The translations under genes and the position numbers were made by a program. The notes below the pieces were generated by a model. The model saw only the letters and a list, made by a program, of their open reading frames with translations, ran no database searches and was not told the DNA's origin. DNA of 64,000 nucleotides from Peronospora farinosa (Eukaryota; Oomycota; Peronosporomycetes; Peronosporales; Peronosporaceae). The stretch spans positions 124,001 to 188,000 of the forward strand of contig CANTFK010000726.1 in assembly GCA_947646735.1 (NCBI GenBank), given 5' to 3'. Shown piece by piece: positions 1 to 64,000 of this stretch (its first letter is position 1; every line of letters begins with the position of its first letter).

Positions 1-540
1 TAATCGCTTTGGCTTCTGGTGGTATGTCAGCCGTCGGCATTTCTTCCAATACATTCTTAAGCTGCTTTGCATCTATTTCTTCACGCTGAGCTTCGTGCCT
101 GAACTCTGCATATTTTGACCGTCCAGCGTCTCTGGTGCTTCGTGGCATTCTGACGTCACTCACACGAATAAATTGGCCAAGCTTGTCCAGCACTCTTGCG
201 TGTGTGGTCAAAGCAACATAATCTTTGTACCTATTCGGCTTGTGTTGCTTCGCCGCCTCTCTCAGACTTGCACGTCGTTGACACATTGCTGTATTCTCAT
301 CATTTATGTGTGATGATACATCACCGTTTGATGATACATCACTATACCGCTGCCTCTTTCTTGTTTCACTTTCCTCACTAGCAATCGGCTCACCCGATTT
401 CTTGTTCAACAAATCTTGCAACGTGTCTTCGACACTAACGTCTGCTTCAAACGTTGAAACACTGACATAACTTGGTGTCACAAGAAATTCCAAATCATCA
501 CTCCTGATACCATTAAATTCCAAAACATCACTCCTGGTAT
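1..540 (-). pseudogene. Copia linker between integrase and RT
   Basis: At the left edge one minus-strand frame is open and reads KQLKNVLEEMPTADIPPEAK, an acidic linker of the kind that precedes the RVT_2 reverse transcriptase. No RT motif is reached before the window ends. The 541-915 stretch is acidic/Ser-rich linker in the true frame, and the open frame there on the minus strand is a shadow. Confidence 0.45.
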
Positions 541-918
541 CTACAAAATCCTGATCTTCGGCATCACCATCAAAATCAGTATCGGAGTCACCACTAACAT
601 CATCATCGTCGTGATACGCACTATCCATTTCATCACGACGGATGTCTCGGGCAGAACCACCGTAGTCACCGTCGTCACCGTCGACCATCCCATCCGTCGC
701 CTCGGTGCCAAGAATATCATAAGTGGCATCGCCCGTGACTGATGCGTCGACACCGGACGCCTCGTTATCTGCAAAAACTGGAGAGAAAGTATCAGCAGCA
801 ACAGACGCTGGGGCAGATCGAGCGTCGCCGTCGTGGGGAGAAAAACGAAGGCGATCCAGGAAAGGCACATAGGTGGTGCACCGATTGCGATCACGGTAGA
901 CAATAGACTTATCAATGA

Positions 919-1835
919 CTACGTCTGCAGCCCACTTGCGGGTATGTTCGTAAGGGAAATAAATTTGGTACCCCACCTGTTCGTCCCGGAGACCCAGTAC
1001 AAACCCGATCGTCGCATTTTCCTTGGGTCGTGGTCGATCTGGACCCTTTGGCACGTAACATACGCGAATGCCCCAAACACGCGAATATGATGAAGATCTG
1101 GTTTGACACCAAACATGCGTTCGTGCGGTGTGCAGTTTGCCGCCTTGTTGTAAACGCGATTTTTGAGGTATACAGCATATTCAAAAGCATCTGGCCATAA
1201 CTGGGGTGAAAAATCAGAGTCTCGAAGCATCGTATTCGTCATGTCACTTAGCGACTGGTGTTGTCTCTCCACGGGATTCATGTGAGAACTTTTTGGTCCA
1301 TTGGTCCAACCTGCACATGCTGAATTCCTCGTGCGTTATACCATGCATCGATATCGTGGTATACAAACTCACCACCTTTGTCCGTCAGAATAATCTTCAC
1401 CGGTAACGTGCGATGTCCTTCCATGATATGCCAACTACGATGCACAATCTTCTTGATGCTTCGTCCAGCTTGCCGCTCGGCCCAATTGACGTAGTTTTTC
1501 ATCAACTCATTCACCGTTTCTGCGTCCTTCTTTGCCAGAAGATGTGCTGTCAAGTATCGCGAATAACCGTCCATAATAACGAGAATTGCCGTATACTTGG
1601 TGCCATTATTTCTCGATGGAAAAAGAAGATCAGCATACACAACTTGATTGAGACCTGTGATATCGTGCTCTTTCTTCTTGTTTCGACGTTGGTGCCGCTG
1701 TTTGCCAACATGACATGCGTCACACGAAGATGATTTCCACCCCGTCAGAATCATACCATGGACAAAGCCTTGATCAACCATGGTCTTCAAATACTGTTCA
1801 CAGGTGTGTCCAAGACGCTGATGCCAAAGTTTCAT
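919..1835 (-). pseudogene. Copia integrase remnant (GAG-pre-integrase + rve core)
   Basis: 1278-1835 begins MKLWHQRLGHTCEQYLKTMV, the HRLGH of the GAG-pre-integrase zinc region. It continues with CDACHVGKQ (the CXXC half), then VVYADLLFPS and ILTDKGGEFV, which carry the first two Asp of the DDE core. The frame then shifts at about 1280 and continues as MNPVERQHQSLSDMTNTMLR, giving the catalytic Glu (the ERQHQSL region), up to a stop at 919. Integrase inserts the cDNA. The frameshift between the second Asp and the Glu disables it. Confidence 0.8.
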
Positions 1836-2083
1836 AGTAGCCAGTTCATCTACCGCTGAATACTTTGCTTCTGCCTGAGGTAACGTTCCAGCATTAAAAG
1901 AATAAACGACTGGATTTTCCGCATGATCTGAGTGATGCGGTCCCCACTTTCCGTGGATTCAGAGGTAGCATCGAGTTCAGCACTCGATATGATGAGAATC
2001 CCCACGTTCCATCATGATGTTCGGCTCGGATAAGCGGTTGGTCACGATAGTAGACCATAAAATCCGTGCTTGAAGTAGCCATG

Positions 2084-2370
2084 TCAACTTCGAATCCTTG
2101 TTCGACTGCCCTTCCATTGAGAAAAGTCAGTGTTCCGCATCTGGAACATGCAACACGTGGTCCAGGAGAAACATTTCTCTATCCCATCAACTTTTGTAAC
2201 AATTATAATGGTACCCATTCCAGTCACTTGTGAATGGAGCGCTGTTGATATACCGGAGAGGCTAATTTCCGACTTTGATGGAACCGAATTATACTCAACA
2301 AGATCTTCTCGATTTGGTGACACGCGAACGTTTGCACCTGTGTCGAAACACCGTGATGTGTGACTATTGC
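2084..2370 (-). pseudogene. Copia aspartic protease remnant
   Basis: The minus strand encodes FDTGANVRVSPNREDLVEYN, with the DTGA active-site triad of a retroviral-type protease, followed by a glycine-rich flap-like stretch (SGISTALHSQVTGMGT). It sits between gag and integrase as expected for Copia. A frame break separates it from the gag piece and another from the integrase piece. The enzyme would cleave the element polyprotein, but this copy cannot make a full product. Confidence 0.6.
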
Positions 2371-2536
2371 GGTACTGTCAGCAATTTTAATTCTTTCTGA
2401 CAACCCCTTAACCTTTTGTTTTGCAACACCACTTCCTCGCTTGGTCACCCGCTGCGAAATAGAGATAGCTGGTATCGAAGATTCCGACATTTTTTACGTC
2501 TTCAACCTCAATAAATCTACCTCGCATGTAATTTGT

Positions 2537-3417
2537 TTATCTTGACCTCGCGAATTTTTCACCGCCTGCGCCTCTTCTGCGCATGTGTAGCAAAACATAC
2601 GCGTGGCTTTGTAATTCTCGTACCGCTTCTTTACAATTACGTTTCAAATGTCCTGTCTTGCCGCAGTTGTAACAAGACCTGGTGTCCTTCCTCTCCCCCC
2701 GTCCAATCGTATTCTTTCTCGCTTTGTCCCCTTTTCTTGACCCTGCATATTCTCCTTGTAGATACCCTCCATGTGAAAATCCCTTAGTTGACTTTCGAAT
2801 TTGATACCTTGAGCTTGATGCACGAATCTGCTCCTCCAACTCGTCCATATCTTTAGCTAGTGAATTTCCACACCAGTTCTGCGTTTGGATCAGTCCGAAT
2901 TCTGGTACCGTGCTGGGTAGACTCTGTAGTGTATACATCATCATTGTCGTAAACGAGAGCTTGCTTCCATAATCCGCCAGTTCAAGCTCCTTGTTTTTCA
3001 TCTGACGCAAATGATCCTCGATATCAATGTCAGAATTATATCGCATTCGGCGAAGCTCTTCTTCAAGACGTTGCTCAGCGTGAAAAGTCGCAACTGTATT
3101 TGCTCGAATTTCAAACCGCTTGCAAAGTGTTGCAAACAGTGCACTTCCTGTCTAATCCGTCCTATAGAGTTTCGCCAGCTCTGGCGAAAGTGACATCATA
3201 ATCTCTCGTTGGCCTTGCCTTCATCAGTTGAGAGATACTTCCGGCTGATATGACCGCATGCAACATCCCAAAGTTCTTGGTCGATGTTTTGTAGCGCCAT
3301 CATCGCTATTTCCTTGTAGGTATGCCAGTACTGACCTTTAAAGTTACGTGGCATGCCATCCTTTGAATACATCTTCACACCTTGTCCGCTATCCTGAGGG
3401 ACCATAGTTGAGCTCAT
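2537..3417 (-). pseudogene. Copia gag remnant with CCHC zinc knuckle
   Basis: Two minus-strand pieces in different frames: 3196-3417 (73 aa, starting MSSTMVPQDSGQG) and 2537-3046 (169 aa). The second contains the nucleocapsid knuckle CYNCGKTGHLKRNC (CX2CX4HX4C) preceded by a basic Arg/Lys/Gly tract. The helical region before it (DMDELEEQIRASSSRY) is typical of the UBN2/gag domain of Copia elements. Gag packages the element RNA. The frame change around 3050-3195 shows the gene is broken. Confidence 0.75.
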
Positions 3418-3420
3418 AAC

Positions 3421-5150
3421 CCTTGTAATTTACACTTGAGTCACACGATGCAATTTTGGAACTGTCGATCAATTTTACCATACAAGCCCTACTGTCCTAA
3501 CATACATCTCTTCATGGCCTATGACAGTTGGCAAGTACAACCTGGGACTATGCGTCAGCACGACTCCCTTCTCATACCTTCAACCATGAAGCATACCAAC
3601 TGCCATTCACATACCCTGCCATCCACTGCCAACTGCCAGCGATTTCCACTGTTTTTCATTTATTTATAACAGAGGACCTTCCCAAGCGCATGAAGCACGA
3701 CACTAAGCATGATATTGATCACATCTTGGTCTTCCTTGCAAGTTAGCACCCACGATCCTGCTTTTTTTACTTTCCCTTATGTTGCATTCTCCTAAAGCAG
3801 CTCAATGTGAAACCGCCATACTTAAGACGTTAGTAATCGTACGACATATGTCGCTGATTCTATATACCTTTTAGTTGTCGGAATGTACTAGGAAAGTCAG
3901 ATTTCACACAATCAAAGGCCGCCGTTTGTCGAAAATGGGAGCCATTTTCTTTAGTGCCCTTGATGCTGCAACAGAATGACCCTGCAACAATTATTCACCT
4001 CGATGAGCTCGCACAGCATCCACGAGAGCCATTACATTTTTTTCACAAGTATGCCCGTTCCGCTCCAGTGTGGAGTGAAACGTCGACAACCAATACACAG
4101 TTTGCGCCAGTACGTAGCGCGATGAAAGGAGGTACTGGTCTTCGTCAGGAATGACTCCAGTGCCATAATAAGGTTCAGTGCCAGCCATCGTCGTGCAAGA
4201 GTGAAATCCAACTCAAAAATCAAATCGTTCCTGTCAGCAGCCGCCAGTAGTGCTAGAATGTCATGCTTCTTGGCAGCGCTGACACATTTACGGCCCGCAG
4301 CAGTTTTTAGACTACCGCATATTCCATCGTTATTTTTCTAAGTAGTGTTTTGTCCATCGACCACGTTGGCAAATTCGAAGTCGAAAGTATCATCATCACC
4401 GTCTCCATCGTCTGTATTTTTCTTTTTTTGGAGAAATGACGACAAATCAAGCGCAGCGCCGACACTGATGACGAAGCGCTAATTGTAAGCTTAATTCGCA
4501 ATGCCTGAAGAGCATAAAAAGCATGAACGAGGGCATGTTTCTTTGTATTTCTCGCCACAAGCTGACTCCACTTTAAATTAGCTGTCTTTAATGTCTTTTG
4601 AAGTTGCGCCTCTGGATCAGTCCGTTCCTGATTACGAAATATGCACGAACGTCCTAATCTCAGAATTTTGCTGATCATGTAATGCAGACAAAAGTGAGCT
4701 AGCTTCGTGAGTATCTTTCTTTATCTCGCAATTTGAGAAAAAGTATGCTGGTGTATCGTTGGTTAAACGAGTTCACTTTGTGCAAAAACAGAGCAAGGCT
4801 TGTCTCCTTCGTCAAACTATACTTTTGCAAAACATCAAACAGCAACAAACCACACTCTTGTTGCACTAAATAATTTTGCTATGTAAATCATCCAGCTTTT
4901 GTCAAAAATATTTGACTCTTCGTCGAGATCTTTGTCAGCGTTAACATGCCTACCTTATCGTTTTAAATTGTATTTCTTTACAGCCTCTTCGGTCAACCGC
5001 GCAGCCATTTCGAAACATCGTCGTGTAAGCTCAATCACATGGGCGATAATATCGTGGCATATTCTTCAATAAACTTGGCTACGAAGCGTAGCATCGTTCC
5101 TTTCCGTTCGTCATTACAACCCTTAAGCTTAAAGGCCTCGCTACAAACTT
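3421..5150. other. Gene-poor stretch, presumed Copia LTR plus degraded DNA
   Basis: About 500 bp next to the gag start should hold the 5' LTR of the left Copia element. A minus-strand TATAAATAAAT-like run lies near 3656-3667, but no LTR boundary or primer-binding site can be fixed with only one copy. The rest is AT-rich with no confident gene apart from the weak remnant listed at 3991-4678. Confidence 0.4.
3991..4678 (-). pseudogene. Possible decayed coding remnant of unknown type
   Basis: On the minus strand three short open stretches line up with frame changes: 4307-4678 (123 aa, helical, Leu/Ala/Lys-rich), an acidic Asp-rich piece in the next frame, and 4032-4223 / 3991-4188. The amino-acid pattern (LQKTLKTANLKWSQLVARN, then AAKKHDILALLAAADRNDL) looks more protein-like than random, but no family is recognised and no start, stop or splice structure is consistent. 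Confidence 0.2.
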
Positions 5151-5267
5151 TGTGTTCATCGACATTTTTACCTTGCCACTCTTTCATTTAAATAAACAAG
5201 TTCCACACTATCACTCATGCAACCTTCTCACTGCGCTCGCACCATACGATCCAACAGACACGCGATC

Positions 5268-5400
5268 CTTCCACTCGTCGCGACTGCTCACGCCACGCCA
5301 TCGCGACTGCTCACACCACGCCATCGTGACAGCTCACGGCGTCGCACACGCCATCGTGACAGCTTACGGCGTCGCACACGCCATCGCGACTGCTGCCGTA
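5268..5400. repeat. Short imperfect tandem repeats, 23- and 30-bp units
   Basis: Two 23-bp units (cgcgactgctcac.ccacgccat) are followed by two nearly identical 30-bp units (cgtgacagct.acggcgtcgc followed by acacgccat), then a partial unit. The 30-bp unit is the 23-bp unit with a 7-bp insertion. The repeat lies just downstream (3') of the second Copia coding remnant, where its 3' LTR would be expected. Any protein reading of it is probably fortuitous. Confidence 0.7.
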
Positions 5401-5494
5401 CGTCGTCTGCTTCTCTTTTCTCTCTGCATACTGAAACTCAGTGTGCCCGATACTGACCTTTCGCATCTTCAATGCAACTCTTGCGATCATGCAT

Positions 5495-7416
5495 TCACAC
5501 AAAGCGACTTCTCTCAGCACTCCTCCTCGGGCACCTGTGTCTCACCTCTTGGCGTACTAGCAGCCCTCGTAGCGTTGCCATCTTGGACGGATCGACCACC
5601 TTTGTGAACAAGTCTGCCAGGATGAGCTCTGAGCGCACGTGCTGAGCCTCGATCACGCCTTGACGAGCGAGGTCACAGAGAAATTTCAATCGGACGTCGT
5701 TGTGATTCGCTTTAGTTGATGTCGCTTCGCCGTTGATCTGGCAAATGGCGGCCTAATTTTCGATGCGCATCGTCATTGGTAGCTCTATTTGAATGCCGAT
5801 CTCACGCAGCATTTCACAAATTCCTAGCCGCTCCCGTGCCACTTCGGATGTATCCACGAATTCAGCTTTCATGATGTTGAGTGTGACGTCACCTTGCTTC
5901 TTCGCACACCAGCTCACAACCATACCGTTAAGTCGCACGACGCCGCCGGTGATAGACTTGTGATCCTGTTTGTCTGCTGCAAAGTCTGCATCACTGAACG
6001 ACTCGAGCGTCGGTGCGTCGCCCGCGTCGCGCTCTGGCACCAACTTGATTTTCAACGCGATTGTCCCCTTCAAATTACTTGCGATTCGCTTGGCGAGTTT
6101 TCAGTCGTGCACACGAGGTTAGCGCGTCTGTCGTGTTGCTTTGTGTACTGCAAACGACACGTCTGGTAGCGTGCATCGTGCGATCCAAAGTAGCGAGCCG
6201 ACTAGAGACGGAAAGACCTGATCGTCGCGTGCTTGCCTGCGTTGTTATTGTCGAGTAGTTTGCTGTCAGCATCTTTCACCCTGTACACGTCTGCTCCAAT
6301 TGGCGAACGTGTAATATTCGCGTCGCTAAATCCATTCTCTCGCAGCAACTCGACGATGGTCTCCTCTTGGTCCAAAAGGTAACTCCTACTTGCCTTCTTG
6401 TTCACACGCATTTCGAGAAACTTCGCAACTGGACCGAGATTTTTGATCGATAGACACTGCATCACGTCTAAAAACTACTTTACGACTGCCGTAGACGTTT
6501 TAGTGACAAGTATGTCGTCGACGTAGACTCCTGCAATTACGAGCTCTGCGTCCACTCGCCTGTAGTTCAAGCAGCTGTCTCTGATGCACTGCGTATACCC
6601 GTCTTCGACGAGTCGCTGATGCAACAGCTGACTCCAGAGTCGGTCGGCCTGTTTGAGGCCATAGAGACTTTTGCGTAGCTCTAGAGCCAAGTTGTTCGTG
6701 CTCGTGACGCCGAGCTTGCGCATGCGCGCCGCTGGTACGTCCATGCCGCTCAGGATGTGCAGCAAGATCTAGAGGTGCGGCTCTTTCGACGCTTTGACAT
6801 ACGCAATTTGTATGTCACCGTGCTGAGCCGGAATGCCCCACGCCGCAAGTGCCAGGATCATTTTCACTGTGACATATCCATGACTGCCGCGAAGGTCAGG
6901 AAGTAGTTAACGCCCAAAACTTAGTCGTTGCCACAGGCAACCAAGTGGGCTTTGCGACGTTTGAGCTCACCTTCCGCGGTCGTCTTTAAGACCCACTTGG
7001 ATATAAGACGTTGCTGCCACTCGGACGGCGGACAACTGTCCACACGTCGTTGGGCCTCGAGAGCCGCGAGCTCCTCCTCCATCACCTTCTTTCATTTCAA
7101 ACACTTCGTGCTCTTAATCGCTTCGCGGCAATTCTTCGAATCGGGTTCAAACACGTGGCTCACCACGTCGGTGCTACGAGCGGCCTCGTCCTGGCTCGTA
7201 ACGGACATCTTCGACGCTGCACGTGTGGCGATCGGTTGTCTCGTCCACTTGTGCTTTTTCTTTGGCTTCTTGTCAGACGCGTTGTGCTCACGTTGCTTTG
7301 CATGCACTGGCTCTTGAACGTCGCTGCTGATGTTCGCATTTGCACGGTCATTGTTCTCTAGCTTGCGCTGCAGTTGTGCGCTCAGCGCTGTTGGCACTTT
7401 CTCGATGTTTTTGACA
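5495..7416 (-). mobile_element. Second Ty1/Copia element: RT and RNase H part
   Basis: Minus-strand pieces give, in order, an RT N-terminal part (about 6780-7092), the RT palm with YVDDILV (6475-6765), the RT C-terminal part (6202-6465), RNase H (5753-6073) and the RNase H tail LADLFTKVVD (5495-5689). The right end at 7416 abuts the TSD of the nested Gypsy. The missing 5' part resumes at 15072 on the far side, so this is one Copia copy split by the insertion. Confidence 0.85.
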
Positions 7417-7421
7417 TGATG
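7417..7421. repeat. Target site duplication TGATG, left copy
   Basis: TGATG immediately precedes the left LTR (TGTAACGGGG) and is repeated at 15067-15071 after the right LTR (ending CATTACA). Five-base duplications are usual for Ty3/Gypsy insertions. Deleting the element plus one copy rejoins the Copia integrase-to-RT linker. Confidence 0.9.
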
Positions 7422-7791
7422 TGTAACGGGGCTAGAACGTACCGTCACTAGCTTACACGTGCGCTCGAGGAAGACTCAAGCCCAAGTATTAGGTATTAAG
7501 TAAATTTAACTCTGATTTTTATTTTGGTTTTAATTCGTACTAATTACAAAATTTTTAGTCGTAATAAATACGACAGTGTTCCCGCCTTTCGGGAATTACA
7601 CAATTTCAGGTTAAGAGGTAATAGGACCAAATATTCGTGTCCCTATATCATTGGTCCATATTGGGGACTTTAGGCCCAATAATAAACCAATAATAAATTA
7701 CCATGCTGTGCCCGCTATTCGGGCCCACCACCTGCCTACATATGTAATTGTTTATTGTGTTAATACTATATGTGTAATGTAGCCCATTATA
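7422..7791 (-). repeat. Gypsy 3' LTR (370 bp)
   Basis: It begins TGTAACGGGG and ends CCCATTATA. The partner ends CCCATTACA, so the terminal CA has mutated to TA here. It contains small inverted repeats such as TTCCCG..CGGGAA and GTCGTA..TACGAC. It holds about 28 bp (around 7612-7645) that the partner LTR lacks. Confidence 0.92.
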
Positions 7792-7803
7792 TCACCCCCT
7801 TCT
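7792..7803 (-). other. Gypsy polypurine tract
   Basis: On the minus strand GAGAAGGGGGTGA lies directly before the 3' LTR, the expected plus-strand primer of reverse transcription. The ATG of the antisense ORF (7805) almost touches it. Confidence 0.75.
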
Positions 7804-7804
7804 C

Positions 7805-9214
7805 ATGACAGCACCCACCAACCGTGAGTGCTTAACTGTCGAAAATCCTTCGCCCACAAACGAACAAGCAATGTCCGGAGACCCAACACCCAATCCAGCA
7901 GAACACCCAAGATACATCAGCGGGAATGCATCAACCAGCATCATGGCGCGGCAGCTCATACCTTGGTCGCTGTACGACTTGTCCGGAGCTCACGCTCCGG
8001 ACTCGCTGGACATGATGCGGGACTACTTCCGCCGATTTCGTAAACTGCGCGGGAAAGGTCTTGATGGAATCGAGCATGAAGCTCTACAACGTTCTTGGTG
8101 CGCCTTCATCCAACGTTGGAATCGGATGCTCGAGGATGGTAGCAGCTTCCAATTATGGCTCGCCAATCGAGAGGAGCTTCGCGCCGATCACTCCATCGGC
8201 GCGCTACGCGAAAGAGTGTGTGAGGAAGCTTGGAATGAGGACCGTCTCTGCTTCGTCCATGTCAATGTAGGATGCCAATCTTGTGACTCGACTCCACGCC
8301 CAACTCATGACGAATGGCGACGACACATCGCTGAGTGTCCACTCAGTGATCGCGAACGAAGTTGGATTGCAAAGTATGAGCGAAGTCTGAGCGAACGGGG
8401 AAGCGCAGTTATTCGTGGTGCGCCTCGCTGGCAGCACCACTCGCGACAGCGGAGTCAATCTCCGCGGGATCATCAGCGCAGGGCAGCGACACGTTCGCTT
8501 TCCCGTCCTGCTGCGCGATTCTCGCCTCGCAATCGCGATATGCATTCACCGCGACGTTCTCGTTCACGGCATCGTTCCCGTTCCCGACGACGTGGATCTC
8601 CTTACCGCTCTCGTTTGTCACGAGAGCGTTCGCGTGCTCGCCCGCATTGGAATAGCCCGACTTCGTGGCTTCATACGACAGAACCACATCTGGAACGTCA
8701 CGAAGGAGTGAGGAACGTGGTTCCCATGTATCCTGCTCGGGAGGGAATCCTAGCCAACGTACTCGGTACCTGCGCACGTATGGAGCCGCGCGCTTCTCAT
8801 GAGCCGACTGCAGTGCTGGTTGTGGAGGATCCTCGTGACCCAAAATGCGGTCTACAATCTAGCGTACCTGTCCCTCCGCATCAACAAGCGGAGGAGGGCC
8901 CTCGCGATGGTAGTGCTGGCGTCCTGGTTGCTCAAGACGATGTTGATCAGGCCGTGAACATAGCTGCCGATGCTCAGCTGGAGGCTGAGGCTGCCAGTGA
9001 ACGTGCTGCCCAGGCGTAGAAGACTTCAAGTGAGACCCGGCAGTCGATCCGTGAACTGCTCGAACGGATAAGGATTCTGGAGCGCCAGATGCTTGGTCAG
9101 GTTCAGACGGGATCGAGGCTCCGCCCCATGTCATCGGCGCGTCGAGCACGACGGGAAGGCCGTTCGACTTACGAACCCCTGAAGCCGGCGCCGGAGCCAA
9201 ACTGTGAAGCGTAG
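7805..9214 (+). CDS. Antisense accessory ORF of the Gypsy element: C2HC zinc motif, RS tract, coiled coil
   Basis: This ORF runs opposite to pol. The first 404 codons are open, a TAG follows at 9017-9019, and the same frame stays open for 64 more codons to TAG at 9212-9214 (about 469 aa if the internal TAG is read or was once sense). Residues about 50-155 look globular and Trp/Arg-rich. At about 156-180 there is CQSC..H..C (CX2CX13HX3C), a possible zinc finger. Residues about 215-280 are an RS-rich tract (SRSRHRSRSRRRGSPYRSR). The end, on both sides of the TAG, is Ala/Glu/Arg heptad-like (ELLERIRILERQM). No family is recognised. The start lies 13 bp from the 3' LTR, and the last 800 bp overlap the pol/chromodomain coding strand. 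The position suggests expression from an antisense promoter in the LTR, which is inferred. Confidence 0.6.
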
Positions 9215-9245
9215 CCGGACGATATTCCTTCAGCCGCCCGACATT
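8409..9245 (-). pseudogene. Gypsy pol C-terminus with chromodomain
   Basis: This continues the integrase frame past a TAG at 9246-9248: VGRLKEYRPA, a Pro/Ser-rich linker, another in-frame TAG at 8859-8861, then IVDRILGHEDPP...YRVRWLGFPPEQDTWEPRSSL, a chromodomain with its aromatic residues and the WLG..DTWEP core, followed by an acidic tail to the stop at 8409. Chromodomains target integration to marked chromatin. The two stops separate it from integrase in this copy. Its coding DNA is shared with the antisense ORF. Confidence 0.8.
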
Positions 9246-9258
9246 CTATGTCGGGCGG
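9234..9258. repeat. Perfect 11-bp inverted repeat with 3-bp loop spanning the pol stop
   Basis: Arms CCGCCCGACAT and ATGTCGGGCGG flank the loop TCT (plus strand). On the minus (coding) strand the loop reads AGA, so the codons are CCG ACA TAG. With the loop inverted they would be CCG ACA TTC TAT, giving PTFYVGRLK, the usual sequence of this element class. Confidence 0.85.
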
Positions 9259-10573
9259 AGTCGCAGTGATGAGGGTACGTCGAGTGTATAAGCGTCGCCA
9301 ATTGCCTTCAGAACCTTGAATGGACCGATGAAGCGTGGCGCGAGTTTACTCGCGCCCAGATTAGTGACCGCAGAATCCCTTAAACCTTCCGTAGATAATA
9401 ATACACGGTCACCTTTCTCAAACTTGCTCATGTTCTTTCTTCCATGTTTGTCAGCGTTCTCCTTCTGTTGGTCTACTGCAGATTTTATTGCGTCGCGTAC
9501 AAACCGGGTGATGCCTTGACGTTGGAGTATAAATTCCGACACAGCCATGTCATCAATTGGTCGCGCCGACTCAATCGGCGCGTAGTTGGCAGTAGGTGAA
9601 CGCTTACCCGAAGACGGGTCAATCAATGTCTGCGCAGTCCATCGATCTAATGGGGACGCCACATCTGATGGCGTCAAATTGGCCGTCTTTGCCTTGGATC
9701 GTGTTACTGCATTCGCGCTCAAAATATCGTGAGCTGCACTCGATCCTTGTTTATCACCTTTATCCCCACCCGAGTGGAGACACTAGGTGTTGTGGGTCGC
9801 CCTACGGCCAGGACAGTAGGAACACGAGGGTGACGAGCCGAACTCACAAAAAATGGCGTCAACCCTGTTGACGCGTGTACGGCATTGTTGATTGCGAACT
9901 CAGCGAGTGGTAAAAATGCACTCCAACTTGTAAATGACGTAGCATAACTCCGAAGAACATCTTCGAGGACCCGGTTCACGCGCTCGGTCTGCCCATCCGT
10001 TTCCGGATGGGCTGCAGTCGACATCAGCAGTTTTGTCCCGAGGAGCTCGAAAGGTGACGTCCAAAATGCGGACGTAAATCGCGGATCACGGTCCGAAACA
10101 ATGTTTTCTGGAAGGCCATGATGACGGAACACCGCGTCGATGAAGTGCGCCGCGGTCTCTGCCGCGGTGACCTTAGCGTGAACAGGCACGAGATGTGTCA
10201 TCTTGCTGAATCTGTCAACAAAGACCAAGATGCCCGTGCGAGCTTGGCTATCGGGCGCAAGCCCGAAGATAAAGTCCATCGAAACTGATCTCCAGGCCTC
10301 TGCTGCAATTGGCAACGATCGCAAGGGAGCCTGTGTCGATGGAGATGGCTTCACACGCTGGCATATTTCGCACGTTCGGATCCAGTTTCGTACCCACTTA
10401 TACATGTGGGGCCAGAAGAAGTCTCGAGACACAGCCGCGAAAGTCTTTTCGCGACCTAAATGGCCGCCAGCAGGAGCATCGTGATACTCGTGAATGATTC
10501 TCGCACGCAAATCCATGTCATTGGCAATCACCGTGCGAGGAGAATCGAATTGGTCGATGCTATACAGAAGCAA
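9246..10573 (-). pseudogene. Gypsy integrase (zinc-binding, DDE core, C-terminal domain)
   Basis: 9719-10573 carries the H2C2 domain (IIHEYHDAPAGGHLGREKT, CEICQRVK), then the DDE residues in SMDFIFGL, SDRDPRFTSAFW and DGQTERVNRVLED. A frame change at about 9720 leads to 9246-9722 with KFEKGDRVLLSTEGL and APRFIGPFKVLKAIGDAYTL, the GPF/Y C-terminal module. It ends in a TAG created within the palindrome. Integrase would insert the cDNA. Frameshifts at both ends break the polyprotein. Confidence 0.85.
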
Positions 10574-12522
10574 ATCTCCATCAAGCTGTATCGATGAATA
10601 TGGTCGCGCTTGGTACGGGATAATGCTCCCAGTGCAGCATAGCTGGGAGCACGCAGATACTCGATAATGTCTGCATAATCTGAGTCACCCTTGTACGCTG
10701 CGACGATCTCATCAAATAAACACGGCTCGGGTGTTACCCGAGTTAAGTTCAACGATACACACATTGCACATCGGTCATCATCGTCCTCGTCATCAGTAGC
10801 CTGGCGACTCAGAGCAGTCCGAGGATCGTAGTCGGGACGTCGTGACAAGGCGTCAGCGAGAATATTGGTCTTGCCTGGCTTGTAATGCACGACGAAGTTG
10901 TACTCAGAGAATAATGAGAGCCATCGTGCCATCCGTTGGGACAGGTGTGGGCTCTTCATCGCTGTGCGCAGAGATGCATGATCGGTGTACAAAGCAAACG
11001 TACGTTCACCAATGAGATGCACGCGAAACTTGATGAGTGCATAGCGCATCGCTAATAACTCCTTGTCGTGAACCGGATAGTTCTTCTCAGCTGGCTTCAT
11101 CTGTCGCGACTGGTAACTCACGACTCGTTCACGGCCCTCATCATCAAATTTCATGAGGGCACAACCGATTGCAAAATCACTGGCGTCGCAAACCACGTGG
11201 AACGGCTTGGAATCGTCTGGTAGGACCAGGACTGGCGCTGACGCTAGGCTCTTCTTTACTGCTTCGAAGGCTGCTTGGTGCTCGGGACGCCACAACCACG
11301 TGGCGTCTTTCGTCAAGAGTGACGACAAAGGCTGGATAGAACCAGCATAATCCTTCGTATACTTGTGCAAGTAATTAGCCAAGCCGAGCCACTAGCGCAA
11401 CTCCGTAGGGTTCTTGGGCGTGGGCCAAGAACAGATGGACGACACCTTCTCTGGATCAGCTCGAACTCCCGATTTACTCACATAGCAACCTAACACCGGA
11501 ATCTCCGGTGCACAAAAGACACACTTTTTGAGATTCGCGTACAACTTGTTGTCCCGCATAACTTGAAACACTTGCTTCAGGTGTTCAAGGTGAACTTGGA
11601 CATCGTTGAGGTTGCCCTCGGCGCGACTGTGGACGAAGATATCGTCAAAATAACTTGGGGCAAAGTTCCGAAGAGGTCTCAACACTTGAGACACCATGCG
11701 ATTGAAAGTGGCCGGAGCGTTCTTCAACCCATGTGGCATAACCAGCCACTCCCATAACCAGCCACTCGGGGTGCTCACCGCGGTGAGTGGGATATCGCTC
11801 GGGCGCATCAAAATCTGGTAAAAGCCATTGGTCAAGTCGATGGCACTGAAGATGACGCTTCCTGACATGGAATTCAGCACCATGTCCTTCCTGGGAATTG
11901 GCGTTTGCGCAGGAATAGTGGCATCATTCAACTTATTGAACGCATGCACTATCCGCCAGCCTCCCATATCCTTCTTCACGCAGAAGGTTGGACTAGAATG
12001 TGGTGAGATACTCTACCGCACATGACCCGCTTTGCGGCGGCCTTCGAAGAATGCGTCAATAGCTTCGACTTGATCTCGAGGCAACGGCCACTACCGTGTC
12101 ACACAATACTTCGACCCTGGCACGAGATCAATCTCGTGCCGAACACCACGGTCCGCAGGAAGTTCAGCCGGGATCTTGTCCGGGAACACGTCTGCATACT
12201 CACGAGCAATGTCGTAGACGGGGTTACCAGACTCTCGCAGGGCCTCCCATGACTGTGATGCAAACCTTTCTTCACGCGCAGACTTCGGCTCAGCGCTTCG
12301 AGGACGCGCCATATGCTCCTCGTTTGCCACGGTAACCACCTCGTTGGTGATTAGACACACTTGTTCCACAGTGCCTCCCTTAAGGTCACGTAGGAAATGC
12401 TTCCAGGAGAGCCCTGGAAGGCTTGTAATGGAAGACGCATCACGAGGAGGACTCTCGACTTCGATATATTGGCGCCTTTGTGGACTCCCTTCCACGTACA
12501 CGATAGCGTGGACACATTCCAA
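10528..12522 (-). pseudogene. Gypsy reverse transcriptase and RNase H
   Basis: One minus-strand frame holds the pre-RT region ([10 protein letters not shown]), RT with TPIPRKDMV, FSAIDLTNGFYQI, WLVMPHGLKNAPATFNRM and the catalytic YFDDIFVHS, then RNase H with FHVVCDASDFAIGCAL, KELLAMRYAL, TDHASL and NILADALSRRPDY. It is interrupted only by in-frame TAGs at 12091-12093, about 12021 and 11392-11394. Each falls where related elements have Gln or Glu (for example R-Q-WPLP, LR-Q-WLGLANYL), so simple C-to-T or G-to-T changes explain them. The frame is lost near 10550. Confidence 0.9.
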
Positions 12523-12658
12523 CGCTAAATTATCGGTGCTGTTGTCCCCATCGTGCTTCGAGTCGCTACTAGAGGCTGGCGAACCGCAGTCAGGTGATAA
12601 ACCATCACCCTCTCTCTAGGCACTGGATGTCCTCATTTACGATGCCGGAAACACTAGA

Positions 12659-12985
12659 CGGGAGAACCCCAAACTCGACCGTCGACACTTGATGCGGGAG
12701 CTCCTGCTCGGCCGCCGTAAACCCGTGTGGGAGCCCCTGCTCAACCACAATATGCCCATGTGGGAACCTCGGTTCGACCACAGTGGGTGATGATGGGAAC
12801 GCCGGTTCGACCATCATGCTCTCGCGTGGGGACTCCTGTCCGTCCACGTCACACTCGTTGGCGAGCTCTTACTCGTCGTCACAATGCCCTTGTGGGAGCC
12901 CCTGCTCGACCACAATAGGTGCAGATGGGAACCCCTGTTCAACCGCATTCATGACGCGCGGAAGCCCCTTTTCGACCGCGTCGTC
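12659..12985. repeat. About ten imperfect 33-bp tandem units in the protease-RT linker
   Basis: Units of the form tgggagcccctgctcgacca plus 13 variable bases repeat about ten times with substitutions. On the coding strand each gives an 11-residue motif like VVEQGLPHGF / VVEPRFPHGH. The unit length is a multiple of three, so the polyprotein frame would tolerate copy-number change. Confidence 0.75.
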
Positions 12986-13033
12986 CTCGTCGTTCTCCTC
13001 TCTGTAGAGCGACGAGTCACTGTCACTTGTGTC

Positions 13034-13606
13034 TCAAGGAACAGAACAAGCAGTGCAGAGAGGGCCAACGATCGCTCTGTGCACCGCCAACGTCGTCGAA
13101 TCACGATCCACGATTGTGACGTTCGGCCAGTCACTTGGAGATACCAAGAGATGGGTAAACACTTCACTGACATCGAACTTGCGTCGACGTCTCACTGATC
13201 TGGCTAACCAGTCGATCTGGGGCTTATAACGTGCCAACCATGGCATGCCCAGTATACAATAGAATGCATAATTCATTGCGATCACCAAGAAATCATCATT
13301 ACTGCGAAAGTCATCAAACGTATACGGCAACGACACTTCGCGTCGCGATACGCGGTGTGGTTTCCCATCAGCCAACTTGACGACGACTTGGCCAGGTCCC
13401 TCACGGACCTGAATGCTTGGAGGCAGCATCGATAAACAAGATTCACGAAAGAAATTATTTGTTGCTCCTGAGTCCAGGAGTGCTCGCAGAGGTCGCCGGA
13501 CGCCGGCGACATGTAAACTGACAATGATCAGACGTGAATCACCACTCGTAGTGGTGGCATTTAACCGTGCGCGTATCGCAGGAGGACTGGAAGGTTGGGC
13601 TGCCAC
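13034..13606 (-). pseudogene. Gypsy retropepsin-like protease region
   Basis: The minus-strand 190-aa stretch has SLHVAGVRRPLRALLDSGAT with the DSGA catalytic motif, a flap-like region (GQVVVKLADGKPHRV) and the ILGMPWLARYKPQIDW that closes retropepsin-like domains. It lies between the gag zinc knuckle and the RT. The piece itself is open, but a frame change separates it from gag upstream and from the RT frame downstream, so it is part of a broken polyprotein. Confidence 0.8.
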
Positions 13607-13650
13607 CGGGGGACCCGGACCTCAGTTCCAACCAGTAGGGCGCCCTGCAC

Positions 13651-14698
13651 CTACTGGTCCCGACCGTTTTTTGGACGTGCGGCCGGTACAGCACCCTCAT
13701 GATGGGCGTCCACTACTTGCACCGATATTGGAGCTGGCGCACGGCACTCTGCCGCGCGATGTCCTGGCTTGCGACAACGAAAGCAAACCATTTGACGCCC
13801 GGTGAGAGCGTCACCTTTATGATGAAAGACACGTCGCCGGTCACTCGACGACTCAATAACGTCGATCTCCATAGGTTCTGGACCAGAAGGCCGGGGAACG
13901 ATGACGACCGAGGGTTTGGCATAGCCTTCGTGACCCTAAAGTCTTCACGGACTGCGATGGCAAATGCCTCCTCCAATGTGGCAGGCTCGGCGCGCTCCAG
14001 CGATAAGCGGGTCTGCCCCTCACGCATACCACCCACAAAAACATTCACCTGCGTGTACATGTCCATGGGTGCGTGATAATACACGACACCAGATGCCTAG
14101 CCATCTGTACGTAGTCGCGCATCGCCATTTTACCCTGTCGCATCGACAGGAATCTTGATCGCACCAGTTTCTCCTCTTGTGGTGGCTCGAAAGCAAGACG
14201 AAGATCGTCCTGGATGGTATCCAAGGTGGGGAATGCGTGCTCGTCCACAACGAGCTTACCAAGGGCCCACTCCTTGGCCTTCCCGGTGAGGCGGGAAAGA
14301 AGAAAGTTGACCTTCGCCTGTGGAGCCTCATGAAGTCTCGAGGCGATGGCGATATCAGCTTCTCGAAATCATCAATTCAGCGACAACCGGTCCTTACCTT
14401 CTCCAGAGTAGGAGGAGGTTTCCATCTTCACGGCCTCATTACGTGAAGGGCGCGAGGGAGTTAAGCCTCGCCGGTTGGATTCGGCGAGCTCGCGTGCCAT
14501 AAACTCATGTATGGCGAGACGTTGCGCGTCAGGGGTCGCTGATCTCATCAGCGACGCGACGAATGCCTCTCCCGATATCGCCGCGAGGCGATTAAGGGCA
14601 TCCCACTCAACACCAGTAAGATGGGGGAAGGTCGCGTGCTCCAAAAATAAGTCTGGAGCGTCAAAGTACGACGATTCGCTCATCCCAAACTCGGGCAT
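13651..14698 (-). pseudogene. Gypsy gag (Retrotrans_gag + CCHC knuckle), frameshifted
   Basis: It starts MPEFGMSESSYFDAPDLFLE near the 5' LTR. After TGA TGA at about 14369-14374 the capsid domain continues in frame ([20 protein letters not shown]). It shifts frame at about 14060-14080 by loss of one base (ITHP / [17 protein letters not shown]) and again before the nucleocapsid knuckle CFRCRKPGHRAAEC (CX2CX4HX4C, 13651-13872). The double TGA lies where related elements have Arg-Trp. Gag would build the virus-like particle. This copy cannot. Confidence 0.8.
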
Positions 14699-14704
14699 AG
14701 GAAG

Positions 14705-14722
14705 GACTACAAAGTGCTACCA
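14705..14722 (-). other. Gypsy primer-binding site
   Basis: Two bases after the 5' LTR the minus strand reads TGGTAGCACTTTGTAGTC. The leading TGG matches a tRNA CCA end. Which tRNA is used cannot be stated from here. Confidence 0.55.
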
Positions 14723-14724
14723 GG

Positions 14725-15066
14725 TGTAACGGGGCTAGAACGTACCGTCACTAGCTTACACGTGCGCTCGAGGAAGACTCAAGCCCAAGTATTAGGTATT
14801 AAGTAAATTTAACTCTGATTTTTATTTTGGTTTTAATTCGTACTAATTACGAAATTTTTAGTCGTAATAAATACGACAGTATTCCCGCCTTTCGGGAACC
14901 ACACAATTTCAGGTTGATTTATCATTGGTCCATATTGGGGACTTTAGACCCAATAATAAACCAATAATATATTACCACGCTGTGCCCGCTATTCGGTCCC
15001 AGCACCTGCCTACATATGTAATTGTTTATTTGTGTTAATAATATATGTGTAATGTAGCCCATTACA
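14725..15066 (-). repeat. Gypsy 5' LTR (342 bp)
   Basis: Runs TGTAACGGGG to CCCATTACA with 5-bp inverted ends (TGTAA/TTACA). It aligns along its whole length with 7422-7791 except for one gap of about 28 bp and roughly a dozen substitutions, by eye. Confidence 0.92.
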
Positions 15067-15071
15067 TGATG
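15067..15071. repeat. Target site duplication TGATG, right copy
   Basis: Matches 7417-7421. The following TGTGACGACAAATG continues the interrupted Copia element. Confidence 0.9.
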
Positions 15072-15440
15072 TGTGACGACAAATGTTGTCTTTGCGCAAG
15101 TAAACACGGAATCCTTTCGTCTCGTGGCTTCGACCAACGATGATGCCTACTTAAGCGCGATGGGCTAACGAGCCCTTTCGTGGATCACGGTACACCGTTC
15201 AATGCGAACCAAAGACGACAATTTTGACGTAGATCTGGAGCTCGCTTCGTCATAACTCCAATTGGGGATGCGCGCGTCGGGTTCGCGCTCGTCGGGCTTC
15301 TGTTGAGTATGTATTGCGGCGAAATCTTTGGTTTTAGCCAGGAAGATGTGGCAGTAGTTAATCATATGATTGACATAATTAACAAGATACCGGTTCCGCA
15401 AACGATCACAGGTGTCAATGACCGTTTGAGATCGGAGCAT
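15072..15440 (-). pseudogene. 5'-ward part of the split Copia: integrase core and post-integrase linker
   Basis: 15165-15440 contains RNRYLVNYVNHMINYCHIFL followed by AKTKDFAA, the integrase core region of Copia elements after the first catalytic Asp. 15072-15137 gives RSHETKGFRVYLRKDN in one frame and FVVTHHV in another, which joins VKNIEKV at 7410 once the Gypsy is removed. Its upstream half is missing, replaced at about 15441-15446 by the second Gypsy fragment. Confidence 0.7.
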
Positions 15441-15445
15441 ATCAC

Positions 15446-16884
15446 CTAGCCGACACGATCAATTGGAGAGTGCGCGCTGGTGTCCTTTTTGCTTTGTCTG
15501 TTCTTCGTCTGTTTGCTCTGAGCACACGTGATGCACGTTATGCGTCTGTGATCCGTGATGCGAGTTCCACTGCCCGGGTTGTTTGCGATCCTCTCGATCT
15601 TGTCATACACCATTCGCTCTAAAATGTCCAAACGGGTCTTCAGGCGGTCATACCCCTGACGGTCCCTCGTCCTCACATCGCGCAGATCCGAAGTCAGTCG
15701 TGAGACTTGACTCTCGAGATTTGTCACCTGCCTCTTCAGCGCAGCGGACTCAGTCTTCGACTGAACAGCAGCAGGGTAGGCAGCCGCGAGTAGGTGGGCG
15801 TAATCGCCGCTCCTATCGGGCGCCACCTGTGTTGGTGGACACGGAAGGAAATACGCGCTTCCTTGTTGGAAGGCTGTTGGCCCACCGGTTTGTGAAGCGA
15901 AAGCTCCAAATCCTTGTCCAGTGGAAGGGTTACCCAACGAGCTTTGACTCGTGGGAGCCTGTGGACGCATTGCGCGTTGACGTGCCTGGGCTGGTGGCTG
16001 CTTATGTGAAGCAGCACCAGCTGGCGTCTTTCTTCTAGGTCCGGAAGGACTAGCAGAAGAAGCGTGGCGAGAATCAATTGGGGGTCGCTTACCACCCAAA
16101 ATTTCATGCGCACGCTTTATGGCGAAGTTTATTCGCTGCGACCGTTGTTTCGTTTCATCTACATGCAACGTTACACGGCGCCGAAGTTCAGCTTCATATT
16201 CGTCGGCTGTTTCGTTAGAACGCAGCACGACTGGAATTGGGAAAGCACGACCAAGTGCTTTGCCCTGCTTTTTCCACAAGGGAAAGACGCTATAAAACTT
16301 ATGAGTGTCAATAGTGGCACGCTGCAAAAGCGCTGCGCTAGAACCATCTGAGTTTATCCACTCAAGATGGAGGTGGCATTGGTGGCAAGCCACCACTCAC
16401 GTAGCCGCCCTCGCGACGGCGGGCGAGTGAGGCCGAAGGTGTACTTGGTGGAGCTTTAAGCTCACACTCACCTGAGTCTGACTCTCCATTATGGATTGTC
16501 AAGAGAAGTTACATCTGACTACTCCTTTCGAAGTAGCGCGCTCAGTCTTAGTCGCTGCGCTCGGAGGCGCAGACGACGAGGTTTTACCTTCGCTTGTAGG
16601 AAGCATAGATGCTTCCTCAAGGACGGGTGCCTCAAATGATGGGGACATATGTCCCATCAATGCACTATGCTCATCGCCACTTTGGGGTGATGGCAGTGGT
16701 GTGGTCTCATTGTAGTCCACAACGAGAGATGGATCTTCATCCACATTATCGTGAGATGGAAGATTCACCCCAGTGCAGACGCACTTTGCGACGGCTGCGA
16801 TAAATCGCGGCGCGTGCGCTTAGTGCTGGACTGCATGGGTGCCTTTGCAGGCGACCCATCAGGCTTACCACGTTTCGGTGGCAT
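15446..16884 (-). pseudogene. Antisense accessory ORF of the second Gypsy, broken
   Basis: It starts MPPKRGKPDGSPAKAPMQSS at 16884, reading away from the LTR toward pol. The frame shifts at about 16770, continues as an acidic Ser/Pro-rich stretch (16499-16768), meets stops and shifts at about 16400-16500, and then stays open for 316 codons (15446-16396). That last part has a basic/helical region (RRRVTLHVDETKQRSQRINF), a Pro/Gln/Gly-rich middle, and a strong C-terminal coiled coil (LKRQVTNLESQVSRLTSDLR...LKTRLDILERMVYDKIERI). The C-terminal half lies opposite the chromodomain. Total length if repaired is about 480 codons. No family is recognised. Confidence 0.55.
15583..16038 (+). pseudogene. 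Gypsy pol C-terminus with chromodomain (second element)
   Basis: The frame is open from about 15560 and ends PPVLVDTEGNTRFLVGRLLA, then LQILVQWKGYPTSFDSWEPV, a canonical chromodomain with the VQWKGY..DSWEP core, closed by TAG at 16036-16038. The Ser/Arg/Gln-rich stretch before it is the linker. The integrase upstream is missing. The whole segment is overlapped on the other strand by the antisense ORF. Confidence 0.8.
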
Positions 16885-16975
16885 GAGTACTGAGCAGACT
16901 AAAGCGGCGCGTTTATAACGGCTCGCAAGTCTCTCTGTCTCTTAGCGATGTTTTACAAAATGCAAACATCGTTCT

Positions 16976-16989
16976 AAAACGGGGGATGG
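16976..16989 (+). other. Polypurine tract of the second Gypsy
   Basis: AAAACGGGGGATGG directly precedes the LTR start TGTAACAGGG, as expected for plus-strand priming. This fixes the element's orientation as plus. Confidence 0.75.
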
Positions 16990-17591
16990 TGTAACAGGGC
17001 ATCTAGTTACACGTAAACATTAAGTAATATACTTAATGTTTGGTCTAAAAGTATGTATGATTACTTTTGACCTGTCACTTGTGTGCGATACACAAACGTG
17101 ATCCACCCTCGTCAATGTGATATCCATTGATGGATTCACATGGGAAGGGATGAAGTTAGTTGAAGCTAGGCATCGCGACGTCTCAGAAGGACGTCAGTTG
17201 CGATCTTAAATCTAGATTTAAGTTCACACGTCAGGATACGCTTCTAAAGAGTCGCGTATCCATTCTATATACATATATAGCCAATCAGTAGTTAAGTTTA
17301 TATTTAATTATAATTAATTAAATATAGCTCAGTCTTGAATTTGCCAAATCAAAAGCACCACACACGAGAAGCTCTAAAAAGCTTCTGCGTGACGCCAGTG
17401 ACTTCTTGTAAGAAGTTCATTGCACGCTCGCGTAAGCGAGAGGCAACTGTTGGTACGACTGTTTAAGCAGTCGACCAACCTCCTAATCACCCTCGCACGC
17501 GAAGGTAAGACGGTCTAACCGCTTCCTCGATTGTGCTGAAGGTGTGCGCTAAGTAGCACGAGGCGCACAAGCGAGGAAGCGCCCGTCTACA
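16990..17591 (+). repeat. 3' LTR of the second Gypsy, packed with inverted repeats
   Basis: Starts TGTAACAGGG and most likely ends CGTCTACA (about 17591; a second TACA occurs 10 bp later). At least ten short inverted repeats follow one another, including AACATTAAGTA/TACTTAATGTT (17016-17040), the perfect 18-mer CTTAAATCTAGATTTAAG (17205-17222), GGATACGC/GCGTATCC, AGAAGCT/AGCTTCT, ACTTCTT/AAGAAGT, CTCGC/GCGAG and CGCTTCCTCG/CGAGGAAGCG. No partner LTR is in the window. Confidence 0.75.
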
Positions 17592-17983
17592 TTTTCCTAC
17601 ACTACTCAACTGTGGGCATACGATACTCCAGATCCAACCTTAAAGGTCCACAGTTGTCGCCAGGTTTATGATCACTGTCCTGGCGTCACTTTCTTGCGGA
17701 CGAGCAGACAGTAGTATTTGGAATCTTCGACAATCTTGTCAGTTCTGTCCATGCTTCATGCGAAGGGTCATGCGGTGTTACATTCATCGCCTCCACCACC
17801 GCCTCAAACATCTCATTCGGTTGCACTGTTCACTTCTGTCCTTCAGGCTCCGGCAGGCGTGGTTGGAGCGCTCCTCCGAACGAAGGCTCCCTGTTTGAGA
17901 GCTACTTAACAGTAGCTCTTAATAAGTACGTTTTTGTCTCGAAAACCAACAATAATTAACATGCAATAATTTATTACACAGTA
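17592..17983. other. Intergenic, LTR to AAA gene
   Basis: 392 bp with no supported gene. It should hold the promoter of the AAA ATPase gene; no clear core element stands out. Confidence 0.5.
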
Positions 17984-20886
17984 ATGACTTGGCACGCTCA
18001 GGCGTGTAGCGGCGATGTCGATAGTGCGTTATTACAAGCACATCAGGTATTAATCTCCCATAAAGATGCAATTGTTTATGCAATACAACAATTGGATCTA
18101 GTCCGTGTCCATTTTGCATCGAGTTTTTCTATTTTCATCTTGGAGTGTGTCATTGATCGACATCCTTTATGTGCCGTTCGTACTGACTTTGTGCTTCGAG
18201 GAGGACAAATCCAATTGCATTCGTGGGTATTGGACGTCAGTGGACACTTGGAAGACACTTTTGCAACGTTAGAGCCGGTCAAAGTAACGTCAGACGTGAC
18301 GACGTGGCGACTGTCGCTGACTTTGGAGACCAAATTTCCACTGGCCGTCATCTCTGGAAGCAATACTATTGGACTGGAATCAAGTGACTCTCGCATTGAT
18401 TTGTTGCCTGAAATCATTCGGCAGCGGCAGATTGACCTGGACAGAGCCATATACCGCCAACTGCGGACGGCAGGAGTACTTAGAGCACCTGAAGAAGGAC
18501 AAGTTGTGCCTGTGAGGCTGCTAGGAGACACGTACATCTTCCGGATCGATGCAGTGATGAAAAACAGAGAAACGATGAAGAAATCACGCATATTTGTGAA
18601 AGGATGGAGTGTGATAGGAGCGGAGGGTGACGAACAGGAAACAACAGAGCTAGTTGAGACAATTGCGGCGCTTAGTGTGCAAGAAGACGATCAAATCAAA
18701 GTGACACAGGCGTCGTATGAAAGTGAGCTGAGCACTCGGTTGTGGAAAACTGGCTTTGCAGGATACACTGCATTCGTGCAAGACGTACTGCTTAATCTCG
18801 CCCTCATCCTAAAGCGTGGAAAGAAGATGCTTGACAATGATGTGGAGATGGAGCAGATTGGATCACATGGAATACTGATCTCGGGTGTACATGGTGTGGG
18901 AAAGTCCTTAGCACTTGTAGCTCTGCAGCGTGAGCTTGTTCGTAACAATATCGAAACATGGAGGATCGATGGTATGTCGTTGCTAATGGGGGCTGAGAGC
19001 CCAGCGTTTCCAACGGCTTATGAGTATTTGAACCACGAGCTAGAACAGCGTTTCCCGGAGTTGGAAACATTAGCTGATGCCAAGACCGAATGTAGGCCGT
19101 CTTTGTGCGTCGGTGTTGTGCTAATTGATGACTTGGACGTGCTCTTCCAATCGGCAGATGGTCAAGTCGCCGATGGTTCCGAGACGCAGCTTCCGCAACT
19201 TGGTAGTGCATTGCTTCGATTGATTGACGAACTCAGCTTTCGTAATACACGTCTAGTGGTTATTGGAACGACCGTGAGTGCTGATGCAAACATGCCACCA
19301 GCTGCTAAACGTACGGGGCGATTTGGCAAGGTTTTGGACTTGGTCGTCCCTACTGAGCAGTCTCGCCGTGATATCTTGCGACGGCATCTTATCGGGCTGC
19401 CATTACGAGGAGAAACGAACGTTATCGCTAAAGAAGATGCAGGAAGTTTGGCCTCGCGTGTAGCGGTGTTAACTGGGGGCTATGTTGCGAAAGACCTAGT
19501 ACGTATCTGCCGAAACGCAGCCGCTCAAGCGCATGTTAATTGTGCCGATAACGATGATTCAACAAAGCCATTGGTCGGATGGACGGAGTTGTTGTGCGCT
19601 CAGCAGCAGGTGAAACCTTCGCAACTTCGGGAGCTGAATGTGGCATCACCTGGTGCGCTGATGGATAGACAGATCGCTTTTGCTGGCTATGCGGCCGTTC
19701 AAAAGCAGCTTTATGATTTCGTTTCACGAAAGTTTCACCCGTCTTCGGCAATGAACGTACGTTCAGTATTTTGACCATATTGGGTTTAAAACTTCGTGAT
19801 CCTGTTAACACAATCGTTTGTAGCGTTTGGGAATCACCAACGCATCAGGAATTTTGCTTTCAGGTCCGTCAGGTTGTGGTAAGACATTGCTTGTGCAAAC
19901 ACTGGCAAGTCAAGTTCAAGTCAACTTTGTATCTGTGAAGGCAAGTAGGGCCACCCACACCCCGTGGCAACACATTTGTGCTGAACCCTCCGTCTTTTTG
20001 CTTGTGCAGTCATCAGAGTTGCTGTCCAAGTACTTCGGCGATAGTGAAAAAGCGGTGCGCCAACTTTTCGGTACGTTGCGACTTAGTTTACGAACAGTGG
20101 TGATATGCTGACAATTGAGCTGTAGCTCGAGCACGTGCTGCCTCACCTTGCCTCTTGTTTTTTGATGAGTTTGACTCTATCGCACACAAGCGATCTTTCG
20201 GTGAGGGCGATGGAGGCAGCAGTGGAGGAGGAGTCTATGCACGAGTACTTTCCACATTCCTCAACGAGATGGACGGTGTAGGGTCCCAGCGAGTGTCGTT
20301 GTCATCCGTATCGCACGCTAAGGGATCATCTGCAGCGGACACTAGCGGCATCCTTGTTGTGGCCGCAACGAACAGAAAAGAAGCGCTGGACGCTGCTCTC
20401 CTTCGTCCGGGACGCATTGACAAGCTTGTTGAGTTGGGCTTTCCGACACAACAAGATATTCAGGTATACGACACTGCACAAGTTGTAACACTCTCGGGTT
20501 CGAGCTGACGGATTGCTGTTTCGTGTATAAACTAGGAAATTCTTACTCTGTACACGAGAAGAATGCCCCTAGCAGCCGACGTGGACATCCAAGCACTTGC
20601 TGCAAGACCTCGACGGTAGACCAAATTTGTACCTGGTAAAATGTTACTCGAGACCAGCTCAACTGACCTTACTCTGCTTGCTAATGATAGGTCTCGCATG
20701 TTTACGGGTGCTGATATAGCGGCAATCTGCAAGGAGGCCGCTTTTCGCACTCTTCGCGAAGATATCGAGGCGACGACAGTTGGTTTCCGGCATTTTGAGA
20801 CCGCATGGGACCAGCGCGCTGAGCAAATCCCGACGTACGCGACCCCAGCTACAGCAAACACAGACTCCTCAAATCTCAACCAGTAA
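17984..20886 (+). CDS. Double AAA ATPase, AFG2B/SPATA5L1-like
   Basis: Six exons: 17984-19756, 19824-19940, 20010-20070, 20126-20463, 20536-20615, 20691-20886 (854 aa). Introns are 55-75 bp; intron 2 begins GCAAGT (GC-AG). D1, about residues 290-480, is degenerate: Walker A GVHGVGKS, Walker [10 protein letters not shown] (Asp for Glu). D2, about 580-800, is canonical: [56 protein letters not shown] and the Arg finger in LRPGRID. The [13 protein letters not shown] stretch with an insertion after it, and the ending [14 protein letters not shown], resemble AFG2B, a 60S-ribosome biogenesis ATPase. PEX1/PEX6 share the plan of one weak and one strong AAA, so the assignment is tentative. Its 3' end converges on the kinase gene 46 bp away. 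Confidence 0.8.
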
Positions 20887-20932
20887 TGCGGTTGTGCGTA
20901 ACCACTCCGTCAATCTAAAAGAAGTTCAGGTG

Positions 20933-22554
20933 TCAGCGTGGCGAAAGCGGAAAACGGCCCGACATGTCACGCGGTATTATTTTTAGCACTTGACGCAAGT
21001 CCTTGGTGCGAGCCGAAGCTGCTCTCTCAGCTGACAGTTTTTTTCGCACTCGGTCGAAACGCTCTTGGGTCGCTTCCCCACGTGGTAAGGATTGCTGCGC
21101 CTTACGCTTTCTGGCCGAGGGAACGATGCCAACAGTAATCTCACGCTCTCTATTACGTTGGCAAGCATTCGACTGAGCAAACACAGTTCCAAACGGAAAG
21201 AAGGCCTGCAGGAAGGGGTGGAAAAGTGCCCGCTTTGCCGTAATTCTCGTGGCGGGGTTCACATCCAATAGCTTGTAGATAAAATCATGAAATTGGCGAT
21301 TTCCCGGCGCCGCAGCTTCTAGACGTACCTGTAATGGCGTCAACAGCTCGGGCTCTTTGTGAATGCCAGCACCCTTGCTGTCATCTACAGATCTTTCTTT
21401 GTAGCGTGCAGCAGACTGATACGGGGCACACGCTGTATCCAACGATACCCCGTTCATCACCACGCACTCGATCTGCTTCAAGAGATCGTCGTTCTCCAAG
21501 TGTATGACATCAGTACGCTCTTGTACTGGGACCTCCAATGGAGGCAGTTTGAATAATGGTCTACCAGACACGCACTCCAGCAGCAGACAGCCCAGCGACC
21601 ACATATCCATGGCGGAGCACAGCAAAAGACCTGCAGCTACTTCTGGAGCGCGATATGTAACAGTTTGCACGTCATAGCCATCACGCGCGTGCTCGTTAGC
21701 ATACGCCACTAGCTCACTCGCATCCAAGCAGTTTCCAAAGTCGACTAACTTCACTGGTGAAGAGCATGGCGAAGGAAACGGTGCTGACCCCACTGGGGCT
21801 TCTGCACCTGAACGCACGACATTTTCTGGCTTCACATCTGCGTGAATGAGTCCTTGGTCGTGAAGAAAAGCGAGTGCACCACAGAGATGCACTGCCATCT
21901 GCCGCACATCAATCAAGGACAGCGGTGGCGTCACCACAGTCAGATCCTTCCCCATAGTGTCTCTCTCTTGGTCCCGCTGTCCATCAAGTGACTCAGTACT
22001 TGCATCAGGCACCAAAGAGCGTCTCCGTTTGCGTTTAAAAAGCTGCAGCGTTCGCTTTATAACAAGAGCTTCACCAGGCGGCGCTTGACGCCATGGACCC
22101 CATCGTTCAACATCAAGTACAGGAGGTCCTAGTAACTCCAGTACAAGACAAAAGTGACCTTGTTCTTCAAATGTCTCTAGTAGTCGCACCACTGACAGCA
22201 GCAACACTTTCAGCAACGAAATATGACTGAACAATAGAGCGTCATTCCTTCCGTCTCGTACCAGCACAAGCTTCGTCCATATCTTGCTCATTAATTTGTC
22301 GCAGTGTCGCAGCTTCTCGTTCGCCTAACGCGTTAAGTTCGTGTTGACGAACGCACTTAATGGCGACATGGCGCTGTTGCTGCATGTCCAGAGCTCTATA
22401 GAGAAAAATCAGAGTCAACAGAAAGAATGAGGTGATTCAATACAGAAACAAACACATACCGCATGATAACGGCAAAGGTGCCACTGCCAATGCGTCGTAG
22501 GAAACGATAGCGACCATTATGGAGCAGTGTCTGACCTTCGACGAGTGTCTGCAT
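20933..22554 (-). CDS. CMGC protein kinase, DYRK/HIPK-like
   Basis: Three exons on the minus strand: 22460-22554, 22262-22395, 20933-22206 (500 aa). The Gly loop is IGSGTFAVI (about 22-30), followed by beta-3 VAIKCV and the hinge LVLELLG. The catalytic loop is HADVKPEN (Ala replaces the Arg of HRD), DFG appears as DFGNC, and the activation/P+1 region is TVTYRAPEV, then DMWSLGCLLLECVSGRPLF. LVDFG, YRAPEV and the HAD-type loop recall DYRK/PRP4 kinases. There is an Arg/Lys-rich insert (about 120-150) between hinge and catalytic loop, and a basic C-terminal tail. The first exon starts MQTLVEGQTLLHNGRYRF. Substrates cannot be inferred. The active site looks competent. Confidence 0.85.
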
Positions 22555-22729
22555 TTTTAAATCTAAAATACTAAGAATTAAGGTTAAAAAGTGAGTGATA
22601 AGTCGGTTAAATTTGAGGATTTGTCTACTGCCACCACACTAGTTCTAATTCGTCGACACGTTTGTTCGTCCGTTGAGACGTCGTGACGACACTTTTAATG
22701 CCCAGACAAAAGTTAAATACTACTTGTTG

Positions 22730-24154
22730 CTACTTGCTGCTATGTGCACTTCGTAGCTCTGACCGCAACTGCTGAACTTCCTGCTCGAGTCGCAACTTTT
22801 CCTGCTCTGATTGGTGCAACATCCATCGAAGTGACTTGACTTCGTGCTCGAGACTTTTAACGTTCTGTTGTTTGCTCAATTGACCAGCTCCTTGGACCAG
22901 CAAATGCATGTGGTTCACCTGAGCAGGAGAACACGATCCTTGCTGCTCTTGGGACTGCAACCTTGTGAGGAATGGCTGCTGAGACGCTTGCACAGGAGAT
23001 AGTCGCGCTGCTGAAGTATATTGGGACTGTCTCATTGCCATCGAACTACTTGTAGCTGTGGTAGTACTCGTCACTCCTCCGGGCATCAGTGAGACTGTTG
23101 GCAGTAAGGTTGGTAACGAGTCCACAGCAGGACGCAGTGGTGCCGACGACAGGAGCAACGAGGCGCTTGGACTCGGAGCCAAGCGCGCAACTTCTCCATT
23201 CTTCCGCTTCTTGTTGCTGTTACCAACTACCGACTCGAGAGAGCCACGTTTACCGAGATTTGGCTTGCAAGCTTGCTTGACCTTGACCCGGTTGGCTGAT
23301 TTACTAAGACCACGAAGACGTTGCAGCTGCTGCACCAGAGAGGACCCAAAGCGTGAAATTTTATCACTTTCTACTCCACATACAGCAAGTTCCTGCTCAG
23401 TCGACGGCATGTATAGTGCCACCTTGGCAAGAGTCGCATTGGGTAAAATATCCCATGGTGCTACACCGTACATGTTCACCAATTTCTGACGCCATGATTG
23501 CAAATGCTGGAATATGATACGAGCCTGCTCCTCTGTCAATAGCTTGGGCGTTAAGACGACTTCGTTTTCGTTACTTTTCTGCTCTGGCATTTGCTGTTGT
23601 TGTGCTAGTAGACGCTTGGCGTTGTTCTCCTGGATATGAGCAATACGCTGCCGCAATGTTGTATAATCACAGTACTCGGCTTCATTCGTAGCCATTGTGA
23701 ACAGCGTCTTCTCCATGTGTTGAGCCAGCCTCGGTAGTGCAGCCAATACTTTCTCAGGTGCATGAGGTTTCATGGCTTGCAACATCTCAACGATCTTACC
23801 GACCATTGCACTGCGTATAGCGTTCTTCTCTACCTTCTCCTTCTGCATCTTAATATGAGCTGCTGCTACGTTAGGAATCACTGGTGCTCCTCCACCCACA
23901 AAGAACTCCGAGCTGTTGGTTGTCTGGAATTGCAAAGGTAAATGCTCGTCGAAATGTTGTTGTAGTTGCGAATGCTGGACGTCAGTGGGACTACTTGAGC
24001 CACTATTGCTACTGGATATCACTCCTTCTTGCTGAGGTTTCGTAGGACTCACCCACTTGTGCTCGTCGCTGTCTCCGCCCGTTGCGGCGCCAATAGCCGC
24101 CTCGTCTTCTCCTGGTTTATGGCGCCGGTTCACGTTCAGCTTCTTCACACGCAT
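22730..24154 (-). CDS. KIX + HRDC domain protein, nuclear regulator-like
   Basis: A single exon of 474 aa. The N-terminus has a basic patch (VKKLNVNRRHK). About 108-175 is a KIX-like three-helix domain (IRSAMVGKIVEMLQAMKPHA, ending TLRQRIAHIQ), the activator-binding fold of CBP and Mediator MED15. About 210-285 reads as an HRDC domain (LQSWRQKLVNMYGVAPWDIL, LAKVALYMPSTEQEL), usually a nucleic-acid or protein-binding module of RecQ helicases and RNase D. A basic NLS-like NSNKKRKNGE lies near 310, then Ser/Pro-rich disorder and a C-terminal coiled coil (LEHEVKSLRWMLHQSEQEKL). A role in transcription or DNA transactions is inferred. Divergence or splicing upstream was not detected. Confidence 0.75.
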   Translation of the reverse strand: MRVKKLNVNRRHKPGEDEAAIGAATGGDSDEHKWVSPTKPQQEGVISSSNSGSSSPTDVQHSQLQQHFDEHLPLQFQTTNSSEFFVGGGAPVIPNVAAAHIKMQKEKVEKNAIRSAMVGKIVEMLQAMKPHAPEKVLAALPRLAQHMEKTLFTMATNEAEYCDYTTLRQRIAHIQENNAKRLLAQQQQMPEQKSNENEVVLTPKLLTEEQARIIFQHLQSWRQKLVNMYGVAPWDILPNATLAKVALYMPSTEQELAVCGVESDKISRFGSSLVQQLQRLRGLSKSANRVKVKQACKPNLGKRGSLESVVGNSNKKRKNGEVARLAPSPSASLLLSSAPLRPAVDSLPTLLPTVSLMPGGVTSTTTATSSSMAMRQSQYTSAARLSPVQASQQPFLTRLQSQEQQGSCSPAQVNHMHLLVQGAGQLSKQQNVKSLEHEVKSLRWMLHQSEQEKLRLEQEVQQLRSELRSAHSSK

Positions 24155-24975
24155 TCGGTCGTCAACCTATTACCAAATTGCGTATTTGTAGCCACTTGTT
24201 ATTGCTACTTTATTGCCAGATGGTTTTGGTTGCTAGGCGTGACGATGCCAAAATGGCAATGACGAGCTTACCGTGGCCAGTGCAAGCGAGACGAACCGGA
24301 AAAGTGACATGTGCGCGTCATAGTACCACTTCATTTTTACTCTCGTATAAGTATCTTTATACGCAAAAGTAAGCTAGTATGGTGAAACAAAGATACTTAA
24401 TCGATATAGCACGCAGGACTCGTCGCTGGTACATAAAACTGACATAGGTGCGACGTCACACTTTCGACCAAAATGCTGCGTACATGACAGACACACTCTC
24501 TTGCTTACTGCAGCCTTGATGAGTACTTCTGCTTCATATAGATTACATATTTTATAGAGTTGATACACACTATTTTAATTGCATTGCTTTAGACTACGTG
24601 TACTGGCCGAGCTTTAGTAGACCGTACCATAGAAATGGACGACGTCATACCTGCCCATCACCAATCGATGACGTCGCCACCACCGGCAAAAATGCGTCAG
24701 ATATACCAGCCTACACTTTCAAAGTGCCTAAATTTTTTACAAAAAGGGTAAAAAAGAAATAGTGGCTAAACTCCTATTTCGCTTCTTGAGAATATTACAT
24801 TGTGACGTAAGCACATTATATAAACCAGAAGATAATTGTTAAAATGCTGTAAAATTTATAAGTACGTCACAGTTTCCTCAAATATAAGCTACCAAACTAT
24901 AACGCCGATGGGTGTCAAGCACAAAATTGGCATCTAACTCATAACTACAACATCCAGTTTCGTGGGATGACATTA
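24155..24975. other. Intergenic between the KIX/HRDC gene and the LINE
   Basis: 821 AT-rich bases with no supported gene. It should include the promoter of the minus-strand KIX/HRDC gene. Removing the LINE would bring it next to the 3' end of the amidase gene. Confidence 0.5.
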
Positions 24976-24990
24976 ACTGTAAGCTATGAT
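24976..24990. repeat. LINE target site duplication, left copy
   Basis: ACTGTAAGCTATGAT, exactly repeated at 33967-33981. It brackets an 8976-bp LINE. Confidence 0.9.
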
Positions 24991-25057
24991 ACTTCCTGAT
25001 TTGCGGCTAAGTACGCAGACGAATTACTGGGCACGAGGAAGGGTACCTTTTTTTACC

Positions 25058-28000
25058 ATGAACTCTGACGATGGCGATGTGCCGCTGGGCGATGCTCCTT
25101 CACCACTTAAGAGCCAAGGTGCACAAGTGCATTGGAAACAAGTGCCTGGTCCTGGGCCAGCGGCGGCTGGTCGGGTCTCGTTCGCGACTGCGGTCAACGG
25201 CCTCGGCAACCGCATCGACCCCGACGAATGTATCGACCCTGGCGTACCTAACGGACCCGGCGGAAAAAACGACCCTGGCGAACCTACCAGCCTTGGCAAC
25301 AGAAAAGGCCCCGTCGACCACAGCGCCTCGACTCCGGCGGAGGTCGGTGGGCCGCAAGACCAACGTGCTTTACTGGTGCGCACAGCTTCGAGACCTTGGA
25401 TTGATAAGGTGGATGATGATCTGCGTCCAATGATTCCACTTGAGGAGGAGGCGCTCGCAGCTTGGTTGATGGGAGGCATTGTACTTCCGTCACCGCCCGG
25501 TTTTTTGGTATGCACGCACCCAAGAGCCACGCGGGTTGCGATGCTTGATTTTTTTGAGGAATACCTTGAAGGCAAGGTCATCGCGCTTGTGCCTCCTTCC
25601 GTCCGTATGCCTCAGCATATTGCTGAGAAAACGTTGCTTTTACAACTGCTGGAACGCCGCGAAGGGGAGACGACTTCCGATCCACTTAGTCGGGAGCTAG
25701 TCAAGGGGGCAAAGCGCGCGTGTTACAATTCGGACACTCGACGCCTCACCTTTATTCTGCCTGACCAGGCGGCTGCGGCGAGCTGGCATACAAAATTCAT
25801 TTCATTTCGTGGTACTCGCCTTCAACTATTGTGTCCAGCAACCATGGAGAGGGATGACATCACTACTTCATTGACGTCCAGTACTACTTCAAGTCGCAAC
25901 ATTCTGCAGTATCAAGTGAGAATTTTGGTTCATGGCGTGGCCGCGAGCACTGTCCAAGCTATCCTCTCGTCGAGTGTGTCATGCTCGGTGACGTCGGTGG
26001 TTCGGGGGTTTCTGAATGGGACAGAGGCGTACGATTCCAACTTCTTTGTCGCTACCTTTAATACCGTTTCATGTCCCGAAGAGATCAAGTTGGTGACACA
26101 CATCAAGACTCCCAACACGACACTTTTTATTCATCATCATCGTCATTTCCAACGGGTCCCCTGTTTTTCTTGTTATTCGCCGTATCATTCAAGTGCAAAA
26201 TGCGCCGCCAGCAGGGGCGGTTTCTTATTTGAGCATCACCGCGAATTCATCGGTACTCACCATGTTGCCAAAACAGTCAGCGTCTTGACTTTTCAGCACC
26301 TCGATGTGAACGAGCGCCTGCAGCATGTCGCCGGCCTGGCAGAGACATTACAGGCAACTACGGCCAAGCTGAAGGATGAAGCTTGCAAGGCACCACTGTT
26401 AACCAAGATCTCACAGAATTTTTAGAGAGACTGTCCAAGGGAGGATACACCCCCCTCTTCTCCCCGTGGACAGCCAGAGGCGAGTGGCGATGCCCCACGT
26501 GCCGCTGGTCCTACTACTGACGGGTGGTTTGACCCAGGTGCGAACAAGAAAAAGCGGGACTCGCGTCCCAACGCGGCTTCAACTACTCAAGCGGCGACTT
26601 CTAATGCTACACCGCTACGACGTCCGACGTCAAAAGCAGCTGAGGGGACCAGCAAGTCGTCGACCCAAGGGTCGGCATCTTCCGCCAAGCAGAGCGCGAC
26701 GAACTCGGTTAAAGTGGCTACGAAACCTTCCTCACCTACTAAGCCAGCAGTTTCTACGAAAGGAAGAGCACCCGCGGCCACTTATTCCGTGACATCAGCC
26801 GCCACTACCAAGGCTACTAAGCAGCGTGCGCAGGCGGTAGCTGAACTGGACCACCTGATCGGAGGTGATCGTACGGCTTCCACGGCAAATCAGGCAACGG
26901 ACACTGTTGCAGTTCTTTCTACGTCTGAGAAGTCATCCAAGGTTACGGCTTTAGCGGTGGCTCAATCTCAAGTTGCGGACGCACAACGCACAGTCGAACT
27001 ACTGACTTCAACCGCTGCAAAAAAGAAGTTCAATGCCGAAAATAAGAAAGCTTGCTACTTCGAGGCTCACGCTCATGCGTTGGAATTAGCTATTGATCGC
27101 GAAGCTACAGGTCTCGACCTTAATACAACTCTCGACGATGTGAATGGTGACTTGCCTACATTGGAGTACAAATATCGCACCGCTGGTGCAGAGGCGAACA
27201 GAGCGGAGACAGCAGCAGCAACGGCCACGAACAAACTACTAAAATTGACACGCCGCTTGACAAAAATTACACCGAAAGAGACGCCCGAGATCGAGCATGC
27301 GGTTAAGGGGGGTTGTCCCACCGCCGAGCGAGATGCCAGCTGCGACGGCAGAGAAAATTAGGGAAAGAGGTCGCGCGACGATACAGCGAATGTTGTCGTC
27401 TTATGTTCGCCGCAAACGGAGCATGCCAAGTGTGACGACCAAGGCAGTACCGGGTGCGGTCCCACCTGGGGTTGCATCACCTGATTCGGCTCCATTGGAA
27501 ATTTCTCCGACATGCCCCCAGGACCCGGACTACTTGGAACACCATGATCTCGATGTAAGTATGGCGGTAAGCAAATCTACGTTTGGAAATACCATGCGCA
27601 TGGATGATATTGATGGAGGGGCCGTAACGCCTCCCCCATGCGCCGCCAGTGTCCCTATACCAGCGGAGCTAGCTAAAGCTATTGAAGACGAGCTCAAGGC
27701 CTACTCAGGAAATATAGCTGACCCAGCCATGGGCACTTACGGTCTGCTGACACGACCCATTGGCTCTAATGAGGTATCGAGTACACAGGTGGCACTTAGA
27801 TCCCCGATGGATTTCATCCGCACTCAAGATACTCACGATCAGACGTTACGTGCAACTAGAGTGCGCAAGGTGCCTGACACTGCATCGACTGCAGTAGCGG
27901 CCGCCGCTGTGCCGGAGGGCACGAAACACATTTCGGCGAACACTGCTGCGATTCGTAGATGGGTTTCTCAGCGCAAAGTGGTTTCTGCGGTACCCACTAC

Positions 28001-28580
28001 ACTGCCAGTTGGTCCAAAGGGTTAATCCGCATGGATTAAAGCGTGTGCATTGGAATTGGCGGCACTTGTCAGTGACCTGCCGCACCCAATTGCTTACCTC
28101 GCCTCGATGTCGAGGGAATCCCTCCAAACCTTTGGACATTCTATCAACAGCGAGTCTCAATTGTCTGTGATACGCCAACATACCACACACGCTGATGAAA
28201 AGCTTCGAGAGCTGTGTACGGGTTGGGCTGCAACGGCAGAAGGTCAGTCTGGGCAAATTCGATGGAAGACGACGGACAACATAACGCGCTGGAGAAAATT
28301 CCACAAATTACAGCCGGAGTTGCTGTGCGCGACTGTCGTGGAACCGCTTCCGGACTTGGATCAATGGGGCGTCCTCAATGTCCTGTGTGTATTGCTATCT
28401 CATCTTGCACCTGTCGAGGATGAGACAAAGGTGGTGATGCCACAGTCCAAAGCGGCATTATACCACCTCTCTAAAGAGGTGCGCGCGGCTGTATCCAGAA
28501 TTTTATGCAAACCTGCCAACTGGCAGCCGGCGATTGACCTTATTGCCCGCGATGGTCAGCTGCTGGGCCTTCAGTACTGA
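25058..28580 (+). pseudogene. LINE ORF1 (nucleic-acid-binding, CCHC), interrupted
   Basis: The start is taken at ATG 25058 (MNSDDGDVPLGD), because the earlier ATG at 24986 lies in the target duplication. The protein has a Pro/Gly-rich N-terminus, two RRM-like regions (TRRLTFILPDQAAAASWHTK and YQVRILVHGVAASTVQAIL), and the knuckle CFSCYSPYHSSAKC (CX2CX4HX4C, about residue 367). The frame continues through a TAG (26423-26425) into a Lys/Ala/Thr-rich segment with an Ala-rich helical region. It shifts in a G6 run (27307-27312), passes a TAA (28023-28025), and ends at 28580. Without these lesions it would be about 1170 aa, long for an ORF1. It would coat the element RNA. Confidence 0.75.
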
Positions 28581-31500
28581 GGGCACCTCGGCTGCGCAAG
28601 GGGCTGATTCGGTAGGGGGGGCGGATCCCAGTCCCTCTTTTCCATATTCTGTAGGGGGACTTAGATCGCTAGACAGGGTTGAGTCTTCTTCCTTTCACCT
28701 TCCAAGGGCAGATACACTTCGACGTCGTCATCGGGGCATGTTGAAGACTTCTCAAAAGCCACGCGAAAACAGCATCGGTCTGCATTCACAAAATGTCGCG
28801 GGATTCCCCAAGCATCCGGAACGCTGTGCAGAATGGTTTGGCCATTTTAGGCAGCGCGAATCACGGGGTGCTATCGACTTGGTCCTATTACAAGAAACGC
28901 GGGTCTCTGTTGGTGAAGCAGCAAGTCTGAACAAGTTTTACAACACCACATGGGGCTTCGTGGACAAGCCCGGACGCACTCGATGGACCGAGTCCGAAGC
29001 AGCGCGTGGAGGGGTTGCGATTTTACTGAATCCGTACTCGTCGATTACTGAGATGGAACCGTGGCATGAGATACATTGGACACCGCACTGGATGTCTGTT
29101 CAAATTAATATTCGAAGCGAGACCGTTCTTGTTGTCAACGTATATGCCCCGAGTGGTAAGCCTGAACGGGAGGCGTTTTTCGAGATGCTTCGCCATCACC
29201 TGCTGGATCACGACGGACCCTTGTTCGTGGGCGGGGATTTTAACTGCACATTGGTGCCTCGACTTGACCGATCTTTTGTCTCGCCGCCCGGCAGACATGA
29301 TTCGCAGGCGCTGAGACGGCTTCTAGGTCGCGCACAACTTTGCGATGTACTCGAAGATGACATGGAGCGAGCGGAAGAAGAGAGGGCCGTAGCAGCTTTT
29401 CATGCGGCGGCACACACCTATTTCTACACTTTTCCTGGAGGTGGATCAGCCAGTTCTCGACTTGATCGGTGGTACGTGAGTGCTCTTCATGCTGATTGGG
29501 TTTGAGACGTCGATCTGTCTGTACCTGGCCCAGCCGCTGACCACAATGGAATCAGTATACGGATTGGGGCACCAAGTCATGTTGTGCGCGTACGTAAGCC
29601 ACGGAGCGTATATCCAGTGCCGGGCTGTGCACAAGCGGCCGCGACCAGCGCCATTATTTCGGCCATTGAGCTGGCACAGATTGAAGTTGATGAATCCAGC
29701 TCAGTTCCGACGTCGGACTATCGAACGGCTAGACGATTGGCCGACTGGTGGGATGGATGGAAGATCAAGTTACGCAAAGTTCTTGTGGCGACTACAAAGA
29801 CAGCCCGCCAAGGTCTGACGCGCAGCTACAGACAGTGGCTGAAGCGCCTCTATGTCCGTCTGGATGCGGCGCTATTGGAGGCGCGCTCGTCAGCTACCTC
29901 AATAGCGTGTGCTCAAACGATATGCGACCAACCCAGCCCCGTTGATAATCCTGCGGAACTTCGTCGAAACGTTGCGGAGTGTCGACGATTATGGCAGAGA
30001 ACCAAGAAAGAGCGACTTCTTGTCCAGCACACATACTCTCCAGGCGAGACTTCTCGTCGTTTCTTCGCGCGGGTGTCGACAAAATTTCAGAACAACACTA
30101 TCGTTTCTTTGGGTGGACAAGCTACATACGGGTCGAATCGGTCGCAGGAATTGGCAAATGAAATGGCAGACGGCTGGGAGCATCTTATGACTCAATTTTT
30201 TGATTGTCCAGATGCTACCGCTGCATTTCTGGAACGAGCCTCCACACCGGTCCGGGTTGATGACTCTATAGTGACGTCAGCTATATCTCCTGAAGATGTG
30301 TGTGCGGCTTTGAAGAGACTTCAACGTGGGAAAGCCGCAGGACCAGATGAAATCAACAACACCTTTTACCGTGATTATGCTGACGCGCTCGCGCCAATTC
30401 TCGCAGCACTGTACACTAGATGGATGGAGTGCAGCGTGTTTCCGACGTCTTTTGGTGAAGCGAACATTCAGTGTCTGAAGAAAACCGCGGCTTCCGCCTT
30501 GCCTCTTGATCATCGGCCGATCGCGCTTCTCAACAGTGACTACAAGTTATTTACAAAGATCCTTTCGTTTCGAGTTCGGCCGATGCTGTCGCATATTGTT
30601 CTGCCAGCTCAAGTTGGTTTTGTCCCGAAGCGGTCGATCCATACAGCTCTTGACATTTTTTCGGCGGTTCGCAAAGCGGCGAGTGCTGACAGCGATCTAC
30701 ACGGATCCATTATTCTTCTTCTCGATTTCGCCAAGGCATACGACACGTTGCAACGTCCGTTTCTACTTTCGGCGTTGACTTGGCATGGCTTCTCGCCAAA
30801 ATTCGTAGCAGTCGTGGCGGCATTACACCGAAACACGACATGTCGATTTATTGTGAATGGGTACCGTTCAAGCAGACGTGACGTTCACTGCGGCATACGG
30901 CAAGGGTGCCCTCTTTCTCCTCTTCTGTTTATACTCGCCTTGGATAGTGTCTATCGAGTGATTCAAGAGAGGGATGAAATCCGCGGGATACCTCTTACTT
31001 CTGGGGGGGAAACCACTGACATTAAAATTTCGGGATACGCTGACGACACGGCGGTTTATCTTCGCGATCGGTCTGCGGTTTTGCCTGTTATTACGATCCT
31101 CGAAGACTTTGCAGCTGTTTCCGGTCTGCTGACGAATCGAGCGAAGTCTATTATCATTGAGCTTGACCCTCGCGGATCATCTTTGCCCTTGGACGCGTGT
31201 GGCCTCAATGTACAGTCTTCAAGCGGATCATGCAGGTATCTTGGTGTACTTGTTGGCCAACAGGATGCGGTAGCTGACAACTGGTGTAAATGCATACGAT
31301 CTCTATGGTGTCGACTTGCACTAGCACGAGAGAAGACTCATACGGTGGAACAACGAGCTCGCATCGCCAGCGCCATCGCGGTGCCCAAAATTACCTACTT
31401 AGCACGGCACCGCTGGCCACCTCCCGCCATGATTAATAGATTGGAGGGCTTAATTATGGACTTTGTATGGGGCATCCATGATGGCAAGAGGTCCCGACCG

Positions 31501-33873
31501 TGGGTCCCTTCAGAGATGGCTTCACTACCGATACAGCAAGGTGGGCTATCGGTGCCGTGTATTCGTACGGAATTAATGACTATGGCGGCAACCGCTGTTG
31601 GACAGTGGGCAGCTACAGCTTCTTCGAGAGATTTACTGATCGGAGACTTTCTATGGGGCTCTACTGATTCGGGTCCGGCTTACATCACGCCATGTTGGAC
31701 CCAAGACCAGGAGCCTCGACTCCAAGTGACGCTATGGTTAACCGGTTCTAAAATTGTTGGGCTTTCAGCTGCTCGACATGCCCGCCAAGGAGAGGTCCAG
31801 GAGGTCTGCCGAAGGGCCGCCTCTTTTACATCAAGAGCCTTAATCGACTATAATGGAGACGGTAGTGTCACAATTGATGTCCGCCGTATACTTGATGACA
31901 AGTTGCGGGCCGGGATGAGAGCTGAAGTAGCGACATCAGGTCGTTTTGAACCCAGATGGATCGTACACGCAACGCTGACGGACATGTCGTGGCTGAGGGA
32001 TCGCAGAGGCAAGGCTTATACTTTGAATGGAGCGGATTTTGCGAGGGGGCACAAGTACCTTGGCGACATATTCACCTGGAAGACGACTCCGAGTGGTATC
32101 GTCCAATTTTCGCCCAAGCGTGACATGGCTACCCACTCTATGGCGAAGCGTCGGCATTTTGGGAACTTCTGCCTTGCCCTTCTATACAATTTTCCAGCAC
32201 TCGTATACAGGTCGTTTGAATCGGGGGCATTGTTGGCGTACTCGACAAAGGTCCACCAATATCATACTTGTCTCCTCGACCGAGACGGTACATCGGTATC
32301 GCACTTCGACACGGGTATAGCGGGTGGGGTGGCTACAGTCTCATCTATAACTGCTTGCGATACCGCAGCGTGTCTGGACAGTGGAATTACTGTCCACTTT
32401 GGTGCGCATCCAACGCTTACGCGTGTTGTACACCTATGGGCTGGCCGTCGAAGATGGAGGCCGCAACGACGAAAATTCAAAAAGATCATTTCCCGCAGGC
32501 GAAGTGATGAGGGCAAACGCATTTGCGACGAACGCGTGAAGAAGCCGGACTTCCAAGTGATTGCAGCAGGTACATCTCTGATCGAGTGGAGAGACATCCG
32601 TAAAATACGGGCTTCTTTCCCGACCAACGCGCAGACGCTTTATCGTCTGAAGAGTAACAGCTTCCCGCTATGGAATTGGGCTAACCAAGATCTATCTTGC
32701 CCCGACCCAGCGTGTCCGACATCCTTACTGGCCATGGCTAGTCATGTATTCTGGAATTGCCCTAGCGCTCGGCGTCATTGGGGTTATCTACTTGAACGGT
32801 GGCGAAAGCTAGGCGATTTGGAGGAGGCGGACCTTCACGTCTGGGTGTTTGGCATGGACCTTCCGAGTATTCCGAGTTCTGCATGGAATGCCATTAAAAA
32901 CGCTATCGAACCCAGTGTAGATTTGTCTCGAGCGAAGGACGCCGTTTTTCCAGCAACGCGTGAGCTCTGGCGTTTTCTCGTTTCTACGACACTACATTCC
33001 ATCTGGGCTGAGCGTCTCCGCCGCTTGGAAGACTCACTTTTGCCACAGGAAGTACACGACGCAAGAGCAAGGACACAATTTCGACGAGCGGTTACACGGT
33101 TTCGAAGTTCAACATATCAGTCGGACATGGGGGTAGACGGATACCTATTCGCACGAGTACGGTCGGCGCTTGCTGATATCCTCATCGGCTTTGACAATCC
33201 TCCACCCTTGCGAGCGCTGCCGCTTGACACTCTATCTGGGGTTTTCTACCTGCTCTTCTTCGACGGGGGGTCAAGAGGAAATCCTGGACCGGGCGGAGCA
33301 GGTTCCGTCATTGTCCAACTTCACATTCAGACGCACGCATCATGCGTCGTGTGGGTATCGAGCATGGATTACGGTTCTGCAAATGCCACGAACAATGTCG
33401 CTGAATACTGGGGGCTCGTGCACGGGCTTCGACAAGCGAAGGTTAGCGGCTACTCACCTCTCCATGTCGTGGGGGACAGTGCGCTCGTGCTTTCGCAGCT
33501 TCGGACGCACCATCCTCCACGCAAGCCACACCTGGCCCTTCTTTTCCGAGAGGCAAGAGCACTTGCTGACGATATCGATGTCTCCAGCTGGGGACATCAC
33601 TATCGCTCATACAACAAAATGGCGGATCGACTGGCGAATATCGCTATGGACACTGGAGCCTCAATTCAAGTGCACGCTTCCGCTGAGGAAGGTGTTGTCA
33701 AGGAGGCTTCGGCATTCCTTGACCATGATGTCAACCACTGGCTGGAGGCCTCTCAAGCCGACAACTACGAACCTCAGGGACCCGCTATGACGCCACGGAA
33801 CCTGATCATCTCGAGACAAAACTCTGCGCGACGACGCTCGGCTGTCCGAGGACTAGTTATACCTAGTATTTAA
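28552..33873 (+). pseudogene. LINE ORF2: APE endonuclease, reverse transcriptase, zinc region, RNase H
   Basis: About 1773 codons with a single in-frame TGA (29503-29505), where CGA (Arg) is the likely original. The endonuclease shows LHSQNVAGF, LLQETRV, VNVYAPSG, GGDFNCTL and SRLDRWYVS, then the catalytic Asp-His in PAADHNGIS just after the TGA. The RT has KAAGPDEIN, HRPIALLNSDYKLFTK, LLLDFAKAYDTL, GIRQGCPLSPLLF and the catalytic GYADDTAVY. A zf-RVT region follows (CPDPACPTS...HVFWNC). RNase H carries FFDGGSRGNPGPGGAG, TNNVAEYWGLVHGL, VVGDSALV and YNKMADRLAN, so all four acidic residues are kept. The 1429 codons after the TGA are uninterrupted, which suggests a young copy. Confidence 0.9.
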
Positions 33874-33966
33874 AGTAGAAGTCGCCACGGTAACTCTGTT
33901 ACCTGTCGACAGGATATAATGGGTCGTACGCGTACTTAAATATACCTCACCTTCTCACACTCACAC

Positions 33967-33981
33967 ACTGTAAGCTATGAT
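33967..33981. repeat. LINE target site duplication, right copy
   Basis: ACTGTAAGCTATGAT, matching 24976-24990. It lies 14 bp from the stop codon of the amidase gene, so the insertion hit that gene's immediate 3' region. Confidence 0.9.
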
Positions 33982-33994
33982 TCCACCACCGCTG

Positions 33995-35083
33995 CTACGT
34001 AAGCAACTCTTTCGTATTTATCTTTCCAACATTTTTATCTTCATCGGGAATCTCAACACGCAGTAATTCCTCTGTGCGACGTCCAGCGTGTGCAATCACA
34101 GCGGGTTCTTTGAGGGAAGCAACACAGCTTGCTCCAACGAAAAATGTTCCATTTTCAGTACCAATTCGATTCGCGCACAGAAAATGACAGTTCCGTTTGC
34201 TGTATTCGGCTTTTGCTAGTGCATCAATGACCGGGGATAGCCGTTGCACCCAGTAAGACAGTGTCGAGTACGGCTCAAAGTCATGAGCTTCCAAGTCATT
34301 CCAGGCACAAGCGAATAGCACCAAGTCACTTTGTTTTTCAGCCACGTGTGAGCCAAACTCGTAGGCTAAGAACGGAGCTTTGAAGTCGTCTGGATTGATG
34401 TCCATGCAGATCCCAAATGATATCGTCTTGTCAAGCCATGGGCAGTGCCACGTGCAAAACCCTTTCCCCGGTGTAGCCCACAACTTATCGGTCTCATACA
34501 AGAACGTCTTTCGCGGATTGCATGCGAGTTCGCCGTCAGGACTAACAACCAGCATCGAGTTGTACAGCAGATCGCCTTCTTTCTCAACGTATCCACATGT
34601 TACCATGCAGTGCAACCGACGTGCATGGCGCTGGCACCAGTGAAAAGTCTGTCCTTCACCCGCAATCTCTGCCACTTGAGCCACTCGAGCTTTGGAGGTA
34701 AACACGTAACCCGTGAACGCCATCTTCACCACCGATGACAATAAAAGTCCACCCACTTGCCTGTGAGCCACATAGATATTCACATCCCAAAATTCAATTA
34801 ACACTCACCTCCGACAGCATCAACACATCAATTTGATCGTTGGCTGAAAGCGATGCAACCATTTCATCCACATGCTACAGTCACACACAAAAAACAAAAA
34901 CTCATTACAAAGTTCTTATTCAAGCAAGACGTCATTTAACCGACCTTCATATTCCGCTCCATTAATCCAAATTGTGGATCTGCAAGACCAAAAATACACA
35001 GTCTCTTTATATAACACCAAGCACACTATAATACAATCTAATAAAACCCATTACCCACCATACTGTACGATAACGATCTGCAT
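33995..35083 (-). CDS. Carbon-nitrogen hydrolase, protein N-terminal amidase (NTA1-like)
   Basis: Four exons on the minus strand: 35059-35083, 34945-34979, 34809-34874, 33995-34723 (284 aa), starting MQIVIVQYDPQFGLMERNMK. The nitrilase catalytic triad is visible: Glu in VLMLSEMAFTGYVF (about 42), Lys in NPRKTFLYETDKLWATPGKG, and Cys in SFGICMDINPDDF. The order and the KTFLYETDKLW block fit Nta1-type N-terminal Asn/Gln amidases, which convert N-terminal Asn/Gln to Asp/Glu for Arg/N-degron degradation. The catalytic Glu codon ends exon 3 exactly at the GTGAGT donor. The LINE lies immediately downstream. Substrate choice within the superfamily is inferred. Confidence 0.85.
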
Positions 35084-35184
35084 AATTTATGACGCTGGTA
35101 AAAAAGAATTTATTGTACCAAATTGTTTTTTTTCTTTTTTCGAGTTATCCAATCAGAAGCTCTACTATAGCAGAGTCCCTTAGC

Positions 35185-35874
35185 TTAGATACTCTCCATA
35201 TGTTTAAGCTTCTCAATAAGTCGAGGCATCTCTAAACGAAGTTTCGTCGCACGTTCTGGCGTTACATAAACGTCCATCGTCATCGTCGTCGTCTCTTCGT
35301 CTTGAGTACAGAAATATTCGGCTAGCAATAGGACATAAATACCACAATCGTAGCCATTCTGTTGCTGTGGAGTATCTACTACTTCCTCCACTTGTTCAGA
35401 GACTCTTCCATCTCCATGATGTTTTCCAATTGCTTTAAGTAAAAGCACAAATGAATTGGCCACTTGTTGTGCTGCGTATTTATTATGACCAGCACTTGAA
35501 TCCAAATGACGAAAACTACCATCGCAATAAAGCAGCAATGACCAATGGCTACTGACTCCGTCTAGTTTATCATTATCAGATACAGGAATGATACAGACTC
35601 GACGTGTAGTAAGATCTAAACCCTTGGCTAAATCCACGTACTCCTCCTCGTCTTCGCACTGATGTAATAAACACGAGACCACCGCCGGATCCATAAGCAG
35701 CACGTCACTTGAAGCACGTGTCTGCGTTAGATATTGCAGATAAAAATTAATGATATTATCATTAAGCCACTGGCCTGGACTCGTTACTAACGCCACATCC
35801 GATTCGTACAGCTGCACGTCGTGATAATGAAGCACTTGCTTCGTCATGCTCCTACACTGGACACTATCACACAA
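35185..35874 (-). CDS. Ulp1-type cysteine protease, NEDD8-specific (SENP8-like)
   Basis: 229 aa from the first Met, or 220 from the second (MTKQVLHYHDVQLYESD, at 35847), which matches the family start better. PGQWLNDNIINFYLQYL is the substrate-binding start. The catalytic residues are His in SHWSLLLY, Asp in HLDSSAG, Gln in TPQQQNGYDCG, and Cys in YDCGIYV. The short length without an N-terminal extension, the Asp-rich insertion and the SSAG motif favour the deneddylase SENP8/DEN1 over SUMO proteases. It would process NEDD8 or remove it from cullins. It is divergent from the Rpn13 gene with about 170 bp between starts. Confidence 0.87.
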   Translation of the reverse strand: MCDSVQCRSMTKQVLHYHDVQLYESDVALVTSPGQWLNDNIINFYLQYLTQTRASSDVLLMDPAVVSCLLHQCEDEEEYVDLAKGLDLTTRRVCIIPVSDNDKLDGVSSHWSLLLYCDGSFRHLDSSAGHNKYAAQQVANSFVLLLKAIGKHHGDGRVSEQVEEVVDTPQQQNGYDCGIYVLLLAEYFCTQDEETTTMTMDVYVTPERATKLRLEMPRLIEKLKHMESI

Positions 35875-36045
35875 TCAAACGTTTGAAACAACTGATCTCT
35901 TTTTTTCACCAATAGGACGTTCTTTACCTACCGTCAATACTGTACAGTAATCCGACAAACTGTAGATACATATAAATTACAAATATATTACCACTTTTTC
36001 TTCTCTCTTGTTTATTTTCCCAAAAGTCTCTCAGTAGAAAATTCA

Positions 36046-38227
36046 ATGGCTTCATCCTCGCTCTTCCCGCAATTTGGTAACGTCTTTGGTGCCCCAAGTT
36101 CAGCTGGTCGTGTACGTTAAACCCCTCTATCTATTAGATCTTCATCTTTCTTTCGATCGATCTATCTCTCACTCTCTCTTATGATTTTTTATCCATAGAA
36201 TGAACTCGTATCTTTTAATGCTGGTAAAATGACTGTAAAACCAACAACAAATGGGAAATTTCTCGTGATTCCACAATTGGAAAAGGGAAAAATCTGTCTA
36301 TTACGTGGAGATGATCAATTACTTCATTTTCAATGGATGGATCGTCAAACTGGAGCGAGTCCTGAGGACTTTATCATTTTCCCAGATGATGCTCACTTTG
36401 CCAAGGTCGACACTGGTCGTCCGAAGGATCGTGTATACATTCTTCAGTATAAAAACTCATCGCGTCGCTTTTTCTTTTGGATGCAGGTACAGTCGATCAT
36501 TTTGAGTCCATTGAATGGGTCTTTTATCTTCAGGAGGTTTACTACGTGCCTGTATTCTTTTATATTTGTAATAGAACAAGGACGCGTCACGTGATGAAGA
36601 GCTGGTGAAGAAAGTAAATGACGCGATGAATAACGCACAGGCAGCCTCCAGTAGTGATGGCGGTCGTAACTCTGGTAACAACGTACAGTTGGATCACAAT
36701 GCCATTATGCAGATGCTGGGCGCCATGGGAGCCGGAGATCAGGGTCGTGGAGGTGCCGGTGGTACTGGTCAAGCTGTCCAGATGTCAGAGTTGCAGAATA
36801 TCCTGCAGAACATGGGATTGCCTGCAGGTACCCAGTCGGTGGCCTCGTCGCCAGCGACGTCGGCTGTGTCGTCATCTCAGGCGTCACAGAATGGCGGTGG
36901 CAGCTCGGCGGCTGCTACCACGGCGTCGACTCAGCACGAACATGATGTGAGTGGTATGGAAGTGGACGAAATGGATGAAGATGAGCTCCTGCGACTAGCT
37001 ATTGAGGAGAGCATGCGCGACGGAGGCAGCACTAATCCAAGTGCACCCGGAGGCGGCGCTACCGAAGGTAATAGCGACTTGGATAGCAGCAACAGACCTG
37101 CAGGCCGCGGTGGACGCAATGGCAGTGGTACCGGTGGAAGCAATATGGACACGTCGTCCTAAGCTGTCGGAGACGCAGTGAGCGAATGGAAGGCTTGTAC
37201 CCGAGTGGGTAGGTAGCATATAATTTCCAACAAAAGTACTCCATTTGCTCGGTCTCTCCCTTGCTTACACATTCCACCAGTGTGAGTTAAATATCAATGC
37301 TGCACCAACAGTCAACTTTTGCAAGTTCTCACGCGTCTTTGTCGTGCTGCTATGAATTTGTAGGCATGCTGGCCATTGTCGGCTGCAAGCCTCGCTGTAG
37401 CACTTTTTCAATTGACAAGCTGAGCCGCTGTTTTCTTTGTTGTCATTCCTGTAGATGCTGTAGCTTCATCCGCCATCCCCGCCGCAACGGCAACAGCTCC
37501 AGTTCCGCTAACGACCTCAACAGCATCTGTAGCTGCAACTAGTGCGAGTAGTAGTGCTCCTGCTGCTGGTGGAAGTCTTACAACGGCAGATCTTCAACGC
37601 GCAATGGCTTCTTTCCAACAACTTGCGGTAGATCCTCGTCATCTTCATTTATCTTTGTTGATATCGATCTCTAAATAATTTTTTCGGTACCAATGTGCAT
37701 AGCAACCGAAGCCCGTCTCCTTGATCAAGCTTCTCACTGCTGACAACGTAGGAAGTATTCTTGATGATCCAGCATGTGTCGAAGCCCTGCTTCCGCACTT
37801 GCCGGAAGGCTCTCAAACTCTTGCGGAACTTCGTGCAACGGTGCGTATAGAATTTGTCATCTCGGAACTGGTTGGTGTCATTGCCTTCCGTGCGATCAGC
37901 TCATATAATTTCTCCTTGTTAGATGCATTCTCCTCAATTGCGTCAGAGCATTGGCTCGCTTGAGAAAGCTCTGCAGACCGGAAACTCGAATGCGGTTATG
38001 GCCAGTTTCGGTCTGGATCCTGCTGCAGGTGCTGCAAAGCTCGCATTTGGCGACGGTACGTAGACATCTCCATGTCGAGATAATTCGTAATGTCTTTTAA
38101 CAAGAAATACTTCTTTCACTGCTACGTGTGACTAGGTGTGGGTGCTCTACTTGCCGCGATCCAGGCATGGGCAGACCAACAAGACACGACAATGTCTATT
38201 CCGAATGATCAGAGCAAGTCGAACTAA
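36046..38227 (+). CDS. ADRM1: Proteasomal ubiquitin receptor Rpn13/ADRM1 with an extra UIM
   Basis: Seven exons: 36046-36111, 36199-36486, 36575-37067, 37455-37627, 37703-37840, 37923-38055, 38136-38227 (460 aa). The Pru domain (about 23-125) has FNAGKMTVK, GDDQLLHFQWMDR, FPDDAHFAKVD and RRFFFWMQ, and binds ubiquitin and Rpn2. A low-complexity Ser/Gly region follows, then EDELLRLAIEESMRD, a textbook ubiquitin-interacting motif. The C-terminal DEUBAD, which binds UCH37, reads LIKLLTADNVGSILDDPACV, LLPHLPEG, LRQSIGSLEKALQTG and ASFGLDPAA. If the 387-bp intron 3 is retained, translation ends at 37162 after the UIM and the DEUBAD is lost. Human ADRM1 has no UIM, so the combination is unusual. Confidence 0.9.
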
Positions 38228-38676
38228 GAAGCGCCAACGTTGCCACCTTTTGAAAATGTCTTCCAGCAATGTCACAAGACATACGTTAGGTATGTTCCAA
38301 AAAGAGAAATGGACATCGTAGCCACAGCCTTGATCGCAGTCCGATTGAAGCTTTCAATTTGCTTGCCAGTTTCTGTGCCTGCAGCATCACCATAATGCTC
38401 TTGAGCTGACATCCATGCATTGTACATCTTTAAAATCATCGTACATCGGTAGTTTTGAGGACAGGAATTGTAGTACCATGTCAGATGTCACCCAAAGCTG
38501 CTGCTATTGAGTGACGCACCAACTACAAGTTACGCTGTTGTCAAATGTAGTGTCTGACGACACTCCGCCGGTACAGCCAAAATCCATCCCTTTATAATCT
38601 TTACATAACAGAATTAATCTATAACTCAAGTCAAGCGTCAGCACAACAACATTTCCAGGTACTGCTGATTGGTACG
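38228..38676. other. Intergenic between Rpn13 and the zinc transporter (convergent)
   Basis: 449 bp between two convergent stop codons. It carries both 3' UTRs. No gene is supported. Confidence 0.5.
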
Positions 38677-41151
38677 CTACCAACGCTGCGCTCCTGAAAA
38701 GGTTGCGGTACTGCGCTGTTGTAGTCGCTGACATTGCTGATGATCAACAGAGAACGGAGCTGTCGGCTGGAGTTTTGCAGAGGCTGTATGGTTATGAAGC
38801 CCCTGGTTATGGTTGTGAATATCCAGCGGAAGTACTCTCGTCGTAGTGGCCACGGGTCGCGCATGCTGGTGGTGTAGTGGGAATGCTGAATGGTCACGGC
38901 TGTTGCTGTGTATACCAAAGGTTTTTGGCGGAAGTTCTGGCGAGAAGATGTAGCAAGAGTCATCGCTAGCTGGATTCTCGTAAGTGCCCATCGTTGTAGC
39001 CACAGGATGCGAGTGCTGATGGTGCAGTGGGAATGCAGAGGTAGCCATCAAAGGCTCAGTGGCCCCATGGCTATGACCGTTACCATAGCTGTGACCATGG
39101 CCAGCACTGCAACCATTCATAACAGCTGGCCGCTCGGCTCCAACACCTTGTAGACCAAAGGTCTCGAGCACCTGAGGCTTTGAGATCTGCACTGACAGGA
39201 ACTTGTCGAGTCGTGCATGATGCCAAAAGATATCCCTCGTATGCTGAAGCACATGCTGCTCGTCAGCAGAAGATGCAACCTCGAGATGTAACGTGGCCAC
39301 GCTTATGTCGCCCGCATGATGCCAAATATTCCACTGAGCTATACGTTCCACGCCTGATACAATTGTTTGCACATCATGCAAAGCCGCATTAACATTTCCT
39401 TCCAGCTCCTGGGGTGCACCTTGCAGTAGTTGGCGAGCTGTGTCCCTCAATAAAGGCAGCGTACTACCCAAAATCAGCAAAGAAATCAGTGCTGAGGACG
39501 CAGAGTCAGCCACATGCCACTCGTACAATTGAATCAACACTGATGAAATGATCACGCCTACACTACCCAGCGTATCGGCCAACACGTGGAGATAGACGCC
39601 GTACATATTGCTGTTCCCACCAAGGTGGCCACCTTCAGAAGCAGCTTCGCCATGAGACTGGTGGAGACTGTTGCCGTGACTGTGCCCATGGCCACCACCG
39701 CATCCTCCTGAATCTCCTCCATGGCTGTGGCTATGACCGTGAACGTGATCGTGGAAAAAGAATAGACCGACTAGGTTTACAATAAGTCCAACCGTTGATG
39801 TGAGTAGCAAATGGTCTGTTGTAACCTTGGGTGGATCCATGAAGCGTGATGCCGCTTCAGTTAGCAGGTGAAATGACACAACAAGCAGCAACAGTGAGTT
39901 TAAGAAGCCCGAGAGGACCTCTACACGACCATAGCCGTACGTGAACTTTGCGTTAGGCGGAAGCTGAGCGATATACGAGGCCACGAGGCCAATCATGAGC
40001 GCGCCATTGTCAAATAGCATGTGTCCAGCGTCACCCATGAGACCAAGCGAGTTTGTGTAAAGACCGACGCCAAGTTCCACGAACATGAAGGCAACATTAA
40101 TCGATAGGAAAATTAGCATTTGGCGCGAGGCACGTCGTGACCACAGTACACCAAAAATAAAGCTCAACCCAGACAGCGTGCTATTCTTTGAATCCGATCC
40201 AGAGCTTGACCCATACCTGTCTAGATACACTTTATCGTTGACACCATCTTCAAATGATGCATCAATACGCCACCAACGACTCACATGCACGTAGAGGATC
40301 AGAGTGCACGCTGCCATACTCAGAGCAGCACGTAACCATTGCCGCTCCCACATTGCAACAACAATAGCCAATACCATCCCCGTCAATGAGCCCACAAGTC
40401 GAGCCTTTACTTGATTCACTAAAGACAGCCATCTCTTCTTTTTCTCAAAATAAACAGTAACAAATTGACTTCCAGCAGCAGCCAAGAGATAAAATGTCCA
40501 TGTGATCGAGCTCATAACACCTCCATCAGCACTAACTCGATCATTGGCAATCTGTTGAGCATGAACAACACTCTCAGGTGTCAACAACCCTAAAGTTGCA
40601 GCAAAAAGCATCGCTATTGTCATCGACAGCAGCGTCTGAGGTGACGTATGATCATCTGCAGTATCATCTACAGTCACTTGTAGTCCCAGAGCTGCTCCCA
40701 ATAGTGCTAGAGTATACAATAAAGCCCCGTATTCATCCGTATTGATGCCTGCAACCAGCAAAAACCCCAACACCATCAACAAGACGCCATTCTTGTCACT
40801 GTGCCATCGCTTAAGTTGCAGCAGCAGTAGGTCCACATATTCCAAGAGCAAGGCAAAAAGTAACCCCAAATGTCGCAGTGCTTGAGTTGCAATATAAAGT
40901 CTTGCAAGTTGTCGAGTCGCTTCTAAAGTTGCTCGATGGGGTTCAAATCGGACGCGTCGTCTTGAGTTGCGGAAAGAAAAGATCTGACACAAGACTTGAA
41001 GGAAGAGACACTGAGCTATGATCGAAAAATCACGTGTTCCATGACGTAAAAGAGATTGAAATAGTAAAAGCGACACGAAGGAGGAGACACTGACGAGAAG
41101 AAGACGCGTACGAGAGCCACAAGAGGAGTCGCTCTCTATCAAGTTCATCAC
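38677..41151 (-). CDS. Large CDF zinc transporter (ZnT5/Msc2-like)
   Basis: A single exon of 824 aa. About ten N-terminal hydrophobic segments (residues about 10-310) precede the CDF core, as in ZnT5/Msc2 of the early secretory pathway. The core starts ASRQMLIFLSINVAFMFVEL. The zinc site is HxxxD in GDAGHMLFD and again in LHVLADTLGS. Between TM IV and V is a His/Gly-rich loop (HDHVHGHSHSHGGDSGG and more). The C-terminal cytoplasmic domain is followed by an unusual His-rich tail in which SAFPLHHQHxxPVATT occurs twice (about 39015 and 38855). It would load zinc into ER/Golgi, probably as a heterodimer. The compartment is inferred by analogy. Confidence 0.9.
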   Translation of the reverse strand: MMNLIESDSSCGSRTRLLLVSVSSFVSLLLFQSLLRHGTRDFSIIAQCLFLQVLCQIFSFRNSRRRVRFEPHRATLEATRQLARLYIATQALRHLGLLFALLLEYVDLLLLQLKRWHSDKNGVLLMVLGFLLVAGINTDEYGALLYTLALLGAALGLQVTVDDTADDHTSPQTLLSMTIAMLFAATLGLLTPESVVHAQQIANDRVSADGGVMSSITWTFYLLAAAGSQFVTVYFEKKKRWLSLVNQVKARLVGSLTGMVLAIVVAMWERQWLRAALSMAACTLILYVHVSRWWRIDASFEDGVNDKVYLDRYGSSSGSDSKNSTLSGLSFIFGVLWSRRASRQMLIFLSINVAFMFVELGVGLYTNSLGLMGDAGHMLFDNGALMIGLVASYIAQLPPNAKFTYGYGRVEVLSGFLNSLLLLVVSFHLLTEAASRFMDPPKVTTDHLLLTSTVGLIVNLVGLFFFHDHVHGHSHSHGGDSGGCGGGHGHSHGNSLHQSHGEAASEGGHLGGNSNMYGVYLHVLADTLGSVGVIISSVLIQLYEWHVADSASSALISLLILGSTLPLLRDTARQLLQGAPQELEGNVNAALHDVQTIVSGVERIAQWNIWHHAGDISVATLHLEVASSADEQHVLQHTRDIFWHHARLDKFLSVQISKPQVLETFGLQGVGAERPAVMNGCSAGHGHSYGNGHSHGATEPLMATSAFPLHHQHSHPVATTMGTYENPASDDSCYIFSPELPPKTFGIHSNSRDHSAFPLHHQHARPVATTTRVLPLDIHNHNQGLHNHTASAKLQPTAPFSVDHQQCQRLQQRSTATFSGAQRW

Positions 41152-41608
41152 TCGAACAAAAAGGACTTTTTGAGGCGCACAAAATAATAAATGCTGTAAT
41201 TATAGGTATCAAATATGGGTACGATCGATGTATATTACAATCGAGAGGGAGGGGGTACAACTTCTTGGGGGATCACTTAACGGAGGGGAGACCTCGAATT
41301 TCGAAAGTGCACAAAAAACGGTCTATTATTGTACGAGGAAAGTCTCACTATGTCGCGTCTGATCGACCCACATGTTGAAGCTGTCATTGTGTCTTTTTTT
41401 CTTCTTCAAGTAAACGATCTATTTTCTCGCCTTTCCTCGATCGTTGAAACGGATTCGTAGCTGAGATAGAAACTCCTCCTTGTGACTGGAAAGTCTCCTT
41501 TCTAGCTACCAGTCTTTAAGCTGAGATGTAAGACATTTTTCCTTTTGCAACAAAGAACCTCTTTCTCCTCTTTCTCCTCCTCCTTTGCCTTTTTAAAACG
41601 ATCCGACA
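41152..41608. other. Shared divergent promoter region
   Basis: 457 bp between the divergent starts of the zinc transporter and the secreted protein. CT-rich runs (about 41550-41595) lie just upstream of the secreted-protein ATG. No gene is supported. Confidence 0.5.
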
Positions 41609-42274
41609 ATGCTTTCAGTCAAGTATCTAGTCGTGTTTCTCGCTCTTTGCGTCACACACACGTGCGTCGTGAGTGGTGAAGGCTACAATTTTCAGAAATA
41701 TATGGGCTCGAATCAAAATCAGACGCAGGGCGACTTGGTACTCACTCCCACCTTGTCTGAGACGCTGCATCCTGAGATATCTTCTTCAGTAGAAACGATC
41801 GAAGTATATATGCCGATTCCAATCAAGACGCCGCGTCCCGAAATTCTTGCAGTCGAAGATACCGAAGTGTATGTGCCTACTCTGACCGAGAAACCGTGTC
41901 CTCCCTTACCGACTCCCACTTTTGAGACGGAGTCTGACACTGAGGCTCTCATAAAGGAGACTGCATTGTACGACGGAGTAAACGATCCCGAGTTCCCAAG
42001 CCCAGTCGTTTCGTTAACGATGGAGACGCATTCCCCATTCGAGACTGCTCCATACACGCCAACTCCAGCGCGAACGGAACCATGCCCGGAGCTTGCGTTG
42101 GCCTCCGAACCGACCGAGACGGCCTCAGCATCTGAACTGACAGCCCCATGCCCGACACTCGTGATGGCCTCCGAAACAGAGGCTCCTCAAACCGAGAAAC
42201 CAACCGAGACATACTCAACGCCGACGATTCCGTGCCCAACATTCACATTGATGCCCGAACCAGCGACAAACTAA
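41609..42274 (+). CDS. Secreted Thr/Pro/Glu-rich, mucin-like protein
   Basis: 221 aa, single exon. The N-terminus MLSVKYLVVFLALCVTHTCV is a strong signal peptide with likely cleavage near VVSG-EG (about 23). The mature part is acidic and rich in Thr, Pro, Ser and Glu, with imperfect repeats such as PRPEI, KPCPPLPTPT, TEPCPELALASEPTE, TAPCPTLVMASETE and TIPCPTFTLMPEPA. The spaced PCP motifs give five Cys in the mature protein. One N-glycosylation sequon is visible (NQT), and many Thr/Ser could be O-glycosylated. There is no RxLR or LFLAK motif. A role at the cell wall or host surface is possible but not shown. Confidence 0.75.
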   Translation: MLSVKYLVVFLALCVTHTCVVSGEGYNFQKYMGSNQNQTQGDLVLTPTLSETLHPEISSSVETIEVYMPIPIKTPRPEILAVEDTEVYVPTLTEKPCPPLPTPTFETESDTEALIKETALYDGVNDPEFPSPVVSLTMETHSPFETAPYTPTPARTEPCPELALASEPTETASASELTAPCPTLVMASETEAPQTEKPTETYSTPTIPCPTFTLMPEPATN

Positions 42275-43097
42275 GTCACTCTGAGATCGAAGCAATCTAG
42301 TCTGAGTGTGTTTTGCTTTTCTCAAAAGGTGGAGGCCACCGTCTAGTTTTGCATCGTAGCAATGTAACAAGTATATATGATAGAACTAGTAGACAATTAC
42401 TATAAGTATCCAAAGATTCTCAGACAGCAATTGGCATCGTTGGTGTCACTCATCTATATCATTCAACGAGGGGTTAACATCAGAAAGTGTTTGAGAAAGA
42501 GGACATCTAGTGGTGCAGGGCAGCAAAATCGTCATTTATGTGACAAAGCTACACACGGCCACCGATCGCTTTAGTCGAAGAGCGACTTCAATAGACTTTC
42601 TTCGATCAATATCATTGTGTCTTCCAGCACGATTGCCATCATAGATACTGATCACATCGCAGAGTTTAAAGCGCATTCATTTTGCTGTAGTTGCTACATG
42701 TTTCTTTATTATTGTAGTATTGAGTATGCAATTGCCGATCGCCTTTACATACAAAGCAACAAGTTGATTTTAATTCGGTAGATATTCCGACGGTGTAGCA
42801 TGAAAAAACTCTGCCACGCGACCAGTGTTCATCATAGCAATTTCTTGTCGCAATGCACAATGGTGGTATACGATGTGTCATAATGAGACCAGTTTGCTCC
42901 ACGAACGTATACAAGTTAATCGTATTAAAAAGTTCAAGAGTCATGGGACATTTGAATAGGACAGAGTGAATCGGCAATCTGATTATAATGTGCACTTTCC
43001 CTCAATTTGGTCCAAATTGTCGACACGGAATATCCGAGTTTTGAGCTGTTGAGCTCATTATCTTTTATCTAATACTATTTAAAAAAGGACAAAAAAT
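42275..43097. other. Intergenic
   Basis: 823 bp, AT-rich, without a supported gene. A minus-strand open frame at 42666-42995 (109 aa) has no recognisable domain and no coding pattern I trust. Confidence 0.5.
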
Positions 43098-43386
43098 ATG
43101 AACCTGCTGCAGGGCAAGAGCAATCAATATCTGCGCGAGGCCATCCTTGAGGGCAGCATGGACAAGGCACGACGTTATCTGACGCTCAAGATTGGTAAAG
43201 CAGATGTGGCTGCGCTTACTGAGAGTGGCGGTTTCTCCATGTTGCACTGTGCCTGTCTCGTGGGAAATACGCAGATCGCTATGATGTTACTACAATACGG
43301 GGCCGATGTACTCGCTCTTACTGATGTAGGAATTGCACTACTACTACTAGAAGTAGTAGTAATAGTACTAGATGTCCTACTACTAT

Positions 43387-43424
<38 letters not shown>

Positions 43425-44599
43425 TATATTATGTAAATTGATATAAATAGTAGTCTAACAAGTCACCATTTACTACTACTTAGGATGGCTACACGGCACT
43501 GGATCTGGCCATTTGGAGAGGTCACTTGCAAATCATTGAATTGCTGCGATCACAAGGTTGCGTGGCACCAATGAAAGGTAAGAATGGTAGTAGTAGTAGT
43601 ATAGCGTAGATACTATTTGCTATTTGACTATAGTAGTATAGTATATATTGTAAAATAGTACTTCTGTGTTCTAACTTTACTATTGCTACAGAACCGGAGA
43701 GTCTCAATGGTAAAGTAATCTCTCATCTTGGCCGTAAAGCCACTGTGGTTTTCTTTGAACCTTCTACAAGGATTCGTACAAGCAGTTTACGTGGACTTTA
43801 CTATGAAGATAAAGGAGAAGCCAAGCTAGTGAATCTCTGGGCAGGTACAGATTACAAGATTATCGGTTCGAACCCGTACTATGACGAACTTCGCAAATTC
43901 GACTACCAATTTGCTGAAATCCCGGTGACATTACCAGAGGAATACGACGCCATGCTACAAGGTGCACTTCAAGGAGCAGCTTTCTTCGACAATGACAGTG
44001 ACAGTGAGAGTGACAATGAGATTGAAGAAATTGTGGAAGTTCGAGTACCCCCTGGTCCCTTGGGTGTGCTACTGGATAGTGGAATTCAAGAGTGTGCCGT
44101 CGTTCATGGATTCACAAACCTTTCGACTGGTGAAAAAGGACCTATTGAGTTGCACGGTGATGTCTATCCAGGCATGTACATCATGAGCATTAATGAAACC
44201 AATGCGTCTTTGATGTCTCTGCAACAAGTCACACAACTACTAGGCAGACTGTCGCGCAAGGAAAAGCTTATTCGCTTTGCCGTCTTCCGTCCTGGATCGC
44301 CACGTAATCACAGCTGTAGCATCACGGACACGGCTTCTGAGATTTCAAACCAGCGTTCATCCATCACGTCCAATGCGTCGCTTCCGCCCTCCGTGCCAGC
44401 CTCCGCCAAACCACTAGCACCGAGCTTTTCGTCGCGCTTTGCAAACCTGGCAGCATCTGTCATGGACAAGAAGCCACCCACTCCTCGCACCAGTATCACC
44501 ATGTCAAGGGATGCAGGCACCCCTAAGGCTGCCGAACGTTGTGCACACTGCAATATGCCTGCCACGGCACACCGTTCTGAAGATTGCCCGAATCGGTGA
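43098..44599 (+). CDS. Ankyrin-repeat and PDZ domain protein
   Basis: Three exons: 43098-43325, 43484-43577, 43692-44599 (409 aa). Ankyrin repeats fill about 1-105 (GGFSMLHCACLVGNTQIAMM; DGYTALDLAIWRGHLQIIEL spans the first splice). A middle region of unknown fold contains VVFFEPSTRIRTSSL. A PDZ domain lies at about 205-295 (VPPGPLGVLLDSG as the carboxylate-binding loop, GDVYPGMYIMSINE). Ser/Pro-rich disorder follows, and the protein ends in a small Cys/His cluster (CAHCNMPATAHRSEDC) that may bind zinc. It looks like a cytoplasmic scaffold; partners are unknown. Intron 1 contains a trinucleotide microsatellite. Confidence 0.85.
43376..43432. repeat. (TAC)n microsatellite in intron 1 of the ankyrin-PDZ gene
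   Basis: About 17 mostly perfect TAC/CTA units, preceded by an imperfect inverted repeat (CTACTACTACTAG..AAGTAGTAGTA). Confidence 0.9.
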
Positions 44600-44767
44600 A
44601 GAGATACATCAATCAGATGCGTGTGTGCAAGAACTTAAGTTTAATCGCTGATGAACGTCACTGTCTTATTCGTAATACTCTCGTTTCCTTAGACGCAGAG
44701 CTGTACACGGGTTCCCTCTTCCGCTGGCTAAATAATACGTTGGGGAGTGCGTACTCCCCCGAGAGAT

Positions 44768-47700
44768 CTAGAGCACCATGTAAAGCGTTCCTTGAAAAAT
44801 GTCGGGTCCCGGCAAAGTCCAAGACGCAAGCGCACAATTCTGGTTGAAGAAATACTGCTTGCCAGTCGTTTGAGAAAGCACGGACTGCCACCCTAGTCCC
44901 GTACCGTCGGGGCTCTCCCCGACGTCCTCAAACGTCGAATCTCCAAGGTAGTCCACAAAGCTGCCATCGCCCATGGCTAGTGTCAAATCGAACAGACTTG
45001 TGCGTGGTCTGCCGCTCTGCTTCAACTCCTGCTGTGCACGTCGAGCCGCGGGTGCCGCATTTCGATCCAACAAGCTGACAAAGTTGGCGGCAATTTTGGC
45101 TGCACGGTCCGCGTTCGCCTTGGTCTCAAAGGTTGTGAGCGCGGCCATTGCTGACTGCGTGCTGGCTGGAGCCTCCGTTGTTTCCTTCATTTCATTGCGA
45201 AGGTCACGCAAGTTGGACGAAATTTGATTCATTCGGTCAAGATGCACCTGCAAATCTTCTAGTTTGATAGTCTCCTCTTCTGGTGCTGCTGGTGCAGGGA
45301 CTGGAGCCGGAGGTGCTGCTGCTCGAGAACCGTTAGAAGCCGCCGCGTTCTTTTCGCTAGCACTGGCACTTGCCATACTGTCCGTTAGCATCTCAGCTAC
45401 TCTCGGTGGCGGAGGCGAGGCACTGATAGGACGCGATGCAGTCGATTTTCTAGACTCGCGACTGTGTCGTCCGCCAGAGCCAACAACCAATCTTTTCGCC
45501 ACTTTATGAACCACCATTGGTACCTGAATTTCCTCTCGGTCCAAACTGAGCCGAGAAATATCTTGTGCGTTTTCGGGCTGTATCGTTTCTATTACGAGCT
45601 TCTCCGATGCCATGCCACCTCGCAATACAATGCCACCGCTGTCTGGATTAACTTCTTCAGCAACATATTCTTCTGTCTCCAAGCTTCGTCGCAGTACAAC
45701 GTCTACATTTACAGGATAGACTTCCTCTCTGACCAACTCTTTCACCTTCACTTCTTTGCATTCCATGCTGCGACGCGAAATTGTACAAGAATTATCAGGA
45801 ACCATTTCTTCTATAATGAACTCCTCCACTTGCACAGGAACAGGAGCATCAGCTTCCAATTTTGCACCGAAAAATCTACTTTCCACAATTTTGGAGTTCT
45901 CATCCACCGTGAGACAGCTGGCCGAGTCAGAATCGTTCGATGCTGCGTCGAGATTGACATTCTCTTCTTCTGTTAGAAAGCTAGCCACTTCAACTTTGCG
46001 TACCGACGGCATGTCTATGTCCAGTGTCATGACTGTAGCCTGCATGAACGATTGTCTAACAACGTGCTGCGCGTGACCTTCCGTATTAAGAAAGTTGCCA
46101 GCGTCGTCTTTAGTAAACTCCTCCTCCGTGTCGCTGTACTCCGCCAGCTCAGCGGCTTCAGCTTCGTAGTCTCTCTCAGTCCGCGACGGATGCTGAAGAA
46201 ATGTCTCCTTATACTTCCCAATACCAAGGTCGAGCTCCACAGCGACAGGTGCAAGAAACCCGTCACCAAACAATTGCGGCTGAAGCTCTTCAACCTCTAG
46301 CCGGTTCTCTTCATCCCCAGCTGACGAAGATGATGTAGACGCCTTTGACAAACGTTCATTCTTGCCCATAGAAGAAGACGTCGGGCGAAACTGAAACATG
46401 GTGGGTATCTGTTTGCGCACTGTTGAGGTTCCGTTGCCACTGCCTCGACTGCCATCTTCAACGGACTCCTGCGAACTCGTGCCAGAGGTTGAGTCGGAGA
46501 GAAAACTACGTTGAGACTCGTTGGAAGTTTTTCCTGTGAACCCGTGCGAGCGTGCCAAGAACGAGTTGCTTAATGCTAGGAGGCTGCGATTGCTGCCGTC
46601 CGGGCCGATACGAGGAATATCACTATGCTGTGCAGACGATACACGTCGTGGCAATTCTCGGCTCTGCATCTTGCTGCTGCACTTGATACAGATGCGTGTT
46701 TTGCGCTTTCCTCCCGGGGACGAAAGATCACTCAGACGCTGGTGTGCTGTCACGAGCTCGAACACACTGCACTGGCTACAGATGACGTCTCCACACGCCG
46801 CACAGTTATATTTTTTCCGCACGAGGGAGAAACTACGCGTGCACACAACACAGCAAACACGGCGGCTCAGCGGCACCATGTCCCTCGGTCCAGCGTGTAC
46901 CAGCATATCGAGACGGCGCTGGTTGACGTAGTCTCGTATACAACCTGAGCGCATCGCTGCTGTATCCACCATCTTGTACACAAGCCAAGACGGCAGACGG
47001 TCTCCTAAGTCGTTGATCATCATAGTAACAAATTCCAAACTTCCTGGTGCTCGCTCACTCCACGTCTGCAGTGTCAGCGTCTTTGCCCGTACAAAAAGGT
47101 GTTTGGTGTCACGGGGTGGCAGCACGTCTAGACCCACACTCTTGCTCAGACGGTAACCGACGCGGCGGCCATCGCCATCTTCAAATGAATCCACAATTTC
47201 CACATAGACGTAATCACGGTGTTTGGCAACCGAGGGCGCCAGTGACCGCATACAATGCCACTTGACACACACAAAGCGTTCTTCCGGTGTGCGTGGCACA
47301 AGTGTATACAGCACTTGTCCGTCCAGAAACTCACTGGGGTTCACAGCATTCTCGTGATCGACAAAGTCGGTAGTGGCCTCTGTAATCAGCAAGTCACTAA
47401 TCTCTCGAAATGTGGCGCTAACATTGCAACTTCCTCTTACAGCCGCATCCAGGAGCGTATTGTCCGGTCCACTTCTTGCTCGATGGATCGTCACGCCTCC
47501 TTTCGCTCTACTGGGCGACCAGCGCACACGACCAAAGCCGAGACTGAGATTGTACGCGTCATCCACAGACTTGTCAATAAAGTTCACAAGGGCTTCAATT
47601 TTTTCCGTTGAAAGCTCTGGTAGATGCTGCATCACGTCACTGATTTCCGACGACATACTCGCATCTCGTGGACTTGAAGGCGACGTGGCCGAGGACGATC

Positions 47701-48142
47701 GTGCAGATGGAGATTGAACCGATAGTGATGAAGATGACGACACGAGTCTCGATACAAATCCATCCGAGCGGGACAAGGGCGAAGGTCCTGAAGACGTCAA
47801 TGACGACGGAGAAGCTGCTGTTTTTTTCAATCTCGGCTGATTCCGATGTCTCTGTTGTTGTGGTGGTTCAAAAGGATCGTCTTCTTCGTCATCTTCTCGA
47901 TCGAGAGCATAAGAGGATGAAAGTCCATTCCCACTTCGACTGCTGCTATTCGAGTCGGAAAGTGTCTGTCGACGACGTCGATGGAGATTAAGTTTAGCTA
48001 CACTAAGTGCAGCATTAAAAGTCCCAGAAGCAGCAGCACTTAATGCTGAAACAGTAGATGAACCTATTAAAGGACCAGTCATGAAGACGGAAGAACCACC
48101 ACGAGGTGATGTAATAAAGGGTGCGTACTCCGGACGGGGCAT
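44768..48142 (-). CDS. START-like / FYVE / WW domain protein
   Basis: 1124 aa, one exon visible. A long Ser-rich N-terminus (about 1-165) leads into a START-like lipid-binding region (about 170-410; FREISDLLITEATTDFVDHE, ERFVCVKWHCMRSL). A FYVE-type zinc finger follows (about 430-490): CVVCTRSFSLVRKKYNCAAC, CSQC and CIKC, with the basic RKKYNC replacing RRHHCR. A long acidic disordered region with repeated VEEF/KELVREEV blocks runs to a C-terminal WW domain (GWQSVLSQTTGKQYFFNQNC...ASWTLP). START-FYVE proteins are a hallmark expansion of oomycetes and act at PI3P-rich endosomes. The frame is open upstream of the Met to a possible acceptor (TTTGATTCAG), so a 5' exon is possible. Confidence 0.85.
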   Translation of the reverse strand: MPRPEYAPFITSPRGGSSVFMTGPLIGSSTVSALSAAASGTFNAALSVAKLNLHRRRRQTLSDSNSSSRSGNGLSSSYALDREDDEEDDPFEPPQQQRHRNQPRLKKTAASPSSLTSSGPSPLSRSDGFVSRLVSSSSSLSVQSPSARSSSATSPSSPRDASMSSEISDVMQHLPELSTEKIEALVNFIDKSVDDAYNLSLGFGRVRWSPSRAKGGVTIHRARSGPDNTLLDAAVRGSCNVSATFREISDLLITEATTDFVDHENAVNPSEFLDGQVLYTLVPRTPEERFVCVKWHCMRSLAPSVAKHRDYVYVEIVDSFEDGDGRRVGYRLSKSVGLDVLPPRDTKHLFVRAKTLTLQTWSERAPGSLEFVTMMINDLGDRLPSWLVYKMVDTAAMRSGCIRDYVNQRRLDMLVHAGPRDMVPLSRRVCCVVCTRSFSLVRKKYNCAACGDVICSQCSVFELVTAHQRLSDLSSPGGKRKTRICIKCSSKMQSRELPRRVSSAQHSDIPRIGPDGSNRSLLALSNSFLARSHGFTGKTSNESQRSFLSDSTSGTSSQESVEDGSRGSGNGTSTVRKQIPTMFQFRPTSSSMGKNERLSKASTSSSSAGDEENRLEVEELQPQLFGDGFLAPVAVELDLGIGKYKETFLQHPSRTERDYEAEAAELAEYSDTEEEFTKDDAGNFLNTEGHAQHVVRQSFMQATVMTLDIDMPSVRKVEVASFLTEEENVNLDAASNDSDSASCLTVDENSKIVESRFFGAKLEADAPVPVQVEEFIIEEMVPDNSCTISRRSMECKEVKVKELVREEVYPVNVDVVLRRSLETEEYVAEEVNPDSGGIVLRGGMASEKLVIETIQPENAQDISRLSLDREEIQVPMVVHKVAKRLVVGSGGRHSRESRKSTASRPISASPPPPRVAEMLTDSMASASASEKNAAASNGSRAAAPPAPVPAPAAPEEETIKLEDLQVHLDRMNQISSNLRDLRNEMKETTEAPASTQSAMAALTTFETKANADRAAKIAANFVSLLDRNAAPAARRAQQELKQSGRPRTSLFDLTLAMGDGSFVDYLGDSTFEDVGESPDGTGLGWQSVLSQTTGKQYFFNQNCALASWTLPGPDIFQGTLYMVL

Positions 48143-48893
48143 GCCAATGCCAATGGTCGAACCTTTAGGTACGGAACTGAATCAAAGAGAGAGGGGTGGG
48201 GCTGTCTATACATATGGCAGGGAATAGGGGAAGAAAATGCACAAAGACAGGACGAGGACGTCGCTTGACTAGTTCTCGACGTTATATAGGCCCCACCCAG
48301 TAGATGGAGTGTATAGTACACGTGTAGTTTTATCGTTTATAGAAACGGGGAGGGGGGGGGGGGGTTACAAATCTCTATGACTGTAACTTTAGATTTAATC
48401 AAGTCAATGTATGTAGGATATAAAAAGGTGAATTTTGTATTTATAGCGGTTAGCGAAAGGGTACTGGACACATTTGACACACATATGGAGCAGCGGATGA
48501 GGCACGAATGTGTACTCTTGTATGACTTTATACTCTCTATGGATGGGTGCGTATAAACACATGGTACTGCTATCATCTGGCTAGCGGTGATTCAAAACCA
48601 GCGGTTACAATTTGTTAGTAGCAGGCTCAAAATAAGGTGAAACTTATATGTAAGTAAAATATAGAGAAGAAGACGGGGTAGTTCCTATCATGTAATTTAT
48701 ATGTGTTATTATTATACATAAAGAAGACTGTATACTTCCTTATAATAGTTGCACGTCACACAACTGTACGTCACAACTGTACGACACACTGTCACTCTAT
48801 CGAGGCATACGACGACCTATCATTCCATCCGACACACCGGCTCTCGATCAAGCTTCCATACAAAAAACTAGTATAGAATAACGGCCTATTTCA
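48143..48893. other. Intergenic, divergent promoters, contains a G13 run
   Basis: 751 bp between divergent starts. G13 at 48352-48364 lies about 210 bp from the FYVE-WW gene start. ATCATTCC at about 48818-48825 resembles the oomycete initiator motif and lies about 70 bp before the methyltransferase ATG. No gene is supported. Confidence 0.5.
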
Positions 48894-49535
48894 ATGACGC
48901 ACGTCTTGGTGTCAATAGGTGACCGTAGCTACGCGCTATCCGAGACGCTACGGAGTACCGAGCTAGCGCCAATTTTTGATGATGCATGGACAGCGTCACG
49001 TGTGTGGGAATCTAGTCGCTTTCTCGCCGAGTGTCTAGTACGTTTCTCTTCCGAGTCGCCCGCGTTTTTTAACGTCAGTGATGGTCAATCCGTACTGGAG
49101 CTGGGGAGTGGATGCGGCCTTGTGGGACTCGTTGCAGCCTCTCTTGGAGCAAATGTACTGCTTACAGATCAACAGGAAGCGATCGAGTTGCTGCATCGGA
49201 ATATTAAGACCAATGCGACGTCTGAGAGTGAGCTAGCGCGTTTGCACGTGGCCGAGTTTGTCTGGGGCTCTGACTGGACTCCGCCTTGCAGTAGCTACCA
49301 TTACATCCTCGTATCGGATTGTATCAATCCCATTTATGATCAAGAAAGTTGGAGAGATCTTGCACGAAGTATAAGCAGATTGAGTAGCCAGGATACGGTC
49401 ACGTACTTGGCACACGAAGCTCGAGGAGACGATGAAGCGATGACGGATTTCCTCACCTTTAGTGCAGACGTGTTACGAAGCGAAAACATGAAGCAGCAGG
49501 GTAAGATCAGTCTCTATAGAATCACAAAGCTCTAG
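48894..49535 (+). CDS. METTL21-like (lysine) methyltransferase
   Basis: 213 aa, single exon. SAM-binding motif I is VLELGSGCGLVGLVAASLGA, with acidic motif II in VLLTDQQEAIELLHRNI. The post-motif reads SDCINPIY, in the place of the DxxY-type motif of the METTL21/FAM86 protein-lysine methyltransferases. The N-terminal DDAWTASRVWESSRFLAECL fits the family's WxA..L entry helix. Intact and of usual length. The substrate is unknown. Confidence 0.85.
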   Translation: MTHVLVSIGDRSYALSETLRSTELAPIFDDAWTASRVWESSRFLAECLVRFSSESPAFFNVSDGQSVLELGSGCGLVGLVAASLGANVLLTDQQEAIELLHRNIKTNATSESELARLHVAEFVWGSDWTPPCSSYHYILVSDCINPIYDQESWRDLARSISRLSSQDTVTYLAHEARGDDEAMTDFLTFSADVLRSENMKQQGKISLYRITKL

Positions 49536-50104
49536 AAATAGAGTAGGGAGTCACGACGTGGACCTTTCCAAGAGCTCCGCTGACGTACTTTTGAGCCACA
49601 GCAAGACGTTTTTTTCGTGTTGCCACGTCCTGATAAAGTTCCTTCCTCATCGAATGGTGAAGAACTGTCACGTTACTAACGCTTTGGATTCTCGGCAAAA
49701 GATTCGTAATGCAGTCACCTCAGTTTGAACAACCAGAGCCGCTGCTAGTTCATTTGGCAACATGAATGTTATATGAAAAACATGGGAACCAGTGAACCTG
49801 CCAGCAGACAACACGATTTTATTTCGTTAGGTCACATTACTTCGGCATAAGACAATCGTGAATCTTGTACCCATGACGAGAAAACAATGGATGCTTGCTG
49901 GGAGTCAGCACTAGCTACGATTCGTTATGTGCGCTGGTTTCCATTGTTACCACGGCGCTCACCTCACTCCGCACACTACAAAATCGTTCACAAACGTGAC
50001 ACACTTGGGAGGAACAATGTCAATGACACAGACAAGTTTTGGAATGTTCAAGCATAAATCGAGTGACAATGGCTTCAGAATTACCTTTATGTTTCGTTTT
50101 GCCT
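49536..50104. other. Intergenic, convergent 3' ends
   Basis: 569 bp between the convergent stops of the methyltransferase and PDZ genes. Nothing else is supported. Confidence 0.5.
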
Positions 50105-53100
50105 CTACTTCATCAATTCTCGCTCCAGCTCAAGATTTCGGACTGTCAATGTATACTTGGGCTTCTTTTCAGCACTCTTCATTGCAGTAGTACCATCAGC
50201 GCTGCTACTGTCCTGCGCTCTTTCTTCCGCCGATACTTTCATTATCATCTCCTCAATGATACCAGGGGTGGCTTCACGTGGTACGGCGTGTCCACACACT
50301 TGTAATATGGCGTGTCCAATGCGAAGCAACCCTGATTTCTCTGCTGGTCCCGGGCTCGAGACAAACGCTCGAATACAAACTGCCTCGTCCTTCCAATTGC
50401 CAAACAATATACCCAGTGGAGCTTTCGGAAATACGATCTCCTTCATCAAGGTCTTTCTCAATATGTCACAAGCATTACCAGTCGTTGTAGTCGTGGCTGT
50501 GAAATCGACTGCATCAGGTACTTTGCTCTCTTTCGTACTCTCATCACATTCCTCATTCTTTTGATCACCCTCGTTCAATTGATCCACGATCTTGTTGTAC
50601 ACGAGACGTCGTTGCTGGAACTCTTTTTGCATCGCAACATAGTGTTCGGGACTTACAAACACGGCTCGCATAGGCTCCTTTTTGCTGACAATGACACGCA
50701 GGGCCTCCATAATATCCGCAAAGCTCGTGTAGTCTGGACTTGTGAGTGAACACATCGTTCACATGCAGCAACACGTCACCCTTCTCCACTAAGTGGGTCC
50801 GCTGAGCAAAGGAGGGAACACGTGTGAAGGCAGACAGCACCACATACTGCCTGTCATTAGACGATGGGTCGTCTTCATCACATGTAAACGAAGATGCGTC
50901 CTCAGTCTCAATCATTGGCGGCCAGTCACGTAGCTTAATGATGGCATCGGGACTCGTTGCAAACTGCATTGTCACAGGACGACTTTTTAAGTCGTGAAGA
51001 ATGACCAACACTTCGGACAGCGTTTTGAAGCGCAGATCGACATTGTTGACTTTTGTCAGGAGTTGACCGACCCGAATTTTGTCACTAAGTTCTGCTGAAC
51101 ACTTTTTGCCATCAGAGTTTGCAGTAAATCCCACAATTATAACGCCACATGACGCCAGTGGACGAGCTCGTAGTCGTAATCCAAAAGGTCCTTTTTGTCG
51201 AAATATAAAAGTAGTAAATTCGGGTTGTGGCTTCATCTGCTGCCGCCAGCTTTTTGTTGGGCTTTCGGGATACAACGAAAACCGAATCATAAAAGGAAGA
51301 GGAAGGGTTTCTAATAGACCTCTCAGTTCCTCGACAGTCAGTTTACTGCAAGACAGGCCATTGAGTGCCAGTACGCTACTACCCACAGGAACGCGTTTCC
51401 AATTTTCAGTCAAACGAGAATCATGATTCTCGTCTGATCCATTTTTGTTAGTGGATGGCATGTCGAGATCCAGAATGCGTGACACAACCACGTGCTTGTT
51501 CAACACGCCCTTTGCAAAGGTGAAAGGCACGGTGCTCCGCTTCGTGAACGTGCATTCCAGCTCTTTTTGCGGCTGAATCTCAATTTCCTCCGCACCACGC
51601 CACGGACTGGCACTTGGTAAATCTTCCATTCGGATATCCAGCAACTGAAAGATCAATGGCCAGTACTCATTCATTTGCTTGTTCAGCGTACCCAGCAACT
51701 TTATCGTATGCTTCAACAATTTCGTTTCCATTGTCTTGGCCAAATACTCACGAATCAACTCGGCGAAAAGAGTTGTCAACACATTGTAGACTGCGCTAAA
51801 CCAGCTTCCTTGGACTGTAAGCTTTAGTTCTTGGCGGATATCAATTGTTATCGAGCTAAGTACCAATACCGGCTTGACCTCTCCGGTTTCCTCGTTCACG
51901 ACTTTTTTTCGGCTTTAAAGCCTAAGGAAATCACACCGCCACTTAGCGCAGCATCCGCTACACCGCCACCATGAAGATAAGGGAAATACTTTTGTTCAAA
52001 AGTCCAATCAAAACCCTTGAGAAGTGCCGTCAAGTGTGTCGCTCGAACTGTGAATAATTCTTCGTCGACTACTGTTCCCATTCGCACGCTAACCCGCTCC
52101 TTCTTCACACGAAAGTTCGACAAATCGAATTCGGAAATCGAGTACGCAATGTCGTCTTCCACGCCCGAGATCGTGTCAACTTTCAAGGTTGGCAAAACGG
52201 ACGTTAAGAAATCCAAACAGTGATCTTTCATTTGGTCCACAAACTCCTGCCGCTTCTCACGGTTCTTTGATATCGTGGTCCCCCACTGGGCGAACTTGTC
52301 CAGCTTAATTTCGCCAATAGCTTTCGTCACATTATCACAGAACTCGTCAGGGTTTTCCACAGACTGAACCAGTGCCTTTGCTTTCTTCATCAACGTCTGT
52401 CCATGTGATGTCTGCTGCATCTGCATCCAACACTTTTCAGATGCATGAGCCAAAACCTCGGCCTTCAATGACAATTTCGGTAACAATTCCTCAGCTTTTT
52501 GCACTAGCATGTTAGGGTCCAGCTCGACCACTGAGTTCACACTAAGCGTCTTGCTTGCCATTTGTTCAAAGTGACCAATTATCTCTTGAGCCTTGATTAT
52601 GTCGCTTTCGTGCTGTTGCAGTTTCGCAAAGACTTCTGACTGCAGATCCTGACGCTCCAAAGACGCTTTCAGCGCATCCAGACGCGGCTTTTGCGCGTAC
52701 ATTTTGCTCTCTACAACTTGCAAAATCTGTGATAAAACAAGTTTTTTCTCTTCTTGTGACGATACCAGTAGCGACGAAGAAGTACTATCCTGAGAAAAAA
52801 CTTTCTGTCGGGCAGAGGCGAGTTCTGAGCTGGCCTTCTCACGAAGGCTTGATTGCAGATTCTTGATCTCCTCACTGTTCTTCAATCGGCTCAAAACATT
52901 CGCTGCTTTTGCGAAAAAAACAGCAGAGTCCATACCTTCAAGCAGGTCGCCCTCCAGCATCGTCTTTGCAGAGACCGCCATCTCCTTCAAACGCTCGAGT
53001 TCTTTCCCACTTGCATTCTTCAAGCGCTTCGTAGCGTGTGAAAAGCTGGGGTCAAGCAACGAAGCCAATGCTTTCGTGTACTGATCGCCGTAGGACGCAT

Positions 53101-54056
53101 TTGTAGAGATAAATGAGATGGTATTGGCGTGCTGCTCGCAGAACATTTGAAGGCGGTCGTACGTCTGTTTCGCCTTAAGGCTCAGCAAAGCTGCGTCATC
53201 ACGTGTGATCCGGCCCTGAAACTCGTCGTAAATCCTCTCTGCAGACAAAGGCTTAGGAACCTTCGCCAGCAGTCGGAGATCGACACAAGCAACGTCCTGG
53301 GCTCGCAAATAGCCAACGCTACCGCAGTCCAATTGCACAACGTACAAATCATGTGAGCTTTTGTAATTTATAATGTTTCCAAGCCCAAAACTCGTCCGAA
53401 CGCGAGTCTCTTTTGTCAGACGAAGCTCTTCTTTCTATCAGTAAAACTCAATGTAGTGTCAAAAGAAGCAATACCCACAATAAAAATGAACCAACAGCAT
53501 TGTAAATTCACGCACCGTCAGTAGTTTTGTACGCTCATCTGACGCCTTTTGAACCTTCTCCTCAGCACTGACCACGTTTTCATCGTCAATCAACACTTGA
53601 TATTTTTGCTCTGAAACGCTATTTAAGACCAAACAACAGCAGCAGGAGCAAATAATAAAACTGTGAGATTAAGAGAAGTAAGCGTCCATTTATATTTTGA
53701 TTCGACACGTACATATAATTCAGTACCACACCTTCTTTTCCATTCATTTGTAAGACCATCACTCTCGTAAGTCTTGGCATTTCTCCACACTGCAACATGC
53801 GGAACTCGGGCATTAAGCAGCCTCTCTGTCCAAAATCAGTACTTTTCAGTATACTCAATTCAAATAAAATGACCTTCATGACTTTGTTTCTTACTCTCGC
53901 GTATAATACAACGCCACCTGCTAACGTCACCTCTACATGTGTCTTATAATCACTGCAATTACGCACACGTCCTGGACCAAAAGGCGTCTTCACGTCGTCT
54001 CCTGTTTGGTAACGCATGGCCATTGCAAAGAGCTTCGGGACCTCTTCACTCCCCAT
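50105..54056 (-). CDS. Large tubular/PDZ-repeat protein with two apparent 1-nt frameshifts
   Basis: Exons on the minus strand: 53895-54056, 53732-53823, 53516-53618, 50105-53434; about 1228 aa if both shifts are bridged. N-terminal SH3-like modules are recognised by YQTGDDVKTPFGPGRV and, after introns, SSHDLYVVQLDCGSVGYLRA. A long helical region follows, then a beta-rich segment (WTFEQKYFPYLHGG, GGVISLGFK). At least three PDZ-like domains end the protein (GPFGLRLRARPL..., KGDVLLHVND, KAPLGILFGNWKDE). At about 51902-51908 the frame changes by -1 at A AAA AAG, just before a stop. At about 50738-50746 it changes back, where one T too many breaks HVND/SLTSPD. Family not recognised with certainty; a scaffold is likely. 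Confidence 0.75.
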
Positions 54057-54281
54057 CGTCTTTTTTTGTCTTTAATAACGTAAATAACAAAATGAACTTT
54101 GATCAGCCAGTACAAAAACACAAAAAAAAGGTAAAAACAAAGCGTCCTGATTGGCTGAAACAAACACAACGAGCCAAGACCTGTTAGCGCGACCGTTTAA
54201 TGGCAAGCTGACCAATCAGAGACCATCGTGTATAGCCCATGTCCCTAATAATTGGCTTGGTTATGTGCCTCCCTTACTTCT

Positions 54282-56303
54282 TTATCGCCTGAGAAATGCA
54301 TCAAGTGGACCTTTTCTTTTCTTGGCCTTTCTTTGAACAGCTGTACCCGCACTGAGCTTCATCGCAAAGTGAAAGTCCGCATGCTCATCTTGAGGTTCTG
54401 ACACAAAACAGTTGCACTCGTTACAAAAGTGAGTGGTACTTGATGACGTCCTTTCTTCTTGGGTGTAGGTTGAAGTTGACTTTTTGATGCAACTCGTTGC
54501 GTCTGTCTCAGCCATCACGTGGCTCTCCTCAACATCGTTGCTGTCGTGATTCAATGGACCAAAAAAAGCCGATATTTTTCGTCTGCTGCTTTTTCGTGAC
54601 GATAATTCATCTCGGCCTCGTTTTGCAGTAAACTGTTTAATATCATCCTCCACACGCTGTGCAGTTCCATTGGCAGACGACACTTCGTCCACATTCCGCG
54701 TGAAAAAACTTGAGATGGTGGTTACAGTCTGCGAGTTCAGATCGTGAAAGTTCTTGGCGTGCATGCTTAGAGCTGCCAACGGAAACAGACTGTCCAAATA
54801 GAGGCGCATTACGTTCATTGCAGCCACGTGTAGCTCGTCCACCGTCGTGTCTTGGGCGATGCCAAGCTTCCGCGTGCGTGGCTTGTCATCGGGTTTCGCG
54901 CGTGTGAACTGGATCGTCAGTTGCGACGGGAACCGCTTGTTCTCAATGCGCTCGTCCTCACAACGCATTACCATTTCCTCACACAGCAGCCGCACCCAGT
55001 ACTCTAGCTGCTCTACGCGCGCAAGCGCCGACCCGGAGCGCTGATCAAACTGCTTTACACAGCTAAGCATCTTCACTTGAACCTTTTTCTCTTCTACTTG
55101 TTCGTCACCGTCAATGCCCTGACAGATTTGGTGAACATACGCGGCAGTTTCTTGACCCACGTGCTTGCTCAGCTCTGCCATTCCGCAACGCTGAAGGAAG
55201 GCGTGCGCAGTTAGCTTCTTTGATGTGTCCTCTGCTTCTCTTTCATCCAAAGCTCGTACTCCCGCCGGATCTAGGCTTTGATAAATACTCTCCAGCTGTT
55301 TACCGAGCTTACCGCCAAGTCCGCGAACCTTCCGCATCGGTAAACTCTTCATGAGGTTGCTAACAAACCGAGGTGCTACCACGACTTGTCCGTTAGGTTT
55401 GTTGAGTGGGGACGCCAATTTGGCCAATAGTTTATTACTTGCAATGGCTGTTGAACACGTGTAACCAAGCTTGCTATAGATCGCCTGACGAATTTCTCGA
55501 GATATCACTGCACCAATGCAAAGCAATCGCTCATTATCCGTCAGCGGGAAAGCCTGCAATGTATGTTCCTCTTCCTTGGCATTGCAAAACACTTTCGTGT
55601 CGTGGTTGGCGGGATCCTGGCAGAAATCTGACGAAAACACAGTCTACAATAACAAAACATATCATGAGCAATGGCAGGTTAACCTTCATGCATATCAGCA
55701 TCAGATTTTACGCACCATCTGCGCAAGTCTCTTCTCAGCCATGTCTGTGACGTCCATAAAGGCCTCATCAATGCCCGCCTTTTCAATGACCGACACCATT
55801 GAGCTCAGAATGCTAAAAATCTCACGACTGGCGACGCGATACCTCCGTAGAATAGCCTTCTGATGTGTGCGATCAAACGCCTGTCCTGGCTTACGGTTTT
55901 CTCCTAGCGTGTCAACATGTGGCTAGAAGCAATACTGTCAATCAACCCAAGACCAAGTGACCAAGATCAAGTGACTGTAGTAAGAGAAACGTACCAAGTG
56001 AATCTGTGGACATTTCTTCTTCGCATCATCGACAAAGTCTCCTACAAGTCCATATCATCAATCGATGTAATAGTTAGCGCTTATTTATGATCGCAAATAG
56101 CGATATGATAGCAATTCACCTCGCTCGACACCAAACTTGCGTGCAGCGTAATTGACAGCTAAGAGACTTCCCCACTGCTGTACTGCAACGGGCTGTCCAT
56201 CCGGGATATTAAGACGTCGCTGCTCTACTTGTGCATAATAGCAGTCGAGATCCAAATGGATGATCACCCGCGTCGAGGCAGTTTTCTCATCGGCTCGAAG
56301 CAT
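54282..56303 (-). CDS. POLH: DNA polymerase eta (translesion Y-family)
   Basis: Four exons on the minus strand: 56120-56303, 55995-56041, 55716-55922, 54282-55643 (599 aa from MLRADEKTA; an in-frame Met six codons upstream is possible). Palm motifs are IIHLDLDCYYAQVEQRR with the first catalytic Asp, and EKAGIDEAFMDVT with the Asp-Glu pair. The finger/palm block IYSKLGYTCSTAIASNKLLA and PNGQVVV are typical. The little-finger domain has QLTIQFTR. The C-terminus has a C2H2 ubiquitin-binding UBZ (CNECNC...HADFH) and PCNA-interacting-like ends (QTVTTISSFF, RKISAFFG, GPLDAFLRR). It copies past UV dimers at stalled forks. Confidence 0.92.
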
Positions 56304-57017
56304 GATGATACTATGGCACAATTCATGCAGACTATTACGGAATTCTCTCTATATATAATCGCTATAAAAATAGAAAAGAGCTAATCATCCCCCACAATCT
56401 TGCTAACCAGCCTCCCCAAATTTATTAGAATTTCAGTGGTTAAATCGGAGTACGGCTTTTATAAATTTTAGACTTTCTAATCTACTGCTGCTACATATTG
56501 TTGCTGCTGTGCTGCTGTTGCTGCTGTGCTGCTGTTGCTGCTTGGCGACGACAGTTTCGGGTATTGTGGCATATCTATTGGCAATCTGACATTGTCGACG
56601 TCGCACAAGAGCTTTCAAAATAGCGGCAACATATTGGATCCCTTAAGCAAAATATTAATTCAGTGCTATACAATTTGCCCATGTGAACTAAAACTTAGCT
56701 TCCTGTATGGATTTAAGCATATACACATCAAACTTGTGCTCTTTTAGTTGCTGCGAACCGCACGCATGTGCTAACGAGGTCTTACACCCCTGTACGAATG
56801 CCTGGGAGGGGATTGATTGGGAGCAAATAGGATATAAAGCTTTGGCATCACCGTCTTTCTGGATGCCGATCCTTTTTGTGCGTTTGACTCATCTTCCTGC
56901 TGTGCATGGACATTAATTGCGGCCTCTTGCGTGTTCGAAGGATACAAATGATAAGCTATGGAGATGGTGCAAGACTATTCATTGTGGTTGTGAGAGAGGT
57001 TCAGATAGTCTATTTTT
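56304..57017. other. Intergenic upstream of POLH, with a 17-bp tandem repeat
   Basis: 714 bp. TTGCTGCTGTGCTGCTG is repeated twice plus a partial copy at 56501-56543. No supported gene; this region holds the POLH promoter. Confidence 0.55.
56501..56543. repeat. 17-bp tandem repeat, about 2.5 copies
   Basis: TTGCTGCTGTGCTGCTG at 56501-56517 and 56518-56534, then TTGCTGCTT. The unit is not a multiple of three, which argues against coding. Confidence 0.85.
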
Positions 57018-58524
57018 TCACGGTGTTAACCATGTGCAAGATCTCTGGAAAGTCCTAAGCCAGGATATCAGCGCCGGATGGCCCGACGTTATATCGTGGC
57101 TGACCGCCGTAGAACTCGGTGGCTCTCTAGGATCGCGCTCAAGCAGTTCGATGCAAGCATAAAGCAAGGCACCTCGTGTGGCTGACGCAATTTTTCGATG
57201 CTCCCTCTTTGCGATTGCTCGGAGCTGACAAAGGCACGAGGCCCAAAAACTGGCGATGCTGCTAAGAATGTGGAGTGTGACAGCCTTAAAGACGGCTGCA
57301 TTCCTGTCAATCCAAAATTCGTGTTTGGTATATCGTCGCGAGGACATGCCAAATTTGTGTCCAGACGCGTTTGGCTTCTTTGGCGTCATCCTGAAATCGG
57401 TCCGCTAGGATTTTTGTGCGGTACTCGGGTATGCTGTCAACCCGTCGACTTGCACATGCCCCTAGAAAGTTTTGGGTCACTTGTCGGGTGACGATTTGCC
57501 CAGTCCAGTGACCAATGAGCTTTTTCCAAAGCGCTGCAGCGCAATCACATTCCCAAAACAGATGGACAATGGTCTCCTTCCTGCCGCTGCAATCCGGCGT
57601 CTTTTTGCAACTATTGCGGTCGATTCTCTCGGCGTGATACAAATTTAATTGTCTTGTCGCCACCCGGTACCCTGTCCAGACTTGATATGGGGTGAGACCA
57701 TTACTATGATCCCACACTTGCGTCTGTGTTTGCTGGAGCGCTGCGCGTTGCCATTCATCTGTTGTTGCCGATTGCGAAAGGCGATCAACGAGGGCCGAAA
57801 GTTGACGGGCGGCTTGCTTGCCTAAGGCCTTCGTGACCAAGTGATTCGACGTTGTGTCTGGAACAGACCAAGGGAACCGATGCAGCTGCGGGTGCGCCTC
57901 AAATACGAGACCCCCTCTTCGAATAGCGCGCCCAATCGCCTGTCGGTCAGATGGTGAAGCGTCAGTGAGCTCCGGCAGTAATCCATGGCAAAACCAATGG
58001 ATCCCATCACCAGCTTGGTGCAAAGTGACGGGGCGGTTTTCGCCGTGGTTCGATCTCCGTTAAGTTGCCCACGATAATGCCTTTACCGAGTATCTTCCAG
58101 CGATAGCTTTTCAATTGTGGTGGTGCCTGTCGAAGGCGCAGTGGCGGTGTCGCGTTTAATTCTGTCCCGATGGGTAAGTCCGGGGATGACAATAGGAGGG
58201 CTGTTACCCACCGTCGAAGTTTTGCGTCCGAATGGGAACCGGAGTGACCCAGAGGTATAGGGACCCACATGACGAATTTCGCTGGCCCCGTCCGCAAGAT
58301 GTGATGGTGTTCGAGGGTGCAGTCTTCATTTTTATTATACTTGGTCCTGGACAGCATGTTGCCGCTCTGATCCCGAATCCATGGGTTCGCACTCCATTTG
58401 AAGGTGGCCCAGAACCTCTGAATTTCTTCCGGCATATCATTGTACCCCAGTAGGTGTGTTGGGAAAGGGTCAATGAACGACAACACCAATTTGTCCCCAT
58501 CCCACCAGCTGGTAACTCGGTCAA
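57018..58524 (-). pseudogene. LINE ORF2 C-terminal remnant
   Basis: The minus strand carries 58007-58489 (160 aa, EIQRFWATFKWSANPWI) and 57307-58023 (238 aa). The second has the zf-RVT region CKKTPDCSGRKETIVHLFWE and WKKLIGHWTG, preceded by GLTPYQVWTGYRVATRQL. Such His/Cys-plus-Trp regions follow the RT in LINEs. RT and endonuclease are missing on this strand. The sequence is not the same family as the LINE at 24991. Several stops show it is dead. Confidence 0.7.
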
Positions 58525-58677
58525 GTAATATTCATTGTGGTTGTAATGGAGACTGAAGTTTGTATTATTATCGACGTCCGTCTTCTACTTAAAGAAAAGG
58601 GACCTCCCATAGGATGATTACTTTCGGCGTCTCGTAAGCTGCACAACGCCGCACGAAATCATCTTATCGGAGCACCA

Positions 58678-59390
58678 GTGCCAATAAGACTGAAGGTACG
58701 GCCACATTGCTCGACCCAGCAGCAAGTCTGCCAACGAGTGGCTTTATATACATTGTTACATTGTTACATTGTCAACATCTATACTCCTGAGCGTCTCTTC
58801 TGTCAGATGCAGAAATGGCCATGGCCTCAATCAGAGGTGGTGCTATGTGGTGATTTCAATTGTGCACAGAGTCCCCACCTCGACAGATTAGGAGGCGTGC
58901 GGTCGGGACGCCAGAGTCGGAGCCTTAACTTTAAGCCTTTGGACTCGAAGAGTCGAAGACTGGCAGCATTAAAGCTACCTACCCCTGAGAATACGGGAGG
59001 ATAGCGTTCCCAGACATCGCTGTCATAGCGATAAAGAATATGGTGAATTGCTTGCTCCGTCTGCGTGACCACGCTATGGATGAAGCAGAACAAGAGCATC
59101 CATACGCAGGAAAGTACGTCCACGAACAGGAGGTAGCGGAAGTCAAAAACAAGTTCTTCTTTGCTAACTCCGAGTGGTCTTCATCAAGGAACAACGGCGA
59201 AATAGGGATTTGAACAATGGTGTCTACCTCCGCGTAGCAACGGAGATAATTCAAGACACTATCGTTGACCGGCAGTCGGAACTGCACAGCGCTCATAACC
59301 GACAAGGGACATCTCTTGGGTACTAGAATGGCTGAGTACTTTACAGATTCTAGAAAACCATACAGTATGAGTGCAAAACGGTCTGACAAT
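58678..59390 (+). pseudogene. LINE endonuclease-side remnant
   Basis: The plus strand reads VNIYTPERL and VVLCGDFNCAQSPHLDRLGG, the NVYAP and GDFN boxes of an APE endonuclease, then a degraded stretch with stops and LITDKGHLLGTRMAEYF, like the region between endonuclease and RT. It points opposite to the neighbouring remnant at 57018-58524, so the two are separate fragments or an inverted piece. Confidence 0.6.
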
Positions 59391-60532
59391 TTAGATTTTG
59401 AAAAAATTTGGGAAGATAATTAGCCCTCACCTTATTATCCGCTTTTTCTAATTCTTTTTATGTTTTGCCACCCCTAATCCTGCAACCATTAATGTAAAAT
59501 TGACTCGTCTACTTTTTTCTCTCAGTCTACAGTATGCATGAGCTCATATGAATCGCTAGCTTTCTCTGCTCGATCGTGGTAAACGTACTGAGAGGATTGT
59601 CTGTGTACACACTTACATGCTTCAGAAAGCGTCAACGAATGGACGGACAGTTATTTAATCAGATCAGGGAAGATACATTAAAAATCTGTAGATCCATATG
59701 AGCTCCATAAAAGAGGATCTGATTTCCATGGAGCATCCCACTCCATTCGTTTGCGATAGATTCAGTGGTCTTGCTTGACACGTTTAATGTAATCAGCGCA
59801 GTATGTGTATCTATCTCTACTGATGAAGCATTTCTATCACCAATTCAGGTCAAAGGACGCACATCTTGTTGAATCCATGAGCCTTTTTGACCTGTGTAGA
59901 TGCACACTGTGATGCTAATCCTGGGCTAGGATTCTGGCATTACTCGCATTTATGATATGATACGCCTTCCTTCTTCTCTTGTTCATCGATGAATATTCAT
60001 CAGAAAACAACTACAAAATGGACTCTTACGGTCGATAATCATAGATACTCCTAGGCCATTTGTATCAGGAAGCTCACATTAAGCATAGGAGGCGAATGGG
60101 TCACTATTAATCTCTTTTAACTTTCACCACTAGGCCGTAAGACCAGGGGATCCTTTTCCGACCAGCACTTGCGTCTCATTTTATGCATTGTGACCTGATT
60201 CAGCAGCGTAAGTAATGGAATCGAAACCGTGATTCGATCAGGACTTGATCACCTCATTCAGTCAGTACAGTCTCAGCATGGCATTGGGAATCCAGACATA
60301 GACGTATCCTAGCGACGTCGCAGAGGCAGAATCTGCATGAGTTCGTTCCAGTGCTGAACACTTTTGATTTTGCACGAAAGAGCATGGATTCATGCACTTC
60401 TTTGTCCATCAATGTCAATGAAGTCCTCTCGACTAGATGACTTCATTTTGTAATCTGCCAACAATCGAGTACGCACAAGGAGCTCGAGTGTTTGGCTGAT
60501 AAGGAGTCTCTCTCCACATATCCTCTCATATC
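59391..60532. other. Intergenic, upstream of NPC1
   Basis: 1142 bp with no supported gene. It should include the NPC1 promoter and possibly LINE flank. No clear core element was identified. Confidence 0.5.
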
Positions 60533-63500
60533 ATGCACGTCTTAACGTTTACATCACTACTTTTGCTGCATTTGGGTATCGCTCATGTGACCAACAGTGC
60601 AAACTCGATAAAGTCATCGGATACGTCGTCCATCTCCAACAACGTGCCATGGACACTTGCGGACAATGCAACAGTCCTGGCCGACCTTCGGTCGCGTCTC
60701 ACCAAGTGTACATACTCTAAAGTCAAAGAGTGTATTCAGGACCCGGCACGTTTATCAGAACTTGGCTTACTCGTGCGTGCACCTGGCTACTGCCTAGCTT
60801 TCGACGCAGCCTACGTCAATGTTACTACCCCAAGTGCCGCCATCCCTAACCGGTACTATCCGACATCGGTAGAGGCCGCGTATGCCGCTGGTTTCTCAAA
60901 CAAATTCTCCGAGTGGTCAGACGACAACCGTGAGCAATTTGAAGTGGACTGTCCGCTGTTGTTCAACGAAACCATTTCTCAGGGTGACGACATGTTGTGC
61001 TGTACTGAAAAGCAGTATACAGGTCTATCCTCGCAGGTCCGTATGATCCCTGGGCTGTGTTCAGCCTGCAAGGAAAATCTGCGTAATATCTTCTGCCAGT
61101 TCACATGTAGCCCGAACAACAGCATGTTCCTGGACGTCAATGAAGTTCGTATCATGGGAGGTGACGACGAACATCCTCATGCTGTCTTTCCTGCCATCGA
61201 GGAAGTCACGTACTATGTGGGCAATGACTGGATTCGTGACATTTACGACTTTTGCGAAGACGATAGTTCATTCTCGCTCTTGTGTAACCCAAACCAGGAC
61301 TGTAGCGACGGCTACGGTCTCATGGACTTCATGGGTAAGTACGCCTACAACAGCATTGGATCTCCGCTTCAACTAAACGTGACAACAATGGACAAGCTTC
61401 CAAAGTCGACGCAGATGACCAAATTTTGCCACTGTGACGACGCAATCGCGACCAATTGCATTCTCCCAATGAATAACAAAATGACGTCGTGTGTCGGAGT
61501 CTGTGGCTCGCTCTGTGCTGTGGGTTCCAACGATGACCGCACGTACTCTGAGTCTTGCTATGGAGCTATCAGCCTTTCAAGCTCTAAATTAGGTAGTGAA
61601 AGCGGTTTTTCGACTTGGGGTGAGCTGAACGCGTTTTTGGCTGCCAATATCCCCGTGACGGACTGGACAACACTCAACTACTTCCTTGTGATTTTTGGTG
61701 GAGTGGTTGCCTTCATTCTCATTGTCGGATTCCTCGTCGCTGACTGGCGCGAACGAAAATCTCGACACACCGGTACACCCCACGTCGGTCCGTACACGCC
61801 TGGGATCCATGGCGTGGCTTCCGCAATGGAGACTAGCTCCACACGGATAAGCTACCTGGACGAGCTGATGACAGACAAGTTACGCACATGGGCTTTGTTC
61901 GTCTCAACAGGTAATCGACCAAAGAAAATCATCCCGATAGTGCTCTGCGTTGTTGCTGTCTGCGTTGCCGGTCTGTACAACATTGCAATCGAAACCGACC
62001 CGATCAAGCTGTGGGTGTCCACGTCGAGCACCTCCTATCAGCAGCGCCAGCACTATGGTGAGATGTTTAACCCTTTCTACCGCTCGGAGCAGGTTATTTT
62101 AGTTCCGAAGGATGGTGGCAACATCTTTCGCTCTTCGATTTTGAAGGAGGCTATCCGTGTTCAGAACGTGGCAGCTGATGTAACTTATACTACGGACGAT
62201 GACGAGACCACAATTGCGCTAGATGACATTTGCTGGAAAGCCACGGGCACGGGGTGCACTGTCAACTCTATCACGCAGTACTTTCAGAACAGTATTGAGC
62301 ATTTCGAGTTCTACGAGAAGTATGGCCTGGAGATGGATCATTTCAGTAACTGCTTGTACTCTCCGACGACATCGGACGTGGCGCTTTGCACCCAGCTGAA
62401 GAACGCATTGGAAGAGGGCGATTCGCTTCCTGCGACTATGAGCGACTGCCCGTGCTTGTCAACTTTCGGCTCACCGATGAACCTGTACAACACATACCTA
62501 GGTGGTTTCCCTGATGGCGCCGAAAAGAACTACACACTGTTTTTGGAATCGGTGGCATTTGTTTCCTCGTATCTGAATTACAATTACGCGGATCAAGACA
62601 AGAATGAGCCTGCAATCAAATGGGAACGTGAGTACATTAAGACGATGAAGGCTGAGGCTGAAGCCAACACAGTGTTCAATATCTACTTTTACGCCGAAAT
62701 CTCGGTTCAGGATGAAGTGGATGCGGAATCAAGCAACGGAATGGGTTCTGTGGCGTTGAGTTACTGCCTGATGATCATCTACATCTCGCTGGGTATCAAC
62801 CGCATCAAGTTTGGCCGTGAGTTCTTTGTATCTTCGAAGATTATGGCTGGCTTCTGTGGTGTGATGAGTATTGTATGCGGTGTGGCGTCGACAATCGGTA
62901 TCTTTATGTGGTTTGGAGTCAAGCTGCAACTGATTATTATGGAGGTGGTTCCTTTCCTGTCGCTGGCCATCGGTGTGGATAACATTTTCTTACTTATCCA
63001 CGCCATGACCGAGAAGGAAGACCAGATGCGTCGTGAGCAACCGAGTCTTTTCGTAGGTCTCGAGCACAACCCGAAGGCGATTGAGGAGATCACCACGATT
63101 ATCGTGTCTGAGAGTTTGGCATACATTGGACCCAGTATCTTCATGGCTTCGGCGGCCGAAGCAGCGGCCTTTGCCTTTGGCTCCATCTCTGCTATGCCCG
63201 TCGTGTTATGGTTCGCAGCTATGGCGTGTTGTGCCGTGGCAATTAACTTTTGCCTCCAGCTGACCTTGTTTTTATCGGTTCTGACATTGGACAAGCGCCG
63301 CGAGCTGAGCGGAAAGTACGACATCATCTTCAGGCGCGCAAAGTCGCAAGCACCTGTGGCTCGTCCACAGAGTCAGCAGATAGCAGAGCCGCTTGTATTG
63401 CAATCCAACACGCCTGCGCCGGAAGACTCGCGTCGTTCTGTGACGCCGGAGAATCGCACACTGACGGATGTTCTCGACCATTGTGTTGACGCCTACGCTT

Positions 63501-64000
63501 CGATTTTGACCTGTAAACTTGTGAAGCTCATTGTGCTGCTCGCTTTCCTTGGATGGATGCTCTGGTCAATTTACTCGATGGAATCGCTGGATCAGGGCCT
63601 GCCTCAAAAGGAGGCGATGCCATCTGACTCATACATGATTGAGTATTTCAATGCATTGGATGTGTATCTGGCAACAGGTGCGCCCGTGTACTTCATTGTC
63701 GAAGCGGGCTATGGTCGTAATCCGGATACCTGGTCGCTGAATGATGAGAGTGTAGAGACGATTTTCTGCAAGTCGAAGGATGTTTGTGACACCTACTCGA
63801 TTCCCAACATCATGGATGCACTGGCTAACGAAGGTGACAAGACGGTTACTCACATTAGCCTGGGCACAACATACTCGTGGATGGACGACTTCTGGGGCTT
63901 TGTGAACCCCGACAGCGAATGTTGCCGCGTGGATTCAAAAGGCGCTTATCTTCCGATAAAGACTGGTAACGACACGTACACAACGCTGCGTTCGAAAGAT
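60533..64000 (+). CDS. NPC1: NPC1 sterol transporter, truncated by the window end
   Basis: Open from ATG 60533 to the right edge (1156 codons) with no intron. The signal peptide is MHVLTFTSLLLLHLGIAHVT. The Cys-rich N-terminal sterol-binding domain (about 45-290) contains DMLCCTEKQ, SACKENLRNIFCQFTCSPNN and CHCDDAI-type cysteines. TM1 is near 383-405 and TM2 near 463-485. The middle luminal domain starts with AIETDPIKLWV. The sterol-sensing domain spans about 738-920 (GSVALSYCLMIIYISLGI; VVPFLSLAIGVDNIFLLIHA; five TMs). A further TM near 996-1012 leads into the C-terminal luminal domain (EYFNALDVYLATGAPVYFIV). It exports sterol from late endosomes or the vacuole. In sterol-auxotrophic oomycetes it would handle host sterol, which is inferred. 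Confidence 0.95.
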   Translation, partial: MHVLTFTSLLLLHLGIAHVTNSANSIKSSDTSSISNNVPWTLADNATVLADLRSRLTKCTYSKVKECIQDPARLSELGLLVRAPGYCLAFDAAYVNVTTPSAAIPNRYYPTSVEAAYAAGFSNKFSEWSDDNREQFEVDCPLLFNETISQGDDMLCCTEKQYTGLSSQVRMIPGLCSACKENLRNIFCQFTCSPNNSMFLDVNEVRIMGGDDEHPHAVFPAIEEVTYYVGNDWIRDIYDFCEDDSSFSLLCNPNQDCSDGYGLMDFMGKYAYNSIGSPLQLNVTTMDKLPKSTQMTKFCHCDDAIATNCILPMNNKMTSCVGVCGSLCAVGSNDDRTYSESCYGAISLSSSKLGSESGFSTWGELNAFLAANIPVTDWTTLNYFLVIFGGVVAFILIVGFLVADWRERKSRHTGTPHVGPYTPGIHGVASAMETSSTRISYLDELMTDKLRTWALFVSTGNRPKKIIPIVLCVVAVCVAGLYNIAIETDPIKLWVSTSSTSYQQRQHYGEMFNPFYRSEQVILVPKDGGNIFRSSILKEAIRVQNVAADVTYTTDDDETTIALDDICWKATGTGCTVNSITQYFQNSIEHFEFYEKYGLEMDHFSNCLYSPTTSDVALCTQLKNALEEGDSLPATMSDCPCLSTFGSPMNLYNTYLGGFPDGAEKNYTLFLESVAFVSSYLNYNYADQDKNEPAIKWEREYIKTMKAEAEANTVFNIYFYAEISVQDEVDAESSNGMGSVALSYCLMIIYISLGINRIKFGREFFVSSKIMAGFCGVMSIVCGVASTIGIFMWFGVKLQLIIMEVVPFLSLAIGVDNIFLLIHAMTEKEDQMRREQPSLFVGLEHNPKAIEEITTIIVSESLAYIGPSIFMASAAEAAAFAFGSISAMPVVLWFAAMACCAVAINFCLQLTLFLSVLTLDKRRELSGKYDIIFRRAKSQAPVARPQSQQIAEPLVLQSNTPAPEDSRRSVTPENRTLTDVLDHCVDAYASILTCKLVKLIVLLAFLGWMLWSIYSMESLDQGLPQKEAMPSDSYMIEYFNALDVYLATGAPVYFIVEAGYGRNPDTWSLNDESVETIFCKSKDVCDTYSIPNIMDALANEGDKTVTHISLGTTYSWMDDFWGFVNPDSECCRVDSKGAYLPIKTGNDTYTTLRSKD

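What the first reader, a model, noticed from the sequence alone, without database searches (positions are those of the whole stretch)
7805..9214. Long antisense ORF between 3' LTR and pol in a chromodomain Gypsy element
A 404-codon ORF (469 codons through one TAG) runs opposite to pol. It begins 13 bp from the 3' LTR and overlaps the chromodomain end by about 800 bp. It does not look like a shadow frame: it has a globular Trp-containing N-domain, a CX2CX13HX3C zinc-like motif, an RS-rich tract, and a heptad-like C-terminus that continues past the TAG. By analogy with antisense genes driven from a 3' LTR (HTLV-1 HBZ) or the extra ORFs of plant Gypsy elements, it may be an accessory regulator. 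The RS tract suggests RNA binding or splicing control.
Basis: partly seen in the sequence, partly recalled or inferred. Interest (0 to 1): 0.82.

Follow-up and report, generated by a model that had tools for sequence, protein, structure and literature searches.

The report
Antisense accessory gene in oomycete retrotransposon
A jumping gene of a downy-mildew-like oomycete carries a real, selected extra protein gene on its opposite strand, next to its end repeat and partly overlapping its main gene; a second jumping-gene family in the same genome carries an apparently unrelated gene in the same place.

Summary
The ORF (7805-9019; to 9214 with its own stop) is antisense to gag-pol of a TSD-flanked Ty3/Gypsy element (7422-15066). 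It is a family-wide gene, not a shadow frame. Across 46 copies the domain outside pol (7955-8404) has dN/dS 0.35 (CI 0.25-0.51), like integrase (0.33); stops are few in this frame, while every copy has stops in each of the other five. Nineteen homologues were found (35-74% identity), 14 named as Phytophthora or Peronospora. The in-frame TAG occurs in 2 of 46 copies.

Corrections: the CX2CX13HX3C motif is not conserved; four other cysteines are. The first 50 codons look unconstrained.

New: a second chromodomain Gypsy family, with a remnant in this window (15449-16396 minus), carries a different conserved antisense ORF in the same slot and codon phase. In its overlap with pol the antisense frame has the lower dN/dS (0.50 against 1.14; intervals overlap slightly).

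This is an oomycete variant of the known aORF-3R class (Grande, Retand, RIRE2, Boty). A nuclear RS-rich accessory factor transcribed from the 3' LTR is my best guess; both points are inferred. No convincing fold or domain match.

The parts
7422..7791 (-). 3' LTR of the Gypsy element (element on minus strand); would hold the inferred antisense promoter
   Evidence: ends set by eye from TG..TA/CA and TSD TGATG
7792..7804 (-). polypurine tract next to the 3' LTR; the aORF ATG follows at once on the + strand
   Evidence: sequence; role recalled, not tested
7805..9214 (+). antisense accessory ORF (aORF); in this copy interrupted by a TAG at 9017-9019, a stop in 2 of 46 copies (this one included)
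7805..7942 (+). variable N-terminal tail; 7805-7954 has dN/dS 1.08; an in-frame ATG at 7943 is kept in 45 of 46 copies (the one at 7805 in 41 of 46)
7943..8408 (+). conserved all-helical N-domain with conserved Trp and Cys (C139, C149, C157, C160), outside pol
8417..8659 (+). low-confidence (probably disordered) RS/SR-rich tract, antisense to the pol C-terminal tail (limits approximate)
8867..9214 (+). C-terminal helical, coiled-coil-like region and basic tail, antisense to the linker between SH3 region and chromodomain of pol; aORF dN/dS 0.57, pol frame 0.92
8409..9245 (-). pol 3' part with chromodomain (about 8682-8858); this copy has pol-frame stops at 8859-8861 and 9246-9248; natural stop 8409-8411
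   Evidence: (Chromo PF00385 in copy L002)
9246..9782 (-). pol SH3-like domain region
   Evidence: SH3_Tf2-1 in 9246-9548
9719..10684 (-). pol integrase
10528..12012 (-). pol RNase H and reverse transcriptase
13034..13621 (-). aspartyl protease
14045..14716 (-). gag (Pfam match in 14048-14368; the rest by position only)
14725..15066 (-). 5' LTR, followed by TSD copy 15067-15071
15449..16396 (-). remnant of the second family's antisense ORF (aORF2), opposite a chromodomain pol end; 126 matching stretches in the genome
15559..16038 (+). pol end with chromodomain of the second Gypsy family

Best explanation
It is a genuine accessory protein gene of the retrotransposon, encoded antisense to gag-pol between pol and the 3' LTR, with its 3' half overprinted on the chromodomain-coding end of pol (shown by sequence and selection). 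I think it is transcribed from antisense promoter activity in the 3' LTR (inferred, since only 13 bp separate the LTR from the ATG). The protein has a globular helical domain with four conserved cysteines, a probably disordered RS-rich linker and a C-terminal coiled-coil-like helix. Most likely it oligomerises in the nucleus and binds the element's own RNA or nucleoprotein, tuning splicing, export or transcription of the genomic RNA, in the manner of retroviral Rev/HBZ-type accessory factors (inferred). That it is a selected protein gene: about 0.95. Antisense transcription from the LTR: about 0.7. Nuclear RNA-directed regulation: about 0.4. The confidence below is for the whole.
For: Of 50 copies held, 46 were aligned, the window's own included. 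Outside pol, dN/dS is 0.35 (CI 0.25-0.51) against 0.33 for integrase. Internal-branch changes by codon position are 14/13/49, binomial p 3e-8; integrase 46/44/119. Stops in 7805-8404 total 23 in this frame (29 of 46 copies have none) and 133-536 in the others (0 of 46 have none). There are 19 homologues, 14 of them named as Phytophthora or Peronospora, with Trp, Arg and Cys positions kept in 90% or more. Both frames are open opposite each other in copy L002, while synonymous shuffles of that pol piece leave the antisense frame open in 0.12%. A second family shows the same layout and phase, with selection on its antisense frame. RS tract, C-terminal helix and helical N-domain. The known class is conserved, and the Grande protein is nuclear with its own promoter (PMC7264820).
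Against: No transcript or protein evidence was available. No conserved promoter-like block stands out in the LTR. The RS tract is weakly constrained in the aORF frame (0.94). No coil predictor or localisation predictor was run. Pfam gave only weak matches (seven families at E<=1, best Alanine_zipper 4e-4 in 6 of 20 members), and structure searches gave none. The mirror minus frame also gives 0.35 (it shares third positions), though it carries stops in all 46 copies. Terminal branches keep a weaker skew (106/89/159), and the LTR, cut into arbitrary triplets, gives 5/14/17 on internal branches (p 0.06), so position counts alone are not free of noise. In the overlap as a whole family 1 gives 0.70 in both frames, so dual coding is not cleanly resolved there.
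Confidence: 0.6

Rival explanations
1. The frame is open only because pol codon usage or chance leaves it open (shadow ORF); no protein is made.
For: 806 bp overlap pol; family 1 overlap dN/dS is the same in both frames (0.70 and 0.70).
Against: About 600 bp lie outside pol and hold the most constrained part (0.35); homologues in other species; synonymous shuffle 0.12%.
Confidence: 0.03
2. What matters is the antisense RNA (dsRNA, small RNA or interference with the sense RNA); the protein is secondary.
For: Antisense LTR transcripts can be non-coding regulators (PMC7264820, PMC10186651, passages). In Phytophthora infestans, small RNAs of both strands map along abundant Gypsy elements (PMC3522703, passages).
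Against: Codon-position pattern and protein-level conservation across genera.
Confidence: 0.1
3. The aORF protein is an anti-silencing factor that protects the element from host RNAi or heterochromatin, rather than a regulator of its own RNA processing.
For: Conserved in a multicopy family with many naturally open copies (18 of 50 by the rule); different proteins in the same slot would fit an arms race; oomycete Gypsy elements are targets of small RNAs (PMC3522703).
Against: No sequence or fold evidence; purifying rather than diversifying selection in the domain.
Confidence: 0.2
4. The aORF is a captured host gene or the gag of a nested element.
For: Gene capture by LTR elements is known (PMC7264820).
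Against: No convincing Pfam or PDB relative and no gag hit; none of the 19 homologues bears a functional name or a precomputed Pfam domain.
Confidence: 0.08

Closest known systems
aORF-3R of plant Gypsy elements (Grande gene23, RIRE2, Retand ORF4) and Boty of Botrytis (PMC7264820, parts 1-2 of 3 read; PMC11963269, passages read)
   Same: Antisense to gag-pol, next to the 3' LTR, in many copies and several species, conserved about as well as other element proteins, function unknown
   Different: No TRP28 or SMC match in Pfam; host is an oomycete; element has a chromodomain; 806 of 1410 bp of the gene overlap pol instead of lying in a long spacer
HTLV-1 HBZ and HIV-1 ASP (PMC10186651, abstract and passages read)
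   Same: Antisense gene reached from the 3' LTR; HBZ also has a C-terminal coiled-coil (bZIP) region
   Different: No bZIP here; not a retrovirus; HBZ and ASP do not overlap pol (recalled)
Chronos and chromovirus Ty3/Gypsy elements (PMC5348765, abstract and passages read)
   Same: Ty3/Gypsy order with chromodomain at the pol end; Chronos is an oomycete group
   Different: In the passages seen no antisense ORF is described, and the listing counts no use of 'antisense' in that paper; the second RNase H of Chronos was not found in the pieces scanned
SR proteins
   Same: RS-rich tract
   Different: No RRM or other Pfam RNA-binding domain

Membership tests
aORF-3R (antisense additional ORF between pol and 3' LTR) | Antisense to gag-pol | tested here: met
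aORF-3R (antisense additional ORF between pol and 3' LTR) | Lies between pol and 3' LTR | tested here: met
   Starts 13 bp from the LTR and 604 bp lie before the pol stop; the other 806 bp overlap pol, which departs from the usual layout
aORF-3R (antisense additional ORF between pol and 3' LTR) | Present in many copies and in other species | tested here: met
   177 matching stretches in the genome, some copies giving two; 19 homologues
aORF-3R (antisense additional ORF between pol and 3' LTR) | Present in most copies of the family | tested here: inconclusive
   Copies were found by searching for the ORF itself, so the share lacking it was not measured
aORF-3R (antisense additional ORF between pol and 3' LTR) | Conserved about as well as other element proteins | tested here: met
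   N-domain dN/dS 0.35 against 0.33 for integrase
aORF-3R (antisense additional ORF between pol and 3' LTR) | Antisense transcription | not testable with these tools
   no RNA data
HBZ/APH antisense proteins | bZIP domain | tested here: not met
   no bZIP family among the seven matched by any of 20 members at E<=1
Retand TRP28 antisense proteins | PF04195 domain | tested here: not met
   not among families matched by any of 20 members
SR proteins | RRM plus RS domain | tested here: not met
   RS tract present, no RRM in Pfam
Ty3/Gypsy with chromodomain | gag, PR, RT, RH, INT, chromodomain in this order | tested here: met
   the chromodomain hit is in copy L002, as this copy's frame is interrupted
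Chronos | Second (archaeal/plant type) RNase H | tested here: inconclusive
   only RT_RNaseH types found, and not all of pol was scanned

The most novel reading that the evidence does not exclude
The strand opposite the chromodomain end of pol in oomycete Gypsy elements is a recurrent accessory-gene slot. At least two unrelated proteins (or one with a replaced N-domain) have been overprinted there in the same codon phase, and in the second family the antisense protein now constrains the overlap more than pol does.
Probability: 0.4. Interest if true: 0.75.

Novelty: new variant of a known kind. Interest (0 to 1): 0.58.

Why it matters
Antisense accessory genes of LTR elements are described mainly from flowering plants and a few fungi (PMC7264820), and their function has stayed open. 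Here are two different ones in a stramenopile, with measured protein-level selection and long antisense overlap with pol. They give a comparative set (two families, many copies, several species for the first) for asking what such genes do and how antisense genes are born by overprinting. Public records list the relatives as hypothetical or unnamed proteins.

Tried and rejected

Literature: the listings (titles and abstract starts) showed no paper on an antisense ORF in an oomycete Gypsy element. I read PMC7264820 (parts 1-2 of 3) and passages of PMC5348765, PMC11963269, PMC10186651 and PMC3522703; the others were seen as listings only. Subscription papers are not held, so a report there is possible.

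Full report
The window lies in an unnamed 46.85-Mb genome of 274 contigs. The second family's antisense protein is 94% identical over its whole length to a Peronospora effusa protein and 97% over two thirds to one of P. farinosa. The host is therefore a Peronospora-like downy mildew (inferred).

The element. LTRs at 7422-7791 and 14725-15066 (324 of 336 ungapped columns identical; the 3' LTR has a 33-bp insertion at 7613-7645 found in no other of the 46 aligned copies) are flanked by the 5-bp repeat TGATG. Reading on the minus strand: gag, aspartyl protease, reverse transcriptase, RNase H, integrase, SH3-like domain, then a chromodomain region. The Chromo profile matches that region of copy L002 (E 1.4e-7). 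In the window copy the pol frame is interrupted at 9246-9248 and 8859-8861, positions without a stop in at least 42 of 46 copies. The TAA at 8409-8411 that ends pol is in all 46.

The antisense ORF. It starts at 7805, 13 bp from the LTR, and ends at 9212-9214 (stop in 43 of 46 copies). The TAG at 9017-9019 is a stop in 2 of 46 copies, this one included, so it is a lesion and not part of the gene. The genome holds 177 matching stretches (one copy can give two; only the best candidates were scored, so this is a lower bound). By a simple rule (N-domain to C-tail, at least 440 residues) 18 of the 50 copies I held are fully open; these 50 are biased towards good matches.

Selection. I aligned 46 of 50 copies over window 7351-10700. 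L012, L013, L024 and L056 were dropped for long inserts or rearrangement; L023, also long, was kept. Outside pol, 7955-8404 has pairwise diversity 0.035, 0.031 and 0.073 at codon positions 1, 2 and 3 of this frame; integrase has 0.045, 0.034 and 0.084 in its own. dN/dS is 0.35 (CI 0.25-0.51, bootstrap over codons) against 0.33 (0.26-0.42) for integrase. The same region read in the other two plus frames and two of the three minus frames gives 1.05-1.37; the LTR in arbitrary triplets gives 0.74-1.17. The third minus frame also gives 0.35, because its third positions coincide, but it has 192 stops over the 46 copies and no copy free of them, against 23 stops and 29 free copies for the aORF frame. 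On internal branches of the copy tree the changes are 14, 13 and 49 at positions 1, 2 and 3 (p 3e-8 against equal shares); integrase has 46, 44 and 119. Terminal branches keep a weaker skew (106, 89, 159), and the LTR in arbitrary triplets gives 5, 14 and 17 (p 0.06), so counts of this kind carry some noise. The first 50 codons look unconstrained (1.08). A later in-frame ATG at 7943 is kept in 45 of 46 copies, and homologues P0006, P0008 and P0017 start at that place. The working start may be there.

Overlap. The aORF and pol pair codon positions 1-1, 2-3 and 3-2 (from coordinates). In family 1 the overlap as a whole shows 0.70 in both frames. Its RS part leans to pol (aORF 0.94, pol 0.46), and its C-terminal part leans to the aORF (0.57, CI 0.40-0.86, against 0.92, CI 0.62-1.40; the intervals overlap). 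Shuffling synonymous pol codons of copy L002 leaves the antisense frame open in 0.12% of 5000 trials (family 2, copy L033: 0.2%). These two copies were taken because both frames are open in them, so this is an illustration rather than a sample.

Homologues. Nineteen proteins match (35-74% identity), 14 named as Phytophthora or Peronospora and five without a name; only the 7990 best candidates were scored. Conservation centres on residues 50-205: W98, W105, W118, C139, C149, C157 and C160 are kept in 16-19 of 20 aligned sequences. AlphaFold gives an all-helical N-domain (residues about 52-204, block pLDDT mostly 74-91), a low-confidence middle and a C-terminal helix; the whole model is poor (mean pLDDT 56, pTM 0.31). 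No solved or viral predicted structure matches.

A second case. At 15449-16396 (minus) the window holds the remnant of another antisense ORF opposite another chromodomain pol end (15559-16038). The genome has 126 matching stretches. Open copies encode about 481 residues: basic N-terminus, acidic stretch, partly helical centre, a long helix that looks like a coiled coil, RS-rich tail; 7 of 20 copies held are open by my rule. It has 14 homologues with E<=0.001: nine named as Peronospora effusa or P. farinosa or 88% or more alike, and distant ones down to 46% identity without a name. Outside pol, dN/dS over 20 copies is 0.48 (0.35-0.65), and 0.29 (0.18-0.47) for residues 150-289; by codon-position diversity the first half is much less constrained. 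The two other plus frames give 0.97 and 1.66; stops are 4 (16 of 20 copies free) against 199 and 603 (none free); minus frames were not run. In its overlap with pol the antisense frame gives 0.50 (0.32-0.81) and the pol frame 1.14 (0.73-1.87); the intervals overlap slightly. Pol upstream gives 0.37. In that overlap pol third positions (aORF second) vary less than pol second positions, 0.036 against 0.051. So the antisense protein is the better guarded reading there. The two antisense proteins show no homology in their globular parts and at most a weak one at the C-terminal part, yet share slot, strand, phase, helix and RS tract.

Mechanism. Shown: protein genes under purifying selection, antisense, near the 3' LTR, overlapping pol. 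Inferred: transcription from the 3' LTR, since hardly any other element sequence lies upstream; nuclear site and RNA-directed role, from RS tracts, basic stretches and long helices and from the nuclear Grande protein (PMC7264820). The alternative roles are listed as rivals; small RNAs of both strands on Gypsy elements of Phytophthora infestans (PMC3522703, passages) keep an RNA-level or anti-silencing role open.

Known kind. Vicient and Casacuberta (PMC7264820) define antisense ORFs between pol and 3' LTR; Retand (PMC11963269) and Boty are further cases. The two oomycete families fit that kind but differ in protein, in host and in being mostly (family 1) or partly (family 2) overprinted on pol. 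My searches (listed under Tried and rejected) showed no earlier report in oomycetes, within an open-licence library and by listings only.

Noticed in passing
window 15446-16819: Remnant of a second chromodomain Gypsy family with its own conserved antisense ORF, here in pieces in different frames (by eye).
   Followed up: yes
window 24983-33873 (+): Long ORFs including a 1455-aa frame that reads by eye like a non-LTR (L1-type) reverse transcriptase with a C-terminal RNase H-like end.
   Followed up: no
window 919-3046 (-): Decayed Copia-like element: integrase-like pieces by eye and a gag piece with a CCHC knuckle (Pfam hit for 2537-3046).
   Followed up: partly
window 7613-7645: 33-bp insertion in the 3' LTR, absent from the 5' LTR and from the other 45 aligned copies.
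   Followed up: yes
window 12665-12980: Direct repeat of 33-bp period inside the element between protease and reverse transcriptase regions.
   Followed up: no
proteins P0002, P0018, P0026, P0030, P0032: Homologues from source 'lgn' on short contigs of about 2-3 kb; if that source includes RNA-seq assemblies they could be transcripts of the antisense genes. The tool does not show their origin.
   Followed up: no
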